Shown here: piece by piece, positions 1 through 64,000 of the stretch
How positions within the stretch are numbered: the first letter of the stretch is position 1
How the letters are laid out: each line of letters opens with the position of its first letter
From: Lysinibacillus sp. FSL W8-0992
GTDB taxonomy: Bacteria > Bacillota > Bacilli > Bacillales_A > Planococcaceae
Length of the DNA: 64,000 nucleotides
Assembly: GCF_038008685.1 (NCBI RefSeq)
Contig: NZ_JBBOZQ010000001.1
Coordinates: forward strand, 3,100,001-3,164,000
Direction of reading: 5' to 3'
Notes under the pieces: generated by a model
Told to the model about the DNA's origin: nothing
Seen by the model: only the letters and a program-made list of their open reading frames with translations
The model's database searches: none
Position numbers and translations under genes: made by a program

Positions 1-19
1 AATTTAGCGCCCCATAATA

Positions 20-1093
20 TTATTCCATCGTTTTTGATTGTTTCATGCCAGCTACATCCTGTTGTAGATGTTGTTTTTCCTTTTCGGTAGCTGTATGTAA
101 AGCAAAAACATCTTGAATGGCCATTTTAAGCTCATGCTGTGTTTCTTTAAATTTCGTTACTTGTTGTTCAAAAGATGGGCTTGTAAATCGTTCATTTGTA
201 CGTGCTAATCGTTCTTCTAGCTGCGCATAATGATGATCCATATTCATTGAAAGCATCATTGCTAATTGATTTTTCCAAAGAGGTATAAGTGTGACGATTG
301 AAAACTCGATCTTCTCAGCAAGTGTTTGATTGGCTTGTTGAATCATGCGTATTTGAGGTGCTGTTTGTAATGCTACCTGTTGTGAAACTTGTAAATCATA
401 TATACGCTGATCAAGACGTTCAAGTTGCGCCGTGAAATCATTGAGCTGTTGAATAGCGAGCGGTTGTTTAGTCGTTTGTACGATGCTGACTTTTGAAGGT
501 AGCTCAACTTCAATAGCTTGGTGTTTTTTCATCTGTCCAGCTGCAATGGCAGTTGCTAGTTCTTCAAAAAATCCCCGATTATGTGTATATAATTGCTCCA
601 GTAATTCAACGTCTCTTATTAGCTGTAGCTGTGCACGTTCGAGCTGGACACCTATTCGTTCAACCTGAATACTAATTCGTTCAAACTCAGTAAGGGTTTG
701 TTTTACAGTTGGTTCTGTTTTACCGAACATTTTTTTAAAGAAGGAAGGTTTTTTTGGCTCTAGTGCAGCAGGGTCTACACGGTCTAATGTTTGCATTAAT
801 GAATCAAGCATCTGTCCAATCTTAGTGACATCCTTATCCTTCACTTGTGCAAGCATGCGATCTGCAAATTGAGAGACGGCGCGTTGAGAGTCTTGGCCTA
901 AAGATAACACTGATTCAAAATTAGTTAGGTCAATTTGACTTGCATATAAAAGTGCTCGACTTTGAGCAAGAGGTGATAGCGTTTCATAGGTAGTCATTGC
1001 CTCTTGATTTGACGATCCTAAATAGGTTTGTACAAGAGGTGAGATTCCTGGCAACGATTCTAATGGAGAGATAGAATCTCTGTTAGCTGTCAT
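20..1093 (-). CDS. telA: TelA/YaaN family toxic-anion-resistance protein
   Basis: A 357-aa soluble, mostly helical, Glu/Gln-rich protein of the TelA (KlaA/YaaN) family, named for plasmid tellurite resistance; the biochemical role of the chromosomal copies is not known. No signal peptide or membrane segment is visible. Long heptad-like stretches over roughly residues 120-330 suggest coiled coils. Its ATG overlaps the stop of the upstream xpaC gene (ATGA), so the two are translationally coupled, as in the xpaC-yaaN pair of B. subtilis. Family assignment is strong; function in this organism is inferred from the family only. Confidence 0.88.
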   Translation of the reverse strand: MTANRDSISPLESLPGISPLVQTYLGSSNQEAMTTYETLSPLAQSRALLYASQIDLTNFESVLSLGQDSQRAVSQFADRMLAQVKDKDVTKIGQMLDSLMQTLDRVDPAALEPKKPSFFKKMFGKTEPTVKQTLTEFERISIQVERIGVQLERAQLQLIRDVELLEQLYTHNRGFFEELATAIAAGQMKKHQAIEVELPSKVSIVQTTKQPLAIQQLNDFTAQLERLDQRIYDLQVSQQVALQTAPQIRMIQQANQTLAEKIEFSIVTLIPLWKNQLAMMLSMNMDHHYAQLEERLARTNERFTSPSFEQQVTKFKETQHELKMAIQDVFALHTATEKEKQHLQQDVAGMKQSKTME

Positions 1094-1740
1094 TTTTCAT
1101 CGCCTCGCCATTCCAGTTGTTCTTTCCTTCTTAAGTTGGAACGGTTTGCAAATTCAATTTCCATTTGAAGATGATCGATATCGTTTGAAAGTGCATCTTT
1201 CAAGTCAATTTGAAATGTAGAATTTAAATCCGATAACGTTTCGCGCGTTTTTGATAATGTCACTTGGATTTCTTTATCTTTGACAGGTTGCTTTGATAGC
1301 ATTGTATACTTATCAGTTAATTCAACTGCAGAAGGGAGGTGCGCATAAAAAAACGGCTCCACATTGTAAAACTTTTGCGGATCAGTTTTTACAATTTTAA
1401 CGATATTTTTTGAAATACGAGTCATTTCGAGTAATTGTTTAAAAGCAGAAACTGAACGTACGCGTAAATAGTTTTGACTTAATGTTTGAATATGCTTGTT
1501 TGCTGTTGAAAGCTGTAGTTCTATATGTTTGTACTCATCCTTCGAAATACCTGCTATATGCATAACTTTTCTTTTTTGATTATGTTTTAGCAACGTTGTA
1601 CTCGTTGCATATGTTCCAGCGAACAATAAACCACCAAGGAAGTATCCTGGATTTGCTGCAAACGCTGTAATAGAAACAGTTGATAGAGAAATTAAAAGGC
1701 TAGCGGTATGTCTAGAGAAAAACTGTCCTATACTGAGCAT
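1090..1740 (-). CDS. xpaC: XpaC family protein
   Basis: A 216-aa protein with two hydrophobic stretches near the N terminus (about residues 10-50) followed by a basic and then coiled-coil C-terminal region. This is the layout of XpaC, annotated historically as a 5-bromo-4-chloroindolyl phosphate hydrolysis protein; the true activity is unknown. AAGGAGG lies about 8 nt before the ATG. It overlaps telA by 4 nt and the two form an operon. The XpaC/TelA pairing is the main support for the name. Confidence 0.8.
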   Translation of the reverse strand: MLSIGQFFSRHTASLLISLSTVSITAFAANPGYFLGGLLFAGTYATSTTLLKHNQKRKVMHIAGISKDEYKHIELQLSTANKHIQTLSQNYLRVRSVSAFKQLLEMTRISKNIVKIVKTDPQKFYNVEPFFYAHLPSAVELTDKYTMLSKQPVKDKEIQVTLSKTRETLSDLNSTFQIDLKDALSNDIDHLQMEIEFANRSNLRRKEQLEWRGDEK

Positions 1741-2010
1741 AGTTTCTTCCTCCTTGCTTTTCAGTATGTCTATCTTCTAATACGTAATAATCGACATAAA
1801 GTTTCATTATTAATAATTGTACTTATATTAATTTTACTGCTGTTTGCTAAGTTTCTCAATGAATACACCTGCGCAAAAGCTCCAAACTTGCCTAATGGTG
1901 TACTTATAACCTTTATAGTATGTTCGATTTATAAAAAGACCATTACCAATAGTCCGTTAATCTTAAGTTTTTCTTGCGATTAAAGGGAAGTAGAAAAAAA
2001 GAAGCCAGAC

Positions 2011-2292
2011 TTAAACAATGTCCGACTCCATACGTACATAACCTTTTAAATCGTCGTAAAGTTCTAAAGTAAATGAGTTAGAGTCTGCCTGAGGGCTAAC
2101 ACCCTTTTGAACAAATAGTAGAAATTCGTCAATTGCTTTTTTTGAACCTTCTACTTCTACTTCAATTTGCTCTTGTGCATTTAACTTGCAATACCCTTTT
2201 AAACCAAGCTCAATTGCTTTTTGTTTAATAAAAAAGCGATAGCCAGTCCCATAAACATCTCCGAAAAATTTAATCAGCGCTCTTTTGTTCAC
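2011..2292 (-). CDS. Acylphosphatase-like protein, catalytic Asn replaced
   Basis: A 93-aa acylphosphatase-fold protein. The family motif GxVxGVGxR appears as GDVYGTGYR, so the phosphate-binding Arg is kept. In the second motif (GLxGWVRN in the family) this protein reads GLKGYCKL: the Asn that positions the nucleophilic water is Leu. Activity on acyl phosphates is therefore doubtful, and it could be a binding protein. The start is a GTG at 2292: GGGAGG lies 7 nt upstream, whereas the in-frame TTG further up sits on that Shine-Dalgarno sequence. It lies just downstream of the chemoreceptor on the same strand. Confidence 0.75.
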   Translation of the reverse strand: MNKRALIKFFGDVYGTGYRFFIKQKAIELGLKGYCKLNAQEQIEVEVEGSKKAIDEFLLFVQKGVSPQADSNSFTLELYDDLKGYVRMESDIV

Positions 2293-2334
2293 GCTAAAAC
2301 CTCCCAAAAGTAGTAGAGGGATAATCCCTCCAAC

Positions 2335-4062
2335 TTACTGCATAACACGTTCTTTTTCCAAATAAGTAATTAGGTTATTAATAAAGAATAGAACTCGCTC
2401 TGAGGCTTCATCTACCTCTTTTAAATGGTCCTCAGCTTTTTTTATATGACCAGCTTTAAAGGCTTCTGCAGCTAGTTTGGCAGATTGGTGTACTCGTAAG
2501 TGATAGCCATCTAATTCACGATAATCCTGTAAATGGCCAAAGCGTTCAACAGTACGAGAAGCAGTATACCATTTACCTAGGCGACATTCCGTATGTGAAG
2601 ATACATCACTTGGCTGTACTTCTTCTAAACCAAGGAACATATTATAAATACGCCATTTCCATAAAATATGATCAGCTTTCGAAAGCTGTAATAGGGCAAT
2701 TGAAGAAAGTTGGACATTATTATTCGAAATAATGTCATTACGGAAACGATTAATCTCTTTTCCTAATAAGTGAATATCGCTTGATGTATTAGAACTATAA
2801 TTGCGAATATCATCTTGAAGGTTAGAAATTTCAATCATTCGGGCAGATACTTCATCAATTGCGGCAGCTTGCTCCTGCGAAATAGCAGCGGTATTTGTAA
2901 CATCAAGATTAATGCCTTCAATTGCAGAAACAATGGCATTTAACAAAGGTAACGATTCTTTTGCCTCAATTGTTGCTTCTTTAATAATAGAAGTTGTTTC
3001 TGTAATAGAATGCGACACTTCATTTGAATAACTTTTTAAATGGTGAACATTTGTAGAAACCTCACTAAGAGCAGTAACGGTGCCTTCAGCCAGCTTACGT
3101 ACTTCTTGGGCAACAACTGCGAACCCTTTACCATGTTCACCAGCACGAGCAGCTTCAATCGAAGCATTCAATGCTAGTAAATTTGTTTGATCTGCAATTT
3201 GGTTTATTAAAGTTACAACGTGTTCAATATCATTTACACGTTTTTGCAACTCAGTAAACGAGTCAACGATCGTTGTAAACGTTTCTTCTGTTTTGAAAAT
3301 TTCTGATAAAGCATGTTCAATCGCATTTTTTCCTTTAACGGCATGGTCAACTGATTCCGTTGTTTTCTCTGATATATGAGAAGACATTCGGGCTACTTCA
3401 TTGATCGATGCGGCAATTTCCTCAGTTGCAGCGGTAGATGATTGGATTTCCTCATTTTGTTTGTCTAAGCTATATACTAAATCTTTCATGTACATAATTT
3501 TCGCATTGACATCCATTAGTGAAGAAATTTCAGAGACAACGTTTTCAACAATACGCTCTGTTAATACTTCTACAAGTAATTCTTGGTCCACATTGACAGC
3601 TGATTGGAAAGATTTCATATACTCAAAAGCTTTGTTTGGTTTTAAACCAAAGTTATGTAAAATATATGTCGTAATATAAAAGGCAAATTGATTGAAAACA
3701 ACGATTAATTTACCAGGTTCATATTGGTTTTTTCGAAACAAATTATAAAACTTAACTGTTTCATCTACATATTCATCATCACGAGTAGCTAAAAAGAATT
3801 GAGTTAAATATTGATTTATATTTTCTTCGCTAATCGTTTGTTGGGAGGAAGGTGAAATCTCACTTAAATAATTATTAAATATTGCATTCATAGAAGGGGT
3901 AATATCTTTCAATTTATAAAAGAGTGCTTTTAAATTTTCTTCATCTTGTGAATTAAAGTGATTAAAAGCTAATGTCTTATTGAATCGCCCTGTTGCACTT
4001 AAATTTGTTCCACGTTTTAATAATTCATCTAGTTCGGCCTTAGGTCGAATACTTGAAAACAT
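2335..4062 (-). CDS. Soluble globin-type chemoreceptor (HemAT-like) with C-terminal CZB domain
   Basis: A 575-aa cytoplasmic methyl-accepting chemotaxis protein with no transmembrane segment. Residues about 30-190 resemble the protoglobin sensor of HemAT, which binds haem and senses oxygen. Residues about 215-450 are the MCP signalling domain with its hairpin tip ([16 protein letters not shown]) that contacts CheA/CheW. Residues about 455-570 form a chemoreceptor zinc-binding (CZB) domain with the expected His, Cys (TECRLGKWY) and His-x3-His ligands. HemAT of B. subtilis ends after the MCP domain, so the CZB tail is an addition. The start at 4062 was chosen over an upstream ATG because GGAGG lies 8 nt before it. 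Confidence 0.85.
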
Positions 4063-4190
4063 AAAAAAAACCTCCAAAATAAATAATGAATAATAAGGTA
4101 ATAATAGCATATTGCAGGGTGTTTTAATAGACATTTCAGGAGCGTTTGCTAAAATTAGAATATCTTATTACAGCAAGGAATGTGGCAAAT

Positions 4191-4472
4191 ATGTATACAA
4201 TACTTTACATGAAAGCTGATTATGAGCCTTGGTGGAAATTTGAAGGCTGGGAAGCTTTTATTCAAACGAAAGAAACGTTTGAAACAAAAGAACAATTTGA
4301 GCAAGCATTACAACGGAAATTAAATCATTTCCGATCAGCATATGAACATGAGGCGAGTAAGGAAGGTGGATATTGGGCATTTTGGTCTGAAGATGAAAGC
4401 TTTTACTGCGAGGCATGTGATGATGATGCACAAGTATATCATGGAATAATGGTATTTGAAGAACAAAGTTAA
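4191..4472 (+). CDS. DUF1033 family protein
   Basis: A 93-aa acidic protein rich in aromatics (YEPWWKFEGWE near the N terminus, GGYWAFW and FYCEACDDD near the C terminus). It matches the DUF1033 family of short Firmicutes proteins without known function. An internal ATG at 4191 is preferred, since the family begins MYTILYMKADYEP-like and AAGGA lies upstream; the longer reading from 4146 has no ribosome binding site. The gene is divergent from the chemoreceptor and precedes the cold-shock gene, which has its own promoter. Confidence 0.65.
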   Translation: MYTILYMKADYEPWWKFEGWEAFIQTKETFETKEQFEQALQRKLNHFRSAYEHEASKEGGYWAFWSEDESFYCEACDDDAQVYHGIMVFEEQS

Positions 4473-4511
4473 AGTAATTTTCAAATTAATTAAAAAAACA
4501 ATTTTCTTTAT

Positions 4512-4539
4512 TTGACAAAATTATGAATGGTGGTATACT
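4512..4539 (+). promoter_or_regulatory. Sigma-A promoter of the cold-shock gene
   Basis: TTGACA at 4512-4517 and TATACT at 4534-4539, 16 bp apart, matching the vegetative consensus closely. Transcription would start near 4546, giving a leader of about 150 nt before the csp start codon, as expected for cold-shock mRNAs. Confidence 0.7.
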
Positions 4540-4576
4540 TAACTTAACAATTTAATTGCTTCACCGGAAACATGGA

Positions 4577-4638
4577 TTCACATATTACAAAAAGTGATCG
4601 CGTTAGTTCGGTACTCTTTGTAATATGTGAATTTTTTT
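4577..4638 (+). promoter_or_regulatory. Terminator-like hairpin in the csp leader
   Basis: Perfect 15-bp inverted repeat (arms 4577-4591 and 4617-4631, loop 25 nt) followed by seven T residues. It lies between the promoter and the ribosome binding site of the cold-shock gene, so it is inside the leader. It could terminate transcription conditionally or act as an RNA thermosensor; the AT-rich stem is compatible with temperature-dependent folding. Confidence 0.6.
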
Positions 4639-4694
4639 AATTCGTTGAAGAAATTACATATTGTTCACTTTTATTTTTTTGGAGGTTTTTTTAC

Positions 4695-4895
4695 ATGAAA
4701 CAAGGTACAGTAAAATGGTTTAACTCAGAAAAAGGTTTTGGATTCATCGAAGTTGAAGGCGAAAACGACGTATTCGTACACTTCTCAGCTATCCAAGGCG
4801 AAGGTTTCAAAACACTTGACGAAGGTCAAAAAGTGGAATTCGAAGTTGTAGATGGCAACCGCGGACCACAAGCTGCTAACGTAACTAAACTTTAA
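4695..4895 (+). CDS. csp: Cold-shock protein, CspA/CspB family
   Basis: A 66-aa single cold-shock domain, the usual family length. RNP1 (KGFGFIEV) and RNP2 (VFVHFSAI) are intact, so it should bind single-stranded RNA and DNA as an RNA chaperone. GGAGG at 4681-4685 precedes the ATG by 9 nt. Codon choice is biased as in highly expressed genes. It is monocistronic, with its own promoter, a long structured leader and a strong terminator. Which csp paralogue this is cannot be told from the window. Confidence 0.95.
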
Positions 4896-4930
4896 TTCTC
4901 AGTAATTAAAATTACTTTCGTTAAAAAAAA

Positions 4931-4958
4931 GCACCCTATAAATATAGGGTGCTTTTTT
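4931..4958 (+). terminator. Rho-independent terminator of csp
   Basis: A 9-bp perfect stem (GCACCCTAT/ATAGGGTGC) with a 4-nt loop, flanked by A and T runs, 35 nt after the csp stop codon. Confidence 0.9.
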
Positions 4959-5100
4959 CTATACATTTCGGCAATTGCAACTTAGCAATTGCTGGTATAT
5001 TACTATTGACTTACATTATAACAACTCCTTTTTTCCTACAGTTTCGATTAAATTTTTGAATTTTGGGTAATAGGTAAAGAGAGCAGGAGGAGGAAGATCA

Positions 5101-5580
5101 ATGGTGGACTATCAAAACATTCCTAATGAGCAGGAGCAAAAAGATTTTTATCAAAAATTGCGAAAAAAATTGGAACAATTTCTTGTGTCAAAGACGGGGA
5201 TGAAGCACAAATATGCTGATTATTTGTTGTTCGTTCCTGATATTTTTCATTTATTAGTTAAGATAGTAGCAGACCCTGCTATCGACTCGAAAAGTAAGTC
5301 ATTAATTGGCGCTACAATTGCATATTTTATTTTCCCAATGGATTTTCTACCAGAAGGTATATTTGGCTTTGGAGGCTTTCTCGATGATATTATGCTGGCC
5401 ACTTTTGTCCTCAATATGACAATCAATAAATTAGGGCCAGAAGTAATCGAAAAACATTGGACAGGGGATGAAAAATTGCTTGAGCTATTACAGAAAATCA
5501 CTGAAACGAGCAATCAATACTTAAGTAAAATGCCTGTAAAATCAATATTTACTAAATATATTAAAAATAAATCTAAATAA
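5101..5580 (+). CDS. DUF1232 (YkvA-like) membrane-associated protein
   Basis: A 159-aa protein with the DUF1232 signature in residues about 75-110: a hydrophobic helix then YFIFPMDFLPEG and GGFLDD. The family is widespread, membrane-associated and without assigned function. The N-terminal 40 residues are charged and helical. GGAGGAGG upstream supports the ATG. It has its own terminator and no co-directional partner. Confidence 0.75.
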   Translation: MVDYQNIPNEQEQKDFYQKLRKKLEQFLVSKTGMKHKYADYLLFVPDIFHLLVKIVADPAIDSKSKSLIGATIAYFIFPMDFLPEGIFGFGGFLDDIMLATFVLNMTINKLGPEVIEKHWTGDEKLLELLQKITETSNQYLSKMPVKSIFTKYIKNKSK

Positions 5581-5585
5581 TAATA

Positions 5586-5596
5586 TTATGTAAACT
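5586..5596 (+). other. Candidate XerD half-site (dif right-arm sequence)
   Basis: TTATGTAAACT, identical to the right (XerD-binding) arm of the B. subtilis dif site. The surrounding 24 nt are also identical to the site at 20.3 kb. The left dif arm is not recognisable, so it is a half-site rather than dif. Confidence 0.45.
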
Positions 5597-5610
5597 TGAC
5601 TACTAACATG

Positions 5611-5645
5611 TAAGACCCCCAAAAAAAAATGGGGGTTTTATTGTA
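5611..5645 (+). terminator. Terminator after the DUF1232 gene
   Basis: Short GC stem (ACCCCC/GGGGGT) around an A-rich loop, followed by TTTATTG. Weak but correctly placed. Confidence 0.55.
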
Positions 5646-5715
5646 ATAATCGAGCTTTTAAATAAACATTTCAAAACTCGAACCTATCGTGGATTTTTTG
5701 TGATATAAAATTAAA

Positions 5716-5997
5716 TTATAGTTTGACCTTAACCTCGGTCCCGTCTTGCGCTTTAACATCTACAAGTATAATGCCTTTATAATTTTTCAGTTCATTGACA
5801 ATAGGTTTAAGTGTTTCTTTATCTATAAGTGGGATAGTAAAGTCTATTTTTTTTCTATCGAAGTGCTCTTTTGTCCATTTGTTTGCAATTTGCTGAACAA
5901 ACTTTGAAAATAAGATAGAAATAAGGATATTTAAAATTGCATATGGAATTGGAATAGTAAAATTAAAGCCTTTTGTTTTCACTTTTACATGCATCAT
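5716..5997 (-). CDS. Small hypothetical protein, third gene of the DUF2089 operon
   Basis: About 93 aa with one hydrophobic segment near the N terminus (IPIPYAILNILISILF) and a hydrophilic C-terminal half ending in DVKAQDGTEVKVKL. The C-terminal part resembles that of the upstream neighbour (IVDIKSANGDTVSVIIE), suggesting a shared YvlB/SHOCT-like fold. The ATG at 5997 is chosen because a longer reading would run into the upstream gene, which ends at 6008. No function is known. Confidence 0.6.
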   Translation of the reverse strand: MMHVKVKTKGFNFTIPIPYAILNILISILFSKFVQQIANKWTKEHFDRKKIDFTIPLIDKETLKPIVNELKNYKGIILVDVKAQDGTEVKVKL

Positions 5998-6007
5998 AAG
6001 CAAATCA

Positions 6008-6397
6008 CTACTCAATAATGACTGAAACGGTATCCCCGTTTGCAGATTTAATATCAACAATTTGGCCATCTAATTCATTTTCGATTGCTTCAATTATAAG
6101 GTTGATATCTATATCTTTAACGTATTTTTCTGATTGGGGGATACTAGCTGCGATGCTGTGACCAGCCATTAATACTACTTTGACAAGTTTTATTGGTAAA
6201 TTGACCATGACGTTATCATTTTCGGATGATACAACACGAACTTTTAATGTTTTATCTAAATATTTCGTTGTTTTTTCTAAAAAATTATTTCCTGTATCTT
6301 CCTTGTCTTTTAATGCTTGAATAAGTTCTGATCCCTTCTCTGCATCTAGCTTTCCTTCTTGTATCATTGTTAACACTCTTGCAATTTCCTCTTTCAT
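6008..6397 (-). CDS. SHOCT-like/YvlB-type domain protein
   Basis: A 129-aa protein. The first 35 residues (EEIARVLTMIQEGKLDAEKGSELIQAL) form the short helical SHOCT/YvlB-like domain found at the start of many small Firmicutes stress proteins. The rest is beta-rich with a hydrophobic stretch around residues 65-90. It sits between a DUF2089 regulator and a small membrane protein on one transcript. The role is unknown; the domain call rests on the N-terminal motif. Confidence 0.65.
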   Translation of the reverse strand: MKEEIARVLTMIQEGKLDAEKGSELIQALKDKEDTGNNFLEKTTKYLDKTLKVRVVSSENDNVMVNLPIKLVKVVLMAGHSIAASIPQSEKYVKDIDINLIIEAIENELDGQIVDIKSANGDTVSVIIE

Positions 6398-6410
6398 AAT
6401 AAGTTCCTCC

Positions 6411-6776
6411 TTATTCTTCTTTTAAGAGCTTTATGGCTTCTTCAGGTGTGATTTCGCCATTTTCCAACATAGTGACAATTTTTTTCTCATCCACTTCATT
6501 TTTCTTCTTTTGTACATATCCAAGCGATGAGATGATTTCTGTTAACTTACCTCGAACAGTAGGGTACGAAATCCCTAATTCTTTTTCCACTTCTTTAATA
6601 TTCCCTCTACATGTTAAAAACACTTCCACAAAATGAAGCTGGTCTTTTGATAGAGAGGCAAGCTTTGATAATTCAAATTCATTTTCAATCGTCGTGTGAC
6701 AATGAGAGCAATGGAGCTTGGTAATTTTTAATGTTTTATTACAGACAGGACAATTCGTAATTACTTTATAAGCCAT
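6411..6776 (-). CDS. DUF2089 family zinc-ribbon/HTH regulator
   Basis: A 121-aa protein with an N-terminal zinc ribbon (CPVCNK and CSHCHT pairs, residues 9-28), a helix-turn-helix (EVEKELGISYPTVRGKLTEI, residues about 63-82) and a short C-terminal SHOCT-like helix (LENGEITPEEAIKLLKEE). This is the DUF2089 layout, thought to be transcriptional regulators. AAAGGAA lies 8 nt before the ATG at 6776, which fixes the start. It heads a three-gene operon and probably regulates it. Confidence 0.8.
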   Translation of the reverse strand: MAYKVITNCPVCNKTLKITKLHCSHCHTTIENEFELSKLASLSKDQLHFVEVFLTCRGNIKEVEKELGISYPTVRGKLTEIISSLGYVQKKKNEVDEKKIVTMLENGEITPEEAIKLLKEE

Positions 6777-6825
6777 ATTGAAAATTCCTTTCTTTAATTT
6801 AATTCGATTATACAACAAGGTATTA

Positions 6826-6915
6826 AGGAAATAAATAATAAAATTTAATTTATTTAATTTTATTATTAATAATTTTAATTTTAAGTTTAAGATAATTAAT
6901 TATAACTTAAATAAT
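6826..6915. other. Extremely AT-rich promoter region
   Basis: About 90 bp made almost entirely of A and T (long runs of TTTAATTTATT-type sequence) between the divergent DUF2089 and ArsR genes. It probably carries the leftward promoter, but it is too simple in composition to place -35 and -10 boxes. Confidence 0.4.
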
Positions 6916-6982
6916 TGTGTAGTTATTACTTAAAAAATTGAAGGGAACTTTTATATATGGGACCAGTGCGAAGAAAATAAGT

Positions 6983-7033
6983 TTGACTGGACACCAAGTA
7001 GTGTCCTATAATTAAGGTCACCAATTGGTGTCC
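6983..7033 (+). promoter_or_regulatory. ArsR-family promoter with two operators
   Basis: TTGACT (6983-6988) and TATAAT (7007-7012) are separated by 18 bp that are themselves a palindrome, GGACAC-N6-GTGTCC. A second near-palindrome, GGTCACCAATTGGTGTCC (7016-7033), covers the expected start of transcription. The placement suggests autorepression by the ArsR protein encoded next. Confidence 0.7.
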
Positions 7034-7053
7034 TATTTTAGGAGAGGATGATT

Positions 7054-7377
7054 TTGAACGATAAAGGTCAAGAACGTGATGTTTATGTAGCAGTCGCTGA
7101 CCCAACAAGACGGAAATTGCTACGTTTGCTATCAGAAGTAGAAGAATTACCTCTTCACGAATTAACAGCACAATTTCAAATGGGTCGGACTGCTGTTTCT
7201 AAACATTTGGCTATACTAAAAGAAGCTGGTTTAGTTTCAGATCGTAAAGTTGGTAGAGAAACAAGATATCGATTAAATGCTGCTCCTTTAAGTGAAATTA
7301 AGGATTGGGTAAGCCATTACGAAAAGTTTTGGAAAGAAAAAGCGTTACTTTTAAAAAATTTATTAGAGGAGGAATGA
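7054..7377 (+). CDS. ArsR/SmtB-family winged-helix repressor
   Basis: A 107-aa winged-helix protein. VADPTRRKLLRLL and the recognition helix region (MGRTAVSKHLAILKEAGLV) are typical of the metal-independent ArsR subgroup that accompanies SRPBCC proteins; the metal-binding ELCVCDL motif is absent. A TTG at 7054 is the likely start: AGGAGAGG (7040-7047) is directly against the ATG at 7048, too close to use, but 6 nt from the TTG. The stop is 2 nt before the next gene, so they are coupled. The likely operators lie in its own promoter. Confidence 0.85.
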   Translation: MNDKGQERDVYVAVADPTRRKLLRLLSEVEELPLHELTAQFQMGRTAVSKHLAILKEAGLVSDRKVGRETRYRLNAAPLSEIKDWVSHYEKFWKEKALLLKNLLEEE

Positions 7378-7379
7378 AA

Positions 7380-7775
7380 ATGGCAGAATTGTCATTAGAT
7401 TTTCAGTTCACAAGTTCAATCGAGAAAGTATGGAATGCATTAACGGATTCAGAAACACTTGCAAAATGGATTATGGAAAATGATTTTAAACCAGTTGTAG
7501 GACACCGTTTCCAGTTTCGTACACAACCGACAGAATGGTGGAATGGTATTATTGATGGGGAAGTGCTAATAGTTGAAGAACCATACAAATTATCTTATAC
7601 GTTCGCAAGCGGTGATGAGCATACGGTAACATGGACATTAAAAGAATTAGAAGATGGGAAGGTAAATCTTCATCTTGAGCAAACGGGTATTTCAAGTGCT
7701 CAAGCAGTAGAAGGTGCAAGATATGGCTGGTTAAATTGGTTTAACGGCTTTGAAAAAGTGTTAGAGGAATTATAA
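7380..7775 (+). CDS. SRPBCC (AHSA1-like) domain protein
   Basis: A 131-aa START/Bet v1-like protein of the AHSA1 group: an N-terminal strand-helix (FTSSIEKVWNALTDSETLAKWIM), then beta strands and a C-terminal helix (GWLNWFNGFEKVLEEL). Such proteins bind hydrophobic ligands, and the ArsR-AHSA1 pair is a common bicistronic unit in Bacillaceae. GGAGG at the end of arsR is 8 nt before the ATG at 7380; the ATG at 7374 is too close to it. The ligand is unknown. Confidence 0.85.
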   Translation: MAELSLDFQFTSSIEKVWNALTDSETLAKWIMENDFKPVVGHRFQFRTQPTEWWNGIIDGEVLIVEEPYKLSYTFASGDEHTVTWTLKELEDGKVNLHLEQTGISSAQAVEGARYGWLNWFNGFEKVLEEL

Positions 7776-7819
7776 ACCTAACCTCAAATCCTGTTGATTA
7801 TATGAAGTTAATGTATAAA

Positions 7820-7862
7820 AAAGCAAACGGCTAAATATTGAACAAAGCCGTTTGCTTTTTTT
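7820..7862 (+). terminator. Terminator of the arsR operon
   Basis: Strong stem AGCAAACGGCT/AGCCGTTTGCT followed by a T run. Confidence 0.9.
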
Positions 7863-7941
7863 AATAATTTTTTGTGCTGACCATTACCTTCACTAACATC
7901 AAGTTGAAGTTGCTGAATTGAAAAATAGAGAGGATATTACG

Positions 7942-10900
7942 ATGAAAATAAATCATTTAATAGCAAATAATATTAACAATTTAAATGCTCTAATACCGGT
8001 AAATCAATCGTTAGGTATTGCTGGTTTGTCTGGGTCTGGTAAAACAACATTTTGTCAAACAATTGGCGAAGAATCGAAAAAACGACTCGTATCCTTATTG
8101 CCGAAGGCTGAATATCAGTATTTATTTCCTAATATTATGGAAACGAACTTCAGTGCGATTAATATGGAAGACTTGCCTCTTGTTCTTTTTCTAGGTAGAT
8201 CATCCATTTCCTCCAATCCACGTTCAACTATTGGCACTCATACTGGCGTGTTTACAGAAATCCGTGTAACGCTAGCAGAAAAATATCAACTTTCTCCAGA
8301 GGTTTTTTCTTTTAACAATGTATTAGGATGGTGTCCTGATTGTAAAGGACGCGGGACAACTAAAAATGTTGAATGTAAAAAGTGTAAGGGCAAGCGTTTT
8401 AATCAAGAAGTTGAACAATATAAATTGGCTTTAATGGATACAGAGCTCAGTATTTCCGATATCAATGACTTAAGCATTGAAACCATTCTCTCACAAGCGG
8501 AAGTTTTAAATATTAGTGAAGGGAAGCAACAAATCCTTCAAAATATTATCAATATGAATGTAGGCTATTTAACATTAAATCGAATAATGGGAACATTGTC
8601 AGGTGGAGAGTTAACACGCTTATACTTGGCTGAATTTATGGCGACTAGTGAAAATACCGTTATTATTATCGATGAAATTTCTGTTGGCCTAGATCACCAA
8701 ACACTTCTGACAATTTTAAAAGAAATTGAGCAATTAGGCTGCAAAAATCAAATTTGGCTCATTGATCATTCGGATACAGTGCTTGACATAACGGATGAGC
8801 AACTATTTTTTGGACCAGGTAGTGGAAAATATGGAGGGAAAATTGTTGAACAATCTCCACGCCCTAAACCAATTATTTGGGAACGAAATCATGCAATACC
8901 TGAAGAATACTACTCATTTCATGATCTTTACTGTCGTAATATTCAAATGGATCATATTGATATTCCTAAAAATAGACTTGTCACCTTTACTGGAGAGTCT
9001 GGATGTGGTAAATCGACACTCGTAAATGTATGTCTGGCCAGTGATTTTCAAAAACGATATCCTAAAGATAAGTTAGTCATGGTGGGGCAAGATCGCAACC
9101 AATCGATTACGAGTCGTTCAACTGTTGCAACATTTCTTGATATTAAAAGGAAGCTTACAAAATATAGTGACGATATTGATGATATTTTTCAGCGTTCAAT
9201 TGAAGATATTATTGAAGAGTTGCCTACCGAGGATATCGCTTTTAAACGCCTAAGTTTATTGATTAAATTAGGACTTGGTTATTTGACGTTGGAGAGAAAA
9301 ACACAAACATTATCGACAGGAGAATTTCAATGTGTCCATCTTGTTTCGGAGCTATTTGCTAATACAAGAAATCCTCATACACTCTTTATTTTTGACGAGC
9401 CTTCAAAAGGACTATCACAAAATATTTTAAACCAATTCATTGATAGTATAAAGGGAATATTACAAGATGCATCTGTCTCCATTATCATGATTGAACATAA
9501 TCCATATATGCTAGAAAGCTCTGATTTTATCGTTGATTTCGGTAAACGACAGCTAGCGCCTGTTACGCATCTTGATGTTGTCAGTTATGATGACTATCAA
9601 CATAAACAAAGCCAAGCAGAGACAAAGACCAATTTGCATATAGCTTCGTCCATTAATCAACAAAATGGTATTAATTATGAAAAAGAGAATCCAATTGCTT
9701 ATTTTAAAAATGCAGAAAACATCTATAAAGGTGGTATTTTAAAAAGTTTATCTTCAATGGCTCGTTTAATTTATGGTGAATATGACTCTGAAACAATAGC
9801 TCCTGTGATCGCAATTGATTTAGAACGACACTTATATAGTCAATATACGTTTCTCTATGAAATTGGTGGATTAATCAATTATATTGTGGGAGCACATCCT
9901 TCAAACAAAGATACAAGTAGCTTCGATTTTTATTCGCAACATAATCATTGTCCTTGTTGCTCGGGGCGTCGTGTAATTGATAAATTTGATTTTGATATTG
10001 TTATTCAAGATAAAAATGCATCATTTTGGGATGGTTTATTGCACCCTGATGTGATGGCAATTTTGAAATTTTATAAATTCGATAAATTACAATTCATCTT
10101 TAATGAAATTAATAATGAGCTTGGTCAGGATATTAGTAAAAGTTTTAACGACTTGTCGGAAGAAGAAAAGCATACTTTTTTATATGGTTATTGGGAAAAA
10201 TCATTTTATGATAAAGCGGGCAAGGCATCAAGGACATGGGAAGGTTTTAATCATATAATTGGTAACTATATCGTTATTTCAAAATCCATTATAAAAGAGC
10301 AAATTAAAGAGTCGAAAACAAAAATAACATGTCCAATTTGTCAAGGAACCGTACTAAACCATCGTAAAAAGCTAAAATTTGGCGATACAGATATTCGGGA
10401 GATTATTCAACTGCCAATAGACGAAGTGATGAAAATCGTTGGGAAATTACCCGCATTAGAAAAAATGAAAGCTATCGTTGGTGGTAATACGGTATTGACA
10501 GAAGATGTATCTCTTTTCCCAAGAGAAACTCAAGTCGCATTGAAAATGTTAGAATTAGAGCTCGCAAGCTTTGCAAATTATGAAATGGTTTTACAAAACG
10601 CGCTGCCATTTTGGGACAATATTCGTGGAAATATTGAAACTATCAGCATGCAAAATCGAATGACTATTTGTGATTTTGCCAACATTACCGAGACGAGAGA
10701 AACCATTATTGATAAGTATTTCACCAATGGCAAATACAAAAAGCTAACCTATGTCTATGAAGCATTCGGTTACAAAAAAATTGTGACATCCATTAATAAA
10801 ATAAAGGCAAGTCATCCATGCCCATTTTGTAAAGGGAAGAAAGTAATTTCGGAAGATGGTCTCCATGATGGCGTATATAAACTATCGGTACCTTGTGTGA

Positions 10901-11106
10901 GTTGTTATGCAAGTGGCATCAATGATGAAGGGCGCCAGCAAGCCGTTGAAGGCATAGATGTGCAAACATGGCTAACTGGCATTGTAAGTGATGTAGTAGC
11001 GGAAAGTACAGATGCCGTTGCAAATATCCCCATTTTTAATCGCATTCGAGAATTGAACAAACGAGATATGATGGCGATATACGAGTGCCTTGAGCAAAAT
11101 AATTAA
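7942..11106 (+). CDS. UvrA-like ABC ATPase with cysteine-rich C-terminal extension
   Basis: A 1054-aa protein related to UvrA but not the repair subunit. NBD1: Walker A GLSGSGKT (28-35), UvrA-type zinc module CPDCKG/CKKCKG (131-150), signature LSGGE (219-223), Walker B IIIDE (241-245), H-loop His275. NBD2: Walker A GESGCGKS (351-358), signature LSTGE (457-461), Walker B FIFDEPS (482-488), His519. Only about 60 residues separate Walker A1 from the NPRSTIGT motif, so the UvrB-binding insertion is missing. About 480 extra residues follow NBD2, with three Cys-x2-Cys sites (CPCC, CPIC, CPFC plus CVSC). Canonical UvrA is about 950 aa and ends after NBD2. The start at 7942 has GAGAGG upstream. It is monocistronic. 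Confidence 0.8.
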   Translation: MKINHLIANNINNLNALIPVNQSLGIAGLSGSGKTTFCQTIGEESKKRLVSLLPKAEYQYLFPNIMETNFSAINMEDLPLVLFLGRSSISSNPRSTIGTHTGVFTEIRVTLAEKYQLSPEVFSFNNVLGWCPDCKGRGTTKNVECKKCKGKRFNQEVEQYKLALMDTELSISDINDLSIETILSQAEVLNISEGKQQILQNIINMNVGYLTLNRIMGTLSGGELTRLYLAEFMATSENTVIIIDEISVGLDHQTLLTILKEIEQLGCKNQIWLIDHSDTVLDITDEQLFFGPGSGKYGGKIVEQSPRPKPIIWERNHAIPEEYYSFHDLYCRNIQMDHIDIPKNRLVTFTGESGCGKSTLVNVCLASDFQKRYPKDKLVMVGQDRNQSITSRSTVATFLDIKRKLTKYSDDIDDIFQRSIEDIIEELPTEDIAFKRLSLLIKLGLGYLTLERKTQTLSTGEFQCVHLVSELFANTRNPHTLFIFDEPSKGLSQNILNQFIDSIKGILQDASVSIIMIEHNPYMLESSDFIVDFGKRQLAPVTHLDVVSYDDYQHKQSQAETKTNLHIASSINQQNGINYEKENPIAYFKNAENIYKGGILKSLSSMARLIYGEYDSETIAPVIAIDLERHLYSQYTFLYEIGGLINYIVGAHPSNKDTSSFDFYSQHNHCPCCSGRRVIDKFDFDIVIQDKNASFWDGLLHPDVMAILKFYKFDKLQFIFNEINNELGQDISKSFNDLSEEEKHTFLYGYWEKSFYDKAGKASRTWEGFNHIIGNYIVISKSIIKEQIKESKTKITCPICQGTVLNHRKKLKFGDTDIREIIQLPIDEVMKIVGKLPALEKMKAIVGGNTVLTEDVSLFPRETQVALKMLELELASFANYEMVLQNALPFWDNIRGNIETISMQNRMTICDFANITETRETIIDKYFTNGKYKKLTYVYEAFGYKKIVTSINKIKASHPCPFCKGKKVISEDGLHDGVYKLSVPCVSCYASGINDEGRQQAVEGIDVQTWLTGIVSDVVAESTDAVANIPIFNRIRELNKRDMMAIYECLEQNN

Positions 11107-11129
11107 ACTTTTTTAGCTATATGTCAGCA

Positions 11130-11170
11130 AGCCCAGCAACTAGTTGTTCATCGCTAGCTGCTGGGCTTTC
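11130..11170 (+). terminator. Terminator of the UvrA-like gene
   Basis: AGCCCAGCA/TGCTGGGCT arms with a partly paired interior; T-rich tail is short (TTCATTG). Confidence 0.6.
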
Positions 11171-11246
11171 ATTGTCGGTAGTGAATCTAATTTTACTTCA
11201 TCATTCCGATAAAGAGAGGAAGCAACACTTCCATAGAAGGAGTGGG

Positions 11247-12086
11247 TTATTTAAAATTTTCACTTTGTGTATGCCCATATTGTAGGATGTACTCTTCTAA
11301 CACATGTACAGGAATAAATAATCCTACTCGTCCATAAGGTTCCTTTTTCATCGTGGCAAAAATAATGCCGATTACCTCACCATCACTATTTAAAACAGGG
11401 CTACCACTATTGCCTTTGTACACAGGTGCTTGCATCATCATGACGGGTTCCTGCCAATCGTCAAGGTAAGTTTCTTTAAGTAATGTACCTTTATTAGCAA
11501 TACCAGTGAAGGATAGTGGATTACCTATGAAATAAACAGACTCATTCTCTTGGTAACTAGGGTTATTTGCAAGAGTTAGTGAGGGTAGATTGGTACTAGT
11601 AACTTGCAAAAGTGCTAAATCAACTTCAGGAAAGCTTTGTAGTAACTGAGCTTCCATAAGCCCTTGTTCAGGAAATACAACGGACAATGTAAGGGCGTTT
11701 TCTACTACATGGGCATTCGTTACAATAAGACCTTCAGGAGAAATAACAAAGCCTGTACCTTTACTTGAGCCTGTAGAAACCTCTACAATCGCCTTTTTAT
11801 ATGTTTGAATATCTTCTTGTTGCGATAATTGACTTGATACCTTTATAAATTCGATAGCAGGAATGGAGTAAATTTGAAAAATAAGCGCAAACGTATTAAA
11901 AAATAGTACGAACGCCATAACCCACATAATCCATTTCATAATTGGCTTTTGTTTTTTAGCCTTTTTACCATGGGTAAGTCGTTCTCTTTCCTCAGCTAGC
12001 GCTTTTTGTTGCTCTGCCAGTACAAGTTCGATAAACTCTTCTTCCGTTAGTTCTTCCTCAGTAGTGTGCTTATGTATGTCGCTCAT
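11247..12086 (-). CDS. Membrane-anchored trypsin-like serine protease (S1C, no PDZ)
   Basis: A 279-aa protein with a charged cytoplasmic N terminus (1-48), one transmembrane helix (about 49-72) and an extracellular trypsin-like domain. The triad is visible: His in TNAHVV, Asp in VDLALLQV, Ser in GNSGSPV. HtrA-type enzymes carry a C-terminal PDZ domain; here the protein ends after the protease domain. AAGGAGG precedes the ATG. The next gene downstream on this strand is too distant to judge coupling; a lipoprotein gene lies 54 bp upstream on the same strand, so the two may be co-transcribed. The substrate is unknown. Confidence 0.85.
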   Translation of the reverse strand: MSDIHKHTTEEELTEEEFIELVLAEQQKALAEERERLTHGKKAKKQKPIMKWIMWVMAFVLFFNTFALIFQIYSIPAIEFIKVSSQLSQQEDIQTYKKAIVEVSTGSSKGTGFVISPEGLIVTNAHVVENALTLSVVFPEQGLMEAQLLQSFPEVDLALLQVTSTNLPSLTLANNPSYQENESVYFIGNPLSFTGIANKGTLLKETYLDDWQEPVMMMQAPVYKGNSGSPVLNSDGEVIGIIFATMKKEPYGRVGLFIPVHVLEEYILQYGHTQSENFK

Positions 12087-12140
12087 AAATGCTACCTCCT
12101 TACAGAAAAAGGCGCCATGCGAGACGCCTGTTCAGACATT

Positions 12141-12791
12141 TTATTCAATTTTTTGCAAAGTTGACGTAATGATAAATGATTCTCCGTTATTTGTTACCAT
12201 TTCGTCTTTTGTACGGATTAGTCCCACACCTTTGGCAAAATATTTAGAAGTCGTCATGTTGTCCTTTGTTTTAATAAGTTCAATAACATCGTGGAAAGTG
12301 GTTAAGCCCGTGGGCATAGAAGCAGTAGTTGAAAGTATTTCCCACCCATTAAAACGGCTTCCAACTTCCAAAGGCTGTTGTAAAATGATTTCAATAACTG
12401 GAAAAGTTGCTATATCGTGTGCTGTTGGCAATGTTGGCGTTTCATCTACTGCTTCCATATAGACAAGTTCTATAGCAGATTTCGTAATACGATAGATTTT
12501 TAACAATGTGACGCCACCGTTATTTTCCACTTGAGCGATTGACTTTTCATCGATGTAGGTCGTTTGAAGTGTGTAACTAGCAAACTCGTTCCCTTCACCT
12601 TGAAAATAAGCAGTTGTTCCATCCTGTGGGAAATAGGAAGCGAGAACACTACTGAATGGTTGATTAGTTGCTTGTTCTTTATCGTTTTGCTCATCAGTAT
12701 TAGTCGGATGGCTAGGCTGTGGATTTGTACTTGGATTAGTTGTACAGCCGACAAGTATTATTGCTAGAGAAAATAAGAATAAGATTCGAAT
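12141..12791 (-). CDS. Hypothetical lipoprotein, probable ATT start
   Basis: A secreted lipoprotein of about 216 aa. The lipobox LVGC is followed by a Thr/Asn/Pro/Gln-rich linker of about 40 residues and a beta-rich domain with no family I recognise. The start is unusual: AAGGAG (12801-12806) is 9 nt upstream of an in-frame ATT at 12791-12789. Starting there gives a compact signal peptide (xRILFLFSLAIILVGC). The alternative TTG at 12812 lies upstream of that Shine-Dalgarno sequence and has none of its own. The downstream neighbour is the membrane protease. Confidence 0.65.
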   Translation of the reverse strand: MRILFLFSLAIILVGCTTNPSTNPQPSHPTNTDEQNDKEQATNQPFSSVLASYFPQDGTTAYFQGEGNEFASYTLQTTYIDEKSIAQVENNGGVTLLKIYRITKSAIELVYMEAVDETPTLPTAHDIATFPVIEIILQQPLEVGSRFNGWEILSTTASMPTGLTTFHDVIELIKTKDNMTTSKYFAKGVGLIRTKDEMVTNNGESFIITSTLQKIE

Positions 12792-12853
12792 ATTATCAAA
12801 CTCCTTTAGCAATTTTCTTTAAGTATACGTGAAAGGGCTCCTATATACGAATA

Positions 12854-13849
12854 TTAAGAGAACCAGCTTTCTAACAACAAAATACGTTTATTCGTTGCAT
12901 CTACTTTAATACGCAAGCCGATTGGCAATGGATGCAGTGGATGTGTGTGGCAACAATCCACCTCAGCTAAAATTGGTATAGGATTCCCATCCAGCTGTTC
13001 TAATAAAACATCATAAGGTTTTCGACCTGTGCCTTCATCATCATACTGCTCATGCTTACCTAAAATAATTGCTGCAATTTTGTCGAAGTAGCCATGTAAC
13101 TTTAACATTGCAAAGTTTTTTTCCACTACAGCAATTGTTTTGGATGTATCCTCTAATAATAAAATATCGCCTTCCTTAATTTGAGGGAAGTAGGGGGTTC
13201 CAATAAAGCCATACATCGTATTGATATTCCCACCGATTAAACGACCTTCGGCACTACCTTGTTGAACTGTTATCCAAGAATTATCATGCTGCGTTTTTTC
13301 TGCTGTTTTTTCAAGCCAATTGATTCGATCATCTGTCCAAATAGGAGGAGTCGACATTTCATAAGGAATTGAAACAGTTTGCATAAAGAGATCGATAAAA
13401 TATTGTTCTGTGTAATTCACAAATGGTGGGAATTCTCCAAATGTAGATGCAACAGAGGGTCCGTAAAATACTGGTACGCCGGTTTTAGCATAGACGGCAA
13501 GGAGAATTGCTGTCACATCCGATAAACCAACTAGTATTTTGGGGGATTGTTGAATCGCTTTATAATCTATATAAGGCAACATACTATTTGCATTTGTGCC
13601 ACCCATTGTAGGTAAAATCATTTTCACTGTAGGGTCGTGTAATAGGTCATTGAGCTCCTTGGCGCGCTCCTTAGGTGTGCCAGAACGATAAATATCATTC
13701 ATGCCAGTTAATGAACCTTCTTTAATTGTAAAGCCAAGTGCCTGTAACCGTGCCTTTCCTCGCTCATATCGGGCGCGGGCAATAACTGAAGCTGGTTTTG
13801 AAGGCGAGTAAATGCCAATTGTATCGCCTTTTTTTAATGGGGAAAACAT
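12854..13849 (-). CDS. S66 family LD-carboxypeptidase (LdcA/MccF-like)
   Basis: A 331-aa cytoplasmic serine peptidase of family S66. The nucleophile elbow is GLSDVTA (Ser about 114), the conserved MGGTNAN loop is present, and the catalytic His is in CHTHPLHPLPIG near the C terminus. LdcA enzymes remove the terminal D-Ala from muropeptide tetrapeptides during cell-wall recycling; MccF relatives cleave microcin C-type nucleotide peptides. The sequence alone does not separate the two. GAGG upstream supports the ATG at 13849. Confidence 0.85.
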   Translation of the reverse strand: MFSPLKKGDTIGIYSPSKPASVIARARYERGKARLQALGFTIKEGSLTGMNDIYRSGTPKERAKELNDLLHDPTVKMILPTMGGTNANSMLPYIDYKAIQQSPKILVGLSDVTAILLAVYAKTGVPVFYGPSVASTFGEFPPFVNYTEQYFIDLFMQTVSIPYEMSTPPIWTDDRINWLEKTAEKTQHDNSWITVQQGSAEGRLIGGNINTMYGFIGTPYFPQIKEGDILLLEDTSKTIAVVEKNFAMLKLHGYFDKIAAIILGKHEQYDDEGTGRKPYDVLLEQLDGNPIPILAEVDCCHTHPLHPLPIGLRIKVDATNKRILLLESWFS

Positions 13850-13996
13850 AAAATACCTCTTTCTATTAGTTTAAGTTGTAGCCCATTATACATGATTTAA
13901 CAAAAATATGGGCAAAGTCTTTAACTTGAGGAAAGAGAGGTGAAAATCTACTGAAATTTAGAACAATCGTAGTAAAGGGGAGAATAAATAATATTT

Positions 13997-14007
13997 TTAT
14001 GTAAACT
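13997..14007 (+). other. Candidate XerD half-site (dif right-arm sequence)
   Basis: TTATGTAAACT, same orientation as the copies at 5.6 and 20.3 kb, in the gap before the DinB gene. Confidence 0.4.
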
Positions 14008-14080
14008 TAATAATAGAAACTTGCGATACAATAAGGATTTTACTATGATAATAAGGAGTTAAAATTTGGGGGGCGATAAT

Positions 14081-14554
14081 ATGTATCGACAAGTAGACGA
14101 TTTTCTAAGTGAATGGACAATTGCAACAGAAGGAACTGCTCAAGTACTGAAAGCAATGACTGATGAAACATTAGATCAAAGCATTGTTGAAGGTCATAAT
14201 TCACTTGGCTGGTTAGGCTGGCATTTAGTTGGTGCGGCAGGCTATTTTAGTTATTTAGTAGGTTTAAAGGTGCCGATGATTCGCCAAGAAGATCCTGTTC
14301 CAGCTACAGCAGCTGAAATTGTAGCGACATATGAAAAGACAGCTAATAGTATTAAAGAGGAAGCTGCCAAGCTTTCAAATGAAGACTTACTGGAGGAAGT
14401 GAACGGTTTTAACGGACCAATCCCTCGAGGTGTATTATTACGCAAACTAATTGACCACCAAACACACCATCGTGGCCAAATGACTGTATTATTACGTCAA
14501 GCTGGCTTACCAGTACCAGGTGTACTTGGACCAACGAAAGAAATGCAAAAATAG
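14081..14554 (+). CDS. DinB-family protein
   Basis: A 157-aa four-helix DinB/YfiT-like protein. Metal ligands are visible as His in LGWHLVGA and the His pair in HQTHHRGQ, the usual trio for a divalent metal. Family members include thiol-dependent transferases (bacillithiol-related BstA) and DNA-damage-induced proteins, but most are uncharacterised. The start at 14081 is preferred over an upstream TTG because GGGGGG is about 8 nt before it. It is monocistronic. Confidence 0.85.
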   Translation: MYRQVDDFLSEWTIATEGTAQVLKAMTDETLDQSIVEGHNSLGWLGWHLVGAAGYFSYLVGLKVPMIRQEDPVPATAAEIVATYEKTANSIKEEAAKLSNEDLLEEVNGFNGPIPRGVLLRKLIDHQTHHRGQMTVLLRQAGLPVPGVLGPTKEMQK

Positions 14555-14560
14555 TATCAG

Positions 14561-14594
14561 GCGGCAAATACATGATGTATTTGCCGTTTTTTTT
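14561..14594 (+). terminator. Terminator of the DinB gene
   Basis: Stem CGGCAAATACA/TGTATTTGCCG followed by a T run. Confidence 0.85.
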
Positions 14595-14608
14595 AATGTT
14601 TATAATTA

Positions 14609-14644
14609 AAAACCTCCCCCAAGCGAGTGGGGGAGGTTTTATTT
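14609..14644 (-). terminator. Terminator of the ABC-F gene (bidirectional)
   Basis: AAAACCTCCCCC/GGGGGAGGTTTT with an 8-nt loop; A and T runs on both sides let it serve both strands. Confidence 0.85.
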
Positions 14645-14653
14645 AAGAATGGA

Positions 14654-16294
<1,641 letters not shown>

Positions 16295-16447
16295 TCATGA
16301 AATATGTTCCATAGTCTATAAACATTATGACATCAACGTTTACCGATAATAGTAATGTATCTAATAGTGCAATCACTAGTACAAGTCGTTGATTATCACT
16401 GAATAAAGATACAAATATTCATTTTAGAAGAAAAAATAATGTTGAAG

Positions 16448-16476
16448 TTGACTTTCAAGATTGGATAATATAGAAT
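16448..16476 (+). promoter_or_regulatory. Promoter of the argS T-box leader
   Basis: TTGACT (16448-16453), 17-bp spacer, TAGAAT (16471-16476). Transcription would begin near 16483, directly before the T-box structure. Confidence 0.6.
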
Positions 16477-16482
16477 ATTCCA

Positions 16483-16733
16483 AAATCAATAGCTGCTAAA
16501 TTCTGTGAAAAAGAAAGTAATTCATTTTGTGCTGCTAAGCGAATTAGGGATGGTGGAAGCCTAATGCAGACCGTATGAATGAAACGCACTTTGGAGAAGT
16601 TTCTCGAAATGTCAGTAGAGAATATCGGGGAGTCACCTCGTTAACAATAGAAAGTGGTCATAATGATGGCAACTAGAGTGGTACCACGGGAATCTATGCT
16701 CTCGTCTCTTATTGAGACGAGGGCTTTTTTTAT
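16483..16733 (+). ncRNA. T-box leader of argS
   Basis: A leader of about 250 nt with T-box hallmarks: the conserved GATGGTGGAAGCC segment of stem I, a specifier region, and the T-box sequence AGAGTGGTACCACGGG (16675-16690). It ends in an intrinsic terminator (stem 16698-16708/16714-16724, T run 16725-16731). The likely specifier is CGC at 16585-16587, directly before ACTTTGGAG, an Arg codon, in agreement with the downstream gene. Uncharged tRNA-Arg should stabilise the antiterminator and switch argS on. Confidence 0.9.
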
Positions 16734-16757
16734 TTTGTAAAAGGGGGAAATGGACAA

Positions 16758-18431
16758 ATGAATTCACAAATTGCGAAAAGTATTGCTATAGCGCTCAAAT
16801 ATCAAGTGAAAGTAGAAGAGATTGAAAAATTACTTGAAAAACCTAAACATGTAGACCTTGGTGATTTTTCATTACCATGTTTTAAACTGGCTAAAGAGCT
16901 TGGAAAATCTCCTCAAATAATTGCATCTGAAATTCAAAAAAATTTAACGTGTGATTTGATTCAGTCGATTGAAATAGTTGGCGGATATATCAATTTATTT
17001 TTAAATCAACATATCATTACACAACAAATACTAAGCAAAATAATGAAAGAACAAAAATTATATGGAGCGAGCCCAATAAATAAAGGCAATGTTGTGTTCG
17101 ATTTTTCTTCTCCAAATATTGCGAAGCCTTTTTCTATGGGTCATTTGCGCTCAACGGTCATTGGTAATGCACTCGCCAATATCGCTGAGAAAAATGGCTA
17201 TAATGCCATTCGCATTAATCATTTGGGGGACTGGGGAACACAGTTTGGAAAACTAATTGTGGCTTATAGACATTGGGGAAATCAACAGACAATTAAAGCT
17301 GCACCTATTAAAGAACTATTGAAAATTTATGTGAAGTTTCATGAAGAAGCGGAAAAAGATTCTACTCTAATTGAGCAAGCGCGAGCTGCATTTAAATCGT
17401 TAGAGGATAAGGATGATGAGGCACTTAAGCTTTGGCAATGGTTTAGAGATGTTTCATTGGAAGAATTCATAACACTTTATCAGCTTCTTGGAATTAAATT
17501 TGATGCTTACGATGGGGAAGCTTTCTATAATGATAAAATGCAAAATGTAGTAAATGAATTACAAACAAAAGGGTTGCTGACATTATCAGAAGGTGCTTAT
17601 GTTGTTGAATTAGAGGAAATGCCTCCTTGTATTATTACTAAAACAGACGGCGCGACACTTTATGCAACACGTGATTTAGCAGCTGCCTTTTATCGTATAC
17701 AACAATATCATCCTAAAAAAATATTTTATATTGTAGGACATGAACAAACACTGCATTTTAAACAGTTATTTAATGTGGTGGAGAAAATGGGTTATGAATG
17801 GGCGAAAGATTTAAGTCATGTAGCTTTTGGGATGATCTTAAAAGAGGGCAAAAAAATGTCAACGCGTAAAGGAAAGGTTGTTTTACTCAATGACGTGTTG
17901 ACTGAAGCTATAGAGGCGGCTAAACAAAATATCCAATTGAAAAATCCAAATTTACAAAATAAAGAACTGGTTGCTAAGCAAGTAGGTGTCGGTGCAGTTA
18001 TTTTCAATGATTTAAAAAATTATCGCTTACATGATATTGATTTTTCAATTGAGCAAATGCTGCACTTCGAAGGAGAGACAGGTCCATATATTCAATACAC
18101 GTATGCTCGTATTTTCTCAATTTTAGATAAAGCTGATGTTCAACTTGAGGAAATGACTTATCAATCATTAGGTGTCCAGGCATGGTCAGTCATTCTATTA
18201 CTAGAACAATTTCCTCGAGTTGTTACAAATGCTTATGAACAAGCGGATCCGTCATTAGTTGCTAAATATGCATTACAATTAGCACGCGCCTTTAATAAAT
18301 ATTATGCTAATAATAAGATTTTATCGAATGATGATCTACAAAGTTCTCGTTTAACTTTATGTTATTGTGTAGCAATCATGCTAGAAGAATCGTTAGCACT
18401 TTTAGGCATTAGTGCACCAAAAAATATGTAA
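16758..18431 (+). CDS. argS: Arginyl-tRNA synthetase
   Basis: A 557-aa class I synthetase, full length for the family. The N-terminal Add-1 tRNA-recognition domain (about 1-100) is followed by the Rossmann domain with the HIGH-equivalent GHLRS (128-132), the KMSKS-equivalent KKMSTRKG, and the helical anticodon-binding DALR domain containing TGPYIQYTYAR. It charges tRNA-Arg with arginine in the cytosol. AAGGGGG precedes the ATG. Expression is controlled by the T-box leader. No terminator is evident after it, so read-through into the MFS gene is possible. Confidence 0.95.
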   Translation: MNSQIAKSIAIALKYQVKVEEIEKLLEKPKHVDLGDFSLPCFKLAKELGKSPQIIASEIQKNLTCDLIQSIEIVGGYINLFLNQHIITQQILSKIMKEQKLYGASPINKGNVVFDFSSPNIAKPFSMGHLRSTVIGNALANIAEKNGYNAIRINHLGDWGTQFGKLIVAYRHWGNQQTIKAAPIKELLKIYVKFHEEAEKDSTLIEQARAAFKSLEDKDDEALKLWQWFRDVSLEEFITLYQLLGIKFDAYDGEAFYNDKMQNVVNELQTKGLLTLSEGAYVVELEEMPPCIITKTDGATLYATRDLAAAFYRIQQYHPKKIFYIVGHEQTLHFKQLFNVVEKMGYEWAKDLSHVAFGMILKEGKKMSTRKGKVVLLNDVLTEAIEAAKQNIQLKNPNLQNKELVAKQVGVGAVIFNDLKNYRLHDIDFSIEQMLHFEGETGPYIQYTYARIFSILDKADVQLEEMTYQSLGVQAWSVILLLEQFPRVVTNAYEQADPSLVAKYALQLARAFNKYYANNKILSNDDLQSSRLTLCYCVAIMLEESLALLGISAPKNM

Positions 18432-18502
18432 TGTTGTTTGTATTATAATGCACAGCGTTATTTCCTTGAACTGAGCAATTTTATATGTAATTTACCGAAA
18501 TA

Positions 18503-18531
18503 TTGACGATATGCAGAAAAAATGGTAAAAA
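18503..18531 (+). promoter_or_regulatory. Possible promoter of the CynX-type MFS gene
   Basis: TTGACG (18503-18508), 17-bp spacer, TAAAAA (18526-18531). A modest match, placed about 100 nt before the start codon. Confidence 0.35.
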
Positions 18532-18628
18532 TAATATAAGAAATCAGATGTCTGACAACGACGGAAGTTAATCAAGTGCTGGTTGAAAGAGAAATAATGA
18601 ATTTGGCGTGAAGAAAGGTATTAATCGC

Positions 18629-19810
18629 ATGAATAATAAACAATGGACGACTTCAATAGTATTTGCTGTTGTCAGTATATTTTTCGTTGCCCTCAATATG
18701 CGACCTGCTGTAACAGGGATTGGCCCCTTGTTTAATGTGTTAATAAAGTCGCTACAAGTATCCAATACACAAATGAGTTTACTGACATCCATTCCGGTGT
18801 TCTGTATGGGACTATTTGCACCACTGGCTGTCCCGCTACAAAGACGTCTTGGTACGAAGTCTGCTATTGCACTGCTTTTAACACTGCTTGCCCTAGCTAA
18901 TGGATTACGATTGATAAAAGAAAGCTATGCATTGCTAGTCGTGACAAGTTTTGTAGCAGGATTTGCAATTGCTATTATCGGTCCGATGCTAAATGCATTT
19001 ATTAAAGAAAAATTTCCTAGTCGATTTACTACAGTTGTTGGAGTATATTCTTTTGGCATCGGGACAGGTGCAACATTAAGTGCGGCATTAACGGTATCAT
19101 TTTATAATGGCTTTCATAACAACTGGACAATTGCACTTGGTAGTTGGGCAGTACTTGCCGTATTCGCTCTTATTATTTGGTTGCTCGTTATTCAAAACAA
19201 GAAAGGTCAACTGTCTGTACAAGAGGAAAATATTACAAAGGAAGCAGCACGTAATCCGTGGAAAAACGGTCGAGCGTGGACGATTTTACTTTATTTTGGT
19301 CTGCAAACATCGCTATTTTTCTCAATGATGTCTTGGCTAACGCCAATGCTACAAGATAAAGGCTTCTCACTTGTTGCTGCTAGTTCCATGCTAACTTTTT
19401 TATCTATCGTACAAATGATAGGGAATATTGTCGTACCGTTGCTAATGGAAAAATGGTCAAGTCGCATTCATTGGCTTCTATCATTAGGCATTATGGGGGT
19501 CATCGGTTTTGCACTATTGTGGATAGGAACAGGATTAATGTTATGGGTAGCTGTCCTAATTATTGGGATAGTGCTTAGTGGATTGTTTCCAATCGGTTTA
19601 TTATTACCATTGGATGAAGCACGTAACAATGAAGAAGCCAATAGCTGGTCATCAATGGTGCTGTCCGGGGGTTTTATGATGAGCGCCGTTATTCCGACAT
19701 TAATTGGTTATTGCTATGATTTAACGGGCAATCATTCGTTCACCTATACAATATTTTTAGTTTTAATGCTCGGTATTATTGGTACAACACTCGCATTAAA
19801 GAAAAAATAA
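18629..19810 (+). CDS. MFS transporter, CynX/NimT family
   Basis: A 393-aa integral membrane protein with about 12 transmembrane helices. The first-helix motif NMRPAVTGIGPL and the loop RRLGTK are characteristic of the CynX/NimT (cyanate/nitroimidazole-named) branch of the major facilitator superfamily. The substrate cannot be told from sequence. The ATG at 18629 is preferred over the GTG at 18608; AAAGG is 10 nt upstream. It follows argS by about 200 bp with a possible promoter of its own. Confidence 0.85.
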   Translation: MNNKQWTTSIVFAVVSIFFVALNMRPAVTGIGPLFNVLIKSLQVSNTQMSLLTSIPVFCMGLFAPLAVPLQRRLGTKSAIALLLTLLALANGLRLIKESYALLVVTSFVAGFAIAIIGPMLNAFIKEKFPSRFTTVVGVYSFGIGTGATLSAALTVSFYNGFHNNWTIALGSWAVLAVFALIIWLLVIQNKKGQLSVQEENITKEAARNPWKNGRAWTILLYFGLQTSLFFSMMSWLTPMLQDKGFSLVAASSMLTFLSIVQMIGNIVVPLLMEKWSSRIHWLLSLGIMGVIGFALLWIGTGLMLWVAVLIIGIVLSGLFPIGLLLPLDEARNNEEANSWSSMVLSGGFMMSAVIPTLIGYCYDLTGNHSFTYTIFLVLMLGIIGTTLALKKK

Positions 19811-19818
19811 ATACATGA

Positions 19819-19855
19819 CGGGCATGCTTGAATAATAGGGCATGTCTTTTTTAAT
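19819..19855 (+). terminator. Terminator of the MFS gene
   Basis: GGCATGC/GCATGTC stem with one G-U pair, followed by TTTTTTAAT. Confidence 0.6.
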
Positions 19856-19908
19856 AAATCATATTACAAAATGCATCCAGTAGTTCTCTCTTGATGCCTA
19901 AATTTTTC

Positions 19909-20041
19909 AGTTGAATAGAGTGGAGGGAGGCGACTCCTGCGGGAACAGCACAAAATGTAAGACACAACAGACCGCGCGTTAGCGAGGGTTGCGGCTTACA
20001 TTGTGCCCGCGAAAAGCGTCCGCCCGTAACGGAAATCAATT
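19909..20041. repeat. Solitary copy of the palindromic intergenic repeat
   Basis: About 133 bp of the same family as the array at 50.5-51.6 kb. It begins AGTTGA and ends GGAAATCAATT, contains CGACTCCTGCGGGAA near one end and CCCGCGAAAAGCG near the other, with a conserved core CCGCGCGTTAGCGAGGGTTG. The arms pair to form a long imperfect hairpin. Its GC content is well above the surroundings. Confidence 0.85.
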
Positions 20042-20133
20042 GCAGTTAAATGAAGGAGGAAGAATTCTGTTTTGTGTTGAAATCCTGCTTCAAAAGAACA
20101 AGACTACATATTTCGATTTTTTGGTATTCCAGT

Positions 20134-20167
20134 AGAAAAACAGAATTAAATTCTGTTTTTCTTTTTT
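20134..20167 (+). terminator. Terminator-like hairpin in the 19.8-20.4 kb gap
   Basis: Perfect 13-bp stem AGAAAAACAGAAT/ATTCTGTTTTTCT with a 3-nt loop, followed by more T residues. No gene is seen directly before it, so it may end read-through or an unrecognised transcript. The remainder of this gap (19811-20365) holds only the repeat and a XerD half-site. Confidence 0.6.
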
Positions 20168-20285
20168 ATGGAGTATAAGGAAAATAAGTGAAAAAATCAG
20201 TTAGTTGTTACTATTATTTAAAATAGGTTTTTTCTATTTTTTTAATAGGAAGCGTTTGTTCTAAAGAAAAAAATCAATAATAATA

Positions 20286-20296
20286 TTATGTAAACT
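20286..20296 (+). other. Candidate XerD half-site (dif right-arm sequence)
   Basis: TTATGTAAACT embedded in 24 nt identical to those around the 5.6-kb site, although the genes around are unrelated. Confidence 0.45.
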
Positions 20297-20365
20297 TGAA
20301 ACGAATGAAATCCTTGTTTATGATAGAATAGGAAAGAAGATGAGAAAGAAAGTACTGGTGAATGT

Positions 20366-21469
20366 ATGCGAAACAAAATGCTAATCGTTGGAGCGGCAAC
20401 CTTCCTATTAACTGGCTGTAGTGATCAGTCCGTTGCAGAAATGTTTAACAAGGAAAAGGCTGAAGTGAAATCGGAAAAGCCTGTGGAGAAGCAGGAGGAA
20501 AAGCTTGTTCCAGAGGTGAAGGTTGTAGGAGAGAACGGAATTGGTGCAGGCATTATAGTGAAAAAAGAGCCAAAGATGCTCTATATTGTAACGAATGGAG
20601 CACTCGTATCATCAAAGCCTACAGCGCTTGTGCAATTTAGTAACGATAAGCTTGTAGAAGCTGAAGTACGCTATATGTCGACAGCTTATAATATAGCCGT
20701 GCTACAAGTGAAATATAACGCTTCGGTTAACGTTCCAACAGTTTATAATGGGAATTTGGATAACCTAGCTGTGTATGTCGATGGTTTACCACACACAATC
20801 AAAAAATATAATGACAAAGTAGCTGCTTATTATATTGATGGAGAGGAAGCCTTACCACCAGGTAGCCCTGTGATGGAGGCCGAGAAAGGTCAAATCGTGG
20901 GTATTTATTTTAATCGGCAGCAACAAGGTGTTTCACAACCATACATATTGCCACTGCAGGATATTGTACAATTACTTGATGAATGGATTACTGACGGCAT
21001 GAAGGCAAAAGATCGTTTGTCCCAATCAAAAAATCTATACACGTATAGTGAAGACGGGGACAAAGAAGCAGTACAACAAGCTATCGAGAAATATGGTAAG
21101 GATGTTTTTGCTTATAACGAGGACGAAGTAAAAATATTTATTGACACATTTCATGAACATCTAAAAGCAGCTGTTGCGATTAATGATGCAAGTGTAATGA
21201 AGACTGTCACTGGAGCAGATGATTTACAGAGTACGCTGAATGACATGGTTGCCTATTATGCGTCTAAGCAAGCAAAAATTCATTTTTCGAATACGACAAT
21301 TAAACGTATAGAGAAAGTTGGGCAAAATATTGTTGTGCGCGCAAAAACGGAATATGTGCTGACCAATTCTGCTGGGCAGGAGGCACTGGCCAATTCCATC
21401 ATGACATATGAAATTTTTAAAAATGATCAGGGCGAGTATAAGTTAATTCGTCTTACAGCAGAGGAGTGA
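20366..21469 (+). CDS. Lipoprotein with degenerate trypsin-like domain and TcaA-like C terminus
   Basis: A 367-aa lipoprotein (lipobox LTGC, Cys18). Residues about 50-205 follow a trypsin-like (HtrA-type) fold: GIGAGIIV, VTNGALV, YNIAVLQV, LPPGSPVM. Compared with an active homologue (TNAHVV, DLALLQV, GNSGSPV) the His, Asp and Ser are all lost, so it is a pseudo-protease. Residues about 225-367 resemble the C-terminal NTF2-like domain of TcaA-type envelope proteins. The stop is 7 nt before recQ, whose ribosome binding site lies in the last codons, so the two are co-translated. The function is unknown, perhaps cell-wall ligand binding. Confidence 0.75.
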   Translation: MRNKMLIVGAATFLLTGCSDQSVAEMFNKEKAEVKSEKPVEKQEEKLVPEVKVVGENGIGAGIIVKKEPKMLYIVTNGALVSSKPTALVQFSNDKLVEAEVRYMSTAYNIAVLQVKYNASVNVPTVYNGNLDNLAVYVDGLPHTIKKYNDKVAAYYIDGEEALPPGSPVMEAEKGQIVGIYFNRQQQGVSQPYILPLQDIVQLLDEWITDGMKAKDRLSQSKNLYTYSEDGDKEAVQQAIEKYGKDVFAYNEDEVKIFIDTFHEHLKAAVAINDASVMKTVTGADDLQSTLNDMVAYYASKQAKIHFSNTTIKRIEKVGQNIVVRAKTEYVLTNSAGQEALANSIMTYEIFKNDQGEYKLIRLTAEE

Positions 21470-21476
21470 GAAAAAT

Positions 21477-23255
21477 ATGGAGCAAGCAAAACAAATGCTA
21501 CAGCACCACTTTGGGTACGATTCATTTCGCACCGGACAAGCCCAAATTATTGAGCAAACGTTAAGTGGACAGTCGAGCCTATGTGTCATGCCAACAGGTG
21601 GGGGGAAATCGATTTGCTATCAAATTCCTGCCCTGATGCTTGATGGCTTAACGATTGTTATCTCACCGTTAATATCACTCATGCAGGATCAGGTAGAGTC
21701 GTTGCGAGCAGCAAATATACCAGCTGCTTATATTAATAGTACGTTATCTACTCAAGAAGTAGATGAAACAATGCAGCTAGCGAGTGCAGGCTATTTAAAG
21801 CTTCTATATATTGCCCCTGAAAGATTAGAAAGCGCCTCCTTTTTACAGGCGTTATCACAATTATACGTGCCATTGCTAGCAGTCGATGAGGCTCACTGTA
21901 TTTCACAATGGGGACATGATTTTAGACCAAGTTATCGTGCGATTCAAAAATTGTTTACACTGTGGCCACAAAAACCAACTGTTCTCGCATTAACTGCTAC
22001 TGCGACACCTGCCGTTTGCGAGGATATCCGTCAATTATTAACGATTGATGAAGAGGCAACGCTTATAACTGGTTTTGAACGTGAAAACTTAGCTTTTACC
22101 GTATTAATCGGTGAAAATAAAGAACGATATATTAAAAATTATATTGAAAAAAATAAAACAGAAGTAGGTATTATTTACGCAGCGACACGTAAATCGGTCG
22201 ATAGTTTGTATGACATATTTGTTCGTGCTGGTGTATCGGTCGCAAAGTATCATGCAGGGCTATCAGAGGACATGCGCATGTCTGAGCAGGAACGTTTTTT
22301 AAAGGATGAAGCTCGTATTATGATCGCAACGAATGCGTTCGGGATGGGAATAGATAAAAGTAATGTTCGCTTTGTTATTCACTATCAAATGCCGCGCAAT
22401 ATGGAGAGCTACTATCAAGAAGCGGGGCGTGCAGGGCGTGATGGACTGCCAAGTGCCTGTATATTGCTTTATGCTTCAGGAGATGTACAAACACAACGAT
22501 TTTTAATAGAGCAAACACGTGATGAAGCACGAATTGCACAGGAATTAGAAAAATTACAAACAATGGTTGATTATTGTCATACAGAAGGTTGCCTTCAAAA
22601 TGCGATATTAACGTATTTTGGTGAAGAACCAGGCGAACCTTGTAATCGTTGCAGTAATTGTAATGACAGCCGTGAAGTGAAAGATGTCACTGTAGATGCG
22701 CAAAAGGTTTTGGCTTGCGTCGTACGGATGGGGCAAAAATTCGGTAAAACGATGGTTGCGCAAGTATTAATCGGCTCTAAAAATCAAAAGGTTCTTGAAT
22801 TTGGGTTTTCAAGACTTTCAACATATGGCATTTTAAAAGGTCAATCTTCAAAGGAAGTTTCAAATTTTATTGAGTTTTTAATTGCGGAAGGATTACTAGC
22901 TGTGAAGCATGGGACATTTCCAACGATTTATGTTTCAGAGGAAGGGAAATCTGTCCTGTTAGGCAGTCGAATAGTTATGCGAAAAGAAGCGGTTACTGTT
23001 CGAGTCCTTGCAGATAATGATCCGTTATTTGAACACTTACGATTATTACGAAAAGAGATTGCGGATGAAGAAAAGGTGCCACCATTCGTTGTGTTCTCTG
23101 ACAAAACGTTGCGTGAGTTATGTGATAAAAAGCCGCTAGAGCTCGAGGGACTAAGACAGATTAGTGGTATAGGTGAAGTGAAATTTGAGAAATATGGTAA
23201 GCGTTTCTTTGAGGCAATGCAGTCATTTAACCTTACCTCAAAAATTAATGAGTAA
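21477..23255 (+). CDS. recQ: ATP-dependent DNA helicase RecQ
   Basis: A 592-aa superfamily 2 3'-5' helicase. Visible are motif 0 (FRTGQAQIIEQ), Walker A (MPTGGGKS), DEAH box (VDEAHCISQWGHDFRPSY), motif VI (QEAGRAGRDG), a four-Cys zinc module (about 375-400: C, CNRCSNC) and a C-terminal HRDC domain (about 515-585). It unwinds recombination and replication intermediates. GAGGAG within the end of the upstream lipoprotein gene serves as ribosome binding site. All domains are present, including the winged helix. Confidence 0.95.
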   Translation: MEQAKQMLQHHFGYDSFRTGQAQIIEQTLSGQSSLCVMPTGGGKSICYQIPALMLDGLTIVISPLISLMQDQVESLRAANIPAAYINSTLSTQEVDETMQLASAGYLKLLYIAPERLESASFLQALSQLYVPLLAVDEAHCISQWGHDFRPSYRAIQKLFTLWPQKPTVLALTATATPAVCEDIRQLLTIDEEATLITGFERENLAFTVLIGENKERYIKNYIEKNKTEVGIIYAATRKSVDSLYDIFVRAGVSVAKYHAGLSEDMRMSEQERFLKDEARIMIATNAFGMGIDKSNVRFVIHYQMPRNMESYYQEAGRAGRDGLPSACILLYASGDVQTQRFLIEQTRDEARIAQELEKLQTMVDYCHTEGCLQNAILTYFGEEPGEPCNRCSNCNDSREVKDVTVDAQKVLACVVRMGQKFGKTMVAQVLIGSKNQKVLEFGFSRLSTYGILKGQSSKEVSNFIEFLIAEGLLAVKHGTFPTIYVSEEGKSVLLGSRIVMRKEAVTVRVLADNDPLFEHLRLLRKEIADEEKVPPFVVFSDKTLRELCDKKPLELEGLRQISGIGEVKFEKYGKRFFEAMQSFNLTSKINE

Positions 23256-23258
23256 AAG

Positions 23259-23297
23259 AAAAAGAATCCATTGTGTTTTTTACAATGGATTCTTTTC
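23259..23297 (+). terminator. Terminator after recQ
   Basis: AAAGAATCCATTGT/ACAATGGATTCTTT with flanking A and T runs; also suits the convergent msrA side. Confidence 0.85.
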
Positions 23298-23339
23298 TTG
23301 TTGAAATGAAATAGAAGGGCCTCGCTACACTAAATCCGC

Positions 23340-23861
23340 TTATTTCTTCCAATGGTCTGCAATAAATTCATCACGCCCAGATATAGCGCGATCTTGCTTA
23401 TAATGTTCGGATTCTTTTTTATAATAATCTTGATGGTAATCTTCAGCTGGATAAAAGTGTTGAGCATCACGAATAATGGTTACAATAGGTTTATCAAAGC
23501 GACCACTATTCGCAAGTTTTTCTATCGATGCCTCTGCAATTCGTTTTTGTTCTTCTGAATAAGTAAAAATTGCAGTTGAGTATGACTCACCTCTGTCGTG
23601 AAATTGACCATAGGCATCTGTTGGATCAATTTGCATCCAATAAATATCAAGTAATTGTTCATAGCTAAATATCGACGAATCAAATTCGATTTCTACTACT
23701 TCTAAATGACCGGAGTTGCCCTTTTTAACATCTTCATATGTTGGATTTTCTAAATGGCCACCCATATAGCCAGATGTGACCTTATGTATGCCGTCCCACT
23801 CTACAAATGGCTTAACCATACACCAAAAACAGCCACCTGCAAACGTCGCTTTTTCAATCAT
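23340..23861 (-). CDS. msrA: Peptide methionine-S-sulfoxide reductase MsrA
   Basis: A 173-aa protein with the MsrA active site GCFWC at residues about 9-13, plus the conserved [15 protein letters not shown] and [16 protein letters not shown] segments. It reduces methionine-S-sulfoxide in damaged proteins using thioredoxin. The catalytic Cys is present; the resolving arrangement cannot be settled by eye. The fourth codon ATG at 23861 is the likely start, with AAAGG 9 nt upstream. No msrB follows, so it is a stand-alone copy. Confidence 0.93.
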
Positions 23862-24032
23862 GTTCATCATCCTTTCTATCGTGAAAATATTATAGCATTA
23901 TTTTGCTCATAACTGGCAAATAGGGTGTAAAATAACGAATAGAGAGATGTTGATGAGGTTAGAAAGAAAAATGAAACTTTCCTTACTAGCAATCGTTACA
24001 TTACTATAAAAAAATAGAGGAGTTATTTTGAT

Positions 24033-24983
24033 ATGGAAGAGCAAGACTATACAAGACGCTCGCAACGTCCAAAAAAACGTCGATTGCGTAAAGGGAGAGC
24101 ATTGTTTACGTTCTTATTACTCTGTGTCATTGTAATTGCGGTATATAGCATTATGCAATATCGTAGTGGTTTACAATTAGCAACTGACACAAAGGTAGCA
24201 CAAGAAGATTTTAGTGGGGACAAAATCAATAGTGATATTGAAAACTATTTATTATTAGGAATTGATACACGTGGTGAAGAAAAATCACGAACTGATACAA
24301 TGATGGTATTATCTTGGAATAAGAAAACCAATGATGTCAAGCTTGTTTCATTTATGCGTGATATTTATGCAGACATTCCTGGCTACCAATCCTATAAACT
24401 AAATACCGCATACTATTTAGGTGGTGTTCAGCTATTAAAAGATACATTAACTAATATGTTTGGATTACCAATTCATCACTACGCACTTGTAGATTTTAAA
24501 AATTTTGAATCACTTGTTGATATTTTAGCACCAAATGGTGTGGAAATAGATGTTGAAAAAGATATGTCTGAAAAAATTGGCGTTACGCTTACTAAAGGTA
24601 CTCATAACCTCAATGGGCAAGAATTACTAGGCTATGCAAGGTTCCGTCACGATGCGGAAGGAGATTTTGGTCGTGTTGCCCGCCAGCAAAAAGTAATTGA
24701 AGCATTAAAAAATGAAATATTAGCACCCCAAAATGTATTCAACTTACCAAAATTTATTGGTGCAGCCCAAGGCTATGTGACAACTGATTATTCATCTACA
24801 GGCGAAATACAACAAGTTTTAAAAATGGTGTCTAAAGGGAAAATATCAATAGAGAAAGCGACAGTCCCAATTGAAGGCAGCTATGATTTCCAAAACTTTA
24901 GCCATGCAGGGTCTGCGATTGTTATTGATGAACAGAAAAATAAAGAGTTTTTAAGTAAATTTTTAGGTATTTCTTTAGAGTGA
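24033..24983 (+). CDS. LytR-CpsA-Psr (LCP) family cell-wall polymer ligase
   Basis: A 316-aa type II membrane protein: basic cytoplasmic N terminus, one transmembrane helix (about 24-44) and an extracellular LCP domain. Conserved features include LLLGIDTR, SRTDTMMVLS, SFMRDIYADIPG and RFRHDAEGDFGRVARQQ, covering the pyrophosphate-binding Arg and Asp residues. LCP enzymes move undecaprenyl-linked teichoic acids or other polymers onto peptidoglycan. B. subtilis has three (TagT, TagU, TagV); which one this matches is unclear. GAGGAG lies upstream. It precedes an AI-2E-type gene. Confidence 0.92.
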   Translation: MEEQDYTRRSQRPKKRRLRKGRALFTFLLLCVIVIAVYSIMQYRSGLQLATDTKVAQEDFSGDKINSDIENYLLLGIDTRGEEKSRTDTMMVLSWNKKTNDVKLVSFMRDIYADIPGYQSYKLNTAYYLGGVQLLKDTLTNMFGLPIHHYALVDFKNFESLVDILAPNGVEIDVEKDMSEKIGVTLTKGTHNLNGQELLGYARFRHDAEGDFGRVARQQKVIEALKNEILAPQNVFNLPKFIGAAQGYVTTDYSSTGEIQQVLKMVSKGKISIEKATVPIEGSYDFQNFSHAGSAIVIDEQKNKEFLSKFLGISLE

Positions 24984-25046
24984 TGTTTCGCAAAAGCCAA
25001 CATTATCCTGTAAAATATAGGTGAGCATTTGGATTGGGGTGTGAAT

Positions 25047-26246
25047 ATGAGAGAACAAAGACCAAAGGAGCATTCAAACTTTTTTTCGACGAAGTTTATC
25101 CGCTTTTTAGGTGGTAAAAATTTATTATTTACGTTGATTATTTTATTATTACTCGCATGTGTGATTTTTATGTTTGGAAAAGTTTCCTTCATATTTACCC
25201 CGCTACAAGTATTATTCGAAGTTGTAATTTTACCAGGGGTGCTTGCCGTAATAGGATATTATTTATTACGACCATTATTAGGAATACTTGAAAAGTGGCG
25301 TATCCCTAGAGCTTGGGGCATCTTAATTTTGTATATCGGTGTCATTGGCGTCATTACGTTACTTGTCGTGCTAGTTTATCCTTTTTTACGTGATCAATTT
25401 ACGAATTTAGCACAAGAATTCCCTGTGTATTTTATGGCACTAACCCAAAATATTGTGGAATACTTGAATAACTCACGCGTAAATGAGTATTTAGCCAATA
25501 TGGATTTTAACTATGAAAAAGTAGTGATGAATTTCACTACAGACATTATCGAAACAGTAAAAGATACAGCAGCAAATTTAGCACAAGGTGTTGCTACTGG
25601 TATAACAGGATTTCTTTCAACCTTAACGGGCATTATTTTGTCGCTTGTTACAGTACCTTTTATTTTATTTTATTTACTGAAAGATGGAGAAAAACTGCCG
25701 AGATTCGTCATGAAAATTTGCCCGCCGCGCATGCGCACAGGTTTACATGATGTTTTACACGATATGGACAAGCAAATTAGTTCTTACATACAAGGGCAAA
25801 TTTTAGTTTCAATGTGTATCGGAGCAATGGTCACGATTGGCTTCTTAATTATCGGTATGAAATATGCATTGCTACTTGGCTTCCTAGCGATGATTACAAG
25901 TGTAGTACCATATTTAGGACCGGTTATAGCTATTACACCAGCAGCCATTATCGCGCTTGTTAATTCTCCATTCATGCTAGTGAAACTTGCCATCGTTTGG
26001 ACAGTAGTGCAGTTGATTGAAGGGAAGTTTATATCTCCACAAATTATGGGGAAATCATTAAGCATCCACCCAGTTTCCATTATTTTCGTATTATTAACAG
26101 CAGGTTCGCTATTTGGTGTACCAGGTGTTATTTTAGGGATTCCAGGCTATGCAATCTTTAAAGTCCTTGTAACACATTTATTTAAATTATTTAAGAAGCG
26201 ATACAATCGATATGAGGATGAAGAAGTACAAAAATATGATGTATAA
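25047..26246 (+). CDS. AI-2E family membrane transporter
   Basis: A 399-aa protein with about eight hydrophobic helices in the pattern of the AI-2E/PerM (UPF0118) family. Recognisable parts are LRPLLGILEKWRIPRAWG, the loop after LYLLKDGE-like FYLLKDGEKLP, SYIQGQ and the re-entrant SVVPYLGPVIAITPA. Members are linked to autoinducer-2 export or Na+(Li+)/H+ antiport; many have no assigned substrate. The ATG at 25047 has GGGGTG upstream and is preferred over a TTG 18 nt earlier. Confidence 0.88.
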   Translation: MREQRPKEHSNFFSTKFIRFLGGKNLLFTLIILLLLACVIFMFGKVSFIFTPLQVLFEVVILPGVLAVIGYYLLRPLLGILEKWRIPRAWGILILYIGVIGVITLLVVLVYPFLRDQFTNLAQEFPVYFMALTQNIVEYLNNSRVNEYLANMDFNYEKVVMNFTTDIIETVKDTAANLAQGVATGITGFLSTLTGIILSLVTVPFILFYLLKDGEKLPRFVMKICPPRMRTGLHDVLHDMDKQISSYIQGQILVSMCIGAMVTIGFLIIGMKYALLLGFLAMITSVVPYLGPVIAITPAAIIALVNSPFMLVKLAIVWTVVQLIEGKFISPQIMGKSLSIHPVSIIFVLLTAGSLFGVPGVILGIPGYAIFKVLVTHLFKLFKKRYNRYEDEEVQKYDV

Positions 26247-26249
26247 AAG

Positions 26250-26283
26250 AAACAGCTACTGCAATCATGCGGTAGCTGTTTTG
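26250..26283 (+). terminator. Terminator of the AI-2E gene
   Basis: AACAGCTAC/GTAGCTGTT stem followed by TTGC. Confidence 0.65.
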
Positions 26284-26304
26284 CTAGTTAATAAGAGAAA
26301 TAAT

Positions 26305-26345
26305 AAAAGCATGTGAAATGGGAGTACCCTGTATCACATGCTTTT
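26305..26345 (-). terminator. Terminator of the aminotransferase gene (bidirectional)
   Basis: AAAAGCATGTGA/TCACATGCTTTT stem between convergent genes. Confidence 0.8.
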
Positions 26346-26354
26346 GTATTGTTA

Positions 26355-27518
26355 TTAAATTGAAACGTTTTTCAGACGATCTACTGCTTCTTGCAATACG
26401 TCCTTTGGCTGCACAAGAGCAAGTCGCAAGTAACCTTGTCCTGCTGTTCCAAAGACAGTTCCAGGTACTGTGACAACACCGATTTGCTCAATTAGCTTAA
26501 ATGCTAATTCGGTACAGTCAATATCGTACGGATATTTTGCCCAAACGAACATGCCACCATCTGAAGGCGCTGCATCCCAACCTAGTTCATGTAAGCCGTT
26601 CATTAGTGTTTTATGACGCTCTGAGAAAGTTGCACGCAAGTTCGCTGTAATTTCTTCTGCATTATCTAATGCTACTACAGCAGCATCTTGAATCGGTTCA
26701 AAAATACCGAAGTCTAAATTCGATTTAAGTTGCTTTAAGACAGCAATCATTTCGGCATTACCAGCAATATAAGCAATTCGCGTTCCAGCTAAGCTGAAGC
26801 TTTTTGAAAGCGAATTAATTTCCATCCCAACTTCTTTTGCACCAGGTGTTGCTAAAAAGCTAATAGGACCATCACCTGTAAAATAAAACTCTGAGTATGC
26901 TGCATCATGAAGCACAATTACGTTATATTTTTTAGCAAAAGCAATTACCTTTTCGAAATATGCAAGAGAAGGCATAGCAGGTACAGGATTTCCTGGTAAA
27001 TTTAAAATAAGTAGTTTAGCCTTAAGTGCAATTTCTTCCGGCACTGCGTCTAAATCCGGTAAATAATCGTTTTCAGCTGTTTGAGGCATATAGTAAGGTG
27101 TTGCACCAGCTAAATGTATGCCAGCATCGTAAGCGACGTACGCTGGATTCGTTGATAGTACGATGTCTCCTGGATCACAAAAGGCGATAGGTAAATGTAC
27201 TAAACCTTCTTGAGAACCTATCGTTTGAATAATTTCATTAGTAGGATCTAAATCGACGTTACTACGACGTTTATAGTAACGGCTTACCGCATCGTAAAAG
27301 CGTTGTGTTCCTGATAGCGTATAGCCATATGATTCTTCTAAGCTAGCTCGATACGATAAATGCTCACGAATTTTCGCATGAGGTGGAAGATCTGGGCTAC
27401 CTAAGCTTAAATCGATTAAAGACATTCCTTTTTCTTGTTGTTGCTTTGCGAAGCTCTTTAAATCTCCGAAAATTGCTGGGGTGAATAATGACATTTTTTT
27501 TGATGGTACGATTTTCAA
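26355..27518 (-). CDS. Class I/II PLP-dependent aminotransferase (DapL-like)
   Basis: A 387-aa fold-type I aminotransferase. Seen are LSLGSPDLPPH, the PNPxGN-like NLPGNPVPA, HDAAYSEFYF and the PLP-lysine region NSLSKSFSLAGTR, then the substrate-binding Arg in GYLRLAL. The overall pattern resembles LL-diaminopimelate aminotransferase-like and related alanine/aromatic enzymes; the substrate is uncertain. A TTG at 27518 is the likely start: AAGGAG lies about 10 nt upstream and the family N terminus (MKIVPSKK) begins there, whereas the upstream ATG has no binding site. Confidence 0.85.
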   Translation of the reverse strand: MKIVPSKKMSLFTPAIFGDLKSFAKQQQEKGMSLIDLSLGSPDLPPHAKIREHLSYRASLEESYGYTLSGTQRFYDAVSRYYKRRSNVDLDPTNEIIQTIGSQEGLVHLPIAFCDPGDIVLSTNPAYVAYDAGIHLAGATPYYMPQTAENDYLPDLDAVPEEIALKAKLLILNLPGNPVPAMPSLAYFEKVIAFAKKYNVIVLHDAAYSEFYFTGDGPISFLATPGAKEVGMEINSLSKSFSLAGTRIAYIAGNAEMIAVLKQLKSNLDFGIFEPIQDAAVVALDNAEEITANLRATFSERHKTLMNGLHELGWDAAPSDGGMFVWAKYPYDIDCTELAFKLIEQIGVVTVPGTVFGTAGQGYLRLALVQPKDVLQEAVDRLKNVSI

Positions 27519-27767
27519 AACTAGTACACTCCTTATAGTTGTATAACAGAATAATAGTAGTTCACATTTTAACATACTAAAGCACAGAAAGGGAAAGTTA
27601 TTCTGAAAAAAGAATATATTCTATTAATGGAGAAGATGCTTGCATAGACTAGCGGAAAAATTTAAGCTAATATGAGAAAAGCTCGCGCATATGATAGCGT
27701 TTGGCCCATATCAGCAAAAATAGAGTGATAATTCTGCTATTATTAAGCGAGGAAGGTGTGTGTGTGG

Positions 27768-28580
27768 ATGAAGGTATGTTCGTTAAGTGGACCGAGTGGA
27801 ACAGGGAAAAGTACTAGTGCTCTAGTTTTTGCACATAAAATAGGGGTAGAAGCAATAATTGATGATGGTTTACTAATTGTCAATGGAGTTAAAGTAGCGG
27901 GCATATCCGCGAAATTTGAAAAAAATACGATCACAGCTGTGCGACGCGCGATTTTCACAGAGGAAACTCATCGTGAGGAAGTCATTAAAGCGCTCGATTC
28001 ATACAGTGTTCAATCTATTTTAATCATCGGCACGTCTGATAAAATGACGAAAAATATTGCCCAGCGTTTAGCGCTAGGACCAATTGAAACATATTATTAC
28101 GTCGAGGATATTCGTTCGCAAAAGGAAATTCAAAAAGCGAAATTTATTCGCCAGACACAAGGAAAGCATGTTATGCCAATACCATATCGCCAAGTTGAGC
28201 AAAATTTCTTTAAACGACTCATTCAAAAGGGGAAAGAGATTTTCACTCCGAAGCGCGAAAAAATCGGTGAAACAACAATTGTTCGACCTGATTTCCAACA
28301 AGAATATATTGAAATTGAAAAGCAAGTGTACGTTCAATTACTTACGTACTGTTGTAATCAGCAAGATATTGTGCAAAAGGTTGAGCAAATACAGTTTAGT
28401 CTTGGAGAACAGGCAAAGGCGACCATTTCATTGCAATTAAAAATGCCGATTGATTATTTATTACCACGTCGCTTATATCAATTACAAGAAGAAATACAAC
28501 GTTCGTTCTTTCAACATTTTGGCTATGAACTAGATGTCATCAATCTTTATGTTCATGCCGCTTTGCATAAACGAAAATAA
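27768..28580 (+). CDS. P-loop protein with Asp23-like C-terminal region
   Basis: A 270-aa protein. The N-terminal half carries Walker A GPSGTGKST (residues about 7-15) and hydrophobic strands (SILIIGTSD), so it should bind ATP or GTP. The C-terminal about 90 residues alternate strands and helices with LPRRLYQLQEEIQ and GYELDVINLYVHA, much like the Asp23/YloU fold. I do not recognise the full-length family. The start is taken as the ATG at 27768 with AAGG about 11 nt before; GTG codons at 27756 and 27762 are alternatives. Confidence 0.65.
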   Translation: MKVCSLSGPSGTGKSTSALVFAHKIGVEAIIDDGLLIVNGVKVAGISAKFEKNTITAVRRAIFTEETHREEVIKALDSYSVQSILIIGTSDKMTKNIAQRLALGPIETYYYVEDIRSQKEIQKAKFIRQTQGKHVMPIPYRQVEQNFFKRLIQKGKEIFTPKREKIGETTIVRPDFQQEYIEIEKQVYVQLLTYCCNQQDIVQKVEQIQFSLGEQAKATISLQLKMPIDYLLPRRLYQLQEEIQRSFFQHFGYELDVINLYVHAALHKRK

Positions 28581-28628
28581 AATACAGGTACTCCATACGC
28601 GAAAAGGCGAGAGTACCTGTATTTTTAT
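28581..28628 (+). terminator. Bidirectional terminator between P-loop and crotonase genes
   Basis: AATACAGGTACTC/GAGTACCTGTATT, 13-bp stem with T run; overlaps the last codons of the convergent crotonase gene. Confidence 0.85.
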
Positions 28629-29419
28629 TTTGATGGTCGTGTAAATTGCGGTTGACGTTTTTCGACAAAGGCGCGACAGCCTTCTGTAAAATCATTGCCT
28701 ACAAATGGTGTAGAACCTTGCCAAAGTGCTGGTACACTATCAATACATTCTTGTACAGATTTTTTTACAGCTAGTAATGATTCTGGTGACATACCAGCAA
28801 CAAGCTTACCCATCCGAATCATAAATTTATTTATGTCCTTTTCAGCAACTAAGTAGTTGAGCATGCCAAGCTTAAATGCTTCTTCCGCTTTAAACATTCG
28901 ACCAGTAAATACTAAATCCTTCGTTGTAGAAGGGCCGACAAGTTGGACAAGGCGCTGAGCAAATTTGTTGTTTAATGTAATGCCTAACTTGCCTACGGGA
29001 ATACCTAATTTCGCTTTTTCAGAGCCGATGCGAATATCACAAGCTAATGCTAGCTCTAAACCAGCACCCATCGCCGGACCGTTAATAACACCAATAGTTG
29101 GAATTGGTAAACGTTCAATTGTTGAAATCGTTTTTTCCATATGTAAAAATGCTTCCTCTGCTTTTTCAAGTGAAATGGCGTTAAATTCTTTAATATCAGA
29201 GCCTGCCGTAAAGTTTTCACCTGATCCACGTAAAATAAGCACTTTATTTTTCGGATTATCCAACACTTTTAGGGCAATGTTAGCTAATTGATCCCACATA
29301 TTTGCTGTTAGCGCATTTTTCGCCTGCGGTCGGTGAATCGTAATGATCGCAAGTCCAGCCGTTTCCTGATAAATAATTTTGGCATCTTCAGCTTCAAGAC
29401 GAGTCGTTCTTACTTGCAT
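28625..29419 (-). CDS. Enoyl-CoA hydratase/isomerase (crotonase) family protein
   Basis: A 264-aa crotonase-fold protein. The oxyanion-hole segments are SGENFTAGSDIKEF and NGPAMGAGLELALACDIRIGS. The hydratase Glu positions are not both clear: the second segment reads GIPVGKLGITLN rather than GxxPxxGG, so it may not be a classical enoyl-CoA hydratase. It acts on an acyl-CoA, but the reaction (hydratase, isomerase or hydrolase) is unresolved. GGGGG precedes the ATG. It is isolated from the fatty-acid-like operon at 54 kb. Confidence 0.85.
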   Translation of the reverse strand: MQVRTTRLEAEDAKIIYQETAGLAIITIHRPQAKNALTANMWDQLANIALKVLDNPKNKVLILRGSGENFTAGSDIKEFNAISLEKAEEAFLHMEKTISTIERLPIPTIGVINGPAMGAGLELALACDIRIGSEKAKLGIPVGKLGITLNNKFAQRLVQLVGPSTTKDLVFTGRMFKAEEAFKLGMLNYLVAEKDINKFMIRMGKLVAGMSPESLLAVKKSVQECIDSVPALWQGSTPFVGNDFTEGCRAFVEKRQPQFTRPSK

Positions 29420-29777
29420 AATTGAAAAGCCCCCTATATTCAGATAGTACTTATATTATATAACACAAAGGAGGGTAAACACTAAATAATACGAATTTTC
29501 ATGTATTTTCAGCCTGTTATACAAAATTACAAACATTTTCAAGCGATTGTACTACAACAGAATATTGCTATTGTAATAAAGCAAAAGATATGAGAAACTA
29601 CTATAGGAACATTTGTTTCTTTATTAAAAAAGGGACTTTTCCATAGAAGAAGCGGTAATCTATCACTTTATAACAGATTATCCGACACTAAAGTTATTAA
29701 AAAAAATAACACTGCACGCGCAAAAAATATTATAAAATTAAATTAACTTACGCCCTATCTAATAAGGAGGAAGCAAA
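29420..29777. other. Intergenic region without a recognised gene
   Basis: About 358 bp between divergent genes. It holds an imperfect hairpin near 29650-29685 (GGTAATCT/AGATTATCC) and AT-rich DNA. No open frame or known RNA could be supported. Confidence 0.5.
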
Positions 29778-30653
29778 ATGGTGACATTGAAGGAGGCATG
29801 GCAAAGCTATTTATTGCTTTTAGATTCATTAAAGAAAAGTGCTGCTACGAAAAAACAATACAATATTGATGGACAGCAATTTTTAGCTTTTGCTAGTGAG
29901 CAAAACGTTGAACATGTTGACAACGAATTCAAAGAATTAATATGTATATATAGTAATTATTTAAAAGAGAACTATCCAAATGTTAATTCATTCAATCACA
30001 AAATCGCTTCACTTCGGAGTTTTGTAGACTTTATTTTTTTGAGAGAATGGGCAGAACCGTTCGATTATGAAAGCATTTTACAGCCCAAAAAGAGAGGTAA
30101 GGATTCCTTAAAATTGCTTACGAAAGAGCAATTAATGAGCATTACAGAAGTATGGCCAACTTATTTTCAATACGCAAAAACACAAGAGCATGCTTGGTTA
30201 GCAAGAAGAAATGGCTGTATTGTTCAAATGTTTATCGAAACAGGTTGTAAGCCAGCAGAAATTGTTCGCATGAAATGGGCGCATCTTGACCTTGATAATT
30301 TACATATTTCTATTGCCAATCATAACGGTAAGAGAGAAATTATGCTTTCAAATGTTTTAGTGGAAATGTTATTGCATTATCAAGCTGTAACGGAGGAATT
30401 ACATCAGAAAAGTGTGGGGGAATGGCTTTGGGTAAGTGAGGCAAGCCAAACGAAACCAATCACGACAAAAACAATAGAACGAATTTTCCAAACGATATCT
30501 AAAGATATTGGCACTAATGTGCGAGCAACGGATGTACGTTACACTGTGCTTCAAAAAGCGTTACAAAGCGAAAAAACAATAGAAACGATACAGCAAAACA
30601 TGGGGTATGTTCGAAAATGGGTCTTAACGGAACGAGGCGAACGATTTAAATAG
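29778..30653 (+). CDS. Tyrosine-recombinase-like protein lacking catalytic residues
   Basis: A 291-aa protein with the two-domain layout of phage-type integrases: a SAM-like N-terminal DNA-binding domain (about 1-90) and a C-terminal catalytic-fold domain (about 105-285). Catalytic positions have changed: TGCKPAEIVRM replaces the usual GLRxSELxxL (Arg to Lys), TDVRYT replaces HxLRHT (first His lost), and GYVRKWVLTER replaces GHSSxxTTxxY, with no Tyr at the nucleophile position. The frame is open and has AAGGAGG, so it may act as a DNA-binding protein. The XerC-like gene at 35 kb is intact. Confidence 0.7.
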   Translation: MVTLKEAWQSYLLLLDSLKKSAATKKQYNIDGQQFLAFASEQNVEHVDNEFKELICIYSNYLKENYPNVNSFNHKIASLRSFVDFIFLREWAEPFDYESILQPKKRGKDSLKLLTKEQLMSITEVWPTYFQYAKTQEHAWLARRNGCIVQMFIETGCKPAEIVRMKWAHLDLDNLHISIANHNGKREIMLSNVLVEMLLHYQAVTEELHQKSVGEWLWVSEASQTKPITTKTIERIFQTISKDIGTNVRATDVRYTVLQKALQSEKTIETIQQNMGYVRKWVLTERGERFK

Positions 30654-30693
30654 ACGTGCAGTAAAAGATGTTTTCACACATTCCACTGCACGT
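30654..30693. terminator. Inverted repeat between convergent genes
   Basis: ACGTGCAGT/ACTGCACGT, 9-bp arms with a 22-nt loop and no long T run; a probable convergent terminator. Confidence 0.5.
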
Positions 30694-30697
30694 TCTA

Positions 30698-31552
30698 TTA
30701 AAAATGTGTTAAAGCTTTAACATTTACTTTGACTGTCAAATCATGCTTGCCGCCTGTATATACACCTTCGACGGGACTAATATCTGTATAGTCACGGCCA
30801 ATGCATAAAATAATGTGATTTTCTAATACTTCTACATTATTTGTTGGGTCTAAACCAATCCAACCGATGCCAGGAATCATCACTTCCACCCAGGCATGTG
30901 TAGCACTATCACCGATGAGAGCTGAATTTTCATCGACATATAAATAGCCACTAACATAGCGAGCAGGTATTCCTTTAGCACGTAAAATCGCTAGCATAAC
31001 ATGTGTGAAATCTTGGCAAACACCTCGTTTTAAATCAAATGCCTGGCTTGCAGTTGTCGTGACATTTGTTGCTGTTGGATCATATTCAAATGTCGAATAT
31101 AAATACTGCATTAAATTAAGCGAAAACAGTACTGGATTTTCTGCGTGACCAATGGCATGAAAAACATCTTCTATCTGTGCATCAGTCATAAACGTAAAGC
31201 TCGTTGATTTTAAATAGGGCAAGTAATGCTCATAAAATAGCTGGGAATGGAAAATCGTCTGCATCTCTGGTGAATATTGAATCCGATGAATAAATGGTGC
31301 TCGTTGAATACTGACGATAGACGTTGTTTCTATTTCTAGTTCTTGATGTTGCTCAGGAATATAAAATGTACCGACCGTATTGCCCCAAATATCTGCATGC
31401 TCGCGCGTCAATGATGAGGGCGAAATAGCAATGCGATAGGACAGCAAGCGCTGACGCTCATCACTTCGAGGCTTTAAGCGGATTGTATTCAAGCTTTGAT
31501 CGACTTCAGATTCATATTGAAAAATATTTGTATGTTGAATTTCAAATTTCAT
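30698..31552 (-). CDS. Transglutaminase-like cysteine protease
   Basis: A 284-aa protein. An N-terminal beta-sandwich (about 1-110, with TIRLKPRSDERQ) precedes a transglutaminase-like domain with the triad Cys in RGVCQDFTHVM, His in SATHAWVEV and Asp in LDPTNN. This is the usual third member of the ATP-grasp/alpha-E/transglutaminase trio. The start at 31552 is set by AAAGGAAG upstream; a longer frame overlapping the alpha-E gene lacks a site. The trio is proposed to make or edit a peptide or amide product, with no chemistry yet assigned. Confidence 0.88.
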   Translation of the reverse strand: MKFEIQHTNIFQYESEVDQSLNTIRLKPRSDERQRLLSYRIAISPSSLTREHADIWGNTVGTFYIPEQHQELEIETTSIVSIQRAPFIHRIQYSPEMQTIFHSQLFYEHYLPYLKSTSFTFMTDAQIEDVFHAIGHAENPVLFSLNLMQYLYSTFEYDPTATNVTTTASQAFDLKRGVCQDFTHVMLAILRAKGIPARYVSGYLYVDENSALIGDSATHAWVEVMIPGIGWIGLDPTNNVEVLENHIILCIGRDYTDISPVEGVYTGGKHDLTVKVNVKALTHF

Positions 31553-31613
31553 CGTGTCCGCTTCCTTTTGATTACTGACTTGCGTGTTGAAAAGGAGCTG
31601 TGAATTGTTCCTT

Positions 31614-32579
31614 TCAAGATTGTAGGCTGGGTTCATATAAGTGATAAATTGTCGAAAATGTATGACCAAAATCAATACATTGACACAATCTTTCCTCCAT
31701 TGAAAATATTGCTTCCTCTAAGGAAGATGTCGATAAATCGATATTGTTTATAGCAATTAACAAAGCTCTTAACGGCGTGTTAAGTGCTAAAAATCGTTCT
31801 GTTAAATGGTCTTCTTCGATATGTGTAAATGCCTCTTCTAGTTTTTTGAGACAAACAATCACTGAGCGAGGAAAATGATCATCATGTAATAAATATTGTA
31901 TAACATTTTGTAAATGTGTTTGATGATGCTTACGCAGGTAGGGTTCTGTTGCTTTTGATAAATCGAGCAAAAATGTTCCGTCTGCTTCTTGTAAATCGCT
32001 AGCCATTAGTTTTTGTTGCTCTAGCATAATTAAAATCATTCGAATCATTTTTTCTGCACGTTCAAGCCATTTGCCAACTTGCATAAAATAAAAAGGCAAA
32101 TCCCGTTCCATCGAGCCCTCAATTAATCCAGTAACCGTCAAAGATGTCTTACGAACATTGTGTAAAAAATAGTTTAAAGATATTAACGGAAAAGGGCGTT
32201 CTCGCACTGTGATCTCTTGCTGCATATATAAATAAAAGGCATTGTGTAATTCCCATAACTCAATAGGGATACTATCACGTGTAATGCGTGCATTTTCCCG
32301 AATAGCTCTTAATGTTGCATGTATAGCATTGCTATTGTTCTCCGAAAATAAAAGGTATTCAATAAGAGGATTGACACGAATGACTTCATAGTATGATATA
32401 AACTCTTCTTTCGATGCACAAATGTCTAATATTGCTTCCCAGTGATCAAGATATTCATTTTCCTTACCTGATTGCTCCAACATATTCAACAGCTGTACTT
32501 GTAATATATGTGCATTAGTTTCTGTTCGTTCACTATATCTTGCCATCCAATATAGTGCGTCTGCTACTCGACTTAGCAT
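31614..32579 (-). CDS. Alpha-E domain protein
   Basis: A 321-aa all-helical protein of the alpha-E family, beginning MLSRVADALYWMARYSERTE, the family hallmark. It has no visible enzyme motif. It overlaps the upstream ATP-grasp gene by 47 nt and is followed by the transglutaminase gene, so the three are co-transcribed and probably co-translated. Alpha-E proteins are thought to be partners of the circularly permuted ATP-grasp enzyme. Confidence 0.9.
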   Translation of the reverse strand: MLSRVADALYWMARYSERTETNAHILQVQLLNMLEQSGKENEYLDHWEAILDICASKEEFISYYEVIRVNPLIEYLLFSENNSNAIHATLRAIRENARITRDSIPIELWELHNAFYLYMQQEITVRERPFPLISLNYFLHNVRKTSLTVTGLIEGSMERDLPFYFMQVGKWLERAEKMIRMILIMLEQQKLMASDLQEADGTFLLDLSKATEPYLRKHHQTHLQNVIQYLLHDDHFPRSVIVCLKKLEEAFTHIEEDHLTERFLALNTPLRALLIAINNIDLSTSSLEEAIFSMEERLCQCIDFGHTFSTIYHLYEPSLQS

Positions 32580-34023
32580 GTTGCAATTCCTCCTTTAATA
32601 TCCACGTATCTTTTGCTCCACCACCTTGAGATGAATTAACGATTAACGAGCCTTCTTTAAGTGCAACACGCGATAAACCTCCGGGAAGTACAAAAATATC
32701 ACCGCCGTTCATAACATAAACCCGTAAATCGACATGACAAGGATAAAATTTGCCATGCTGATATGATGGTGCACGTGATAGCTGAATAGTCGGTTGCGCA
32801 ATGTATTGATTTGGATGTTTTACTATTTTTTCATAAAAGCTTGTGATTTCCTCTTCACTTGCATGTGGTCCAATTAGCATATCGTAGCCACCTGAAGCAC
32901 TTACATTTTTAATCACTAATTCTTTTAAATGGTCAAGAACCCATGCTCGTTGACTTTCATCTTCAAGATGATAGGTCGTCACATTTTCTAAAATCGGCTC
33001 CTCATTTAAATAATAACGAATCATATCGGGTACATAGGCATACATCGCTTTATCATCCGCAACACCATTGCCAACCGCATTCAAAATTGCGATATTGCCC
33101 GCTTTATAGGCTTCTATTAAATAGGGTACTCCTAGTAAAGAATCTTCTCGAAAGACAGTAGGATCTAGGAAATCATCATCAATTCGGCGATAAATAATAT
33201 CTATTTGCTCAAGACCATATATAGTCTTCATATAAACTTTAAGATCTTGAACGATTAAATCTCGTCCTTCCACAAGCTGAATATTTAATTGTTGCGCTAA
33301 AAATACATGATCGTAATAGGCAGAATTATACATCCCCGCTGTTAAAAGCACTGCTTTCGGTTCTACATTTGCTTTTAAAGCTGTTGGCCGATGTGCAAGA
33401 AGGGCATTTTTCATAATTGTCATCTGTTTCTCAAGAGATTGGATTGTATGTTTTGAAAAGAACTCAGGATACACTTCCTTCATAACATATCGGTTTTGAA
33501 AAACGTACGAAATGCCAGAAGGATTACGTAAATTATCTTCCAGTACACGATAAACACCATTTTCATCGCGAATTAAATCAATTCCAGCTAAAAAAATATG
33601 ATTATTAATAGGCACTTGTACACCTAGCATTTCTGGATAATAAAATGGATTTTGTTCGATAAGGCTTTTTGGAATAATCCCGTCTTTAACAATTAGCTGT
33701 CTATTATAAACATCATGTAAAAAACAGTTTAAGGCTTTAACACGCTGTTTCATACCTGTTTCAATGATGTTCCATTGTTCATGTGGGATAATAATTGGGA
33801 CAAAATCAAAAGGCATTGTCCGCTCCGTCCCACCCTGTGCACCATATACAGTAAATGTTATACCTTGTCTAAGAAAGCTTGATTGAGCTTGTTGGTATTT
33901 TTCTTCTAGCTGATCTTGTGAAAAAGCACTAAGCTTACGATGGAAAGAGCGATAATGTGGTTTCGGCTGATCACCATCTAACATTTCATCAAAAAAAGAA
34001 CCTGAATCATACAATTTCATCAT
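32533..34023 (-). CDS. Circularly permuted type 2 ATP-grasp protein
   Basis: A 496-aa protein of the circularly permuted ATP-grasp family. Typical segments are PFDFVPIIIPHEQW, ALNCFLHDVYN, RVLEDNLRNPSGISYV, VKNVSASGGYDMLIGP and the C-terminal SRVALKEGSLIVNSSQGGGAKDTW. ATP-grasp enzymes form amide or ester bonds through an acyl-phosphate. It is the first gene of the conserved trio and overlaps the next. GGAGG lies upstream of the ATG. Product and substrate are unknown. Confidence 0.92.
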   Translation of the reverse strand: MMKLYDSGSFFDEMLDGDQPKPHYRSFHRKLSAFSQDQLEEKYQQAQSSFLRQGITFTVYGAQGGTERTMPFDFVPIIIPHEQWNIIETGMKQRVKALNCFLHDVYNRQLIVKDGIIPKSLIEQNPFYYPEMLGVQVPINNHIFLAGIDLIRDENGVYRVLEDNLRNPSGISYVFQNRYVMKEVYPEFFSKHTIQSLEKQMTIMKNALLAHRPTALKANVEPKAVLLTAGMYNSAYYDHVFLAQQLNIQLVEGRDLIVQDLKVYMKTIYGLEQIDIIYRRIDDDFLDPTVFREDSLLGVPYLIEAYKAGNIAILNAVGNGVADDKAMYAYVPDMIRYYLNEEPILENVTTYHLEDESQRAWVLDHLKELVIKNVSASGGYDMLIGPHASEEEITSFYEKIVKHPNQYIAQPTIQLSRAPSYQHGKFYPCHVDLRVYVMNGGDIFVLPGGLSRVALKEGSLIVNSSQGGGAKDTWILKEELQHAKSSSRRTILDGKI

Positions 34024-34099
34024 GTGAACCGCCTCCGAATTTAAGTAGTAGAAAAAACGTGTTACACTAATAGGAAATACATAAAAGGAGCTAGTAAAA

Positions 34100-34513
34100 A
34101 TGACAAATATTAACTTAATGCAAGCTTATGAGTTAGACAAGCTATCAAAACTCAATTTATCTGACGAGAAGATTTTACAGACTTTACGAACTGGGGATGT
34201 GTCATCATGGCGTAACCTAGAACCAAAGTATGAATTTAACGAAACGTTGGCTCTTTATCAAGAAGGGGAACAAACATTTCTTGATGCCTATCACGGTAAT
34301 TATCGAATTAAATATGTAACATTACCGGGCATTCAGCGTTTACTACATCTGCGTTTTCAATTAGAAGAAACAAAGAATTTCCAATTAGAAGATACAGGAA
34401 TTAACAATTTATTTTGCGACGAGAAAACTATTTCGAAAATTCAAAATATGTTATCTACTAACTGGAAGCTAACAAAGCAAAATGATGGTACATATAGTAT
34501 TTTCGCCAAATAA
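34100..34513 (+). CDS. Hypothetical protein
   Basis: A 137-aa soluble protein with a good ribosome binding site (AAGGAG, 9 nt) and start. It has no signal peptide, membrane segment or family motif that I recognise. It contains a short SDEKILQTLRTGD helix near residue 22 and a C-terminal beta-like segment (WKLTKQNDGTYSIF). It is divergent from the ATP-grasp trio. Confidence 0.6.
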   Translation: MTNINLMQAYELDKLSKLNLSDEKILQTLRTGDVSSWRNLEPKYEFNETLALYQEGEQTFLDAYHGNYRIKYVTLPGIQRLLHLRFQLEETKNFQLEDTGINNLFCDEKTISKIQNMLSTNWKLTKQNDGTYSIFAK

Positions 34514-34545
34514 ATACAAATACCCAAAAATTGACACGCGCGTTA

Positions 34546-34599
34546 TGAGACGAATCGACTCGCATCGTTACCCGACGTTTGATTTTTCGATTCGTCTCA
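34546..34599. repeat. 13-bp inverted repeat
   Basis: TGAGACGAATCGA (34546-34558) and TCGATTCGTCTCA (34587-34599), perfect arms with a 28-nt loop and no T run. The local GC content is higher than the flanks. It may be a protein-binding or RNA structural site. Confidence 0.6.
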
Positions 34600-34606
34600 G
34601 CGCATA

Positions 34607-34618
34607 CTAGTATACTAG
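34607..34618. promoter_or_regulatory. Palindrome CTAGTATACTAG
   Basis: A perfect 12-bp palindrome just downstream of the larger inverted repeat, in a gene-free gap; possibly an operator. Confidence 0.35.
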
Positions 34619-34871
34619 AGTTTAATATTCATTCAACGAACGCTTTATGCATAAAAAGTGAAACCTAATAAAAAAATAGTGAAAAAGCTAATTTTTTATT
34701 ACGAAAAATATTTTCATCATTAGCTAATAAATTTCCTCGGGTTAGTGCTTAACATCCTATGAAAATTAATAGCTTCTTTTTATGAAGAAAAGGGGACACC
34801 CTAAGCTGCAATGTTCGCAATTCGAGTGATTCTTTAATGTCGATAATAAAAAACAGTTGGCGGCTAACCGA

Positions 34872-34905
34872 GATGATTTCTATTACTTAGAAGTCATCTT
34901 TTTTT
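34872..34905 (+). terminator. Orphan intrinsic terminator
   Basis: 10-bp stem GATGATTTCT/AGAAGTCATC (one T-G pair) followed by seven T. No coding gene ends nearby, so it may close an unannotated RNA in the 34514-35026 gap. Confidence 0.6.
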
Positions 34906-34963
34906 ATTCCGAATAAGAACATATGTTCTGATTGTTATAAATAGGCACTTTTTTATCAATAAA

Positions 34964-34994
34964 GTTCCCAAATTTATATTTGGGAACGTTTTTT
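34964..34994 (+). terminator. Terminator or attenuator before the XerC-like gene
   Basis: Perfect 10-bp stem GTTCCCAAAT/ATTTGGGAAC, 4-nt loop, followed by GTTTTTT; it ends about 33 nt before the next start codon. Confidence 0.65.
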
Positions 34995-35026
34995 CGTGGT
35001 AAAATAGAGAAAATAGAGGTGATTTT

Positions 35027-35989
35027 ATGCAGAAGACTCAACTACCTAAAATAATGAAAGATTTCCTTGTCTACTTAACGACGATCAAAGGGAAATCGCA
35101 GCGCACTAGAAAAGAATACGAATACGATCTCACATTATTTTTTCGTTTCCACTTAGCAATGCAAAACGATATTGAGATAGCGCAATTAGAAAAAATTAAT
35201 ATTGCTACTATTACAATAGAAGAAATCCGTGATATTACTTTGGAGGATCTCTACTTATTTATGGAATACTGCGAAGTGCAACGTCAAAATTCCGCTTCTG
35301 CTAGAGCACGGAAAGTAGCTACATTAAAATCGTTTTTCAAATACATTAAAGGAAAACGCCGTCTCATTGAAGAGAATCCAGCCGAAGAGTTAGAAACGCC
35401 GAAGATTGGGCGCAGAAAACCAATTTATATGAATATGGAAGAGGCAACACAGTTTATCGAGGGCATTCAAATACATCGCGCATCTCCACGCAATTATTGC
35501 ATGATGATGTTTTTCTTAAATCTAGGTATACGAGTATCCGAGCTTTGCCAACTAAATACATCGTCAATACAAGGACGCTATTTGACTGTTATCGGAAAAG
35601 GCAATAAAGAACGGACAGTTTATTTGAATGATAGCTGCATCCAAGCACTAAAAAATTATGAACAAAGCGGAAAAGCGCCGTACAAAGGCGAAGGAGAAGA
35701 GCCCCTTTTCGTTTCACAAAAAGGAACACGTTTTACACGGCAAACAGTAGCCAAAATCGTCAAACAAATAAACAAACAATCGGGGCTACAAAAAGATCGG
35801 CTAACGCCTCATAAATTGCGTCATACATCCGCAACAATGATGTATAAAGCTGGGGCAGATATTCGAAGCTTACAACATATACTTGGGCACTCTAGTGTCG
35901 CTACAACCCAAATCTATACGCATATTGAGGATGAGCAATTACAGCATGTTCTAGAGAATAACCCATTCAATATTGTAGAGAATAACTAA
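35027..35989 (+). CDS. Tyrosine recombinase, XerC/XerD family
   Basis: A 320-aa site-specific recombinase. The SAM-like core-binding domain (about 10-110) precedes the catalytic domain with Arg in LGIRVSELCQL, Lys in IGKGNKERTVYL, HKLRHTSAT, LGHSSVATTQIY (His and nucleophilic Tyr). All six catalytic positions appear intact. It resembles XerC/XerD and related accessory Xer proteins. Neighbours give no sign of an integrated element. Chromosomal xerC normally lies with codY/hslUV and xerD elsewhere, so this is probably an additional Xer-like recombinase. Confidence 0.88.
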   Translation: MQKTQLPKIMKDFLVYLTTIKGKSQRTRKEYEYDLTLFFRFHLAMQNDIEIAQLEKINIATITIEEIRDITLEDLYLFMEYCEVQRQNSASARARKVATLKSFFKYIKGKRRLIEENPAEELETPKIGRRKPIYMNMEEATQFIEGIQIHRASPRNYCMMMFFLNLGIRVSELCQLNTSSIQGRYLTVIGKGNKERTVYLNDSCIQALKNYEQSGKAPYKGEGEEPLFVSQKGTRFTRQTVAKIVKQINKQSGLQKDRLTPHKLRHTSATMMYKAGADIRSLQHILGHSSVATTQIYTHIEDEQLQHVLENNPFNIVENN

Positions 35990-36059
35990 TGTAAGAGAAT
36001 ACTTGCTAGATTAGTGCATATATAAAAAGTAGAACCTTAAATTAGAAAGGGGATATCGT

Positions 36060-36563
36060 ATGATAGCATTATTGCTGGAACAACTAAGTGCAACAAGAGC
36101 GCAATTACTAAAGGAAATTACAATATACAATAATACACAATTTAATCAAAAACCTGATGAAAACAGTTGGAGTATCGCACAAATATGTCATCACTTAGTG
36201 CTAGTAGAAGCATCGACTATCAAGGCAATTACTTGGGGGTTATCCTCACAAGAAAATTCAGAACCAAAACGTCTAAATGTTCAGCTGATAAAAGATAGAA
36301 CGAGGAAGCTTAAAGCGCCAAAAATTGTTGAACCTTCAGATGAACCATTTGAAATACAGCAAATATTGACATTACTAGATGATACGCGAGAACAATTCAC
36401 TACCTATCTGCAAGCGATTGAAGATCCATCTCTGCTAGCAAAAAAAGCCGTTCAACATCCTGCTTTTGGTAAATTACCACTCGACCAATGGATTGAGCAG
36501 GTGTATTTGCATGAACAACGACATATTGAACAAATCCATGAAAGGAAAGGTATTGTAAGTTAA
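36060..36563 (+). CDS. DinB-superfamily protein
   Basis: A 167-aa four-helix protein of the DinB/YfiT superfamily. NSWSIAQICHHLVLVE and YLHEQRHIEQI carry the candidate metal-binding His residues. The family fold is clear, but no specific function is known. AAAGGGG precedes the ATG. It is the second DinB-like gene in the window; the one at 14 kb is only distantly alike. A tiny gene follows 18 nt after its stop. Confidence 0.8.
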   Translation: MIALLLEQLSATRAQLLKEITIYNNTQFNQKPDENSWSIAQICHHLVLVEASTIKAITWGLSSQENSEPKRLNVQLIKDRTRKLKAPKIVEPSDEPFEIQQILTLLDDTREQFTTYLQAIEDPSLLAKKAVQHPAFGKLPLDQWIEQVYLHEQRHIEQIHERKGIVS

Positions 36564-36581
36564 AGTATAATAGGAGTTAAC

Positions 36582-36719
36582 ATGAAAAGAAGAAAGATCA
36601 AGTTGTATACGAAAAAAATCTTAACAGAACTTAGAAACACTATTTTATTTGAAGTAATCTGGAATATCATTTTATGGATTCCAAGACTAGTCATTCGGTT
36701 ATTGAAACATCTATGGTAA
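36582..36719 (+). CDS. Small basic membrane-associated peptide
   Basis: A 45-aa frame starting KRRKIKLYTKK and ending LLKHLW, with about 20 hydrophobic residues (FEVIWNIILWIPRLVIRLL) in the middle and Lys/Arg at both ends: an amphipathic or membrane-inserting peptide. It has an optimal AGGAG 5 nt before the ATG and a terminator after the stop. It directly follows the DinB gene and probably shares its transcript. I do not recognise a family. Confidence 0.55.
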   Translation: MKRRKIKLYTKKILTELRNTILFEVIWNIILWIPRLVIRLLKHLW

Positions 36720-36732
36720 TACAAACAACTAT

Positions 36733-36781
36733 AAGCCCGACTTCTCACACTTGAATTTTACTGAGAAATCGGGCTTTTTTT
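36733..36781 (+). terminator. Terminator after the small peptide gene
   Basis: AGCCCGA...TCTCA paired with TGAGA...TCGGGCT, followed by TTTTTT. Confidence 0.85.
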
Positions 36782-36804
36782 CATCATCCTACATGAATAT
36801 CCTC

Positions 36805-36833
36805 TTGACGAACGACATAATCTGTTATATATT
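36805..36833 (+). promoter_or_regulatory. Promoter P1 of the small-paralogue cluster
   Basis: TTGACG (36805-36810), 17 bp, TATATT (36828-36833). CTGTTATA overlaps the -10 box at 36822 and is repeated at 36852, 30 bp later; the second copy is part of AACTGT-TATAAA-ACAGTT. The same arrangement occurs in promoter P2. Confidence 0.65.
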
Positions 36834-36883
36834 AAATGAAAATAAAAACAACTGTTATAAAACAGTTTGTACAGGAGGAATTT

Positions 36884-37036
36884 ATGATGTCGAAATATCG
36901 TGATGGTTATGAGTTTTATTGTGAAATGTGTGAACGTTATGGTTTAGAGCCAATTTCATTCCGTTATTATGTTATCCAATTATCGCAAGAACAGCTTTCC
37001 GCTTATAATATGCAAGCGAAACAACTTGGAATATAA
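36884..37036 (+). CDS. Small paralogous protein 1 of 3
   Basis: A 50-aa protein, first of three related genes. Shared pattern: YRxGYExY, C-x2-C near residue 15 (CEMC), LEPIxFxYYI, LSQEQLxAYNxQA. The Cys pair suggests possible metal or disulfide chemistry, but the third copy lacks the first Cys. GGAGG lies 5 nt before the ATG at 36884 (a second ATG follows directly). It has its own promoter and terminator. Family and function unknown. Confidence 0.7.
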   Translation: MMSKYRDGYEFYCEMCERYGLEPISFRYYVIQLSQEQLSAYNMQAKQLGI

Positions 37037-37090
37037 AACATTAGCTACAAAGGATGTGGTTAAAACGGACGCCAATGTGAATAGTTTATG

Positions 37091-37130
37091 AAAAGCCCAG
37101 CCATACTAAATTAGTAGACTGGGCTTTTAT
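37091..37130 (+). terminator. Terminator after small paralogue 1
   Basis: AGCCCAG.../...CTGGGCT stem with partly paired interior, followed by TTTTAT. Confidence 0.8.
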
Positions 37131-37158
37131 TGATATAAAAGAAATTTCAGAATTATTA

Positions 37159-37187
37159 TTGACTTGAAAACATATCTGTTATATATT
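37159..37187 (+). promoter_or_regulatory. Promoter P2 of the small-paralogue cluster
   Basis: TTGACT (37159-37164), 17 bp, TATATT (37182-37187), with CTGTTATA at 37176 and again at 37206, the same 30-bp spacing as in P1. The two promoters are evidently duplicates. Confidence 0.65.
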
Positions 37188-37236
37188 ATTTATACAAATA
37201 AACAACTGTTATAGTACAAAGAAAAGAGGGAACGGA

Positions 37237-37392
37237 ATGGCACAGTATAGAGAAGGTTACGAGTTATATTGTAAAAAATGCGAGCAATTTAATTTAGAGC
37301 CAGTTAATATTTATTACTATATTAATAAGTTATCGCAAGAACAATTAAAATATTTTAATGAAGCAGCACACGAAAGGAAGTTAGTCGTATGA
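37237..37392 (+). CDS. Small paralogous protein 2 of 3
   Basis: A 51-aa protein (AQYREGYELYCKKCEQFN... ending ERKLVV) with the shared YRxGYExYC-x2-C, LEPVN, YYI and LSQEQL motifs. AGAGGG precedes the ATG. Its stop overlaps the start of paralogue 3 (ATGA), so those two are translationally coupled under promoter P2. Too short for routine gene callers. Confidence 0.7.
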   Translation: MAQYREGYELYCKKCEQFNLEPVNIYYYINKLSQEQLKYFNEAAHERKLVV

Positions 37393-37559
37393 CAGACTAT
37401 CGACAAGGCTATGAGTTTTACCGACAAGTATGTGACAAACACGAGTTAGAGCCAATTAATTTTCACTACTATATTTTAAACTTATCACAAGAGCAACTTG
37501 ATGCTTATAATGAACAAGCGAAAATTGTAGGAGGTCATATAGCATATGATATCTCTTAA
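37389..37559 (+). CDS. Small paralogous protein 3 of 3
   Basis: A 56-aa protein (TDYRQGYEFYRQVCDK..., ending GGHIAYDIS). It keeps YRQGYEFY, LEPINFHYYI and LSQEQLDAYNEQAK; the first Cys of the pair is Arg. AAGGAAG lies about 10 nt before the ATG. It has a longer C-terminal tail than its sisters. The three copies share similarity over their full length, so gene duplication in place is the simplest origin. Confidence 0.7.
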   Translation: MTDYRQGYEFYRQVCDKHELEPINFHYYILNLSQEQLDAYNEQAKIVGGHIAYDIS

Positions 37560-37564
37560 CATGT

Positions 37565-37603
37565 AAAATGCCTTACTGCCCAGCTGCGACAGTAAGGCAT
37601 TTT
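37565..37603 (+). terminator. Terminator of small paralogues 2 and 3
   Basis: AAAATGCCTTACTG/CAGTAAGGCATTTT, 14-bp stem. The rest of the gap to 37918 (about 315 bp) is AT-rich with no gene or known RNA that I can support. Confidence 0.85.
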
Positions 37604-37918
37604 CACTTATAAATAAATTTAGACTTTTGTCGTTAACAAGGTAAATAGTATTTCTATAGTTTAAACAGTAGTACAAATGTAATTATTGAAAATGGAAAAA
37701 TGGTGAAACACGTGCGTTTAAAGTCATTCTTTTTTGTCTAATTTATAGAAAACTATTAAATTTGATATATGCAGATTGTATATTTGGGTTGAATTAACTG
37801 CTTTTCTAAGACTATAATATAATTACATAAAAAAGGGCCATCTACCACAACTTTATACCTCACTGTAATATAAAGAATAAGTACTAAACCCTCTTATTTT
37901 AACGAACGGAGAATGAAG

Positions 37919-39640
37919 ATGATGAATATCACGCCTAGTAGTATTAATCAAGTTAACTACAGCCTGAAAGAATTACAAGATATTTTTTCAGCAATGAACA
38001 GTTCGATCATAGTCGCTATTACAGATCGGACAGGAAAAATTACCTTTGTTAATGATCATTTTTGTAAAATTTCTAAATATAAGCGTGAAGATTTAATTGG
38101 ACAAGATCATCGTTTATTAAACTCGGGTTTCCATCCCAAATCATTTTTCAGAGAGATGTGGAAAACAATCGGAAAAGGTGACATGTGGAATGGTGAGGTG
38201 TGCAACCGTGCTAAAGATGGTAGTCTATACTGGGTGAAAACAACAATTATTCCTTTTCTCGATGATAATGATAAGCCTTATCAATATATTGCCATTAGAG
38301 TAGACATTACCGCACAAAAGGATATTAAAAAAATTACACATATTGCATATCATGATGAATTAACAGGGTTACCAAACCGTCGTAAATTAGAACAACGTTT
38401 AGAAAATGAATTCCATCAATCTCGACGTACAGGAGATAAGTTTGCGTTATTTTTCATTGATGTGAATCGTTTTAAAAACATTAACGATGGACTTGGCCAC
38501 ATCATAGGCGATATGTTCCTAGTGGAAATGGCAAATCGATTACGCAATGTAGACTTCACATCCAATTCATTTTATCGTCATAACAGTGATGAATTCGTCA
38601 TGATCTTAAATGATGTTTCACGTATCGAGGAAATGGCAAAAGAAATCATTGCTGTTTTCGATGAAAGTTTCATCGTAGATGCATATGAATTTTATGCGAG
38701 TATTAGTATTGGTATTAGCATTTTCCCTGATCATGCTAATTCAATTGAAGATTTATTAAAAAATGCTGATATCGCCATGTATGCTGCAAAATCAACACGA
38801 GGTAATCAATATAAGCTGTATCGACATAATATGGATGAGGCAAATGATAAATGGTTATTACTTGAAACTAAACTTCATCAGGCATTAAAAAAGGATTTAT
38901 TAGAGCTACATTATCAGCCCAAAATTGATTTAAAAACAGATCAAGTGGTAGGTATGGAAGCATTGCTTCGTTGGTATGATTCTGAATTAGGACAGATGCC
39001 ACCAGATCGTTTCATCCCGTTTGCGGAAGAATGTGGTCTTATAAATGATATTGGTATATGGGTATTACATAAAGCTTGTGCGCAAGTATGTGCATGGAAC
39101 GAAACATTTCAATCAAATTTACGCGTAGCTGTCAATATTTCTCCTATCCATATTAGCACACCAGGTTTTGTTGAAATGGTACGCGATGTAATTGAAAAAA
39201 CAAAAATTGACCCGCATTCATTAGAAATTGAAATTACCGAAATGAGTATGCTTGATTATACAGAAGAGTTGATAAATACGATTGAGCAGCTACGGGCATT
39301 AGGCATTACCATTGCATTAGATGATTTCGGAACAGGCTATTCATCATTAAATTATTTAAAAAAATTCCCTGTAGACGTATTAAAAATAGATCGGGCATTT
39401 GTGCGTGATATTGTGCCTGAGAAAACAGGGATAGCGATGATTTCTGCAATGATTTCATTGGCACATGCTTTAAACCTCAAAGTAGTAGCAGAAGGAGTCG
39501 AAGAAGAAGCTGAATTAAACGTTCTTCGTGAGCATGGCTGTGAGTTCGTCCAAGGCTATTATTTTAGCAAGCCGCTTTCTGTGGAAGACTTTACAACTAA
39601 CATTTTAAATCAATCGCTAACAATTACATCTAGCTCCTAA
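37919..39640 (+). CDS. PAS-GGDEF-EAL protein, probable c-di-GMP phosphodiesterase
   Basis: A 573-aa cytoplasmic protein: PAS (about 20-135, ending DITAQKD), GGDEF (about 145-300) and EAL (about 315-565). The GGDEF active-site loop reads HNSDEF instead of GGDEF, so cyclase activity is probably lost, though DELTGLPNR is kept. The EAL domain looks functional: GMEALLRW, NISPIHI, EITEMSML, DDFGTGYSS, KIDRAFV and AEGVEEE hold the metal and catalytic residues. Likely role: sensor-controlled hydrolysis of c-di-GMP, with the GGDEF domain as a GTP-responsive regulator. The start at 37919 fits GGAG better than the ATG at 37913. Confidence 0.9.
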   Translation: MMNITPSSINQVNYSLKELQDIFSAMNSSIIVAITDRTGKITFVNDHFCKISKYKREDLIGQDHRLLNSGFHPKSFFREMWKTIGKGDMWNGEVCNRAKDGSLYWVKTTIIPFLDDNDKPYQYIAIRVDITAQKDIKKITHIAYHDELTGLPNRRKLEQRLENEFHQSRRTGDKFALFFIDVNRFKNINDGLGHIIGDMFLVEMANRLRNVDFTSNSFYRHNSDEFVMILNDVSRIEEMAKEIIAVFDESFIVDAYEFYASISIGISIFPDHANSIEDLLKNADIAMYAAKSTRGNQYKLYRHNMDEANDKWLLLETKLHQALKKDLLELHYQPKIDLKTDQVVGMEALLRWYDSELGQMPPDRFIPFAEECGLINDIGIWVLHKACAQVCAWNETFQSNLRVAVNISPIHISTPGFVEMVRDVIEKTKIDPHSLEIEITEMSMLDYTEELINTIEQLRALGITIALDDFGTGYSSLNYLKKFPVDVLKIDRAFVRDIVPEKTGIAMISAMISLAHALNLKVVAEGVEEEAELNVLREHGCEFVQGYYFSKPLSVEDFTTNILNQSLTITSSS

Positions 39641-39657
39641 GAGGGGCTAGTTTTTTT
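39630..39657 (+). terminator. Terminator of the GGDEF-EAL gene
   Basis: CTAGCTCC/GGGGCTAG stem (one T-G pair) overlapping the stop codon, then seven T. Confidence 0.75.
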
Positions 39658-39667
39658 ATCCTTTTTT

Positions 39668-39678
39668 AGTTTACATAA
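39668..39678 (-). other. Candidate XerD half-site on the minus strand
   Basis: AGTTTACATAA, the reverse complement of TTATGTAAACT; opposite orientation to the three copies at 5.6-20.3 kb. Confidence 0.4.
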
Positions 39679-39764
39679 TAAAATTATAAAAATATATTTA
39701 CATTTTCTGAAAAATACATGGTACAATTTGTATATAAAAACTCTGGAAAAGGAGGATTGGTCGT

Positions 39765-39791
39765 ATGAGAAAGCATACTATTTTTGCATAG
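39765..39791 (+). CDS. Eight-residue leader peptide (MRKHTIFA)
   Basis: A very short frame with a near-perfect ribosome binding site (AAAAGGAGG, about 10 nt before the ATG). Its stop codon sits on the base of the hairpin that follows. The layout is that of attenuation leaders: translation of the peptide would affect folding of the hairpin and so the CD3324-like gene downstream. Confidence 0.5.
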   Translation: MRKHTIFA

Positions 39792-39835
39792 CAAAGGCTA
39801 TTGCAAATAATTTTTAAAATCAAATAGCCTTTGCT
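39790..39835 (+). promoter_or_regulatory. Hairpin between leader peptide and CD3324-like gene
   Basis: Perfect 13-bp stem AGCAAAGGCTATT/AATAGCCTTTGCT with a 20-nt loop and no T run. It overlaps the leader stop codon and ends 38 nt before the next ATG, suggesting translational or processing control rather than termination. Confidence 0.6.
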
Positions 39836-39873
39836 CTTCCTAAACGAACGATAATACATTTAGGAGTGCAAAC

Positions 39874-40158
39874 ATGAGCTATAAGAAAGCAAATAATCTG
39901 TTACCAGCAGAGTTAATCGCGTTAATTCAAAACTATGTAGATGGTGAATATATTTATATCCCGAGAAGACAAGATAGTAAAAAGAGTTGGGGGGCTGGCA
40001 CTACTACAAGGAATGAATTAGATGTAAGGAACAATAATATTTATCAGGAATATCTCTCTGGCACCGATATGGAGACTTTAAGTGCAACCTATTATTTGTC
40101 TTTAAAGAGTATTCAACGAATAATCCTAAAGGAAAAAAGAAAAAGAACAAACATATAA
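39874..40158 (+). CDS. CD3324-like Mor-type helix-turn-helix protein
   Basis: A 94-aa protein starting SYKKANNLLPAELIALIQNYVDGEYIYIPR and ending with a helix-turn-helix (SATYYLSLKSIQRIILKEKRK). This is the pattern of the CD3324 family, small Mor-related putative regulators common in Firmicutes. TAGGAG precedes the ATG. It has the leader peptide and hairpin upstream and its own terminator downstream. Targets are unknown. Confidence 0.75.
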   Translation: MSYKKANNLLPAELIALIQNYVDGEYIYIPRRQDSKKSWGAGTTTRNELDVRNNNIYQEYLSGTDMETLSATYYLSLKSIQRIILKEKRKRTNI

Positions 40159-40162
40159 AAAG

Positions 40163-40200
40163 AAGCTATGTGGTTTTTACCACATGGCTTATTTTCTTTT
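40163..40200 (+). terminator. Terminator of the CD3324-like gene
   Basis: AAGCTATGTGG/CCACATGGCTT stem with one mismatch-type G-T pair, followed by ATTTTCTTTT. Confidence 0.7.
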
Positions 40201-40283
40201 ATGAAACGAATATGAGGTTTTTTCATTGAATGTCAGTCATTTATAATCGAATTAACAATATGAGCTGATAGGAGAAATAAATC

Positions 40284-40715
40284 ATGTCTTTGTATATAAC
40301 GAAAGAATTAAACGATCAAGCTAAACAGATAGTAAATAATGAGCTTTACAAATTTAATTTAAAGCATTTTCCAGTAGATTTAAGAGGAAATTACGAAGAA
40401 ATGAATGTATTCCTTAAAGATGAAAATGACAATGTTCGTGGTGGTATTCTTGCTGAAGTATGTTGGAATTGGCTAGAGATTCACACGTTAATGATAGATG
40501 AGGACATACGAAAATCGGGATTTGGCACAAAATTATTACTAGAACTCGAGCATATGGCTTTAGCAAAGCAGTGCGATTTTATAAAGGTAGATACATTAAG
40601 TTTTCAAGCGTTAGAATTTTATGAAAAGCACGGTTATCAAATATTTGGGACGTTAGATAATGTAGGTAGAGACTTTAAGCATTACTATTTGAAAAAAGAT
40701 TTAACTAAGAAATAA
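40284..40715 (+). CDS. GNAT family N-acetyltransferase
   Basis: A 143-aa GNAT-fold protein. The acetyl-CoA loop is visible as IRKSGFGTKLL (the R/QxxGxG/A motif), preceded by the strand IHTLMIDE and followed by FYEKHGYQIFG. The substrate is unknown. AGGAG precedes the ATG. The next gene, also a GNAT, starts 14 nt after the stop, so they form a pair. Confidence 0.85.
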   Translation: MSLYITKELNDQAKQIVNNELYKFNLKHFPVDLRGNYEEMNVFLKDENDNVRGGILAEVCWNWLEIHTLMIDEDIRKSGFGTKLLLELEHMALAKQCDFIKVDTLSFQALEFYEKHGYQIFGTLDNVGRDFKHYYLKKDLTKK

Positions 40716-40729
40716 ATGGAGGTTTAACA

Positions 40730-41303
40730 ATGCACAATTTATTTACAATCGACTGTGGTGAAATTTTATTGAGAGAGTTTAGAAGTGAAGATGTCGATGG
40801 AATTTATAAGCTTACTTCACAACCAGAAGTATATGAGTTTTTGCCAGATTGGCGTTCTACGAGAGAACAACGATTAAACTGGATAATAAATGACGAAATA
40901 CCTTCCAATAAAGCATTTTTATCTGCTATTCCTAATATCAATGGTCAAAATTATTTGAAATTAGCAATCATATTAAAGGAAACTGGGGAATTCATTGGTT
41001 TTTGCAATACCGGGCCAAAAGAAGAGCTAAGTGAACCAAATCAAGAAATTGCCTATGCTATGTCAAAAACATTTCAGAAATCGTGGCTACACAACTAAAG
41101 CAGTAAAAGGTTTACTACATTTCCTATTTGAACAGACAAATATTGAACAATTGAATGCTATCGTTCAACCCCGCAATGTAAGTTCTTTGAAGGTGATTGA
41201 AAAATGTGGCTTTGTTTTCAAAGAAAATATAGAAATAGATGCTCTAATGTATCGACATTACACATTGCATATAGAGGATTGGAAAAATAGAAAAGTTCAT
41301 TAA
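40730..41303 (+). pseudogene. GNAT (RimJ/RimL-like) acetyltransferase, frameshifted
   Basis: Two overlapping frames together encode one RimJ/RimL-like acetyltransferase of about 190 aa. The first (40730-41098) covers LLREFRSEDVDGIYKL to EIAYAMSKTFQ; the second continues with NRGYTTKAVKGLLHF, the acetyl-CoA loop, to NVSSLKVIEKCGFVF. Joining them needs removal of one A in the AAA at 41078-41080. As read, the first frame stops just before the cofactor site and would be inactive. GGAGG precedes the ATG. It may be a true pseudogene or a sequencing error. Confidence 0.8.
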
Positions 41304-41539
41304 TTGTATCTAATAGTGCATGTGGCTCTTAGTCACCACTTATTAGAGCTAATCGCATACCAAATTTACAATAATTATAATTAATGCTACTATTTATGTA
41401 CCAATTAATATAACAATACAATAAGTAATGCTACTATTAATTTGGATAAAATATAATGGGAGTAGCTGCCAATAACATATACCTATTTTAATATTTTTGT
41501 CTTTAAAATTACGTCAAAAATGATAATAGGAGAATAAGT

Positions 41540-42043
41540 ATGATTGAATTGAACACAGAAAGATTAAGAATACTTGCGCTAAATGCAGAAAGCCTAAGAT
41601 TACTCATTGATAACCCAAAGAAGTTGGAGCTTCAATTATCATTAAAGGAATCAGATAGCTTTTTAGATGCGGAACTTCAACAAGCAATGGAAATTCGACA
41701 TGCTAAGTTGGTATGTGATAAGGAAAACTATATGTGGTATACCAATTGGTTAATTGTGTCGAAAAGTCAAAACTGTAGTGTAGGAGGAATCATGTTAAAA
41801 GGGCTTCCAAACGACTATGGTGAGGTAGTAGTAGGGTATTACACGTTGCCTGAATATCAAGGAAATGGCTATATGACAGAAACGATTAATTCAATGAAAA
41901 ACTGGTTGTTAAGCAAGCCTAATGTGAAATTTGTTGTTGCTGATACTGAAAAAGATAATATCGCATCTCATAGAGTATTAGAAAAAACAGGTGCTGTACT
42001 TTATAAAGAAACTGCGGAATTATTGTATTGGAGATTTGGCTGA
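41540..42043 (+). CDS. GNAT family N-acetyltransferase
   Basis: A 167-aa GNAT protein. The N-terminal TERLRILALN and the cofactor segment VVGYYTLPEYQGNGYMTETI are typical of the RimJ/L-like group, followed by DNIASHRVLEKTGAVLYKE. The substrate is unknown. AGGAG lies upstream of the ATG. It is the third GNAT gene within 2 kb and has its own terminator. Confidence 0.85.
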   Translation: MIELNTERLRILALNAESLRLLIDNPKKLELQLSLKESDSFLDAELQQAMEIRHAKLVCDKENYMWYTNWLIVSKSQNCSVGGIMLKGLPNDYGEVVVGYYTLPEYQGNGYMTETINSMKNWLLSKPNVKFVVADTEKDNIASHRVLEKTGAVLYKETAELLYWRFG

Positions 42044-42154
42044 ACATAATTTCTACTTACTTGCTAATCCTAAATTAGCTCTATGGTGGGAGAACGCAAA
42101 TATTTTACCATAAGGGTTGAAAATATATTTTAACATTAGTTTAACTGAAAAATT

Positions 42155-42187
42155 AAAGAGCCATCGTATTTACGATGGCTCTTTTTG
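42155..42187 (+). terminator. Terminator of the GNAT gene
   Basis: AAAGAGCCATCGTA/TACGATGGCTCTTT stem with T run; faces the convergent MarR gene. Confidence 0.85.
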
Positions 42188-42248
42188 TTATGAAAAAGTC
42201 AAAAAAACGCACATTTTAGTCTGAAATCGTACTATACGCTTCATTGTA

Positions 42249-42716
42249 TTAATCTCTATCATTAAGCACATTTCGTGTCCTTCGATTAATTACGTTTAAT
42301 ATCGTAATATAGTTCTGAAAATCTTCCACTGTAAATTGCTCAAGATTCTTCAAATGGCTTCCGTACTCTTCTTCATCGAGCTTTTTATGATATTCATACA
42401 CTAACTTTCCTTTTGATGTTAATTCGATAGTCAATTCTCGATAATTGTTAGGATTTCTATATTTAATTGCTAAATCCTTTTTGATAAGTTTATCGACCAT
42501 TTGAGAAACAGCACTTTTTGTGCGATTCGTTATTTCCGCAATTTCAGAAGTATTTGTTTTTACTTTATCGCCAATTAAGTTCAGAGTATGTACTTCTATC
42601 ATGTAAAGCTCATCATCAGTACCATATTTTCTTGGGATATTTTCGTATGAACTAATCAGCCTAGATGTCTCGTAAAGCGTTTCCATTAGTTCATAAAAAA
42701 CTTTCTCCTTATCCAT
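42249..42716 (-). CDS. MarR-family regulator
   Basis: A 155-aa winged-helix protein. TSEIAEITNRTKSAVSQMVDKLIKKDLAIKY is the recognition region, and RELTIELTSKGKLVYEYHKK the wing and following helix of MarR. AAAGGAGG lies 7 nt before the ATG at 42716. It is divergent from the C-S lyase operon, with two palindromes in the shared region, so it probably controls that operon and itself. The inducer is unknown, perhaps the sulfur compound degraded. Confidence 0.88.
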   Translation of the reverse strand: MDKEKVFYELMETLYETSRLISSYENIPRKYGTDDELYMIEVHTLNLIGDKVKTNTSEIAEITNRTKSAVSQMVDKLIKKDLAIKYRNPNNYRELTIELTSKGKLVYEYHKKLDEEEYGSHLKNLEQFTVEDFQNYITILNVINRRTRNVLNDRD

Positions 42717-42759
42717 CACCCAGCCTCCTTTCAATAATTTATAGAGGATTATTATTTTA

Positions 42760-42775
42760 TTCTAACATATTAGAA
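42760..42775. promoter_or_regulatory. Palindrome near the marR start
   Basis: TTCTAA-CATA-TTAGAA, 6-bp arms, about 44 bp upstream of the marR start codon; a candidate MarR-type operator. Confidence 0.45.
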
Positions 42776-42836
42776 AATCTTATAATGAAAGTTACTTGCA
42801 AAACAAATAATTTTTAAAAAAATCTGAATTTTTATA

Positions 42837-42894
42837 TTGACCATTTCACAGTTAAGGTGCTAAACTGAGAAAAATTAATTTTAAACGTTTAAAA
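42837..42894 (+). promoter_or_regulatory. Promoter and operator of the C-S lyase operon
   Basis: TTGACC (42837-42842), 18 bp, TAAACT (42861-42866). A perfect 16-bp palindrome TTTTAAACGTTTAAAA (42879-42894) covers about +7 to +22, where a bound repressor would block transcription. Confidence 0.55.
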
Positions 42895-42943
42895 AAATGT
42901 ATTTAAACAGAATTATTTGTGAAATGTTAGAGGGGGAGAAAGT

Positions 42944-44143
42944 ATGCAATACAATTTTGATGAAGTGGTTCAGCGCCGAAATACGTATTCCTTAAAGTGG
43001 GACGGTGAGGAGTTAATCAAACAAATTGGTTATACAGAGAGATATGATCATGAAACGATTCCACTGTTTACAGCTGATATGGATTTACCAGTACCTCAAC
43101 CATTGATAGAGGCGCTTCATAAAACCGTCGATCATCGTATTTTTGGATACTCTATTTTTCCAAACGAGTATTATGAAGCGATACAGCATTGGTTTAAAAA
43201 AAGACATAATTGGACGATTGAAAAAGATGAAATTGTTTTCAGTCCTGGAACTGTTCACGCATTAAATATCGCGGTAAGAGCATTAACTAAGCGCGGTGAA
43301 GGTATCATAATCCAACGTCCTGTTTACCCACCATTCACAGCTGCTATTGAAGGGAATGGCAGGGTTGTTCGTAATAATGCATTGATTCGAAACAGTGATG
43401 GCGATTACACCATTGATTTTGAAGATTTTGAAGCGAAAGCTCAAGAAGAGAACACTAAAATGTTTGTTCTTTGTAATCCACATAACCCGTCAGGTAGAAT
43501 TTTTACGAATGAAGAATTGAAAAGGCTTTCACATATTTGTGAAAAAAACAATGTCATCATTGTTGCGGATGAAATTCATGGAGACTTGATTAGAAAAAAT
43601 CAAACCTTTACACCATTAGCTAAAATTGCAAGTAATACAGACCATATTATTACTTGCACGGCCATCAACAAAACGTTTAATGTCGCTGGTCTACATTGTA
43701 CGAATGTAATTATTTCAAATCCTGAAATTCGAAAGACCTTTAGCGAAAAAATGGGCATGCAGTTACCATCTCCATTTACAATTGCTGCTCTTATAGCAGT
43801 TTACAATGAAGGGGAGGAGTGGTTGGAACAATTAACCGAATATATTGACGACACAATGATCTATGTGAAAAGTTTTCTAGCTGAAAAACTGCCAACGGTG
43901 AAAGTCACTATACCTGAAGGAACTTACGTCATGTGGATGGACTTTAACGGATACGGTCTTTCAGCAAAAGAAGTTCATCATCGAATTTATAACAAAGCGA
44001 ATGTACTGCTTGAAGATGGAGACTTGTTTGGAAAAGAAGGTGATGGATTCCAACGAATTTGCATTCCATCACCGAGACCACTTATTAAAGAAGCACTTGA
44101 AAGAATTGCTAAGGAATTTCAGGATATCGAAACAAACACTTAA
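42944..44143 (+). CDS. PatB/MalY-type cysteine-S-conjugate beta-lyase
   Basis: A 399-aa PLP enzyme of the MalY/PatB group. It starts FDEVVQRRNTYSLKWD, has LFTADMDLPVPQPL, VLCNPHNPSGRIF, VADEIHGDLI and the PLP-Lys region AINKTFNVAGLH. Such enzymes split L-cysteine S-conjugates or cystathionine to a thiol, 2-aminoacrylate (then pyruvate and ammonia). GGGGGAG precedes the ATG. First gene of an operon with an M20 amidohydrolase and RidA, whose activities fit either side of this reaction. Confidence 0.9.
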   Translation: MQYNFDEVVQRRNTYSLKWDGEELIKQIGYTERYDHETIPLFTADMDLPVPQPLIEALHKTVDHRIFGYSIFPNEYYEAIQHWFKKRHNWTIEKDEIVFSPGTVHALNIAVRALTKRGEGIIIQRPVYPPFTAAIEGNGRVVRNNALIRNSDGDYTIDFEDFEAKAQEENTKMFVLCNPHNPSGRIFTNEELKRLSHICEKNNVIIVADEIHGDLIRKNQTFTPLAKIASNTDHIITCTAINKTFNVAGLHCTNVIISNPEIRKTFSEKMGMQLPSPFTIAALIAVYNEGEEWLEQLTEYIDDTMIYVKSFLAEKLPTVKVTIPEGTYVMWMDFNGYGLSAKEVHHRIYNKANVLLEDGDLFGKEGDGFQRICIPSPRPLIKEALERIAKEFQDIETNT

Positions 44144-44163
44144 TTAGAAAGGTGAGAATAATT

Positions 44164-45450
44164 ATGAAAACTTCCTATGAACTTGAAACGTTAAAATGGG
44201 CACAAGAAATAGAGGACTATGTAATTGGAATAAGACGAGATCTTCATAGACACCCAGAGATTGGTTTACACGAAGTAAGAACAATCAAAGTAGTAACAGA
44301 AGAGTTACGCAAACTTGGGATTGATTATGAGATTGTCCCTGACGGTGGCATTATTGGCTTTATCAATGGAAATCAAGCTGGAAAAACTTTAATACTTAGG
44401 GCAGATTTAGATGCACTACCGATGAAAGAGGAAGCTACTAATTTAAAAATGAAAAAAGTAGTCGTTTCTAATACCGATGAAGCTGCTCATACTTGTGGTC
44501 ATGATGCACATACCGCCATGCTATTAGGTGCTGCGAAAATCTTAAGTCAACATAAAGACAAAGTGAAAGGTAGCGTGCTACTCGCTTTTGAGCAAGGGGA
44601 AGAAATGGGCGGAGGCATTTTTAACCTTTTAAAGCGATTATGCGAAATTGGGGCAGACGGTGTTTGGGGCATCCATTTAAAATCTGATATGCCGACAGGA
44701 AAGATATCTGTTGAAGCAGGGCCGAGAATGGCAGCTTCGTTTAGTTTTAATGTTGTCATAAAAGGAAAAAGTGGTCATGGCTCACGACCAGATTTATCAG
44801 TTGCGCCATTAGATTGTTTTACAGACTTTTATAGTAATTTGAAAGCGATGCGATTAAGCTCTTTAGATCCGTACAAAACGATTACTTATTCAATCGGAAC
44901 AATTAATTCGGGCACTGCAATAAATATTATCCCAGAAAGTTTACAGTTTTCAGGCACTGCAAGATATTTAGATTTTGAACAAGGTGCTCATGCTGCAAAT
45001 GAATTTAAGAGAATACTAGAAAAGGTTTGTGAATTACATCATTGTACTTTTGAATTTATTACAGAGCCTAAGGAATGTGATTTAATTGTCAGCAACCAAA
45101 AAGATTGTGCTCAACTAGCCATAGCTGCAGTAGAAGGTGCAGTTGGGGTAAATGCTTTACATTCCACACCAGCGTGGATGGCTTCCGAATCATTTGCCTT
45201 TTACGAAAAGTATTTTCCTGGTGTCTTTGCATTCGTTGGGATACAAAATATAGAAAAAGGAATAGGGGCAGAACATCATAATGTTTATTTTGATATCGAT
45301 GAAGATGCATTAAAGCTTGGTGTAGCGGCTACTGTTCAATACACAATCAATTTTTTAGATAATGAAAATCAAATAGACTTTACTCCTGACAAAAGAGATA
45401 TTAAAAGTTTATTTGTTGAGAACGGTTTTGCGCAGTTAGTAAGACAATAA
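44164..45450 (+). CDS. M20 family metallo-amidohydrolase
   Basis: A 428-aa protein of the M20D amidohydrolase group (hippurate or N-acyl amino acid hydrolases). Seen are RRDLHRHPEIGLHE, HTCGHDAHTAMLLGA (metal His and Asp), FEQGEEMGGG (catalytic and metal Glu), GIHLKSDMPTG and the dimerisation segment after KGKSGHGSRP. It should remove an N-acyl group from an amino acid, here perhaps an N-acyl S-substituted cysteine, giving the substrate for the preceding lyase. The ATG at 44164 has AAAGGTG upstream. It is 20 nt after the lyase gene. Confidence 0.88.
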   Translation: MKTSYELETLKWAQEIEDYVIGIRRDLHRHPEIGLHEVRTIKVVTEELRKLGIDYEIVPDGGIIGFINGNQAGKTLILRADLDALPMKEEATNLKMKKVVVSNTDEAAHTCGHDAHTAMLLGAAKILSQHKDKVKGSVLLAFEQGEEMGGGIFNLLKRLCEIGADGVWGIHLKSDMPTGKISVEAGPRMAASFSFNVVIKGKSGHGSRPDLSVAPLDCFTDFYSNLKAMRLSSLDPYKTITYSIGTINSGTAINIIPESLQFSGTARYLDFEQGAHAANEFKRILEKVCELHHCTFEFITEPKECDLIVSNQKDCAQLAIAAVEGAVGVNALHSTPAWMASESFAFYEKYFPGVFAFVGIQNIEKGIGAEHHNVYFDIDEDALKLGVAATVQYTINFLDNENQIDFTPDKRDIKSLFVENGFAQLVRQ

Positions 45451-45490
45451 GCTACATTCAAAAATTGATTGAATAAAAGGAGATAGAAAA

Positions 45491-45697
45491 ATGACACGAA
45501 AAAGACTTTGTTACTTACTATCGTTCATTGCATATTTTGGAATGCCTTTAGGAATCCCCTTTATTAGAAGTTCCGAACCTTACGTTCTAGGTCTTCCATT
45601 TCTGTTATTCTGGATGGTTTTATGGATTTTGTTAGGGACAGGCTTAATGCTAATAGTGCACCGATTAAACCCTAATGCTAGAGAGGAGTTAGAATAA
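45491..45697 (+). CDS. DUF3311-like small membrane protein
   Basis: A 68-aa protein with two hydrophobic helices (about 7-22 and 34-57) and a charged C terminus. Small proteins of this kind (DUF3311, DUF997) typically precede sodium:solute symporter genes and are thought to be accessory subunits. Its stop is 1 nt before the ATG of the symporter. AAAAGGAG lies upstream. Confidence 0.7.
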   Translation: MTRKRLCYLLSFIAYFGMPLGIPFIRSSEPYVLGLPFLLFWMVLWILLGTGLMLIVHRLNPNAREELE

Positions 45698-45698
45698 T

Positions 45699-47184
45699 AT
45701 GATTATTTCAGTAGGAATCATTGCATTTTTCTTATGTTGCTTTACTTTTAGGTGTTATAGCGAGTAGAGGAAAAGATATGAGCCTAGAGCAATGGAGCGT
45801 TGGTGGCAGAGGCTTTGGCTCAATTTTCATTTTTCTATTAATGGCCGGCGAAATATATACAACTAGTGCATTTTTAGGTATTAGTGGCTGGATGTACGGA
45901 AAAGGCGGCGCTGCATTTTACAATATTATGATGCTCAACTATGTTATTGCATATTGGTTAACACCTAAAATATGGGGTTATGGAAAGAAACATAAATTAC
46001 TATCGCAATCTGACTTTTTTGAAAAAGCCTATAAAAGTAAAGCGCTTGGCATGCTTGTAGCTGTTGTAGGGTTAGCGGCTTTAATCCCTTATTTAATTAT
46101 CCAACTAAAAGGTCTAGGCATTATTGTTTCTGAAGCTTCCTATGGTGCAATTGATCCGAAAATTACGATTTGGATTGGCACAATTGCTATGATTGTCTAT
46201 GTAATGGTTTCCGGCATTCATGGCTCAGCTTGGACAGCGGTTATTAAAGATTTTCTTATTCTAGGTGTAGTGTTATTTTTAGGGATTTATTTACCTTTCC
46301 ATTATTATGGGGGCATTCAACCAATGTGGGAGGCAATAGAGGTTGCTAATCCAGGGTTTTTATCACTGCCAGACTCAGGTTTGAGTGCATCATGGTATGT
46401 ATCAACGATGATGTTGACTTCATTAGGGTTTTATATGTGGCCACATACATTTGTTGCTACATTTTCAGCGAAAAGTGGGAATGCCTTAAGGAAAAATGCG
46501 ATTATGCTCCCTATTTATGCTTTATTTATCTTATTTGTTCTTTTTGCGGGAGCAGCAGCTATTTTACAAGTTCCAAATCTTTCAGGTGGGAATGTAGATT
46601 TAGCATTATTTAAAATTTCCACACAAACATTTAATCCAGTTATTGTTGGCTTTATTGGTGCAGCAGGGCTGTTAACTGCCATTGTTCCAGGTTCATTAAT
46701 CTTAATGTCTGCAGCAACGCTCTTTGCAAAAAATATTTTAAAACCGCTTCGACCTCAAACTACTGATCAGCAAATTGGAATCATTGCACGTTATACAGTT
46801 CCTGTGGTGGCATTGATTGCATTGTATTTTACGTTTAGTGGTGGTGGAGCTATTACATTATTATTCTTAATGGGTTATGGTCTCGTTACGCAATTTGCAC
46901 CTGCCGTTGTTTTTAGCTTTTTTAAGAAAAATCCATTCACAGTACAAGGCGTATTTGCAGGGATTATAGTTGGTGTGGCGATAGTTGGTTGGCAGGCTGC
47001 TACTAGCACAAATTTAAGTAAACTGTTCCCAAGTTGGCCATCCTATTTGCAAGACATCAACATCGGTTTCCTTGCATTAGGTGTTAATATATTTGTAAGT
47101 TTAACAGTTAGCGCGTTTACGAGAAAGGGAATCGTTATGAATGATGAATCTTCCAACGAAAGTGCAGTAGAAAGTATTTCATAA
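45699..47184 (+). CDS. Sodium:solute symporter, frameshifted near its N terminus
   Basis: An SSS-family permease (PanF/PutP-like) with about 12 further transmembrane helices; SVGGRGFG, TTSAFLGISGWMYGKGG and the region around SGIHGSAWTAVIKD are typical. The natural start is the ATG at 45699 (GAGGAG upstream), but the frame breaks within a T5 run at 45726-45730. Removing one T restores a continuous first helix (MIISVGIIAF then SYVALLLGVIAS). As read, translation could begin at the ATG at 45778 with GAGG upstream, losing helix 1. Likely imports the operon's substrate; symporters of this fold need helix 1. Confidence 0.75.
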
Positions 47185-47247
47185 CTATTATTTTCAGAAA
47201 ATTATGAATATTATTTATAAATTAAAAGATAAACGGAGGCATTTCTA

Positions 47248-47904
47248 ATGGAGAATAATAGTCTATACCAAAAATCATCTATTCGTAGATTACCTGAGCT
47301 TGCAAAACTAACACCTGAGACATTTAAAGCATTTGCTGAATTCGATAAATTAGCGCTTTCTGATGGCATAATTCCTAAAAAAACGAAGGAGTTAATTGCG
47401 ATTGCAGCTGCGCATGTCACTGGTTGTCCTTATTGCATCGATGCTCATGTTACGAATGCAAAAAGATTAGAAATTTCTAAAGAAGAAATAGCAGAAGCAA
47501 TTATGGTGGCCACTGCTTTAAAAGCTGGCTCTGCTATAGCGCATAGCTTAAATGCATTACAGGCATATGATGGAGAGAATAATGAAGATTTATATCAAAA
47601 ATCAAATCTTGCTCGCTTTAAAGAACTGAATCAATTAAGCCCTGAAGCTTTTCGTGCATTTAATAAGTTTGATTTAGAAGCATTGAAGCCAGGACTTTTA
47701 AGTAGGAAAGACAAAGAGTTAATCGCTGTTGCGATTGCCCATATAACTGGTTGTGCATATTGTATTGAAATTCACGTCAAAAATGCGAAGAAGTTAGAAG
47801 TTTCCCGAGAAGAGTTAGCAGAAGCTATTTTTGTTGCTACAGCGTTAAAAGCAGGATCAGCGCTTGCTCATAGTGTGAATGCACTTAATGCGTATGACTT
47901 GTAA
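47248..47904 (+). CDS. Double-domain AhpD/carboxymuconolactone decarboxylase-like protein
   Basis: A 218-aa protein made of two tandem AhpD-like domains (about 8-108 and 118-218) that are clearly duplicates: both contain KELIAIA/KELIAVA, a Cys-x2-Cys (CPYC and CAYC), His four residues later, and AEAI-VATALKAGSA-AHS. AhpD proteins use the Cys pair with the His as a thiol peroxidase relay. Usual length is one domain. GGAGG precedes the ATG. In this operon it may protect against thiol or peroxide by-products. Confidence 0.9.
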   Translation: MENNSLYQKSSIRRLPELAKLTPETFKAFAEFDKLALSDGIIPKKTKELIAIAAAHVTGCPYCIDAHVTNAKRLEISKEEIAEAIMVATALKAGSAIAHSLNALQAYDGENNEDLYQKSNLARFKELNQLSPEAFRAFNKFDLEALKPGLLSRKDKELIAVAIAHITGCAYCIEIHVKNAKKLEVSREELAEAIFVATALKAGSALAHSVNALNAYDL

Positions 47905-47937
47905 CAATAAACAATTAGAATAAGGATGGATTAGCAA

Positions 47938-48321
47938 ATGACACAAATCATTTATACGGACATGGCACCGAAAGCGATTGGACCCTATTCTCAAGGGGTA
48001 ATTGTAGGAGAGTTATTATTTTTATCAGGACAAATTCCTGTTGATCCAACATCTAATGAAGTAGTAGAAAGCGAGATTATAACACAAACAAATCAAGTTA
48101 TGAAAAATATAGCAGCTATTTTAGAATCTCAGCATCTTTCTGTAAAGAATATTGTTAAAACGACAATTTTTTTAAAAGACATGCAACAATTTTCACTTGT
48201 AAACGAGGAATATAGCAGACATTTGGGAAATCATCGTCCTGCGAGATCCACTGTAGAGGTAAGTCGACTTCCAAAAGATGTCCTCGTAGAAATCGAAGTC
48301 ATTGCAACATTTAAAAACTAA
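47938..48321 (+). CDS. ridA: RidA-family enamine/imine deaminase
   Basis: A 127-aa RidA (YjgF) protein. It has AIGPYSQGV, LFLSGQIPVDP, the Arg of RPARSTVEVSRLP and VEIEVIAT; the Arg and Glu positions of active RidA are present. RidA hydrolyses 2-aminoacrylate to pyruvate and ammonia, precisely the reactive product of the C-S lyase at the start of this operon. AAGGATG precedes the ATG. Last gene of the operon. Confidence 0.92.
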   Translation: MTQIIYTDMAPKAIGPYSQGVIVGELLFLSGQIPVDPTSNEVVESEIITQTNQVMKNIAAILESQHLSVKNIVKTTIFLKDMQQFSLVNEEYSRHLGNHRPARSTVEVSRLPKDVLVEIEVIATFKN

Positions 48322-48342
48322 ATGGAATTATTTTAAAACGAT

Positions 48343-48380
48343 GAGACATTGCCTATCAATTTGAGGGAATGTCTCTCTTC
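48343..48380. terminator. Convergent terminator of the C-S lyase operon and tetR
   Basis: GAGACATT/AATGTCTC arms, with an interior loop, near both stops; T-rich downstream on the plus strand. Confidence 0.6.
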
Positions 48381-48383
48381 ATT

Positions 48384-49004
48384 TTATTCTTTCAAGCCTG
48401 CTGCAAAAAAAGGACCATTGAGCGTAATGGTGGATAATATTTGAGCCATTTCTTGTGGTGTTTCTTTTCGATCTTCCAGCAACCATTGTTGAATAACGCC
48501 GATATGTGCTGAGGCAATATAAGAAACTAAGTATTCCCCTGGAACTCGTAATTTGGCGGGCTTTATTGGATTGTCAGTACTTTCAAATAACGTTTTCCAC
48601 ATAAAGTTTTTTAATTTTGTTTGAAAAGATAAATCTCCATTGGGGCCTAAAATCGCCTTCATAAATTTTCTATTGCGCTCCAAAAATTCAAAAATTAATA
48701 CGGCAATTTCAAGTGGTTGTAAGCTTGAATTTTTCGCATTTAAGCTTGCCATTAATTTTGCAATATTTTGCTTTGCGATATTTGATATTTCTAGCATAAA
48801 TTCTTCTTGGTAGCGATTCATTAAATCGTACTTATCTTGATAATGTGCGTAAAATGTCCCTCTATTAATTTTGGCTTTTGTTGTAATGTCCTTAACTGTA
48901 ATCGACTCAAAGCCTTTTTCTTCAATTAATGCTACAAATGCATCTTTAATGGACTCAATTGTACGAACTACACGTAAATCATTGTAATTTTCTTTCACAT
49001 TCAC
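48384..49004 (-). CDS. TetR/AcrR-family repressor, YhgD-like
   Basis: A 206-aa protein with an N-terminal TetR helix-turn-helix (about 15-60: SITVKDITTKAKINRGTFYAHYQDK) and a variable helical ligand domain. It is divergent from a YhgE/Pip-type membrane protein gene, as in the B. subtilis yhgD-yhgE pair, and an operator-like palindrome lies between them. GGAGG precedes the ATG by 5 nt. The ligand is unknown. Confidence 0.88.
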   Translation of the reverse strand: MNVKENYNDLRVVRTIESIKDAFVALIEEKGFESITVKDITTKAKINRGTFYAHYQDKYDLMNRYQEEFMLEISNIAKQNIAKLMASLNAKNSSLQPLEIAVLIFEFLERNRKFMKAILGPNGDLSFQTKLKNFMWKTLFESTDNPIKPAKLRVPGEYLVSYIASAHIGVIQQWLLEDRKETPQEMAQILSTITLNGPFFAAGLKE

Positions 49005-49074
49005 TCCTCCTAAATTTTATCCGACATATTGCTGGAATGTGTTCTGTAAACGACATCAAGACCATTTTTGATCA

Positions 49075-49103
49075 TTGAATGCATAAGATGTCGCACTTAT
49101 AAT
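49075..49103 (+). promoter_or_regulatory. Promoter of the YhgE-like gene
   Basis: TTGAAT (49075-49080), 17-bp spacer, TATAAT (49098-49103). Confidence 0.7.
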
Positions 49104-49111
49104 TCAAGTTG

Positions 49112-49135
49112 TAATAAACAACAGGTTGTTCATTA
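49112..49135. promoter_or_regulatory. TetR-type operator
   Basis: A 24-bp palindrome with one mismatch, core AACAAC-AG-GTTGTT, centred about +13 from the predicted start of transcription of the YhgE-like gene; a natural site for the divergent TetR repressor. Confidence 0.65.
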
Positions 49136-49164
49136 TTATAACTCAAAAGAGGAGAGGTAATGAA

Positions 49165-50349
49165 ATGTTCAAAAATAAATTGGTTTGGTTTGCGCCCATT
49201 CTTGCATTAGTCGTTATTTTTGTTTTTTCGCTCACTTTATTTCCATCAGTGCAAGCAAAACCAAAAAATTTACCGATAGCGATTGTCAATGAAGACCAAG
49301 GGGTTGATATTCCGAATCAGCCACATGTAAATTTAGGTGAAAGCATTATTGAAATGATTCAAAATTCAGTAGAAGCGGGGAAAGATGAAGAACCTGCAGT
49401 TAAATGGGTTATTGTAAAAAGTAATGAAGATGTTCAAAAGGGATTAGATGAACAAAAATACTATGCAGCGCTTGTATTTCCGAAAGATTTTAGTGCAAAA
49501 CAAGCATCTTTACAAACTGCAGAGCCTACTTTACCCGAAGTTCATATATATATTAATCAAGGTATGAATATGGCAGCTTCAACGATAGCAGGGCAAGTTG
49601 TAAATGGGGTAGTTGATAATATCAACAATAATGTACGTACACAACTCTTTGCAGGATTTTCATCACATGGAGGAACTTTAACGGTAGAGCAGGCTTCGAA
49701 TTTAGTCACACCCATTTCAAAAACCATTACGAATGTAAATGAAACGGGAGACCATAGTGCAAACGGCAATGCGCCTATTTCTTTGTTTCAACCATTATGG
49801 ATGGCTATTATGGTAAGTGCAGCCATCGTCTATCTTGCAATCAGTAAAATAGCTATTACTACACGTAAAGAAAAGCTTTCTGTAATGATAGGTCAAATTA
49901 TTATTGGGGCGATGGTAGCTTTCGTTGTAGGTTTCGGACTTACATGGATAGTAGACGGTATGGTAGGAATCGAAATTCCTTCATATATGGATACTACCTT
50001 ATTTTTAACTATTACCTCCTTTAGTTTTTTCTTATTAATAACAGCCGTAATTTCATGGCTTGGCATTCGAGGAATAGCTATTTTTGCACTAATGCTATTC
50101 TTTGGTGGACCACTGCTTGCATTAGCTCCTGAAATGATGTCTTCTTTTTATCAAAATTGGATATACCCATGGTTGCCAATGCGGTTTATGGTTGAAGGTT
50201 TACGAGAACTCTTTTTCTTTGACAAAGGTTTTTCTTGGAACAACGCCGTATCAGCCCTTGTATGGATTGGAGCAGTTAGTTTAATTGCTATTTTTGCATC
50301 CGTTTTAAAAACTAAAGCAGTGCGTTTGGAACAAGGAGTACAAGATTGA
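49165..50349 (+). CDS. YhgE/Pip-like ABC-2-type membrane protein
   Basis: A 394-aa membrane protein: one N-terminal helix (about 8-25), a large extracellular region (about 30-200) with AIVNEDQGV, and five to six C-terminal helices (about 205-385). This is the YhgE/Pip or DUF3533 layout, related to ABC-2 permease subunits; members are linked to phage receptors, type VII secretion or efflux. No ATPase gene is adjacent. The start at 49165 has GAGGAGAGG upstream. Probably repressed by the divergent TetR. Confidence 0.85.
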   Translation: MFKNKLVWFAPILALVVIFVFSLTLFPSVQAKPKNLPIAIVNEDQGVDIPNQPHVNLGESIIEMIQNSVEAGKDEEPAVKWVIVKSNEDVQKGLDEQKYYAALVFPKDFSAKQASLQTAEPTLPEVHIYINQGMNMAASTIAGQVVNGVVDNINNNVRTQLFAGFSSHGGTLTVEQASNLVTPISKTITNVNETGDHSANGNAPISLFQPLWMAIMVSAAIVYLAISKIAITTRKEKLSVMIGQIIIGAMVAFVVGFGLTWIVDGMVGIEIPSYMDTTLFLTITSFSFFLLITAVISWLGIRGIAIFALMLFFGGPLLALAPEMMSSFYQNWIYPWLPMRFMVEGLRELFFFDKGFSWNNAVSALVWIGAVSLIAIFASVLKTKAVRLEQGVQD

Positions 50350-50481
50350 ATAATCATTATATTTAAAAGTCAAATAGGGTTTCAGAGTGTAGACAAACGG
50401 CATCAAGTATAATTTCTTGATGCCGTTTGTCGATTTTTTAAAATTAATAGATATAAATTAGAATCTCTTTTCAATGTGTTC

Positions 50482-50615
50482 TGTTGATTGGAGGGAAGGG
50501 CTAGCGACTCCTGCGGGAAAGCACATAATGTAAGACGCAACAAACCGCGCGTATAGCGAGGGTTGCGGCTTACGTTGTGCCCGCGGAAAGCGCTAGCCCG
50601 TAACATGTATCAACT
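50482..50615. repeat. Palindromic repeat, array copy 1
   Basis: First of five tandem copies, same family as the solitary copy at 19.9 kb. Nested palindromes pair GCTAGCG with CGCTAGC, TGCGGG with CCCGCG and TAAG with CTTA. It belongs to the subtype ending CATGTATCAAC, shared with copy 4. About 99 bp of AT-rich spacer follows. Confidence 0.9.
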
Positions 50616-50713
50616 GCAGGAGACGTCTTCTATTTTTATTTTAACTATATCTCATGTTTATACTTTTTCTCACATTGTTCTCTTTATCATCATCCTATGA
50701 CCATTGCCTATTA

Positions 50714-50847
50714 AGTTGATTGAAGCGAAAGGCTGGCGACTCCTGCGGGAAAGCACAAAACGTAAGACGCAACAGACCGCGCGTTAGCGAGGGTTGTGGC
50801 TTACGTATGTGCCCGCGGAAAGCGCTAGCCCTTAACGGAAATCAACT
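50714..50847. repeat. Palindromic repeat, array copy 2
   Basis: Begins AGTTGATTGAAGCG and ends CGGAAATCAACT, giving 8-bp terminal inverted repeats. It carries CTGGCG instead of CTAGCG in its left arm, breaking one base pair. Confidence 0.9.
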
Positions 50848-50956
50848 GCAGGAGACGTCTTCTATTTTTATTTTGACTATATCTCATGTTTATACTTCTT
50901 CTCTCATTAGTCTCTTTGCCATCAATCCATAACCACAAATTTTTCATTGCCTATTA

Positions 50957-51090
50957 AGTTGATTGAAGCGAAAGGCTAGCGACTCCTGCGGGAAAGCACA
51001 AAACGTAAGACGCAACAGACCGCGCGTTAGCGAGGGTTGTGGCTTACGTATGTGCCCGCGGAAAGCGCTAGCCTGTAGCGGAAATCAACT
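50957..51090. repeat. Palindromic repeat, array copy 3
   Basis: Almost identical to copy 2, with an intact GGCTAGCG/CGCTAGCC outer stem. The spacer before it has about 11 extra bases compared with the others. Confidence 0.9.
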
Positions 51091-51188
51091 GCAGGAGACG
51101 TCTTCTATTTTTATTTTAACTATATCTCATGTTTATACTTCTTCTCTCATTAGTCTCTTTGCCATCATCTCATAACCATTGCCTATTA

Positions 51189-51321
51189 AGTTGATTGAAG
51201 CGAAAGGCTAGCGACTCCTGCGGGAAAGCACAAAACGTAAGACGCAACAAACCGCGCGTTAGTGAGGGTTGCGGCTTACGTTGTGCCCGCGGAAAGCGCT
51301 AGCCCGTAACATGTATCAACT
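51189..51321. repeat. Palindromic repeat, array copy 4
   Basis: Subtype like copy 1 (core ends GCGGCTTACGTTGTGC and right end CATGTATCAAC). The spacer after it also matches that after copy 1, indicating block duplication. Confidence 0.9.
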
Positions 51322-51419
51322 GCAGGAGACGTCTTCTATTTTTATATTGACTATATATCATGTTTATACTTTTTCTCACATTGTTCTCTTTATCATCATC
51401 CTATGACCATTGCCTATTA

Positions 51420-51554
51420 AGTTGATTGAAGCGAAAGGCTAGCGACTCCTGCGGGAAAGCACAAAACGTAAGACGCAACAATCCGCGCGTATAGCGAGGG
51501 TTGTGGCTTACGTATGTGCCCGCGGAAAGCGCTAGCCTGTGGCGGAAATCAACT
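51420..51554. repeat. Palindromic repeat, array copy 5
   Basis: Subtype like copies 2 and 3, with AGTTGATT/AATCAACT ends. The array stops here; the shared spacer sequence (GGAGACGTCTTC...) is missing after it, and unique DNA follows up to the next gene at 51711. Confidence 0.9.
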
Positions 51555-51710
51555 GCAGAAGTGTTTTCTTTTAAAGTAGATGCCATATAAATAAACACTA
51601 TCAAAAAGATAAATATAGAATATTCTGTTAACTGGTGATAAAATTACAAGTATAAACATATAGTACAAGTTAAAAGTCATACTGTTCGTATTTTTTTCAA
51701 GGAGGTATTC

Positions 51711-53753
51711 ATGATAAATAAAAATGATTACGAGAATGTTGCCTTTAACCAATTGGAAATGCTTCGAAATGAAATTAATAGAACGAAAATGAATAGAAAT
51801 TTATTCAATAAAATTGATAACTATTATGTACTTTGTATTTATGAACAACAGAAAATTGCCAGCAATGATAACACGACCAAAGCTATTACATTGACTAAAA
51901 ATGTAATCTCCAATTCTTTTGTTATTTGGGATCGTACCTATAAAGAGAGCGAACAATTATTCATGAATTTACGAATTTCTTCTAGAAATCGCGTAATTAT
52001 TGAAATAGCAAAAAACATCGTTTCATTTTTACTGCAAAAATACGAGGACCAACTAAACGAATCACAGAAGCGAAAATCAACACATCGTAATGCACTTCAG
52101 CTTGAAAAATATGTCCTTCGTATGGAGCATATTATCAAAGCAAACACGTTTCTTGGTGAAGATACTGCATGGGAAGAGTTTTGCTCTTGGTTTCAAGTCT
52201 ATTTAACAGAATGGGTACTTGAGGAGCTAGAAAGTTTAATTGGTTATGAAATGATGGATCAGATGAGCAATGAGGAATTAAATGAAGTATTTTATCAACA
52301 AATGACGAAAAACCTGTCATCAAATGATACGTTTATTTCAAAATATACAAACATAGTGAACAACTATATGACAGAATGGTTTCATAACATTATTGCATCA
52401 ATGAAGCTAGCAGTTTTAACAGTAGAAGAAATTGAATCTATGTTGCAAATAACTGCATCTAAGAATCAGGATTCCCAGCCTCTTAGTAAAACTATCGCTT
52501 TTACATTAGGCGTAGAACATCATCTACATGTCATGAATAATGCCCCTTATCAATATGTGAGGGAAGCACTTTATAAAAACAGTTTTCAAAACATCGAAAC
52601 TACACCATGGCCCACAACACCTTTATATAAAGGTAATTTAGAAGGAATTATTCAAATACGTCCATATCACACTACTGAGCACTCCTTCGCTACACAATTG
52701 TTGATAGAGAAAGCACATAATCAAGCGCAAAACTTAACAGATTTAGACGTAGATATGTTTGATGCATTATGTAGTATTTTTTTATCAAAAGCACGGTATA
52801 CAGAAGATATCATTGAAATACACTTTACTGATTTATTGATGATTCGCGGCTTGAAACCAAAGTTAGGTGGTGAAGGGAGAAGAGGCGGTTATGAGCAGCA
52901 ACAAAAGGACAAAGTTTTGCAATCGCTTACAAAAATTCAGAGCTTATGGCTCGAATTAAATAAAGCAACGGTCTATGAAAAAGGAAAAGCTGTTCAAACG
53001 CAGCTCCAAGGACGGACATTCCTTTTTGTCGATCATAATCGGAAAGAATATGATATCGCACAATTAGATAATCAAAAAACATTTACATTTACAGTTGATA
53101 AAGTTTTTACAAAGTATTTGTATGGATCTGGACGGCAAATTGCCCTTTTACCTATTCAAACGCTTCATTACAATCCGTACAGTCAAAAATGGGAAAAACG
53201 ATTGGCGAGATATTTTAGTTGGCGATGGCGAACACAAGCAAGAAAGGGCGATTTCTTGCAGCCAAATAAAATTCGAACTTTACTAGAGGCAATTGGAGAA
53301 AATGTAAATGAACGCACACCATCCCGTACGAGAGACCGCTTAGAAAAAGCATTGGATCAATTGCTGGAAGATGGCGTACTATCTGCTTGGCATTATCATA
53401 AATGGGATGAAACAATTGCTAATAATAAAGGCTGGGTTCGGTTATGGTTAGATGCAACCATTCTTGTTGAACCACCTGAAATTATAAAAGAACAATACCG
53501 GTCTATTGAAAAAACAAAAAGTACAACTCATTATGCACTAGATTTCCAAGACAGTGCCCAACATAAAGCAAAAGGAGCCACAATTGGTAATCAATTAAGA
53601 GCGATACGCAAGCAATTTAATTTGTCTCTTTTACAAGTTTCAGAAGAACTTGAAATTTCACCTTCTTATATTAGTAATATAGAAAGAGGGGTTAAAACCC
53701 CCTCCGTCAAAATCCAAACTAATATAAGTCGCTGGTTGCAAAAGTTTATTTAA
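51711..53753 (+). CDS. Large hypothetical protein with C-terminal XRE-type HTH
   Basis: A 680-aa soluble protein. Residues about 620-675 form an XRE helix-turn-helix (IGNQLRAIRKQFNLSLLQVSEELEISPSYISNIERGVKTP in outline). The N-terminal 280 residues are helical and of unknown family. The central part (about 300-580) has basic, helical/strand patterns with GGEGRRGGYEQQQKDKVLQSL and SWRWRTQARKGDFL, reminiscent of winged-helix plasmid replication initiators; this resemblance is by eye only. CAAGGAGG gives a strong start. It is monocistronic, directly after the repeat array. It may be a regulator or a domesticated replication protein. Confidence 0.7.
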   Translation: MINKNDYENVAFNQLEMLRNEINRTKMNRNLFNKIDNYYVLCIYEQQKIASNDNTTKAITLTKNVISNSFVIWDRTYKESEQLFMNLRISSRNRVIIEIAKNIVSFLLQKYEDQLNESQKRKSTHRNALQLEKYVLRMEHIIKANTFLGEDTAWEEFCSWFQVYLTEWVLEELESLIGYEMMDQMSNEELNEVFYQQMTKNLSSNDTFISKYTNIVNNYMTEWFHNIIASMKLAVLTVEEIESMLQITASKNQDSQPLSKTIAFTLGVEHHLHVMNNAPYQYVREALYKNSFQNIETTPWPTTPLYKGNLEGIIQIRPYHTTEHSFATQLLIEKAHNQAQNLTDLDVDMFDALCSIFLSKARYTEDIIEIHFTDLLMIRGLKPKLGGEGRRGGYEQQQKDKVLQSLTKIQSLWLELNKATVYEKGKAVQTQLQGRTFLFVDHNRKEYDIAQLDNQKTFTFTVDKVFTKYLYGSGRQIALLPIQTLHYNPYSQKWEKRLARYFSWRWRTQARKGDFLQPNKIRTLLEAIGENVNERTPSRTRDRLEKALDQLLEDGVLSAWHYHKWDETIANNKGWVRLWLDATILVEPPEIIKEQYRSIEKTKSTTHYALDFQDSAQHKAKGATIGNQLRAIRKQFNLSLLQVSEELEISPSYISNIERGVKTPSVKIQTNISRWLQKFI

Positions 53754-53765
53754 AAGAATATTTAT

Positions 53766-53816
53766 AACTGCCTTCATATATCGAGCAAATACGATATAAA
53801 AGGGCAGTTTTTTTAT
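53766..53816 (+). terminator. Terminator of the 680-aa protein gene
   Basis: AACTGCC/GGCAGTT arms enclosing a second pair TATATCG/CGATATA, followed by seven T. Confidence 0.8.
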
Positions 53817-54164
53817 TTGTCGCCACCTATCTGCTATTTTCATTTTTGCTCCTTTCACCATTTCTACGGCTTTTATCTTGTACATTGCTAATCATTTAAA
53901 TGGCGTATATTTCGTTTTTTAGCTTTTATCCTTCCCATAAGTCGAGGTTATCGTGCGTAGATGTCGTGAGTAGTGTGTACACGAAATAAAACACAAATTT
54001 TTAAACCCTTGCTATAACTACGTTTTTCACATGTTTTTCTTTTTTTTACTCCCTAATAATTAAATCATTTTACATGTATTTATTTTCAGAATATTTAAAA
54101 TGGGTTCGTTACAATAGACAACATAATCAATTGTTTTTCTATTATTCGAAACCGAGGTGAAATA
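53817..54164. other. Upstream region of the acyl-CoA operon
   Basis: About 348 bp without a gene. It contains GTGTACAC and several AT-rich stretches; TACAAT at 54110 could be a -10 box, but no convincing -35 sits 17 bp upstream. No cre-like or known riboswitch sequence was found. Confidence 0.4.
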
Positions 54165-56333
54165 ATGAATAAAGAATTGAAAGCTTATGAATCGCTAGAA
54201 CCATTGTTTAATCCAAAGTCTGTTGCAGTACTTGGTGCTTCCACAAATCCATATAAAATTGGATACATTCAATTGAAAGCGCTTATAGACGGCGGTTTTG
54301 CTGGAGACATTTATCCTATTAATCCGAAAGCTAGTGAAATAGAGGGACTAACTTGCTATCCTTCAATCACAGCTGTCCCAGGGGATATAGATTTAGCAAT
54401 ATTTTGTGTCGGTGCAGAACAAATTCTGGACAATCTTAAGGCATGTGCGAAGAAGAATATAAAAGCAGCAATTATTTTCGCATCTGGATTCTCTGAAACT
54501 GGGGAAGAGGGTGTACTGTTACAACAGGAGTTAGCTAACATTGCAAAGGAAAATGGCATCCGAATCATAGGTCCAAACTGTGTTGGGTTAGTTAATACAA
54601 CGAATGGAATGATTGGCACGTTTTCACCAGCTATTTTGGCAGTACCATTACATGAAGAAAAAGCTGTGGGCTACGTTTCGCAAAGTGGCGCATTTGGTGT
54701 ATTAACGTATATGGCTGCAGCGCAAAATGGTTTAAGCTTTAATTATTTTGCAAGTGTTGGAAATGAAATGGAAACAGAATTTTCAGATGTAGTAGAATAC
54801 ATGATTCATGATCCAAAAACGAAAGTCATTACAGGCTATTTAGAAGGGGCTAAAGATACTAAGAAGCTTCGACGTTTAGCAAAGGAAGCACTTAATCGTA
54901 ACAAGCCAATTGCATTGATGAAAACAGGCAAAAGTTCAGCCGGCAGCAGAGCAGCTGCTTCACATACAGGCTCGCTTGCGGGATCAGATTTAGTTTACGA
55001 TGCATTTTTCAGGCAGAGCGGTATCGTTAGAGTCGATGATTATGAAGATATTATTACGTTTTCAAAGTTATTTTTATCTAATAGACTACCACAAGGGAAA
55101 AATACAGTGTTAATTACAAGTTCGGGTGGACGAGGTATTAACGAAGCAGATCGATGCGAAGGGCTAGGGTTAAATATTATTGCGCTAAGTGAAAAGACAA
55201 AGGCAGAAATTAAAAAGCATGTTCCATCTTACGCAAGTGCAATCAACCCAATTGACTTAACAGCTGCCGCTTCAGTAACGAATCCAGAATTATATATAGC
55301 GCCACTTCGAGCACTTGTAGCTGATCCAGAAGTTCATAATATTATCCTAACTGAATTTCCGTTGTACTGGGAAGCAGATAATCCATACTTACAGGAGTTT
55401 ATCGATATATGTAAAAACTCAGATAAATTCGTCTTTATTACGACATTCCCATTAGAAGGCATGTCTGTCCCTAAAGGAAAGGATGAACTTGAGAAGAATG
55501 GCATTCCTGTCATTCCAGGTAATTTAAATCCAATCAAAGGCTTAGCAAAGCTTGTAGAATATAGCGAAAGTTATAGGAAACATCAACAAGCAACGGTCCA
55601 AGAAGAGGATTCCGCTAAGAAACGTATAGACATGTCACATGTAACTGGTTCGACATTAAGTGAAGCCCAAGCAACTGACATTTTAGATCTTTACGGGATT
55701 CCAACAACAAAACGAACTGTCGCTACGACGGCTGATGAAGCTGTTCAGTTTGCGAATAGGATTGGTTACCCAGTCGTGTTAAAAGTCGATTCAGCGGATA
55801 TTCCACATAAAACCGAGGCAGATGCAATTCGACTAAATGTTCAATCAGCGAACGATGTAATGAAAGCGTTTACTGAAATTTATCAAAATGCAAGAAAATA
55901 CAAAGCAGATGCTCAAATCAACGGTATTTCTGTTCAGGAAATGCTTCCTGAAGGAACAGAGGTCATTATCGGCGCAACAAAGGATCCGAATTTCGGTCCA
56001 GTAGTCATGTTTGGCTTAGGCGGTATTTTTGTTGAAGTATTTAAAGATATTTCATTTAGAGTGGCGCCACTAACAAGGGCTGATGCCGTTGAAATGATTG
56101 AAGAAGTAAAAGGCAAAGCGCTTCTGACAGGGGCACGTGGAAAAGCGCATGGCGATATTGAAGCCATCATTGACGTGTTACTGAAGGTATCGAAGCTTGT
56201 CACTGAAAATGAAGAGATAATAGAAGAATTAGATATTAATCCTTTAATCGTCTATGAAGACGGCGTAAAAGCAGCAGATGCAATGATCGTCGTGCAGAAA
56301 GATGTGTTAGAAAAGTCAGTAGTCAGGGGGTAA
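54165..56333 (+). CDS. NDP-forming acyl-CoA synthetase
   Basis: A 722-aa fused enzyme of the ADP-forming acetyl-CoA/feruloyl-CoA synthetase family. Order: CoA-binding domain (about 12-105, VAVLGAST), succinyl-CoA ligase-like domains with SQSGAFG and the phosphorylated-His segment AASHTGSLAGSD (about 130-460), and a C-terminal ATP-grasp domain (about 490-720, GYPVVLKVDSADIPHKTEADAI and DINPLIV). It activates a carboxylic acid to its CoA thioester at the cost of ATP to ADP. It heads the operon and its stop is 1 nt before the overlapping next unit (ATG 2 nt later), so it supplies the pathway's starter. The acid is unknown. Confidence 0.9.
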   Translation: MNKELKAYESLEPLFNPKSVAVLGASTNPYKIGYIQLKALIDGGFAGDIYPINPKASEIEGLTCYPSITAVPGDIDLAIFCVGAEQILDNLKACAKKNIKAAIIFASGFSETGEEGVLLQQELANIAKENGIRIIGPNCVGLVNTTNGMIGTFSPAILAVPLHEEKAVGYVSQSGAFGVLTYMAAAQNGLSFNYFASVGNEMETEFSDVVEYMIHDPKTKVITGYLEGAKDTKKLRRLAKEALNRNKPIALMKTGKSSAGSRAAASHTGSLAGSDLVYDAFFRQSGIVRVDDYEDIITFSKLFLSNRLPQGKNTVLITSSGGRGINEADRCEGLGLNIIALSEKTKAEIKKHVPSYASAINPIDLTAAASVTNPELYIAPLRALVADPEVHNIILTEFPLYWEADNPYLQEFIDICKNSDKFVFITTFPLEGMSVPKGKDELEKNGIPVIPGNLNPIKGLAKLVEYSESYRKHQQATVQEEDSAKKRIDMSHVTGSTLSEAQATDILDLYGIPTTKRTVATTADEAVQFANRIGYPVVLKVDSADIPHKTEADAIRLNVQSANDVMKAFTEIYQNARKYKADAQINGISVQEMLPEGTEVIIGATKDPNFGPVVMFGLGGIFVEVFKDISFRVAPLTRADAVEMIEEVKGKALLTGARGKAHGDIEAIIDVLLKVSKLVTENEEIIEELDINPLIVYEDGVKAADAMIVVQKDVLEKSVVRG

Positions 56334-56337
56334 TGAT

Positions 56338-56793
56338 ATGGAGCTAGATCAAAGCTTAATTGGTTTAACAGGACCACAATATGTTTTTGAAGTAGAAAAA
56401 AGGCACATTCGCCAATTTGCCGAATCAATTGGTGATCCTAATCCATTATATGTGGATGAAGAATATGCAAAATCAACTATTTATGGCAGCATCATTGCAC
56501 CACCAAGCTTCCCAGTCGCGATAGGAGCTGACAGTGGGCAAGGAATTAATTTGCCGTTAGATTTTAGTCGCATGCTCCATGGAGAGCAAGAGTTCATTTA
56601 TCATCGTCCAATTCGCCCAGGTGATCGTTTGCACTGTCAAATGAAAGTGACTGACGTATATGAAAAAGAAGGAAAAAATGGGCCAATGCAGTTTTTAGTA
56701 ATGGATACAGAAATGAAGGATGAAGAAGGCGAGCTAGTTGTAATTAGTCGTACAAATATCATTTATCGTGCTGTAGCGAGTAGTAAAGCGTAA
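56338..56793 (+). CDS. MaoC-type N-terminal (FAS1-like) dehydratase subunit
   Basis: A 151-aa hot-dog-fold protein of the MaoC_dehydrat_N/FAS1-like group: FEVEKRHIRQFAESIGDPNPLYVDEEYA, SIIAPPSFPVA, and YHRPIRPGDRLHCQ. The catalytic Asp/His motif of active MaoC hydratases (D-x4-H) is altered to DPNPLY, so it may be the structural partner of the next gene's product, as in ChsH1/ChsH2-type heterodimers. GGGG precedes the ATG. Part of the acyl-CoA operon. Confidence 0.85.
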   Translation: MELDQSLIGLTGPQYVFEVEKRHIRQFAESIGDPNPLYVDEEYAKSTIYGSIIAPPSFPVAIGADSGQGINLPLDFSRMLHGEQEFIYHRPIRPGDRLHCQMKVTDVYEKEGKNGPMQFLVMDTEMKDEEGELVVISRTNIIYRAVASSKA

Positions 56794-56800
56794 ATAAACT

Positions 56801-56832
56801 GTTGAACGAAGATACAGAAATCTTCGTTCAAC
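56801..56832 (+). other. Intra-operon hairpin 1
   Basis: GTTGAACGAAGAT/ATCTTCGTTCAAC, 13-bp perfect stem with a 6-nt loop followed by TTTTAAT. It separates the two MaoC-like genes and may act as a weak terminator or mRNA processing site. Confidence 0.65.
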
Positions 56833-56862
56833 TTTTAATCCATCACTAAAGGGGGAAAAAAC

Positions 56863-57279
56863 ATGCTTCAATTTAAAAATTTACATGAAGGACAAAAGCT
56901 CGAACCACTTTTGAAGCCTGCTGTTACAAAGGTACAGCTTGTGAAATATGCCGGTGCATCAGGGGATTTCAATCCGTTACATACAGATGATGCATTTGCG
57001 CAAAGTATAGGGATGCCGGGTGTTATTGCACATGGCATGCTTGTAATGGGCTTTCTTGGTCAGTACATGATGGACCTAGCAGGTACTTCAGCTGCACCGA
57101 CTAATTTTAAAATGCGCTTTGGTGCGATGACAAGACCTGGTGATGAAATTACATGTTCTGCCATTGTCAAAAAAATTTATGAAAACGAAGCTAAACAATT
57201 CGTTGATTTAGAACTATATGCGGAAAAAGCTCCAGGAAAAGTAGTTGGATTTGGAGAAGCGACATTACAAATGATTTAA
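56863..57279 (+). CDS. MaoC-like enoyl-CoA hydratase
   Basis: A 138-aa hot-dog-fold hydratase. The catalytic motif is intact: GDFNPLHTD (Asp and His), then GVIAHGMLVMGFLG and FGAMTRPGDEI. It adds water to a 2-enoyl-CoA. The Asp-x4-His active site is missing from the preceding gene, so this is the catalytic half of a probable heterodimer. AAAGGGGG precedes the ATG. Confidence 0.9.
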   Translation: MLQFKNLHEGQKLEPLLKPAVTKVQLVKYAGASGDFNPLHTDDAFAQSIGMPGVIAHGMLVMGFLGQYMMDLAGTSAAPTNFKMRFGAMTRPGDEITCSAIVKKIYENEAKQFVDLELYAEKAPGKVVGFGEATLQMI

Positions 57280-57305
57280 CAAATGGAAACAAGGAGGTTG
57301 GCAAT

Positions 57306-58469
57306 ATGGCTACTATTAAAGATCGCTATGCCATTGTAGGCGTAGGAGAAAGTGAACGTTCGAAAAATTCAGGTAGAACACCTTTACATTTAGCATTAGA
57401 CGCTGCTCGTGCTGCGTTAAAAGATGCCGGTTTAGAAGCGAGAGAAATCGATGGCTTTATGAGCTACTCTGAAAATGATTCTTGTACATCCCATCAGTTA
57501 GCGACCTATTTAGGCGCGCGACCGAAATATGTTAAAGACATTATGGGAGGCGGAAGCAGTACAGAAATGTTAATTGCGGATGCCATCGGATTAATCGAAA
57601 CAGGTCAAGTCAATACCGTGCTAATTTATCGTGCAATGAATGGCCGCTCTGGCGTTCGTATGGGCGGTGGTGGCTGGGATGTAAATATGCTTCAAGGGGC
57701 AATGGATGGCGGAAGCTTTTTCATTCCTTATGGGGCAGGTGGACCAGGTCAATGGTTCGGCTTATTCGCTACGCGTCATATGCAACAAACAGGACTTACA
57801 CACGAACATTTAGGGCACGTCTGTGTGAGCTTTTATGAGCATGCACAACGAAACCCAAAAGCGTTCTTCTATGGTAAGCCATTATCAATGGAAGAGTATT
57901 TAAAGACACCATCTTTAAGTTATCCATTTAATAAACATGATTTTTGCCTAGAATCAGACGAGGCGAATGCCATTATCGTCACATCCGCTGAGAAAGCAAA
58001 GGATTGCAAGTCAAGACCTGTCTATATTATGGGTATTGAAGCGAGACGAACTGTATCACATGCGCATTACTGGACAAATTTAGATGAAGTAGCATCAGAC
58101 TTCGTTGCACCTTCCCTTTATAAAAAAGCAGGGGTTACACCACAAGATATTCAAGTCGCTTCGATATACGATTGCTTTAGTTGGGTAGTACTGCGCCAAT
58201 TAGAAGCATATGGCTTTGCTGCACGTGGCGAAGTAGGTGATTTCGTTGCAAGTGGCAATTTAAAAATGGGTGGCAAGCTTCCTACGAATACAGCAGGAGG
58301 CATGCTATCGGAAGGTTATACGCATGGCATGAACAATGTCCTTGAAATTGTTCGTCAAATTCGTCACGAGTATAAAGGTACTGATCGTCAAGTCGAAAAT
58401 TGCGAAATAGGCATTTGTACTGGCTGGTCTGGCCCAGATATTGCGGGTGCAATGATTTTAAGAAACTAG
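57306..58469 (+). CDS. Thiolase-fold protein, Ltp2-like (no thiolase nucleophile)
   Basis: A 387-aa thiolase-superfamily protein resembling SCP-x/lipid-transfer proteins. The nucleophile loop reads IMGGGSSTEM where thiolases have a Cys. The GHPxGxSG motif reads GYTHGMNN. Ltp2 steroid aldolases also lack the Cys and carry a Tyr at this second position. It is followed by a DUF35 gene, again as in the Ltp2-DUF35 aldolase. Likely role: retro-aldol cleavage of a beta-hydroxyacyl-CoA, or a non-catalytic partner. AAGGAGG precedes the ATG. Confidence 0.85.
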   Translation: MATIKDRYAIVGVGESERSKNSGRTPLHLALDAARAALKDAGLEAREIDGFMSYSENDSCTSHQLATYLGARPKYVKDIMGGGSSTEMLIADAIGLIETGQVNTVLIYRAMNGRSGVRMGGGGWDVNMLQGAMDGGSFFIPYGAGGPGQWFGLFATRHMQQTGLTHEHLGHVCVSFYEHAQRNPKAFFYGKPLSMEEYLKTPSLSYPFNKHDFCLESDEANAIIVTSAEKAKDCKSRPVYIMGIEARRTVSHAHYWTNLDEVASDFVAPSLYKKAGVTPQDIQVASIYDCFSWVVLRQLEAYGFAARGEVGDFVASGNLKMGGKLPTNTAGGMLSEGYTHGMNNVLEIVRQIRHEYKGTDRQVENCEIGICTGWSGPDIAGAMILRN

Positions 58470-58480
58470 GAGGGAAAATC

Positions 58481-58897
58481 ATGAGTTATCAAAAACCAAT
58501 TCCACTTAAAACACAAGACAATCAACCATATTGGGATGCAGCTGATCGGCATGAGCTAGTCCTACAAAAATGCGAAACATGTAATTCTTATAATCACCCA
58601 CCTGGCCCAGCTTGTTCAAAATGCGGTTCCACAGAACTTAGCTGGGAAAGTCAAGGTTCGGCTATTACGGGAACTATCTATTCGTATGTTGTGTCGTATC
58701 GCCCGTTCCTACCGGGTTTCCAAGATGATTTACCAACGATTATTGTTGTCGTACAACTAGATAATTTAAAAGAAGTAAAAATAATTGGCAATGTGCTTGC
58801 ATGTCCACCAGAGGAAGTAAAAATCGGCATGCCTGTAAAAATGACATGGCAGGATATTACGGAAGATCGAGCTCTTCCACAATGGATACAAGCATAA
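58481..58897 (+). CDS. DUF35 zinc-ribbon/OB-fold protein
   Basis: A 138-aa protein: N-terminal zinc ribbon with two Cys pairs (CETC about 32-35, CSKC about 46-49), then an OB fold (TGTIYSYVVSYRPFLPGF, VVQLDNLKEVKIIGNV). DUF35 proteins are obligate partners of thiolase-fold enzymes, for example in HMG-CoA synthesis in archaea and in Ltp2-type aldolases. The ATG at 58481 has TAGGAGGG upstream; a longer frame has no site. Confidence 0.9.
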   Translation: MSYQKPIPLKTQDNQPYWDAADRHELVLQKCETCNSYNHPPGPACSKCGSTELSWESQGSAITGTIYSYVVSYRPFLPGFQDDLPTIIVVVQLDNLKEVKIIGNVLACPPEEVKIGMPVKMTWQDITEDRALPQWIQA

Positions 58898-58933
58898 CAG
58901 ATTAATATCGTTTTAAAAGAAAGGAATGATTAC

Positions 58934-60130
58934 ATGGATTTTTCATTTACGAAAAAGGAAGAGCAATTTCGTCAAGAGTTAAGAACTTGGCTAGAAGCGA
59001 ACTTACCAGATGGATGGTTACAAGGCGAAGTGCAATTAGATAAGGAATCAAAAGAATATGAGTTATTTTTACGAGATTGGCAAAAGAAACTATATGAAGG
59101 TGGTTGGGCAGCGATTGCGTGGCCTAAACAATATGGTGGGCGCAATGCAACGCTTATGGAGGAAATTGTCTATCAACAAGAGATGGTACGTGTCAAAGCA
59201 CCACCGTTAATAAATTATGTAGGTCTGCATATGGTTGCACCGACATTGATGCAAATTGGTACGGAAGAACAAAAGGAAAAATATATCGAAAAAATTATTA
59301 CAGGTGAAGAAGTTTGGTGCCAAGGTTATTCAGAGCCGAATGCAGGATCAGATGTAGCGGCTATTCAAACGACAGCTGTAAAAGATGGTGACCGTTGGAT
59401 TATTAATGGGCAAAAGGTTTGGACGAGTTTCGGTCATGTAGCGGATCGCTGCTTTTTAATAACTAGAACGAGCCGACTAGAGAAAAAACATAAAGGTATT
59501 ACAGTATTCCTTCTCGATATGCATCAGCCAGGGGTGGAAACACGACCAATCGTCTCAATGGATGGTCAAAAAGATTTTAATGAAGTGTATTTAAATGATG
59601 CCATTGCGTATGATGCAGAAATTATCGGTCAAGTAGATGAGGGCTGGAAGGTTATCATTGCTCTTCTAATGCATGAACGAACTGGAATTGGTGGTCAAGT
59701 ATTTACGCTAGAGCAACAATTCAATGATCTAGTTGCGTTAGCTAAGGAATTGAATGATGAAGATGAGCCGCTTATTAAAAATCCATTCATTCGTAAAACA
59801 ATGGTGGATTTATACACTCGTTCACGTGGGTCACTATTAAACTATTATCGAAATTTAACAAAGCAATTGAAAAATGGCCATCCTGGTGCAGAAAGCTCTA
59901 TGGATAAACTACTTGTTAGTGAATTAACAAAAGAACTGTTTGCGCAAGCGATTTCGATGCAAGGCCATCATGGCGTCCTATGGAAAGAAAACGCATTGAT
60001 GGATCGGTCCTATTGGCAGGACAATTATTTGTACTCTTTTGGTCAGACAATTGGCGGTGGAACAAGCGAAATACAAAAGAATACCATTGCTGAACGAATT
60101 CTAGGTTTACCAAAAGATATGGGTCGATAA
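58934..60130 (+). CDS. Acyl-CoA dehydrogenase, subunit 1
   Basis: A 398-aa FAD-dependent acyl-CoA dehydrogenase. The N-terminal helical, middle beta (WCQGYSEPNAGSDVAAIQT, WIINGQKVWTSFGHVAD) and C-terminal helical domains are all present. The flavin-binding motif is intact. The C-terminal segment reads IGGGTSEIQKNTIAERILG. A different dehydrogenase follows 18 nt after the stop; the two may form a heteromer, as ChsE1/ChsE2 do. The electron acceptor (ETF) is not encoded in the window. AAAGGAA precedes the ATG. Confidence 0.92.
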   Translation: MDFSFTKKEEQFRQELRTWLEANLPDGWLQGEVQLDKESKEYELFLRDWQKKLYEGGWAAIAWPKQYGGRNATLMEEIVYQQEMVRVKAPPLINYVGLHMVAPTLMQIGTEEQKEKYIEKIITGEEVWCQGYSEPNAGSDVAAIQTTAVKDGDRWIINGQKVWTSFGHVADRCFLITRTSRLEKKHKGITVFLLDMHQPGVETRPIVSMDGQKDFNEVYLNDAIAYDAEIIGQVDEGWKVIIALLMHERTGIGGQVFTLEQQFNDLVALAKELNDEDEPLIKNPFIRKTMVDLYTRSRGSLLNYYRNLTKQLKNGHPGAESSMDKLLVSELTKELFAQAISMQGHHGVLWKENALMDRSYWQDNYLYSFGQTIGGGTSEIQKNTIAERILGLPKDMGR

Positions 60131-60148
60131 AAAGCGGGGGTGTAAGAT

Positions 60149-61285
60149 ATGGATTTCTCTTTAAATCAAGAACAAGAAATGTTTCGAAACTATGTACGTA
60201 AATATTTAGATGATGTCGGACAAACAAAAGTAGCCCGTGAGTTTACAGAAGGCAATACAAGCTCATTTCAAGCACTGTATGCTGGATTAGCGGAACTTGG
60301 CTGTGCAAGTGTGAATGTGTCAGAAGAAAATGGTGGTATGGGGCTAGGTCAGTTAGATTTAGTACCTATTTTAGAAGAGACAGGTCGAGCATTGCTTCCA
60401 GGCTTATATTTAGAAACAAATGCTTTAGCGGTACCGTTATTGGAGAGATTTGGTACTGAAGAACAAAAAGCTAAATATTTATCAGCTATTGCTAGTGGTG
60501 AGCATACCTTTACTGTTGCATGGTTAGAGCCTAGCGGAAACTACAAGCCTTCAAATGTGAAATTAAGTGGCACATTGCAGGATGACGTTCTAACGTTGAA
60601 TGGTGTGAAATCATTAGTACCAGACGTTGAGCTTGCCAATAGCTTACTCGTTCTAGTGCGTACTTCTGAAGGGCAAGGTGCGGAAGGAATATCATTAGTA
60701 ATCGTTGATTGTGATGATGTGTCACTACAAGTGCAACCTCAAAAAAACATGGATGAAACCCGTTTGCTTGCAGAAGTGACTTTTAATAATGTCCAAGTTT
60801 CAAGTCAGCAAATTCTTGGCACTATTGATCATGGGTGGGATGTTTTGCAAGAGGGTCTATTATCATTTAATGCAGCCCTTTGCTCATCGATTGTTGGAAG
60901 TATGGAAAAAATCGTTGAAACAGCCGTTGAATATGCGAATATTCGTGAACAGTTTAATCAACCGATTGGAAGATTCCAAGCAATTAAACACAGATTAGTC
61001 GATATGAAAATGGATTTAGAAACAGCTCGTTCGTTAGCCTATTATGCAAACTGGGCGATTGAAAGTGATGCTGCTGATAAAGTTGAAGCGGTTTCAAGTG
61101 CTCGCTTATTTGCTACCGAGGCATTTATAAAAGTCGCATCTCAAAGTATTCAAATTCATGGTGGGATTGGTTTTACTGAAGAAATTGATTGCCATCTATA
61201 TGTGAAAAGAGCGCGTTTCTATGAAAATTATCTAGGAAGCACACAGCAATATTATGAGCAGGCAGCAGTTGCCTTAGGTTGGTAG
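60149..61285 (+). CDS. Acyl-CoA dehydrogenase, divergent subunit 2
   Basis: A 378-aa protein of the acyl-CoA dehydrogenase fold. The flavin-binding loop is changed (VAWLEPSGNYKPSN instead of SEPxAGSD) and the C terminus reads RARFYENYLGSTQQYYEQ in place of the usual GTSEI. HGGIGFTEE is kept. It is probably the partner of subunit 1. Heteromeric side-chain dehydrogenases of actinobacteria combine an FAD-binding and a degenerate chain in this way. GGGGGTG precedes the ATG. Confidence 0.88.
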   Translation: MDFSLNQEQEMFRNYVRKYLDDVGQTKVAREFTEGNTSSFQALYAGLAELGCASVNVSEENGGMGLGQLDLVPILEETGRALLPGLYLETNALAVPLLERFGTEEQKAKYLSAIASGEHTFTVAWLEPSGNYKPSNVKLSGTLQDDVLTLNGVKSLVPDVELANSLLVLVRTSEGQGAEGISLVIVDCDDVSLQVQPQKNMDETRLLAEVTFNNVQVSSQQILGTIDHGWDVLQEGLLSFNAALCSSIVGSMEKIVETAVEYANIREQFNQPIGRFQAIKHRLVDMKMDLETARSLAYYANWAIESDAADKVEAVSSARLFATEAFIKVASQSIQIHGGIGFTEEIDCHLYVKRARFYENYLGSTQQYYEQAAVALGW

Positions 61286-61300
61286 TAGATTATCTTACGT

Positions 61301-61338
61301 CTTAAACATTGCAAAGGCACTATGCTGCAATGTTTAAG
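61301..61338 (+). other. Intra-operon hairpin 2
   Basis: CTTAAACATTGCA/TGCAATGTTTAAG, 13-bp perfect stem with a 12-nt loop and no T run, between the second dehydrogenase and the aldehyde dehydrogenase genes. Same stem length as hairpin 1 but unrelated sequence; a possible processing or stability element. Confidence 0.6.
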
Positions 61339-61370
61339 CAAATCTCATATTTGAAAGGGTGGGAAAGACA

Positions 61371-62849
61371 TTGAAAACATTGAATAATTTGAAAGACTAT
61401 CAAAATGTCATTAACGGGAAGGCAATTCCATCATCTTCAGGTAATAAAATGGATAGCTATGATCCGGCAACTGGTAAGGTGTGGGCAACCATTCCTTGTA
61501 GCACTGTCGAAGATGTTGAAGCAACGGTGACGGCTGCTCGTACTGCCCTTCCAGGTTGGTCAGCACTTCCTGCTAGTGAAAGAGCAAATTATTTACGTCG
61601 TATTGGCGATATGATTGCACAATATGGCGATGAATTGGCTGAACTAGAAACGAAAGATAATGGTTGGGTTATTCGTGAAACAAAGTTCGGACTTATTCCT
61701 ATCCTATCAAGTATGTGGTATGATGCCGCAGCGGCAGCTACTAATGTTGGGAGTAAAGGCGAAACCGTGCAACTTGGGCCAAATACTGTAGGATTTACAA
61801 TGCGTGAACCTTATGGAGTCGTAGTAGGCATTATTCCATGGAATTCAGCATTATGGACATTTACGGTGAAAGCAGCGGCAGCACTTGCTGGTGGAAACAC
61901 GGTCATCATTAAACCATCGGAATTAGCAGCAGCTGCACCGCTCCGTTACGGAGAACTTATTCAAAGTATTTTACCACCAGGCGTTTTAAATGTTATTTCT
62001 GGTACAGGCGCTGAAGTGGGCGATGCGCTCGTTCGTCATCCAAACGTCAATAAAGTAAGCTTAACCGGTTCAGGGAAAACTGCGAAAGCAATCGCCGAGT
62101 CCACTGCGCAACATCCTAAATCAATGGTATTAGAATTAGGTGGCAAATCACCGAATATTGTTTTTGAAGATGCTGATTTAGCGAAAGCAGCAAATGGCGT
62201 CACAGTAAATGGTATTTTCACAGGCAATGCAGGACAGCTTTGTGTCGGCGGCTCACGAATCCTAATTCAACGATCTGTCTTAGATAAAATGATTGCTCTA
62301 ATGAAAGAAGAAATAACAACACATATTCAATTGGGCAACACATTAGACATGCAGACGCCAATGGGACCAGTTGCCAATGAAATGCAATATAAAAAGGTTT
62401 GCTCCTATATTGAGCTAGGGCAACAAGAAGGTGGAGAAATCATCGTTGGCGGACGCTTCGGTGGTGCCAACTTGTTACCAGGTCAAGATGATTTAGCGGA
62501 TGGCTATTGGATCGAACCGACCTTACTAAAAGTAGAAAGTAATAACTTGCAAGTTTGCCAAGAAGAAATTTTTGGACCAGTTGCTGTCGTGATACCATTT
62601 GATACAGAAGAAGAGGCACTTGCCATTGCCAATGATACAGAATACGGATTAGGTGCCGGTGTTTGGACATCTGATTTAAATCGTGCACATCGAATGATTC
62701 GCTCTATCGAATCTGGAAATGTGTGGGTAAATACGTATCGCATCGTTGGAACTGAACTTCCATTCGGTGGACAAAAAGCGAGTGGCTTTGGTACAGACTC
62801 TGTACTCGAATTCACACGTGAAAAAACATGCTATATTCAAATTGGCTAA
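61371..62849 (+). CDS. Aldehyde dehydrogenase
   Basis: A 492-aa NAD(P)-dependent aldehyde dehydrogenase. Cofactor and active-site segments are IIPWNSALWTFTVK, SLTGSGKTAKAIAE, catalytic Glu in LELGGKSPN, nucleophilic Cys in NAGQLCVGGSR, and EEIFGPV. It oxidises an aldehyde to an acid; in this operon the likely source is the aldehyde released by the Ltp2-like aldolase. The start is uncertain: a TTG at 61371 fits the AAAGGGTGGG site, with a GTG at 61359 as alternative. Confidence 0.92.
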   Translation: MKTLNNLKDYQNVINGKAIPSSSGNKMDSYDPATGKVWATIPCSTVEDVEATVTAARTALPGWSALPASERANYLRRIGDMIAQYGDELAELETKDNGWVIRETKFGLIPILSSMWYDAAAAATNVGSKGETVQLGPNTVGFTMREPYGVVVGIIPWNSALWTFTVKAAAALAGGNTVIIKPSELAAAAPLRYGELIQSILPPGVLNVISGTGAEVGDALVRHPNVNKVSLTGSGKTAKAIAESTAQHPKSMVLELGGKSPNIVFEDADLAKAANGVTVNGIFTGNAGQLCVGGSRILIQRSVLDKMIALMKEEITTHIQLGNTLDMQTPMGPVANEMQYKKVCSYIELGQQEGGEIIVGGRFGGANLLPGQDDLADGYWIEPTLLKVESNNLQVCQEEIFGPVAVVIPFDTEEEALAIANDTEYGLGAGVWTSDLNRAHRMIRSIESGNVWVNTYRIVGTELPFGGQKASGFGTDSVLEFTREKTCYIQIG

Positions 62850-62919
62850 CGTCTAACGACGGATAGACAGGTATGAAAATATAATCGTTAGGACAAGTAA
62901 ACATGAAACGGGGAATAGT

Positions 62920-64000
62920 ATGCCACAAGCAAAAAATGGACTATTTTATGGATGGTATATTGTTTTAACAAGCTTCTTGATTATGTTTTCGGCATTCTCC
63001 ATTGTAAATTCTCTACACAGTTTATTTCTTGTGCCGGTAACAAGCGAATTGGGCATGACAAGAACGACTTTTTCAATTGTACTTTCCGTTGGAGGTCTTG
63101 GTGTTGCGATAGCTTCACCTTTTATGGGAAAGCTCCTTGCTAAAGGCAATATGAAGTTAATAATGTCTGTATGTGTTATTTTTGCAGGCTGTGGCTTTAT
63201 GTTGTATTCCTTTGCGCAGTCGGCAATCTATTTTGCCATCATCGCTTTTTTTATAGGGGTATGTGTTGCTGGATTTTCCAATATTCCTATCTCCATTATG
63301 CTAACGAATTGGTTTTATGAAAAAAAGGGGCTAGCAATGGGATTGGCATTCGCTGGATCAGGTGTCGGGACGGCAGCACTTAGCCCTATTTTAACAACGT
63401 TAATTTCAAATTATGGTTGGAGAACAACTTATGTCATTGCAGGCGTACTAATTATCGTTATTTCGTTGCCATTAATTTTATTTTTCACTAAGAAAAACCC
63501 TGCTGAAAAAGGGACGATGGCACTTGGTGCAGATCGTGTCCAAGAGGAGCAAGCGAATACGGCTCAATCGGGTTTAACGCTGGCTGAGGCAAAGAAATCA
63601 GGCGTGTTTTGGCTATTTATTTTCGGTGTCGTATGCTTTGCGCTTGTTGCAGGCGGGGTACAAATGCATATACCGGCTTATTTAATTGATATTGGCCATC
63701 CTGCGTTATTTGCTGGAACAATTTTCGGTCTGTTATCTTTATCAAATACTGTTGGAAAGCTAATTCTTGGAGCCATATTCGATAAATTTAGAACAACTGG
63801 CGGAATCCTATTTGTAGGTGTTTGTATGACAATAGCGATGGTGTCATTGCTAATGGCAAACGCTAAGAGCTTTGCGTTTGTATTCGCGATCGCTTACGGA
63901 TTTAGTATTGTCATTGCCACAATCGGCCCTCCGTTTATGACAGATGATTTGTTTGGCAAAAAAGATTTCGGTGCCATTTTTGGCTTCGTACAGGTATTCT
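62920..64000 (+). CDS. MFS transporter, cut by the window end
   Basis: The first 360 residues of a major facilitator superfamily permease of the monocarboxylate/oxalate-formate type (N terminus GLFYGWYIVLTS, loop NWFYEKKGLAMGLAFAGSGVG). About ten helices are visible and the frame is open at position 64000. It likely imports the organic acid used by the acyl-CoA operon. GGGG about 6 nt before the ATG. The gene continues outside the window. Confidence 0.88.
   Translation, partial: MPQAKNGLFYGWYIVLTSFLIMFSAFSIVNSLHSLFLVPVTSELGMTRTTFSIVLSVGGLGVAIASPFMGKLLAKGNMKLIMSVCVIFAGCGFMLYSFAQSAIYFAIIAFFIGVCVAGFSNIPISIMLTNWFYEKKGLAMGLAFAGSGVGTAALSPILTTLISNYGWRTTYVIAGVLIIVISLPLILFFTKKNPAEKGTMALGADRVQEEQANTAQSGLTLAEAKKSGVFWLFIFGVVCFALVAGGVQMHIPAYLIDIGHPALFAGTIFGLLSLSNTVGKLILGAIFDKFRTTGGILFVGVCMTIAMVSLLMANAKSFAFVFAIAYGFSIVIATIGPPFMTDDLFGKKDFGAIFGFVQVF

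Follow-up and report, generated by a model that had tools for sequence, protein, structure and literature searches.

A predicted aldolytic side-chain-shortening operon in Lysinibacillus and a replication-initiator-like protein as its candidate regulator

Layout of the locus

The window analysed here, a stretch of 64,000 nucleotides from Lysinibacillus sp. FSL W8-0992, ends in an operon of nine genes. Upstream of it lie a gene for a helix-turn-helix protein, to which we gave the working label RinR, and a pair of direct repeats:

51711..53753, + strand, RinR, 680 aa, C-terminal HTH_3
53939..53982, + strand, operator-like pair of 22-bp direct repeats, AAGTCGAGGTTATCGTGCGTAG / ATGTCGTGAGTAGTGTGTACAC
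54052..54065, + strand, AT-rich element CCTAATAATTAAAT, kept in part of the RinR-linked loci
54110..54115, + strand, possible -10 box TACAAT with no good -35, found by eye
54165..56333, + strand, NDP-forming acyl-CoA synthetase (ACS), predicted to activate the acid
56338..56793, + strand, MaoC1, putative non-catalytic hydratase subunit, HadA/ChsH2-like (His to Tyr)
56863..57279, + strand, MaoC2, putative catalytic hydratase subunit, HadB/ChsH1-like
57306..58469, + strand, Ltp2-like thiolase-fold putative aldolase (YDCF 288-291, GYTHG 337-341)
58481..58897, + strand, DUF35, free-standing, Zn ribbon and OB, predicted aldolase partner
58934..60130, + strand, ACAD1, putative FAD/substrate-binding and catalytic subunit (YSEPNAGSD, WTS, Glu248)
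60149..61285, + strand, ACAD2, putative partner subunit supplying QIHGGIG
61359..62849, + strand, aldehyde dehydrogenase (ALDH), predicted to oxidise the released aldehyde
62920..64000, + strand, MFS transporter, 426 aa in full, crossing the window end

If counted on, the stop of the MFS gene falls at window position 64200, and the operon thus extends past 64000. All the genes named by the first-pass annotation, from 54165 to past 64000, are present in the order and on the strand that it gave, and its zinc/OB description of the DUF35 protein agrees with the Pfam domains zf-ChsH2 and OB_ChsH2_C (start ATG at 58481; the domain scan started two codons upstream of it). The gene at 51711-53753, which is conserved, and the repeat pair at 53939-53982 were absent from that annotation.

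The same gene order, which the annotation had proposed to look for in other Bacillaceae, recurs in Bacillaceae-type genomes: of 45 related loci, 41 hold the six core genes together and 33 have ALDH. Scanning 44000-64000 against Rfam gave no match at gathering scores. A hairpin at 56801-56832, between the MaoC genes, was considered as a conserved element and rejected, being not generally kept in relatives; of the 32 gaps between these genes listed for relatives, only 9 reach or exceed its length.

Active sites of the predicted enzymes

The thiolase-fold protein had been described as lacking the Cys nucleophile and carrying GYTHG, and both features were confirmed. Indeed, around residues 76-95, the nucleophile stretch of thiolases, it reads GGGSS with no Cys, while the thiolase His position is occupied by Tyr288 and the GHP motif is replaced by GYTHG at 337-341. 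Its top PDB match is the steroid aldolase TcLtp2 (6ok1, E 2.4e-74), in which Tyr294 and Tyr344 align with Y288 and Y338. These are the two catalytic residues of TcLtp2, base and acid (PMC12329534). Y288 is found in 70/70 and Y338 in 69/70 aligned sequences, the window's counted in. The YDHF motif of Ltp2, with its oxyanion-hole His296, is YDCF in the window, and among the 70 aligned sequences this position holds C in 45, A in 24 and a gap in one. Since Ltp2 YDHF is YDCF or YDCY here, the oxyanion hole must differ from that of Ltp2. The NCBIfam scores of the protein lie below curated cut-offs (best-scoring lipid-transfer/thiolase-domain model PRK07855, 333 bits against 469), and its PDB matches also include benzoylsuccinyl-CoA thiolase and PhlC. 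In its putative partner DUF35, the four Cys are kept in 44/44 aligned sequences, including the window's.

One of the two MaoC proteins had been proposed to be without an active site, and this holds: MaoC1 keeps D33, with Tyr38 in place of the catalytic His. This His is missing in 45/45 sequences (44 Tyr, 1 Phe; the window's included), while MaoC2 has D35 and H40 intact and the catalytic His is kept in 42/42 aligned sequences, again including the window's. ChsH2, an inert partner, likewise has Tyr for His (PMC11321319). MaoC1 thus appears inert by sequence, yet DUF35 is not fused to it as in igr ChsH2, and HadA/HadB-type chains outscore ChsH1/ChsH2 as matches for MaoC1/MaoC2.

For the two acyl-CoA dehydrogenases, the reading of one as having a broken flavin motif is better replaced by that of two complementary motif halves; their number stands. 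ACAD1 carries Glu248, present in 44/44 aligned sequences (window's included) and aligned with E247 of 4x28_A by hand-counted positions. Its best solved matches are 6wy8_B and 4x28_A, which we take to be subunits of actinobacterial heteromers and steroid enzymes. ACAD2 keeps QxHGGxG in 44/44 sequences and has no Glu in the stretch, placed by eye, that matches ACAD1 Glu248. Judged by these motifs, FAD and catalytic functions would be split between the two proteins as in igr. The best solved matches of ACAD2 are other acyl-CoA dehydrogenases (4l1f, E 8.9e-43), and the heteromer partners 6wy8_A and 4x28_D rank far lower (1.5e-24 and 6.8e-23).

Several known systems share parts of this set. PimC-PimD pimeloyl-CoA dehydrogenase is the top NCBIfam model for each dehydrogenase, with scores far under the curated cut-offs (223 against 624 and 187 against 653). 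In ibuprofen degradation, IpfE is presumably DUF35-like. The ipfDE-encoded thiolase-type enzyme resembles the one predicted for the window in that propionyl-CoA is removed after a retro-aldol step, while its substrate, unlike here, is a dioxygenase-made dihydrodiol (PMC9195938). Parallels in mechanism are found in the M. tuberculosis igr operon and in ORF40-44 from Comamonas testosteroni TA441 (ChsE1E2/ChsH1H2/Ltp2), which have a heteromeric dehydrogenase, a heteromeric hydratase with an inert Tyr-for-His partner and a thiolase-fold aldolase with DUF35. The window differs from them by a DUF35 gene unfused from the ChsH2-type MaoC and by YDCF for YDHF (PMC12502768, PMC11321319), by its own synthetase, ALDH and transporter, by the lack of recognised steroid genes and by its phylum. 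The parallel to igr drawn previously is therefore retained for the mechanism, which the active-site checks fit, and not for igr itself, given the free DUF35 gene and YDCF. The Shy-Sal-Sad bile acid module of Proteobacteria also releases an aldehyde by retro-aldol cleavage, followed by an aldehyde dehydrogenase, and has a YDC-motif aldolase; unlike the separate genes of the window, Shy is a homomeric MaoC-DUF35 fusion, and in Sal the second Tyr shared by Ltp2 and the window's protein is replaced by Gln (PMC12329534, PMC11321319).

RinR, its plasmid relatives and the repeat pair

RinR consists of an N-terminal extension and, from about residue 263, a core common to plasmid proteins. In its Pfam scan the HTH alone exceeded the cut-offs, with nothing reliable outside it, and a PDB search with the RinR family likewise recognised the HTH alone. 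Over core and HTH, alignment with the plasmid family reached an hhalign probability of 100 (E 5.4e-52, 400 columns, 267-680). The family is otherwise found on large plasmids, often adjoining primase or partition genes and repeats. Proteins homologous to RinR in core and C-terminal HTH occur on plasmids of Peribacillus, Cytobacillus, Niallia, Metabacillus and Lysinibacillus; in 6 of the 8 Bacillaceae plasmids examined, genes annotated as primase, ParM/StbA or ParA lie next to theirs, and pPfer1 likewise has primase or partition neighbours. Pfam confirmed one such primase and one ParM-type gene, and over-repeated motifs precede the homologue gene in 7 of these 8 plasmids. These relatives are thus probably replication initiators. 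As Pfam and PDB see just the HTH, the term "replication initiator" draws on gene neighbourhood and repeats. RinR differs from them in lying on the genome's main contig, in its longer N-terminal region and in having no recognised primase or partition neighbours. RctB of Vibrio chromosome 2, a chromosomal iteron-binding protein with a plasmid-type origin (cf. the review PMC6090056), offers a possible parallel. It starts replication, unlike the role proposed for RinR.

RinR is closely tied to the operon. It accompanies 31 of the 45 related loci, in many genera, with 33-52% identity to the window's protein. Among 200 genomes searched, an orthologue (E < 1e-100) lies at most 9.6 kb away in 28 of the 36 family genomes with an aldolase orthologue, and none was found in the 164 without; at most the five best candidates per genome were scored, so weak copies may be missed. 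Of the 28 matches, three carry a single in-frame stop each, and a fourth is split.

The repeat pair follows RinR one to one. A pair of about 22 bp with iteron-like character precedes the first operon gene in the window, where the first GTCG is 224 bp upstream of the ACS start, and in 31/31 RinR-linked loci, as against 0/14 RinR-less ones. A matrix of the pair, trained for each RinR-linked locus without its own genus, scored 14.0 to 49.4 in 32/32 RinR-linked upstream regions and at most -0.6 in 14/14 RinR-less ones, although the RinR-linked loci share descent and therefore 32 against 14 does not amount to 46 independent events; reverse strands scored at most 4.3. Iteron-type direct repeats thus occupy the predicted cognate site in all 32. 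In eight loci of Sporosarcina, the operon is followed rather than preceded by rinR, and the repeats still stand before the first gene. Searched as a strict pattern, the pair has a single hit in the 4.69-Mb genome, and so has its reversed control; over 21 genomes the pair is hardly commoner than that control (17 against 13). The 22-bp repeats of a Paludibaculum plasmid were rejected as an instance of the operator motif: their spacing agrees, and their matrix score is poor (best rank 85).

Between the repeats and ACS, CCTAATAATTAAAT is matched at 12 or more of 14 positions in 11/32 RinR-linked upstream regions (window included), 0/14 RinR-less ones and 4/460 shuffles. The TACAAT box at 54110-54115 is not among the sites of the consensus promoter scan, which was no richer in sites than shuffles (44 against 41.1).

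Proposed pathway, alternative readings and implications

We consider it rather likely that the operon is catabolic and under RinR control, its products using aldolytic cleavage to shorten the side chain of a carboxylic acid that the cell imports. The acid would be taken up by the MFS protein and converted to its CoA ester by the NDP-forming synthetase; ACAD1-ACAD2, with one shared FAD site, would yield the 2-enoyl-CoA, and its hydration by MaoC1-MaoC2 would give 3-hydroxyacyl-CoA. Together with DUF35, the Ltp2-like protein could then perform retro-aldol cleavage to acetyl- or propionyl-CoA and an aldehyde, with Tyr288 as base, Tyr338 as acid and Cys290 replacing the oxyanion-hole His of Ltp2, before ALDH converts the aldehyde to an acid. 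This sequence of activation, dehydrogenation, hydration, cleavage and oxidation, already put forward in the first-pass annotation, is consistent with the active sites checked. Igr-like aldolytic shortening is supported as the mechanism by the Ltp2 match with both tyrosines, the missing thiolase Cys, the MaoC His-to-Tyr change and the complementary dehydrogenase halves. RinR is most likely a replication-initiator-family protein that serves as the dedicated regulator of the operon. Its binding site would be the paired repeats in front of the synthetase gene; it would most likely activate transcription, and its N-terminal region would sense the inducer.

It is quite unlikely that the operon is instead an ordinary beta-oxidation-like one, with a true thiolase or condensing enzyme of the PhlC or BbsB type. 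Such enzymes do appear among the PDB matches, and DUF35-type partners are known for benzoylsuccinyl-CoA thiolase (BbsB) and PhlC (PMC12329534), but the nucleophile Cys, the His and the GHP motif are all replaced, both Ltp2 tyrosines are kept in 69/70 aligned sequences, and a 3-hydroxyacyl-CoA dehydrogenase is absent from the nine operon genes. A true igr/Sal-type operon for steroid or bile acid side chains is very improbable. While the best solved matches of the aldolase and of ACAD1 are steroid-pathway proteins (presumably so for 6wy8 and 4x28) and the MFS protein bears a weak likeness to a bile-salt transporter model (201 bits, cut-off 400), the MaoC scores favour HadA/HadB-type chains. A steroid substrate is unlikely because the whole genome has no match to PF00848 (Ring_hydroxyl_A) or PF02900 (LigB) at E 0.001; the earlier proposal of a non-steroid substrate is to this extent partly supported. 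Two Rieske proteins, encoded by frames 191 and 462 aa long, do occur in the genome, and the Glyoxalase family was discarded as a ring-cleavage marker, being too broad with 23 matches. Recurring extra neighbours of related loci include an MFS protein of another type, ETF subunits, an iron-sulphur oxidoreductase and AMP-forming ligases, others being presumably SDR-like proteins; none was recognised as naming a substrate, nor as a steroid gene. Phenylpropanoid, terpenoid or branched acids are thus guesses.

RinR and the repeats might also be the leftover origin of an integrated operon-bearing plasmid, in which case the enzymes would be rightly read and RinR would not regulate them. We regard this as unlikely. 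The plasmid-encoded family members, mostly beside replication or partition genes where fetched, the patchiness of the operon within the window's genus and the interruption of 4/28 RinR matches would fit it. Against it, no primase, partition or relaxase gene was recognised among the large ORFs read next to the operon, RinR and repeats persist jointly in 31 loci of many genera despite the divergence of RinR, and the repeats track the operon start where rinR is downstream. Moreover, 11/14 RinR-less loci carry instead a protein of one cluster, of GAF/PucR type in the one member tested by Pfam.

RinR and the repeat pair are new here and the most unusual part of the locus. Within the collection of openly licensed papers searched, we found none on such an operon in Bacillus or Bacillaceae, and among the titles listed none dealt with a replication initiator regulating a catabolic operon. 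We lean, if only slightly, towards the view that an iteron-binding plasmid initiator family was co-opted on many Bacillaceae and Planococcaceae chromosomes as the dedicated transcription regulator of one aldolytic catabolic operon. In this view it would have retained a paired-repeat operator of iteron-like form and acquired an N-terminal region that senses the inducer, and in relatives both it and the operator would have been swapped for a GAF/PucR-type regulator. Our results suggest that the aldolytic chemistry of cholesterol and bile acid degradation exists in soil Bacilli as a stable, portable operon for another substrate, and the enzyme set may lead straight to a new catabolic pathway and supply free-standing aldolase-DUF35 pairs for use in biocatalysis. 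RinR also points to a plasmid initiator family with nothing reliable in Pfam outside the HTH. If our reading is true, RinR would be a replication initiator turned specific gene switch, with iterons as its operator, an unusual origin for a regulator.

Composition and distribution of the operon

Pfam and NCBIfam models agree with the gene labels of the first-pass annotation. The nine genes (acyl-CoA synthetase, MaoC1, MaoC2, Ltp2-like aldolase, DUF35, the acyl-CoA dehydrogenases ACAD1 and ACAD2, ALDH and MFS) lie on one strand, with gaps of 4, 69, 26, 11, 36, 18, 73 and 70 bp by ORF coordinates with the DUF35 ATG at 58481. Two reverse ORFs of 103 aa each, overlapping operon genes, look spurious. 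The MFS gene ends 200 bp past the window end.

Window 56801-56832: perfect hairpin of 13 bp in the MaoC1-MaoC2 gap
Record L082, 2474-4667: HD-domain protein gene and acetyl-CoA hydrolase/transferase-family gene, 3′ of the MFS gene

Comparison with the MaoC1-MaoC2 gaps of relatives revealed no general conservation of the hairpin. The two genes past MFS could have a role in CoA transfer to the acid product; beyond them lies, presumably, a divergent LysR-type gene.

A pattern scan of genome contigs confirmed 225 aldolase relatives, and 79 loci were kept. Identity to the window aldolase is 59-88% in L003-L047 and about 40% in L048-L081. By their record titles, the 45 closer loci comprise 44 from Bacillaceae/Planococcaceae and one from a betaproteobacterial MAG (L044, 59%). 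The gene order that had been proposed for a search in other Bacillaceae was indeed found there: the six core genes are complete in 41 of the 45 loci (the order deviates in L027), ALDH is present in 33 and the NDP-forming synthetase in 29, all counts coming from a simple in-house ORF caller that may miss genes (in L031, L033 and L045, reverse frames were called where core genes were expected). Among 200 genomes from the family to which the window belongs, 36 (genome G000 included) have an aldolase orthologue of at least 72% identity; for the window's own genus the figure is four of at least 27 genomes listed.

L044, 6765-11598: MAG locus encoding a TctC binding protein as well as the aldolase (59%), DUF35 and an NDP-forming synthetase (38% match)
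L084, 5591-18015 (own genome, about 1,665,600-1,678,000): second aldolase-type cluster, separate from the window operon

No ACAD or MaoC matches were found at the L044 locus, and its substrate is perhaps already a 3-hydroxy acid. In the second cluster, a gene of the AMP-ligase cluster is accompanied by genes for ACADs and MaoC proteins (two of each), an Ltp2-like protein with YDAF and GYLHG motifs, DUF35 and CoA-transferases (family III in the one scanned), as well as two genes that we take to be enoyl-CoA-hydratase-like.

Catalytic residues of the aldolase and the paired enzymes

The best solved relative of the aldolase is TcLtp2 (6ok1). Window Y288 and Y338 align with its Tyr294 and Tyr344, described as base and acid, respectively, in PMC12329534. 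Sal has a Gln at the position of Ltp2's second tyrosine, where the window protein has Tyr as Ltp2 does, while C290 occupies the position of Ltp2 His296 and of the Sal catalytic Cys304. The window aldolase thus joins Ltp2's two tyrosines with Sal's cysteine. The C290 position varies (C in 45/70 and A in 24/70 aligned sequences), which points to a cysteine that the wider family can do without and to two tyrosines that it requires. The second motif is absent from one of the 70 sequences, L060, a 30%-identity ORF on the opposite strand.

ACAD1 carries YSEPxAGSD, WTS and a Glu aligned to E247 of 4x28_A, a pattern found in 44/44 aligned sequences; these elements are absent from ACAD2, which has QxHGGxG in 44/44. 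In sequence, the heteromer partners 6wy8_A and 4x28_D are more distant from ACAD2 than other ACADs are. MaoC1 keeps the Asp and has Tyr (44 aligned sequences) or Phe (one) at the His position, whereas MaoC2 has Asp and His in 42/42. ChsH2 likewise has Tyr in place of this His (PMC11321319). The MaoC pair scores higher against mycobacterial HadA/HadB-type chains than against ChsH1/ChsH2. The free-standing DUF35 is consistent with TA441, in which both activities are reported to be retained when MaoC and DUF35 are expressed separately (PMC12502768). A connection between the ChsE heterotetramer and ACAD pairs of PimCD-like type is also drawn in a beta-proteobacterial RB-TnSeq study (PMC12543098). 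The operon enzymes would work in an igr-like way, yet lie outside igr: a variant, not a member, of the actinobacterial steroid side-chain system.

RinR and the operator-like repeats

Window 50483-51558, directly upstream of rinR: GC-rich 232-bp unit (CTCCTGCGGGAAAGCAC...CCCGCGGAAAGCGCTAGCC) repeated in tandem, 4.6 copies with 89% matches
Window 51711-53753 (+): rinR (working label), 680-aa protein with a C-terminal HTH_3
Window 53939-53982: 22-bp direct-repeat pair

RinR is encoded by the gene preceding the operon, and its only match in the whole genome is there. Of the 45 loci, 31 have RinR: its gene precedes the operon in 23 (on the other strand in L045) and follows it in eight, all Sporosarcina. 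Eleven of the 14 RinR-less loci have a 685-aa-type regulator forming a single sequence cluster; the one scanned, from L010, is GAF plus PucR HTH. At E below 1e-100, RinR was matched in 28 of the 200 family genomes, always on the contig that carries the aldolase orthologue and separated from it by 3.4-9.6 kb, and in none of the 164 without the orthologue. A single in-frame TAA interrupts three of these 28 matches, and that of genome G028 is split into two pieces.

The GTCGRGG-type pair lies upstream of the first gene, at -138 to -234 relative to its called start, with a spacing of 22 bp (21 in three loci). Matrices trained with the tested genus left out (genus groups set by hand from record titles, training repeats chosen by the GTCGRGG rule) gave 14.0-49.4 in all 32 RinR-linked regions. 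The 14 RinR-less loci, scored with all 32 (for L044, upstream of the aldolase gene), gave -0.6 or less; the maxima were 4.3 on reverse strands and 10.8 in single shuffles. Since both states occur within Neobacillus (L003, L004 and L006 have RinR and repeats, L010 and L011 neither), the link is not merely one deep split. A strict pair pattern occurs once in the window's genome, at the operon site, and its reversed control once, elsewhere. Among 21 other genomes the strict pattern marks the operon in 7/13 with RinR versus 0/8 without; its ten further matches away from the operon, against 13 for the reversed control, are no more than chance would give. Weaker pairs escape this pattern, and position carries the signal. 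The pairing of RinR with the repeats is firm; RinR would bind this predicted operator DNA, with a sign of control that is likewise putative.

Plasmid relatives of RinR

In a tblastn search, 98 plasmid records reached E 0.01 or better. Phaeobacter accounts for 56 of them, with an HTH-only alignment among those listed, and the core-matching records are mostly large Bacillaceae plasmids. Our sample comprised eight Bacillaceae plasmids and pPfer1, one Klebsiella plasmid being left out. RinR-like places number one in seven of the eight, two in the other and two in pPfer1. In five of the eight, the RinR-family gene and a gene annotated as primase C-terminal are divergently oriented (PriCT_1 in the one scanned); ParM/StbA is in the stretch of three (Alp7A-type models in the one scanned) and ParA in one, and no primase, ParM/StbA or ParA was found in the stretch examined of the L096 and L101 plasmids. 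The pPfer1 record opens with an HTH gene, presumably the end of the homologue running over the record start; genes for a DnaB-like helicase, toprim and ParA lie near it.

L103, 4751-5335: 39-bp tandem repeat, about 15 copies, separating the primase and RinR-family genes of a Peribacillus psychrosaccharolyticus plasmid

These tandem repeats are a likely origin. A 9-mer is over-repeated before the RinR-family gene in seven of the eight plasmids (the Markov null reaches the count in 0-9 of 200); the count is not unusual in the Metabacillus plasmid (185/200 nulls) or in pPfer1 (30/200), though in the latter three 22-bp units stand in tandem. When profiles of the 32 RinR proteins and of the eight plasmid proteins were compared, the probability was 100 and E was 5.4e-52 over columns 267-680. 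We infer a replication-initiator role for the plasmid proteins, and RinR itself may have a replication ancestry. The greatest novelty of the locus is its likely regulator.
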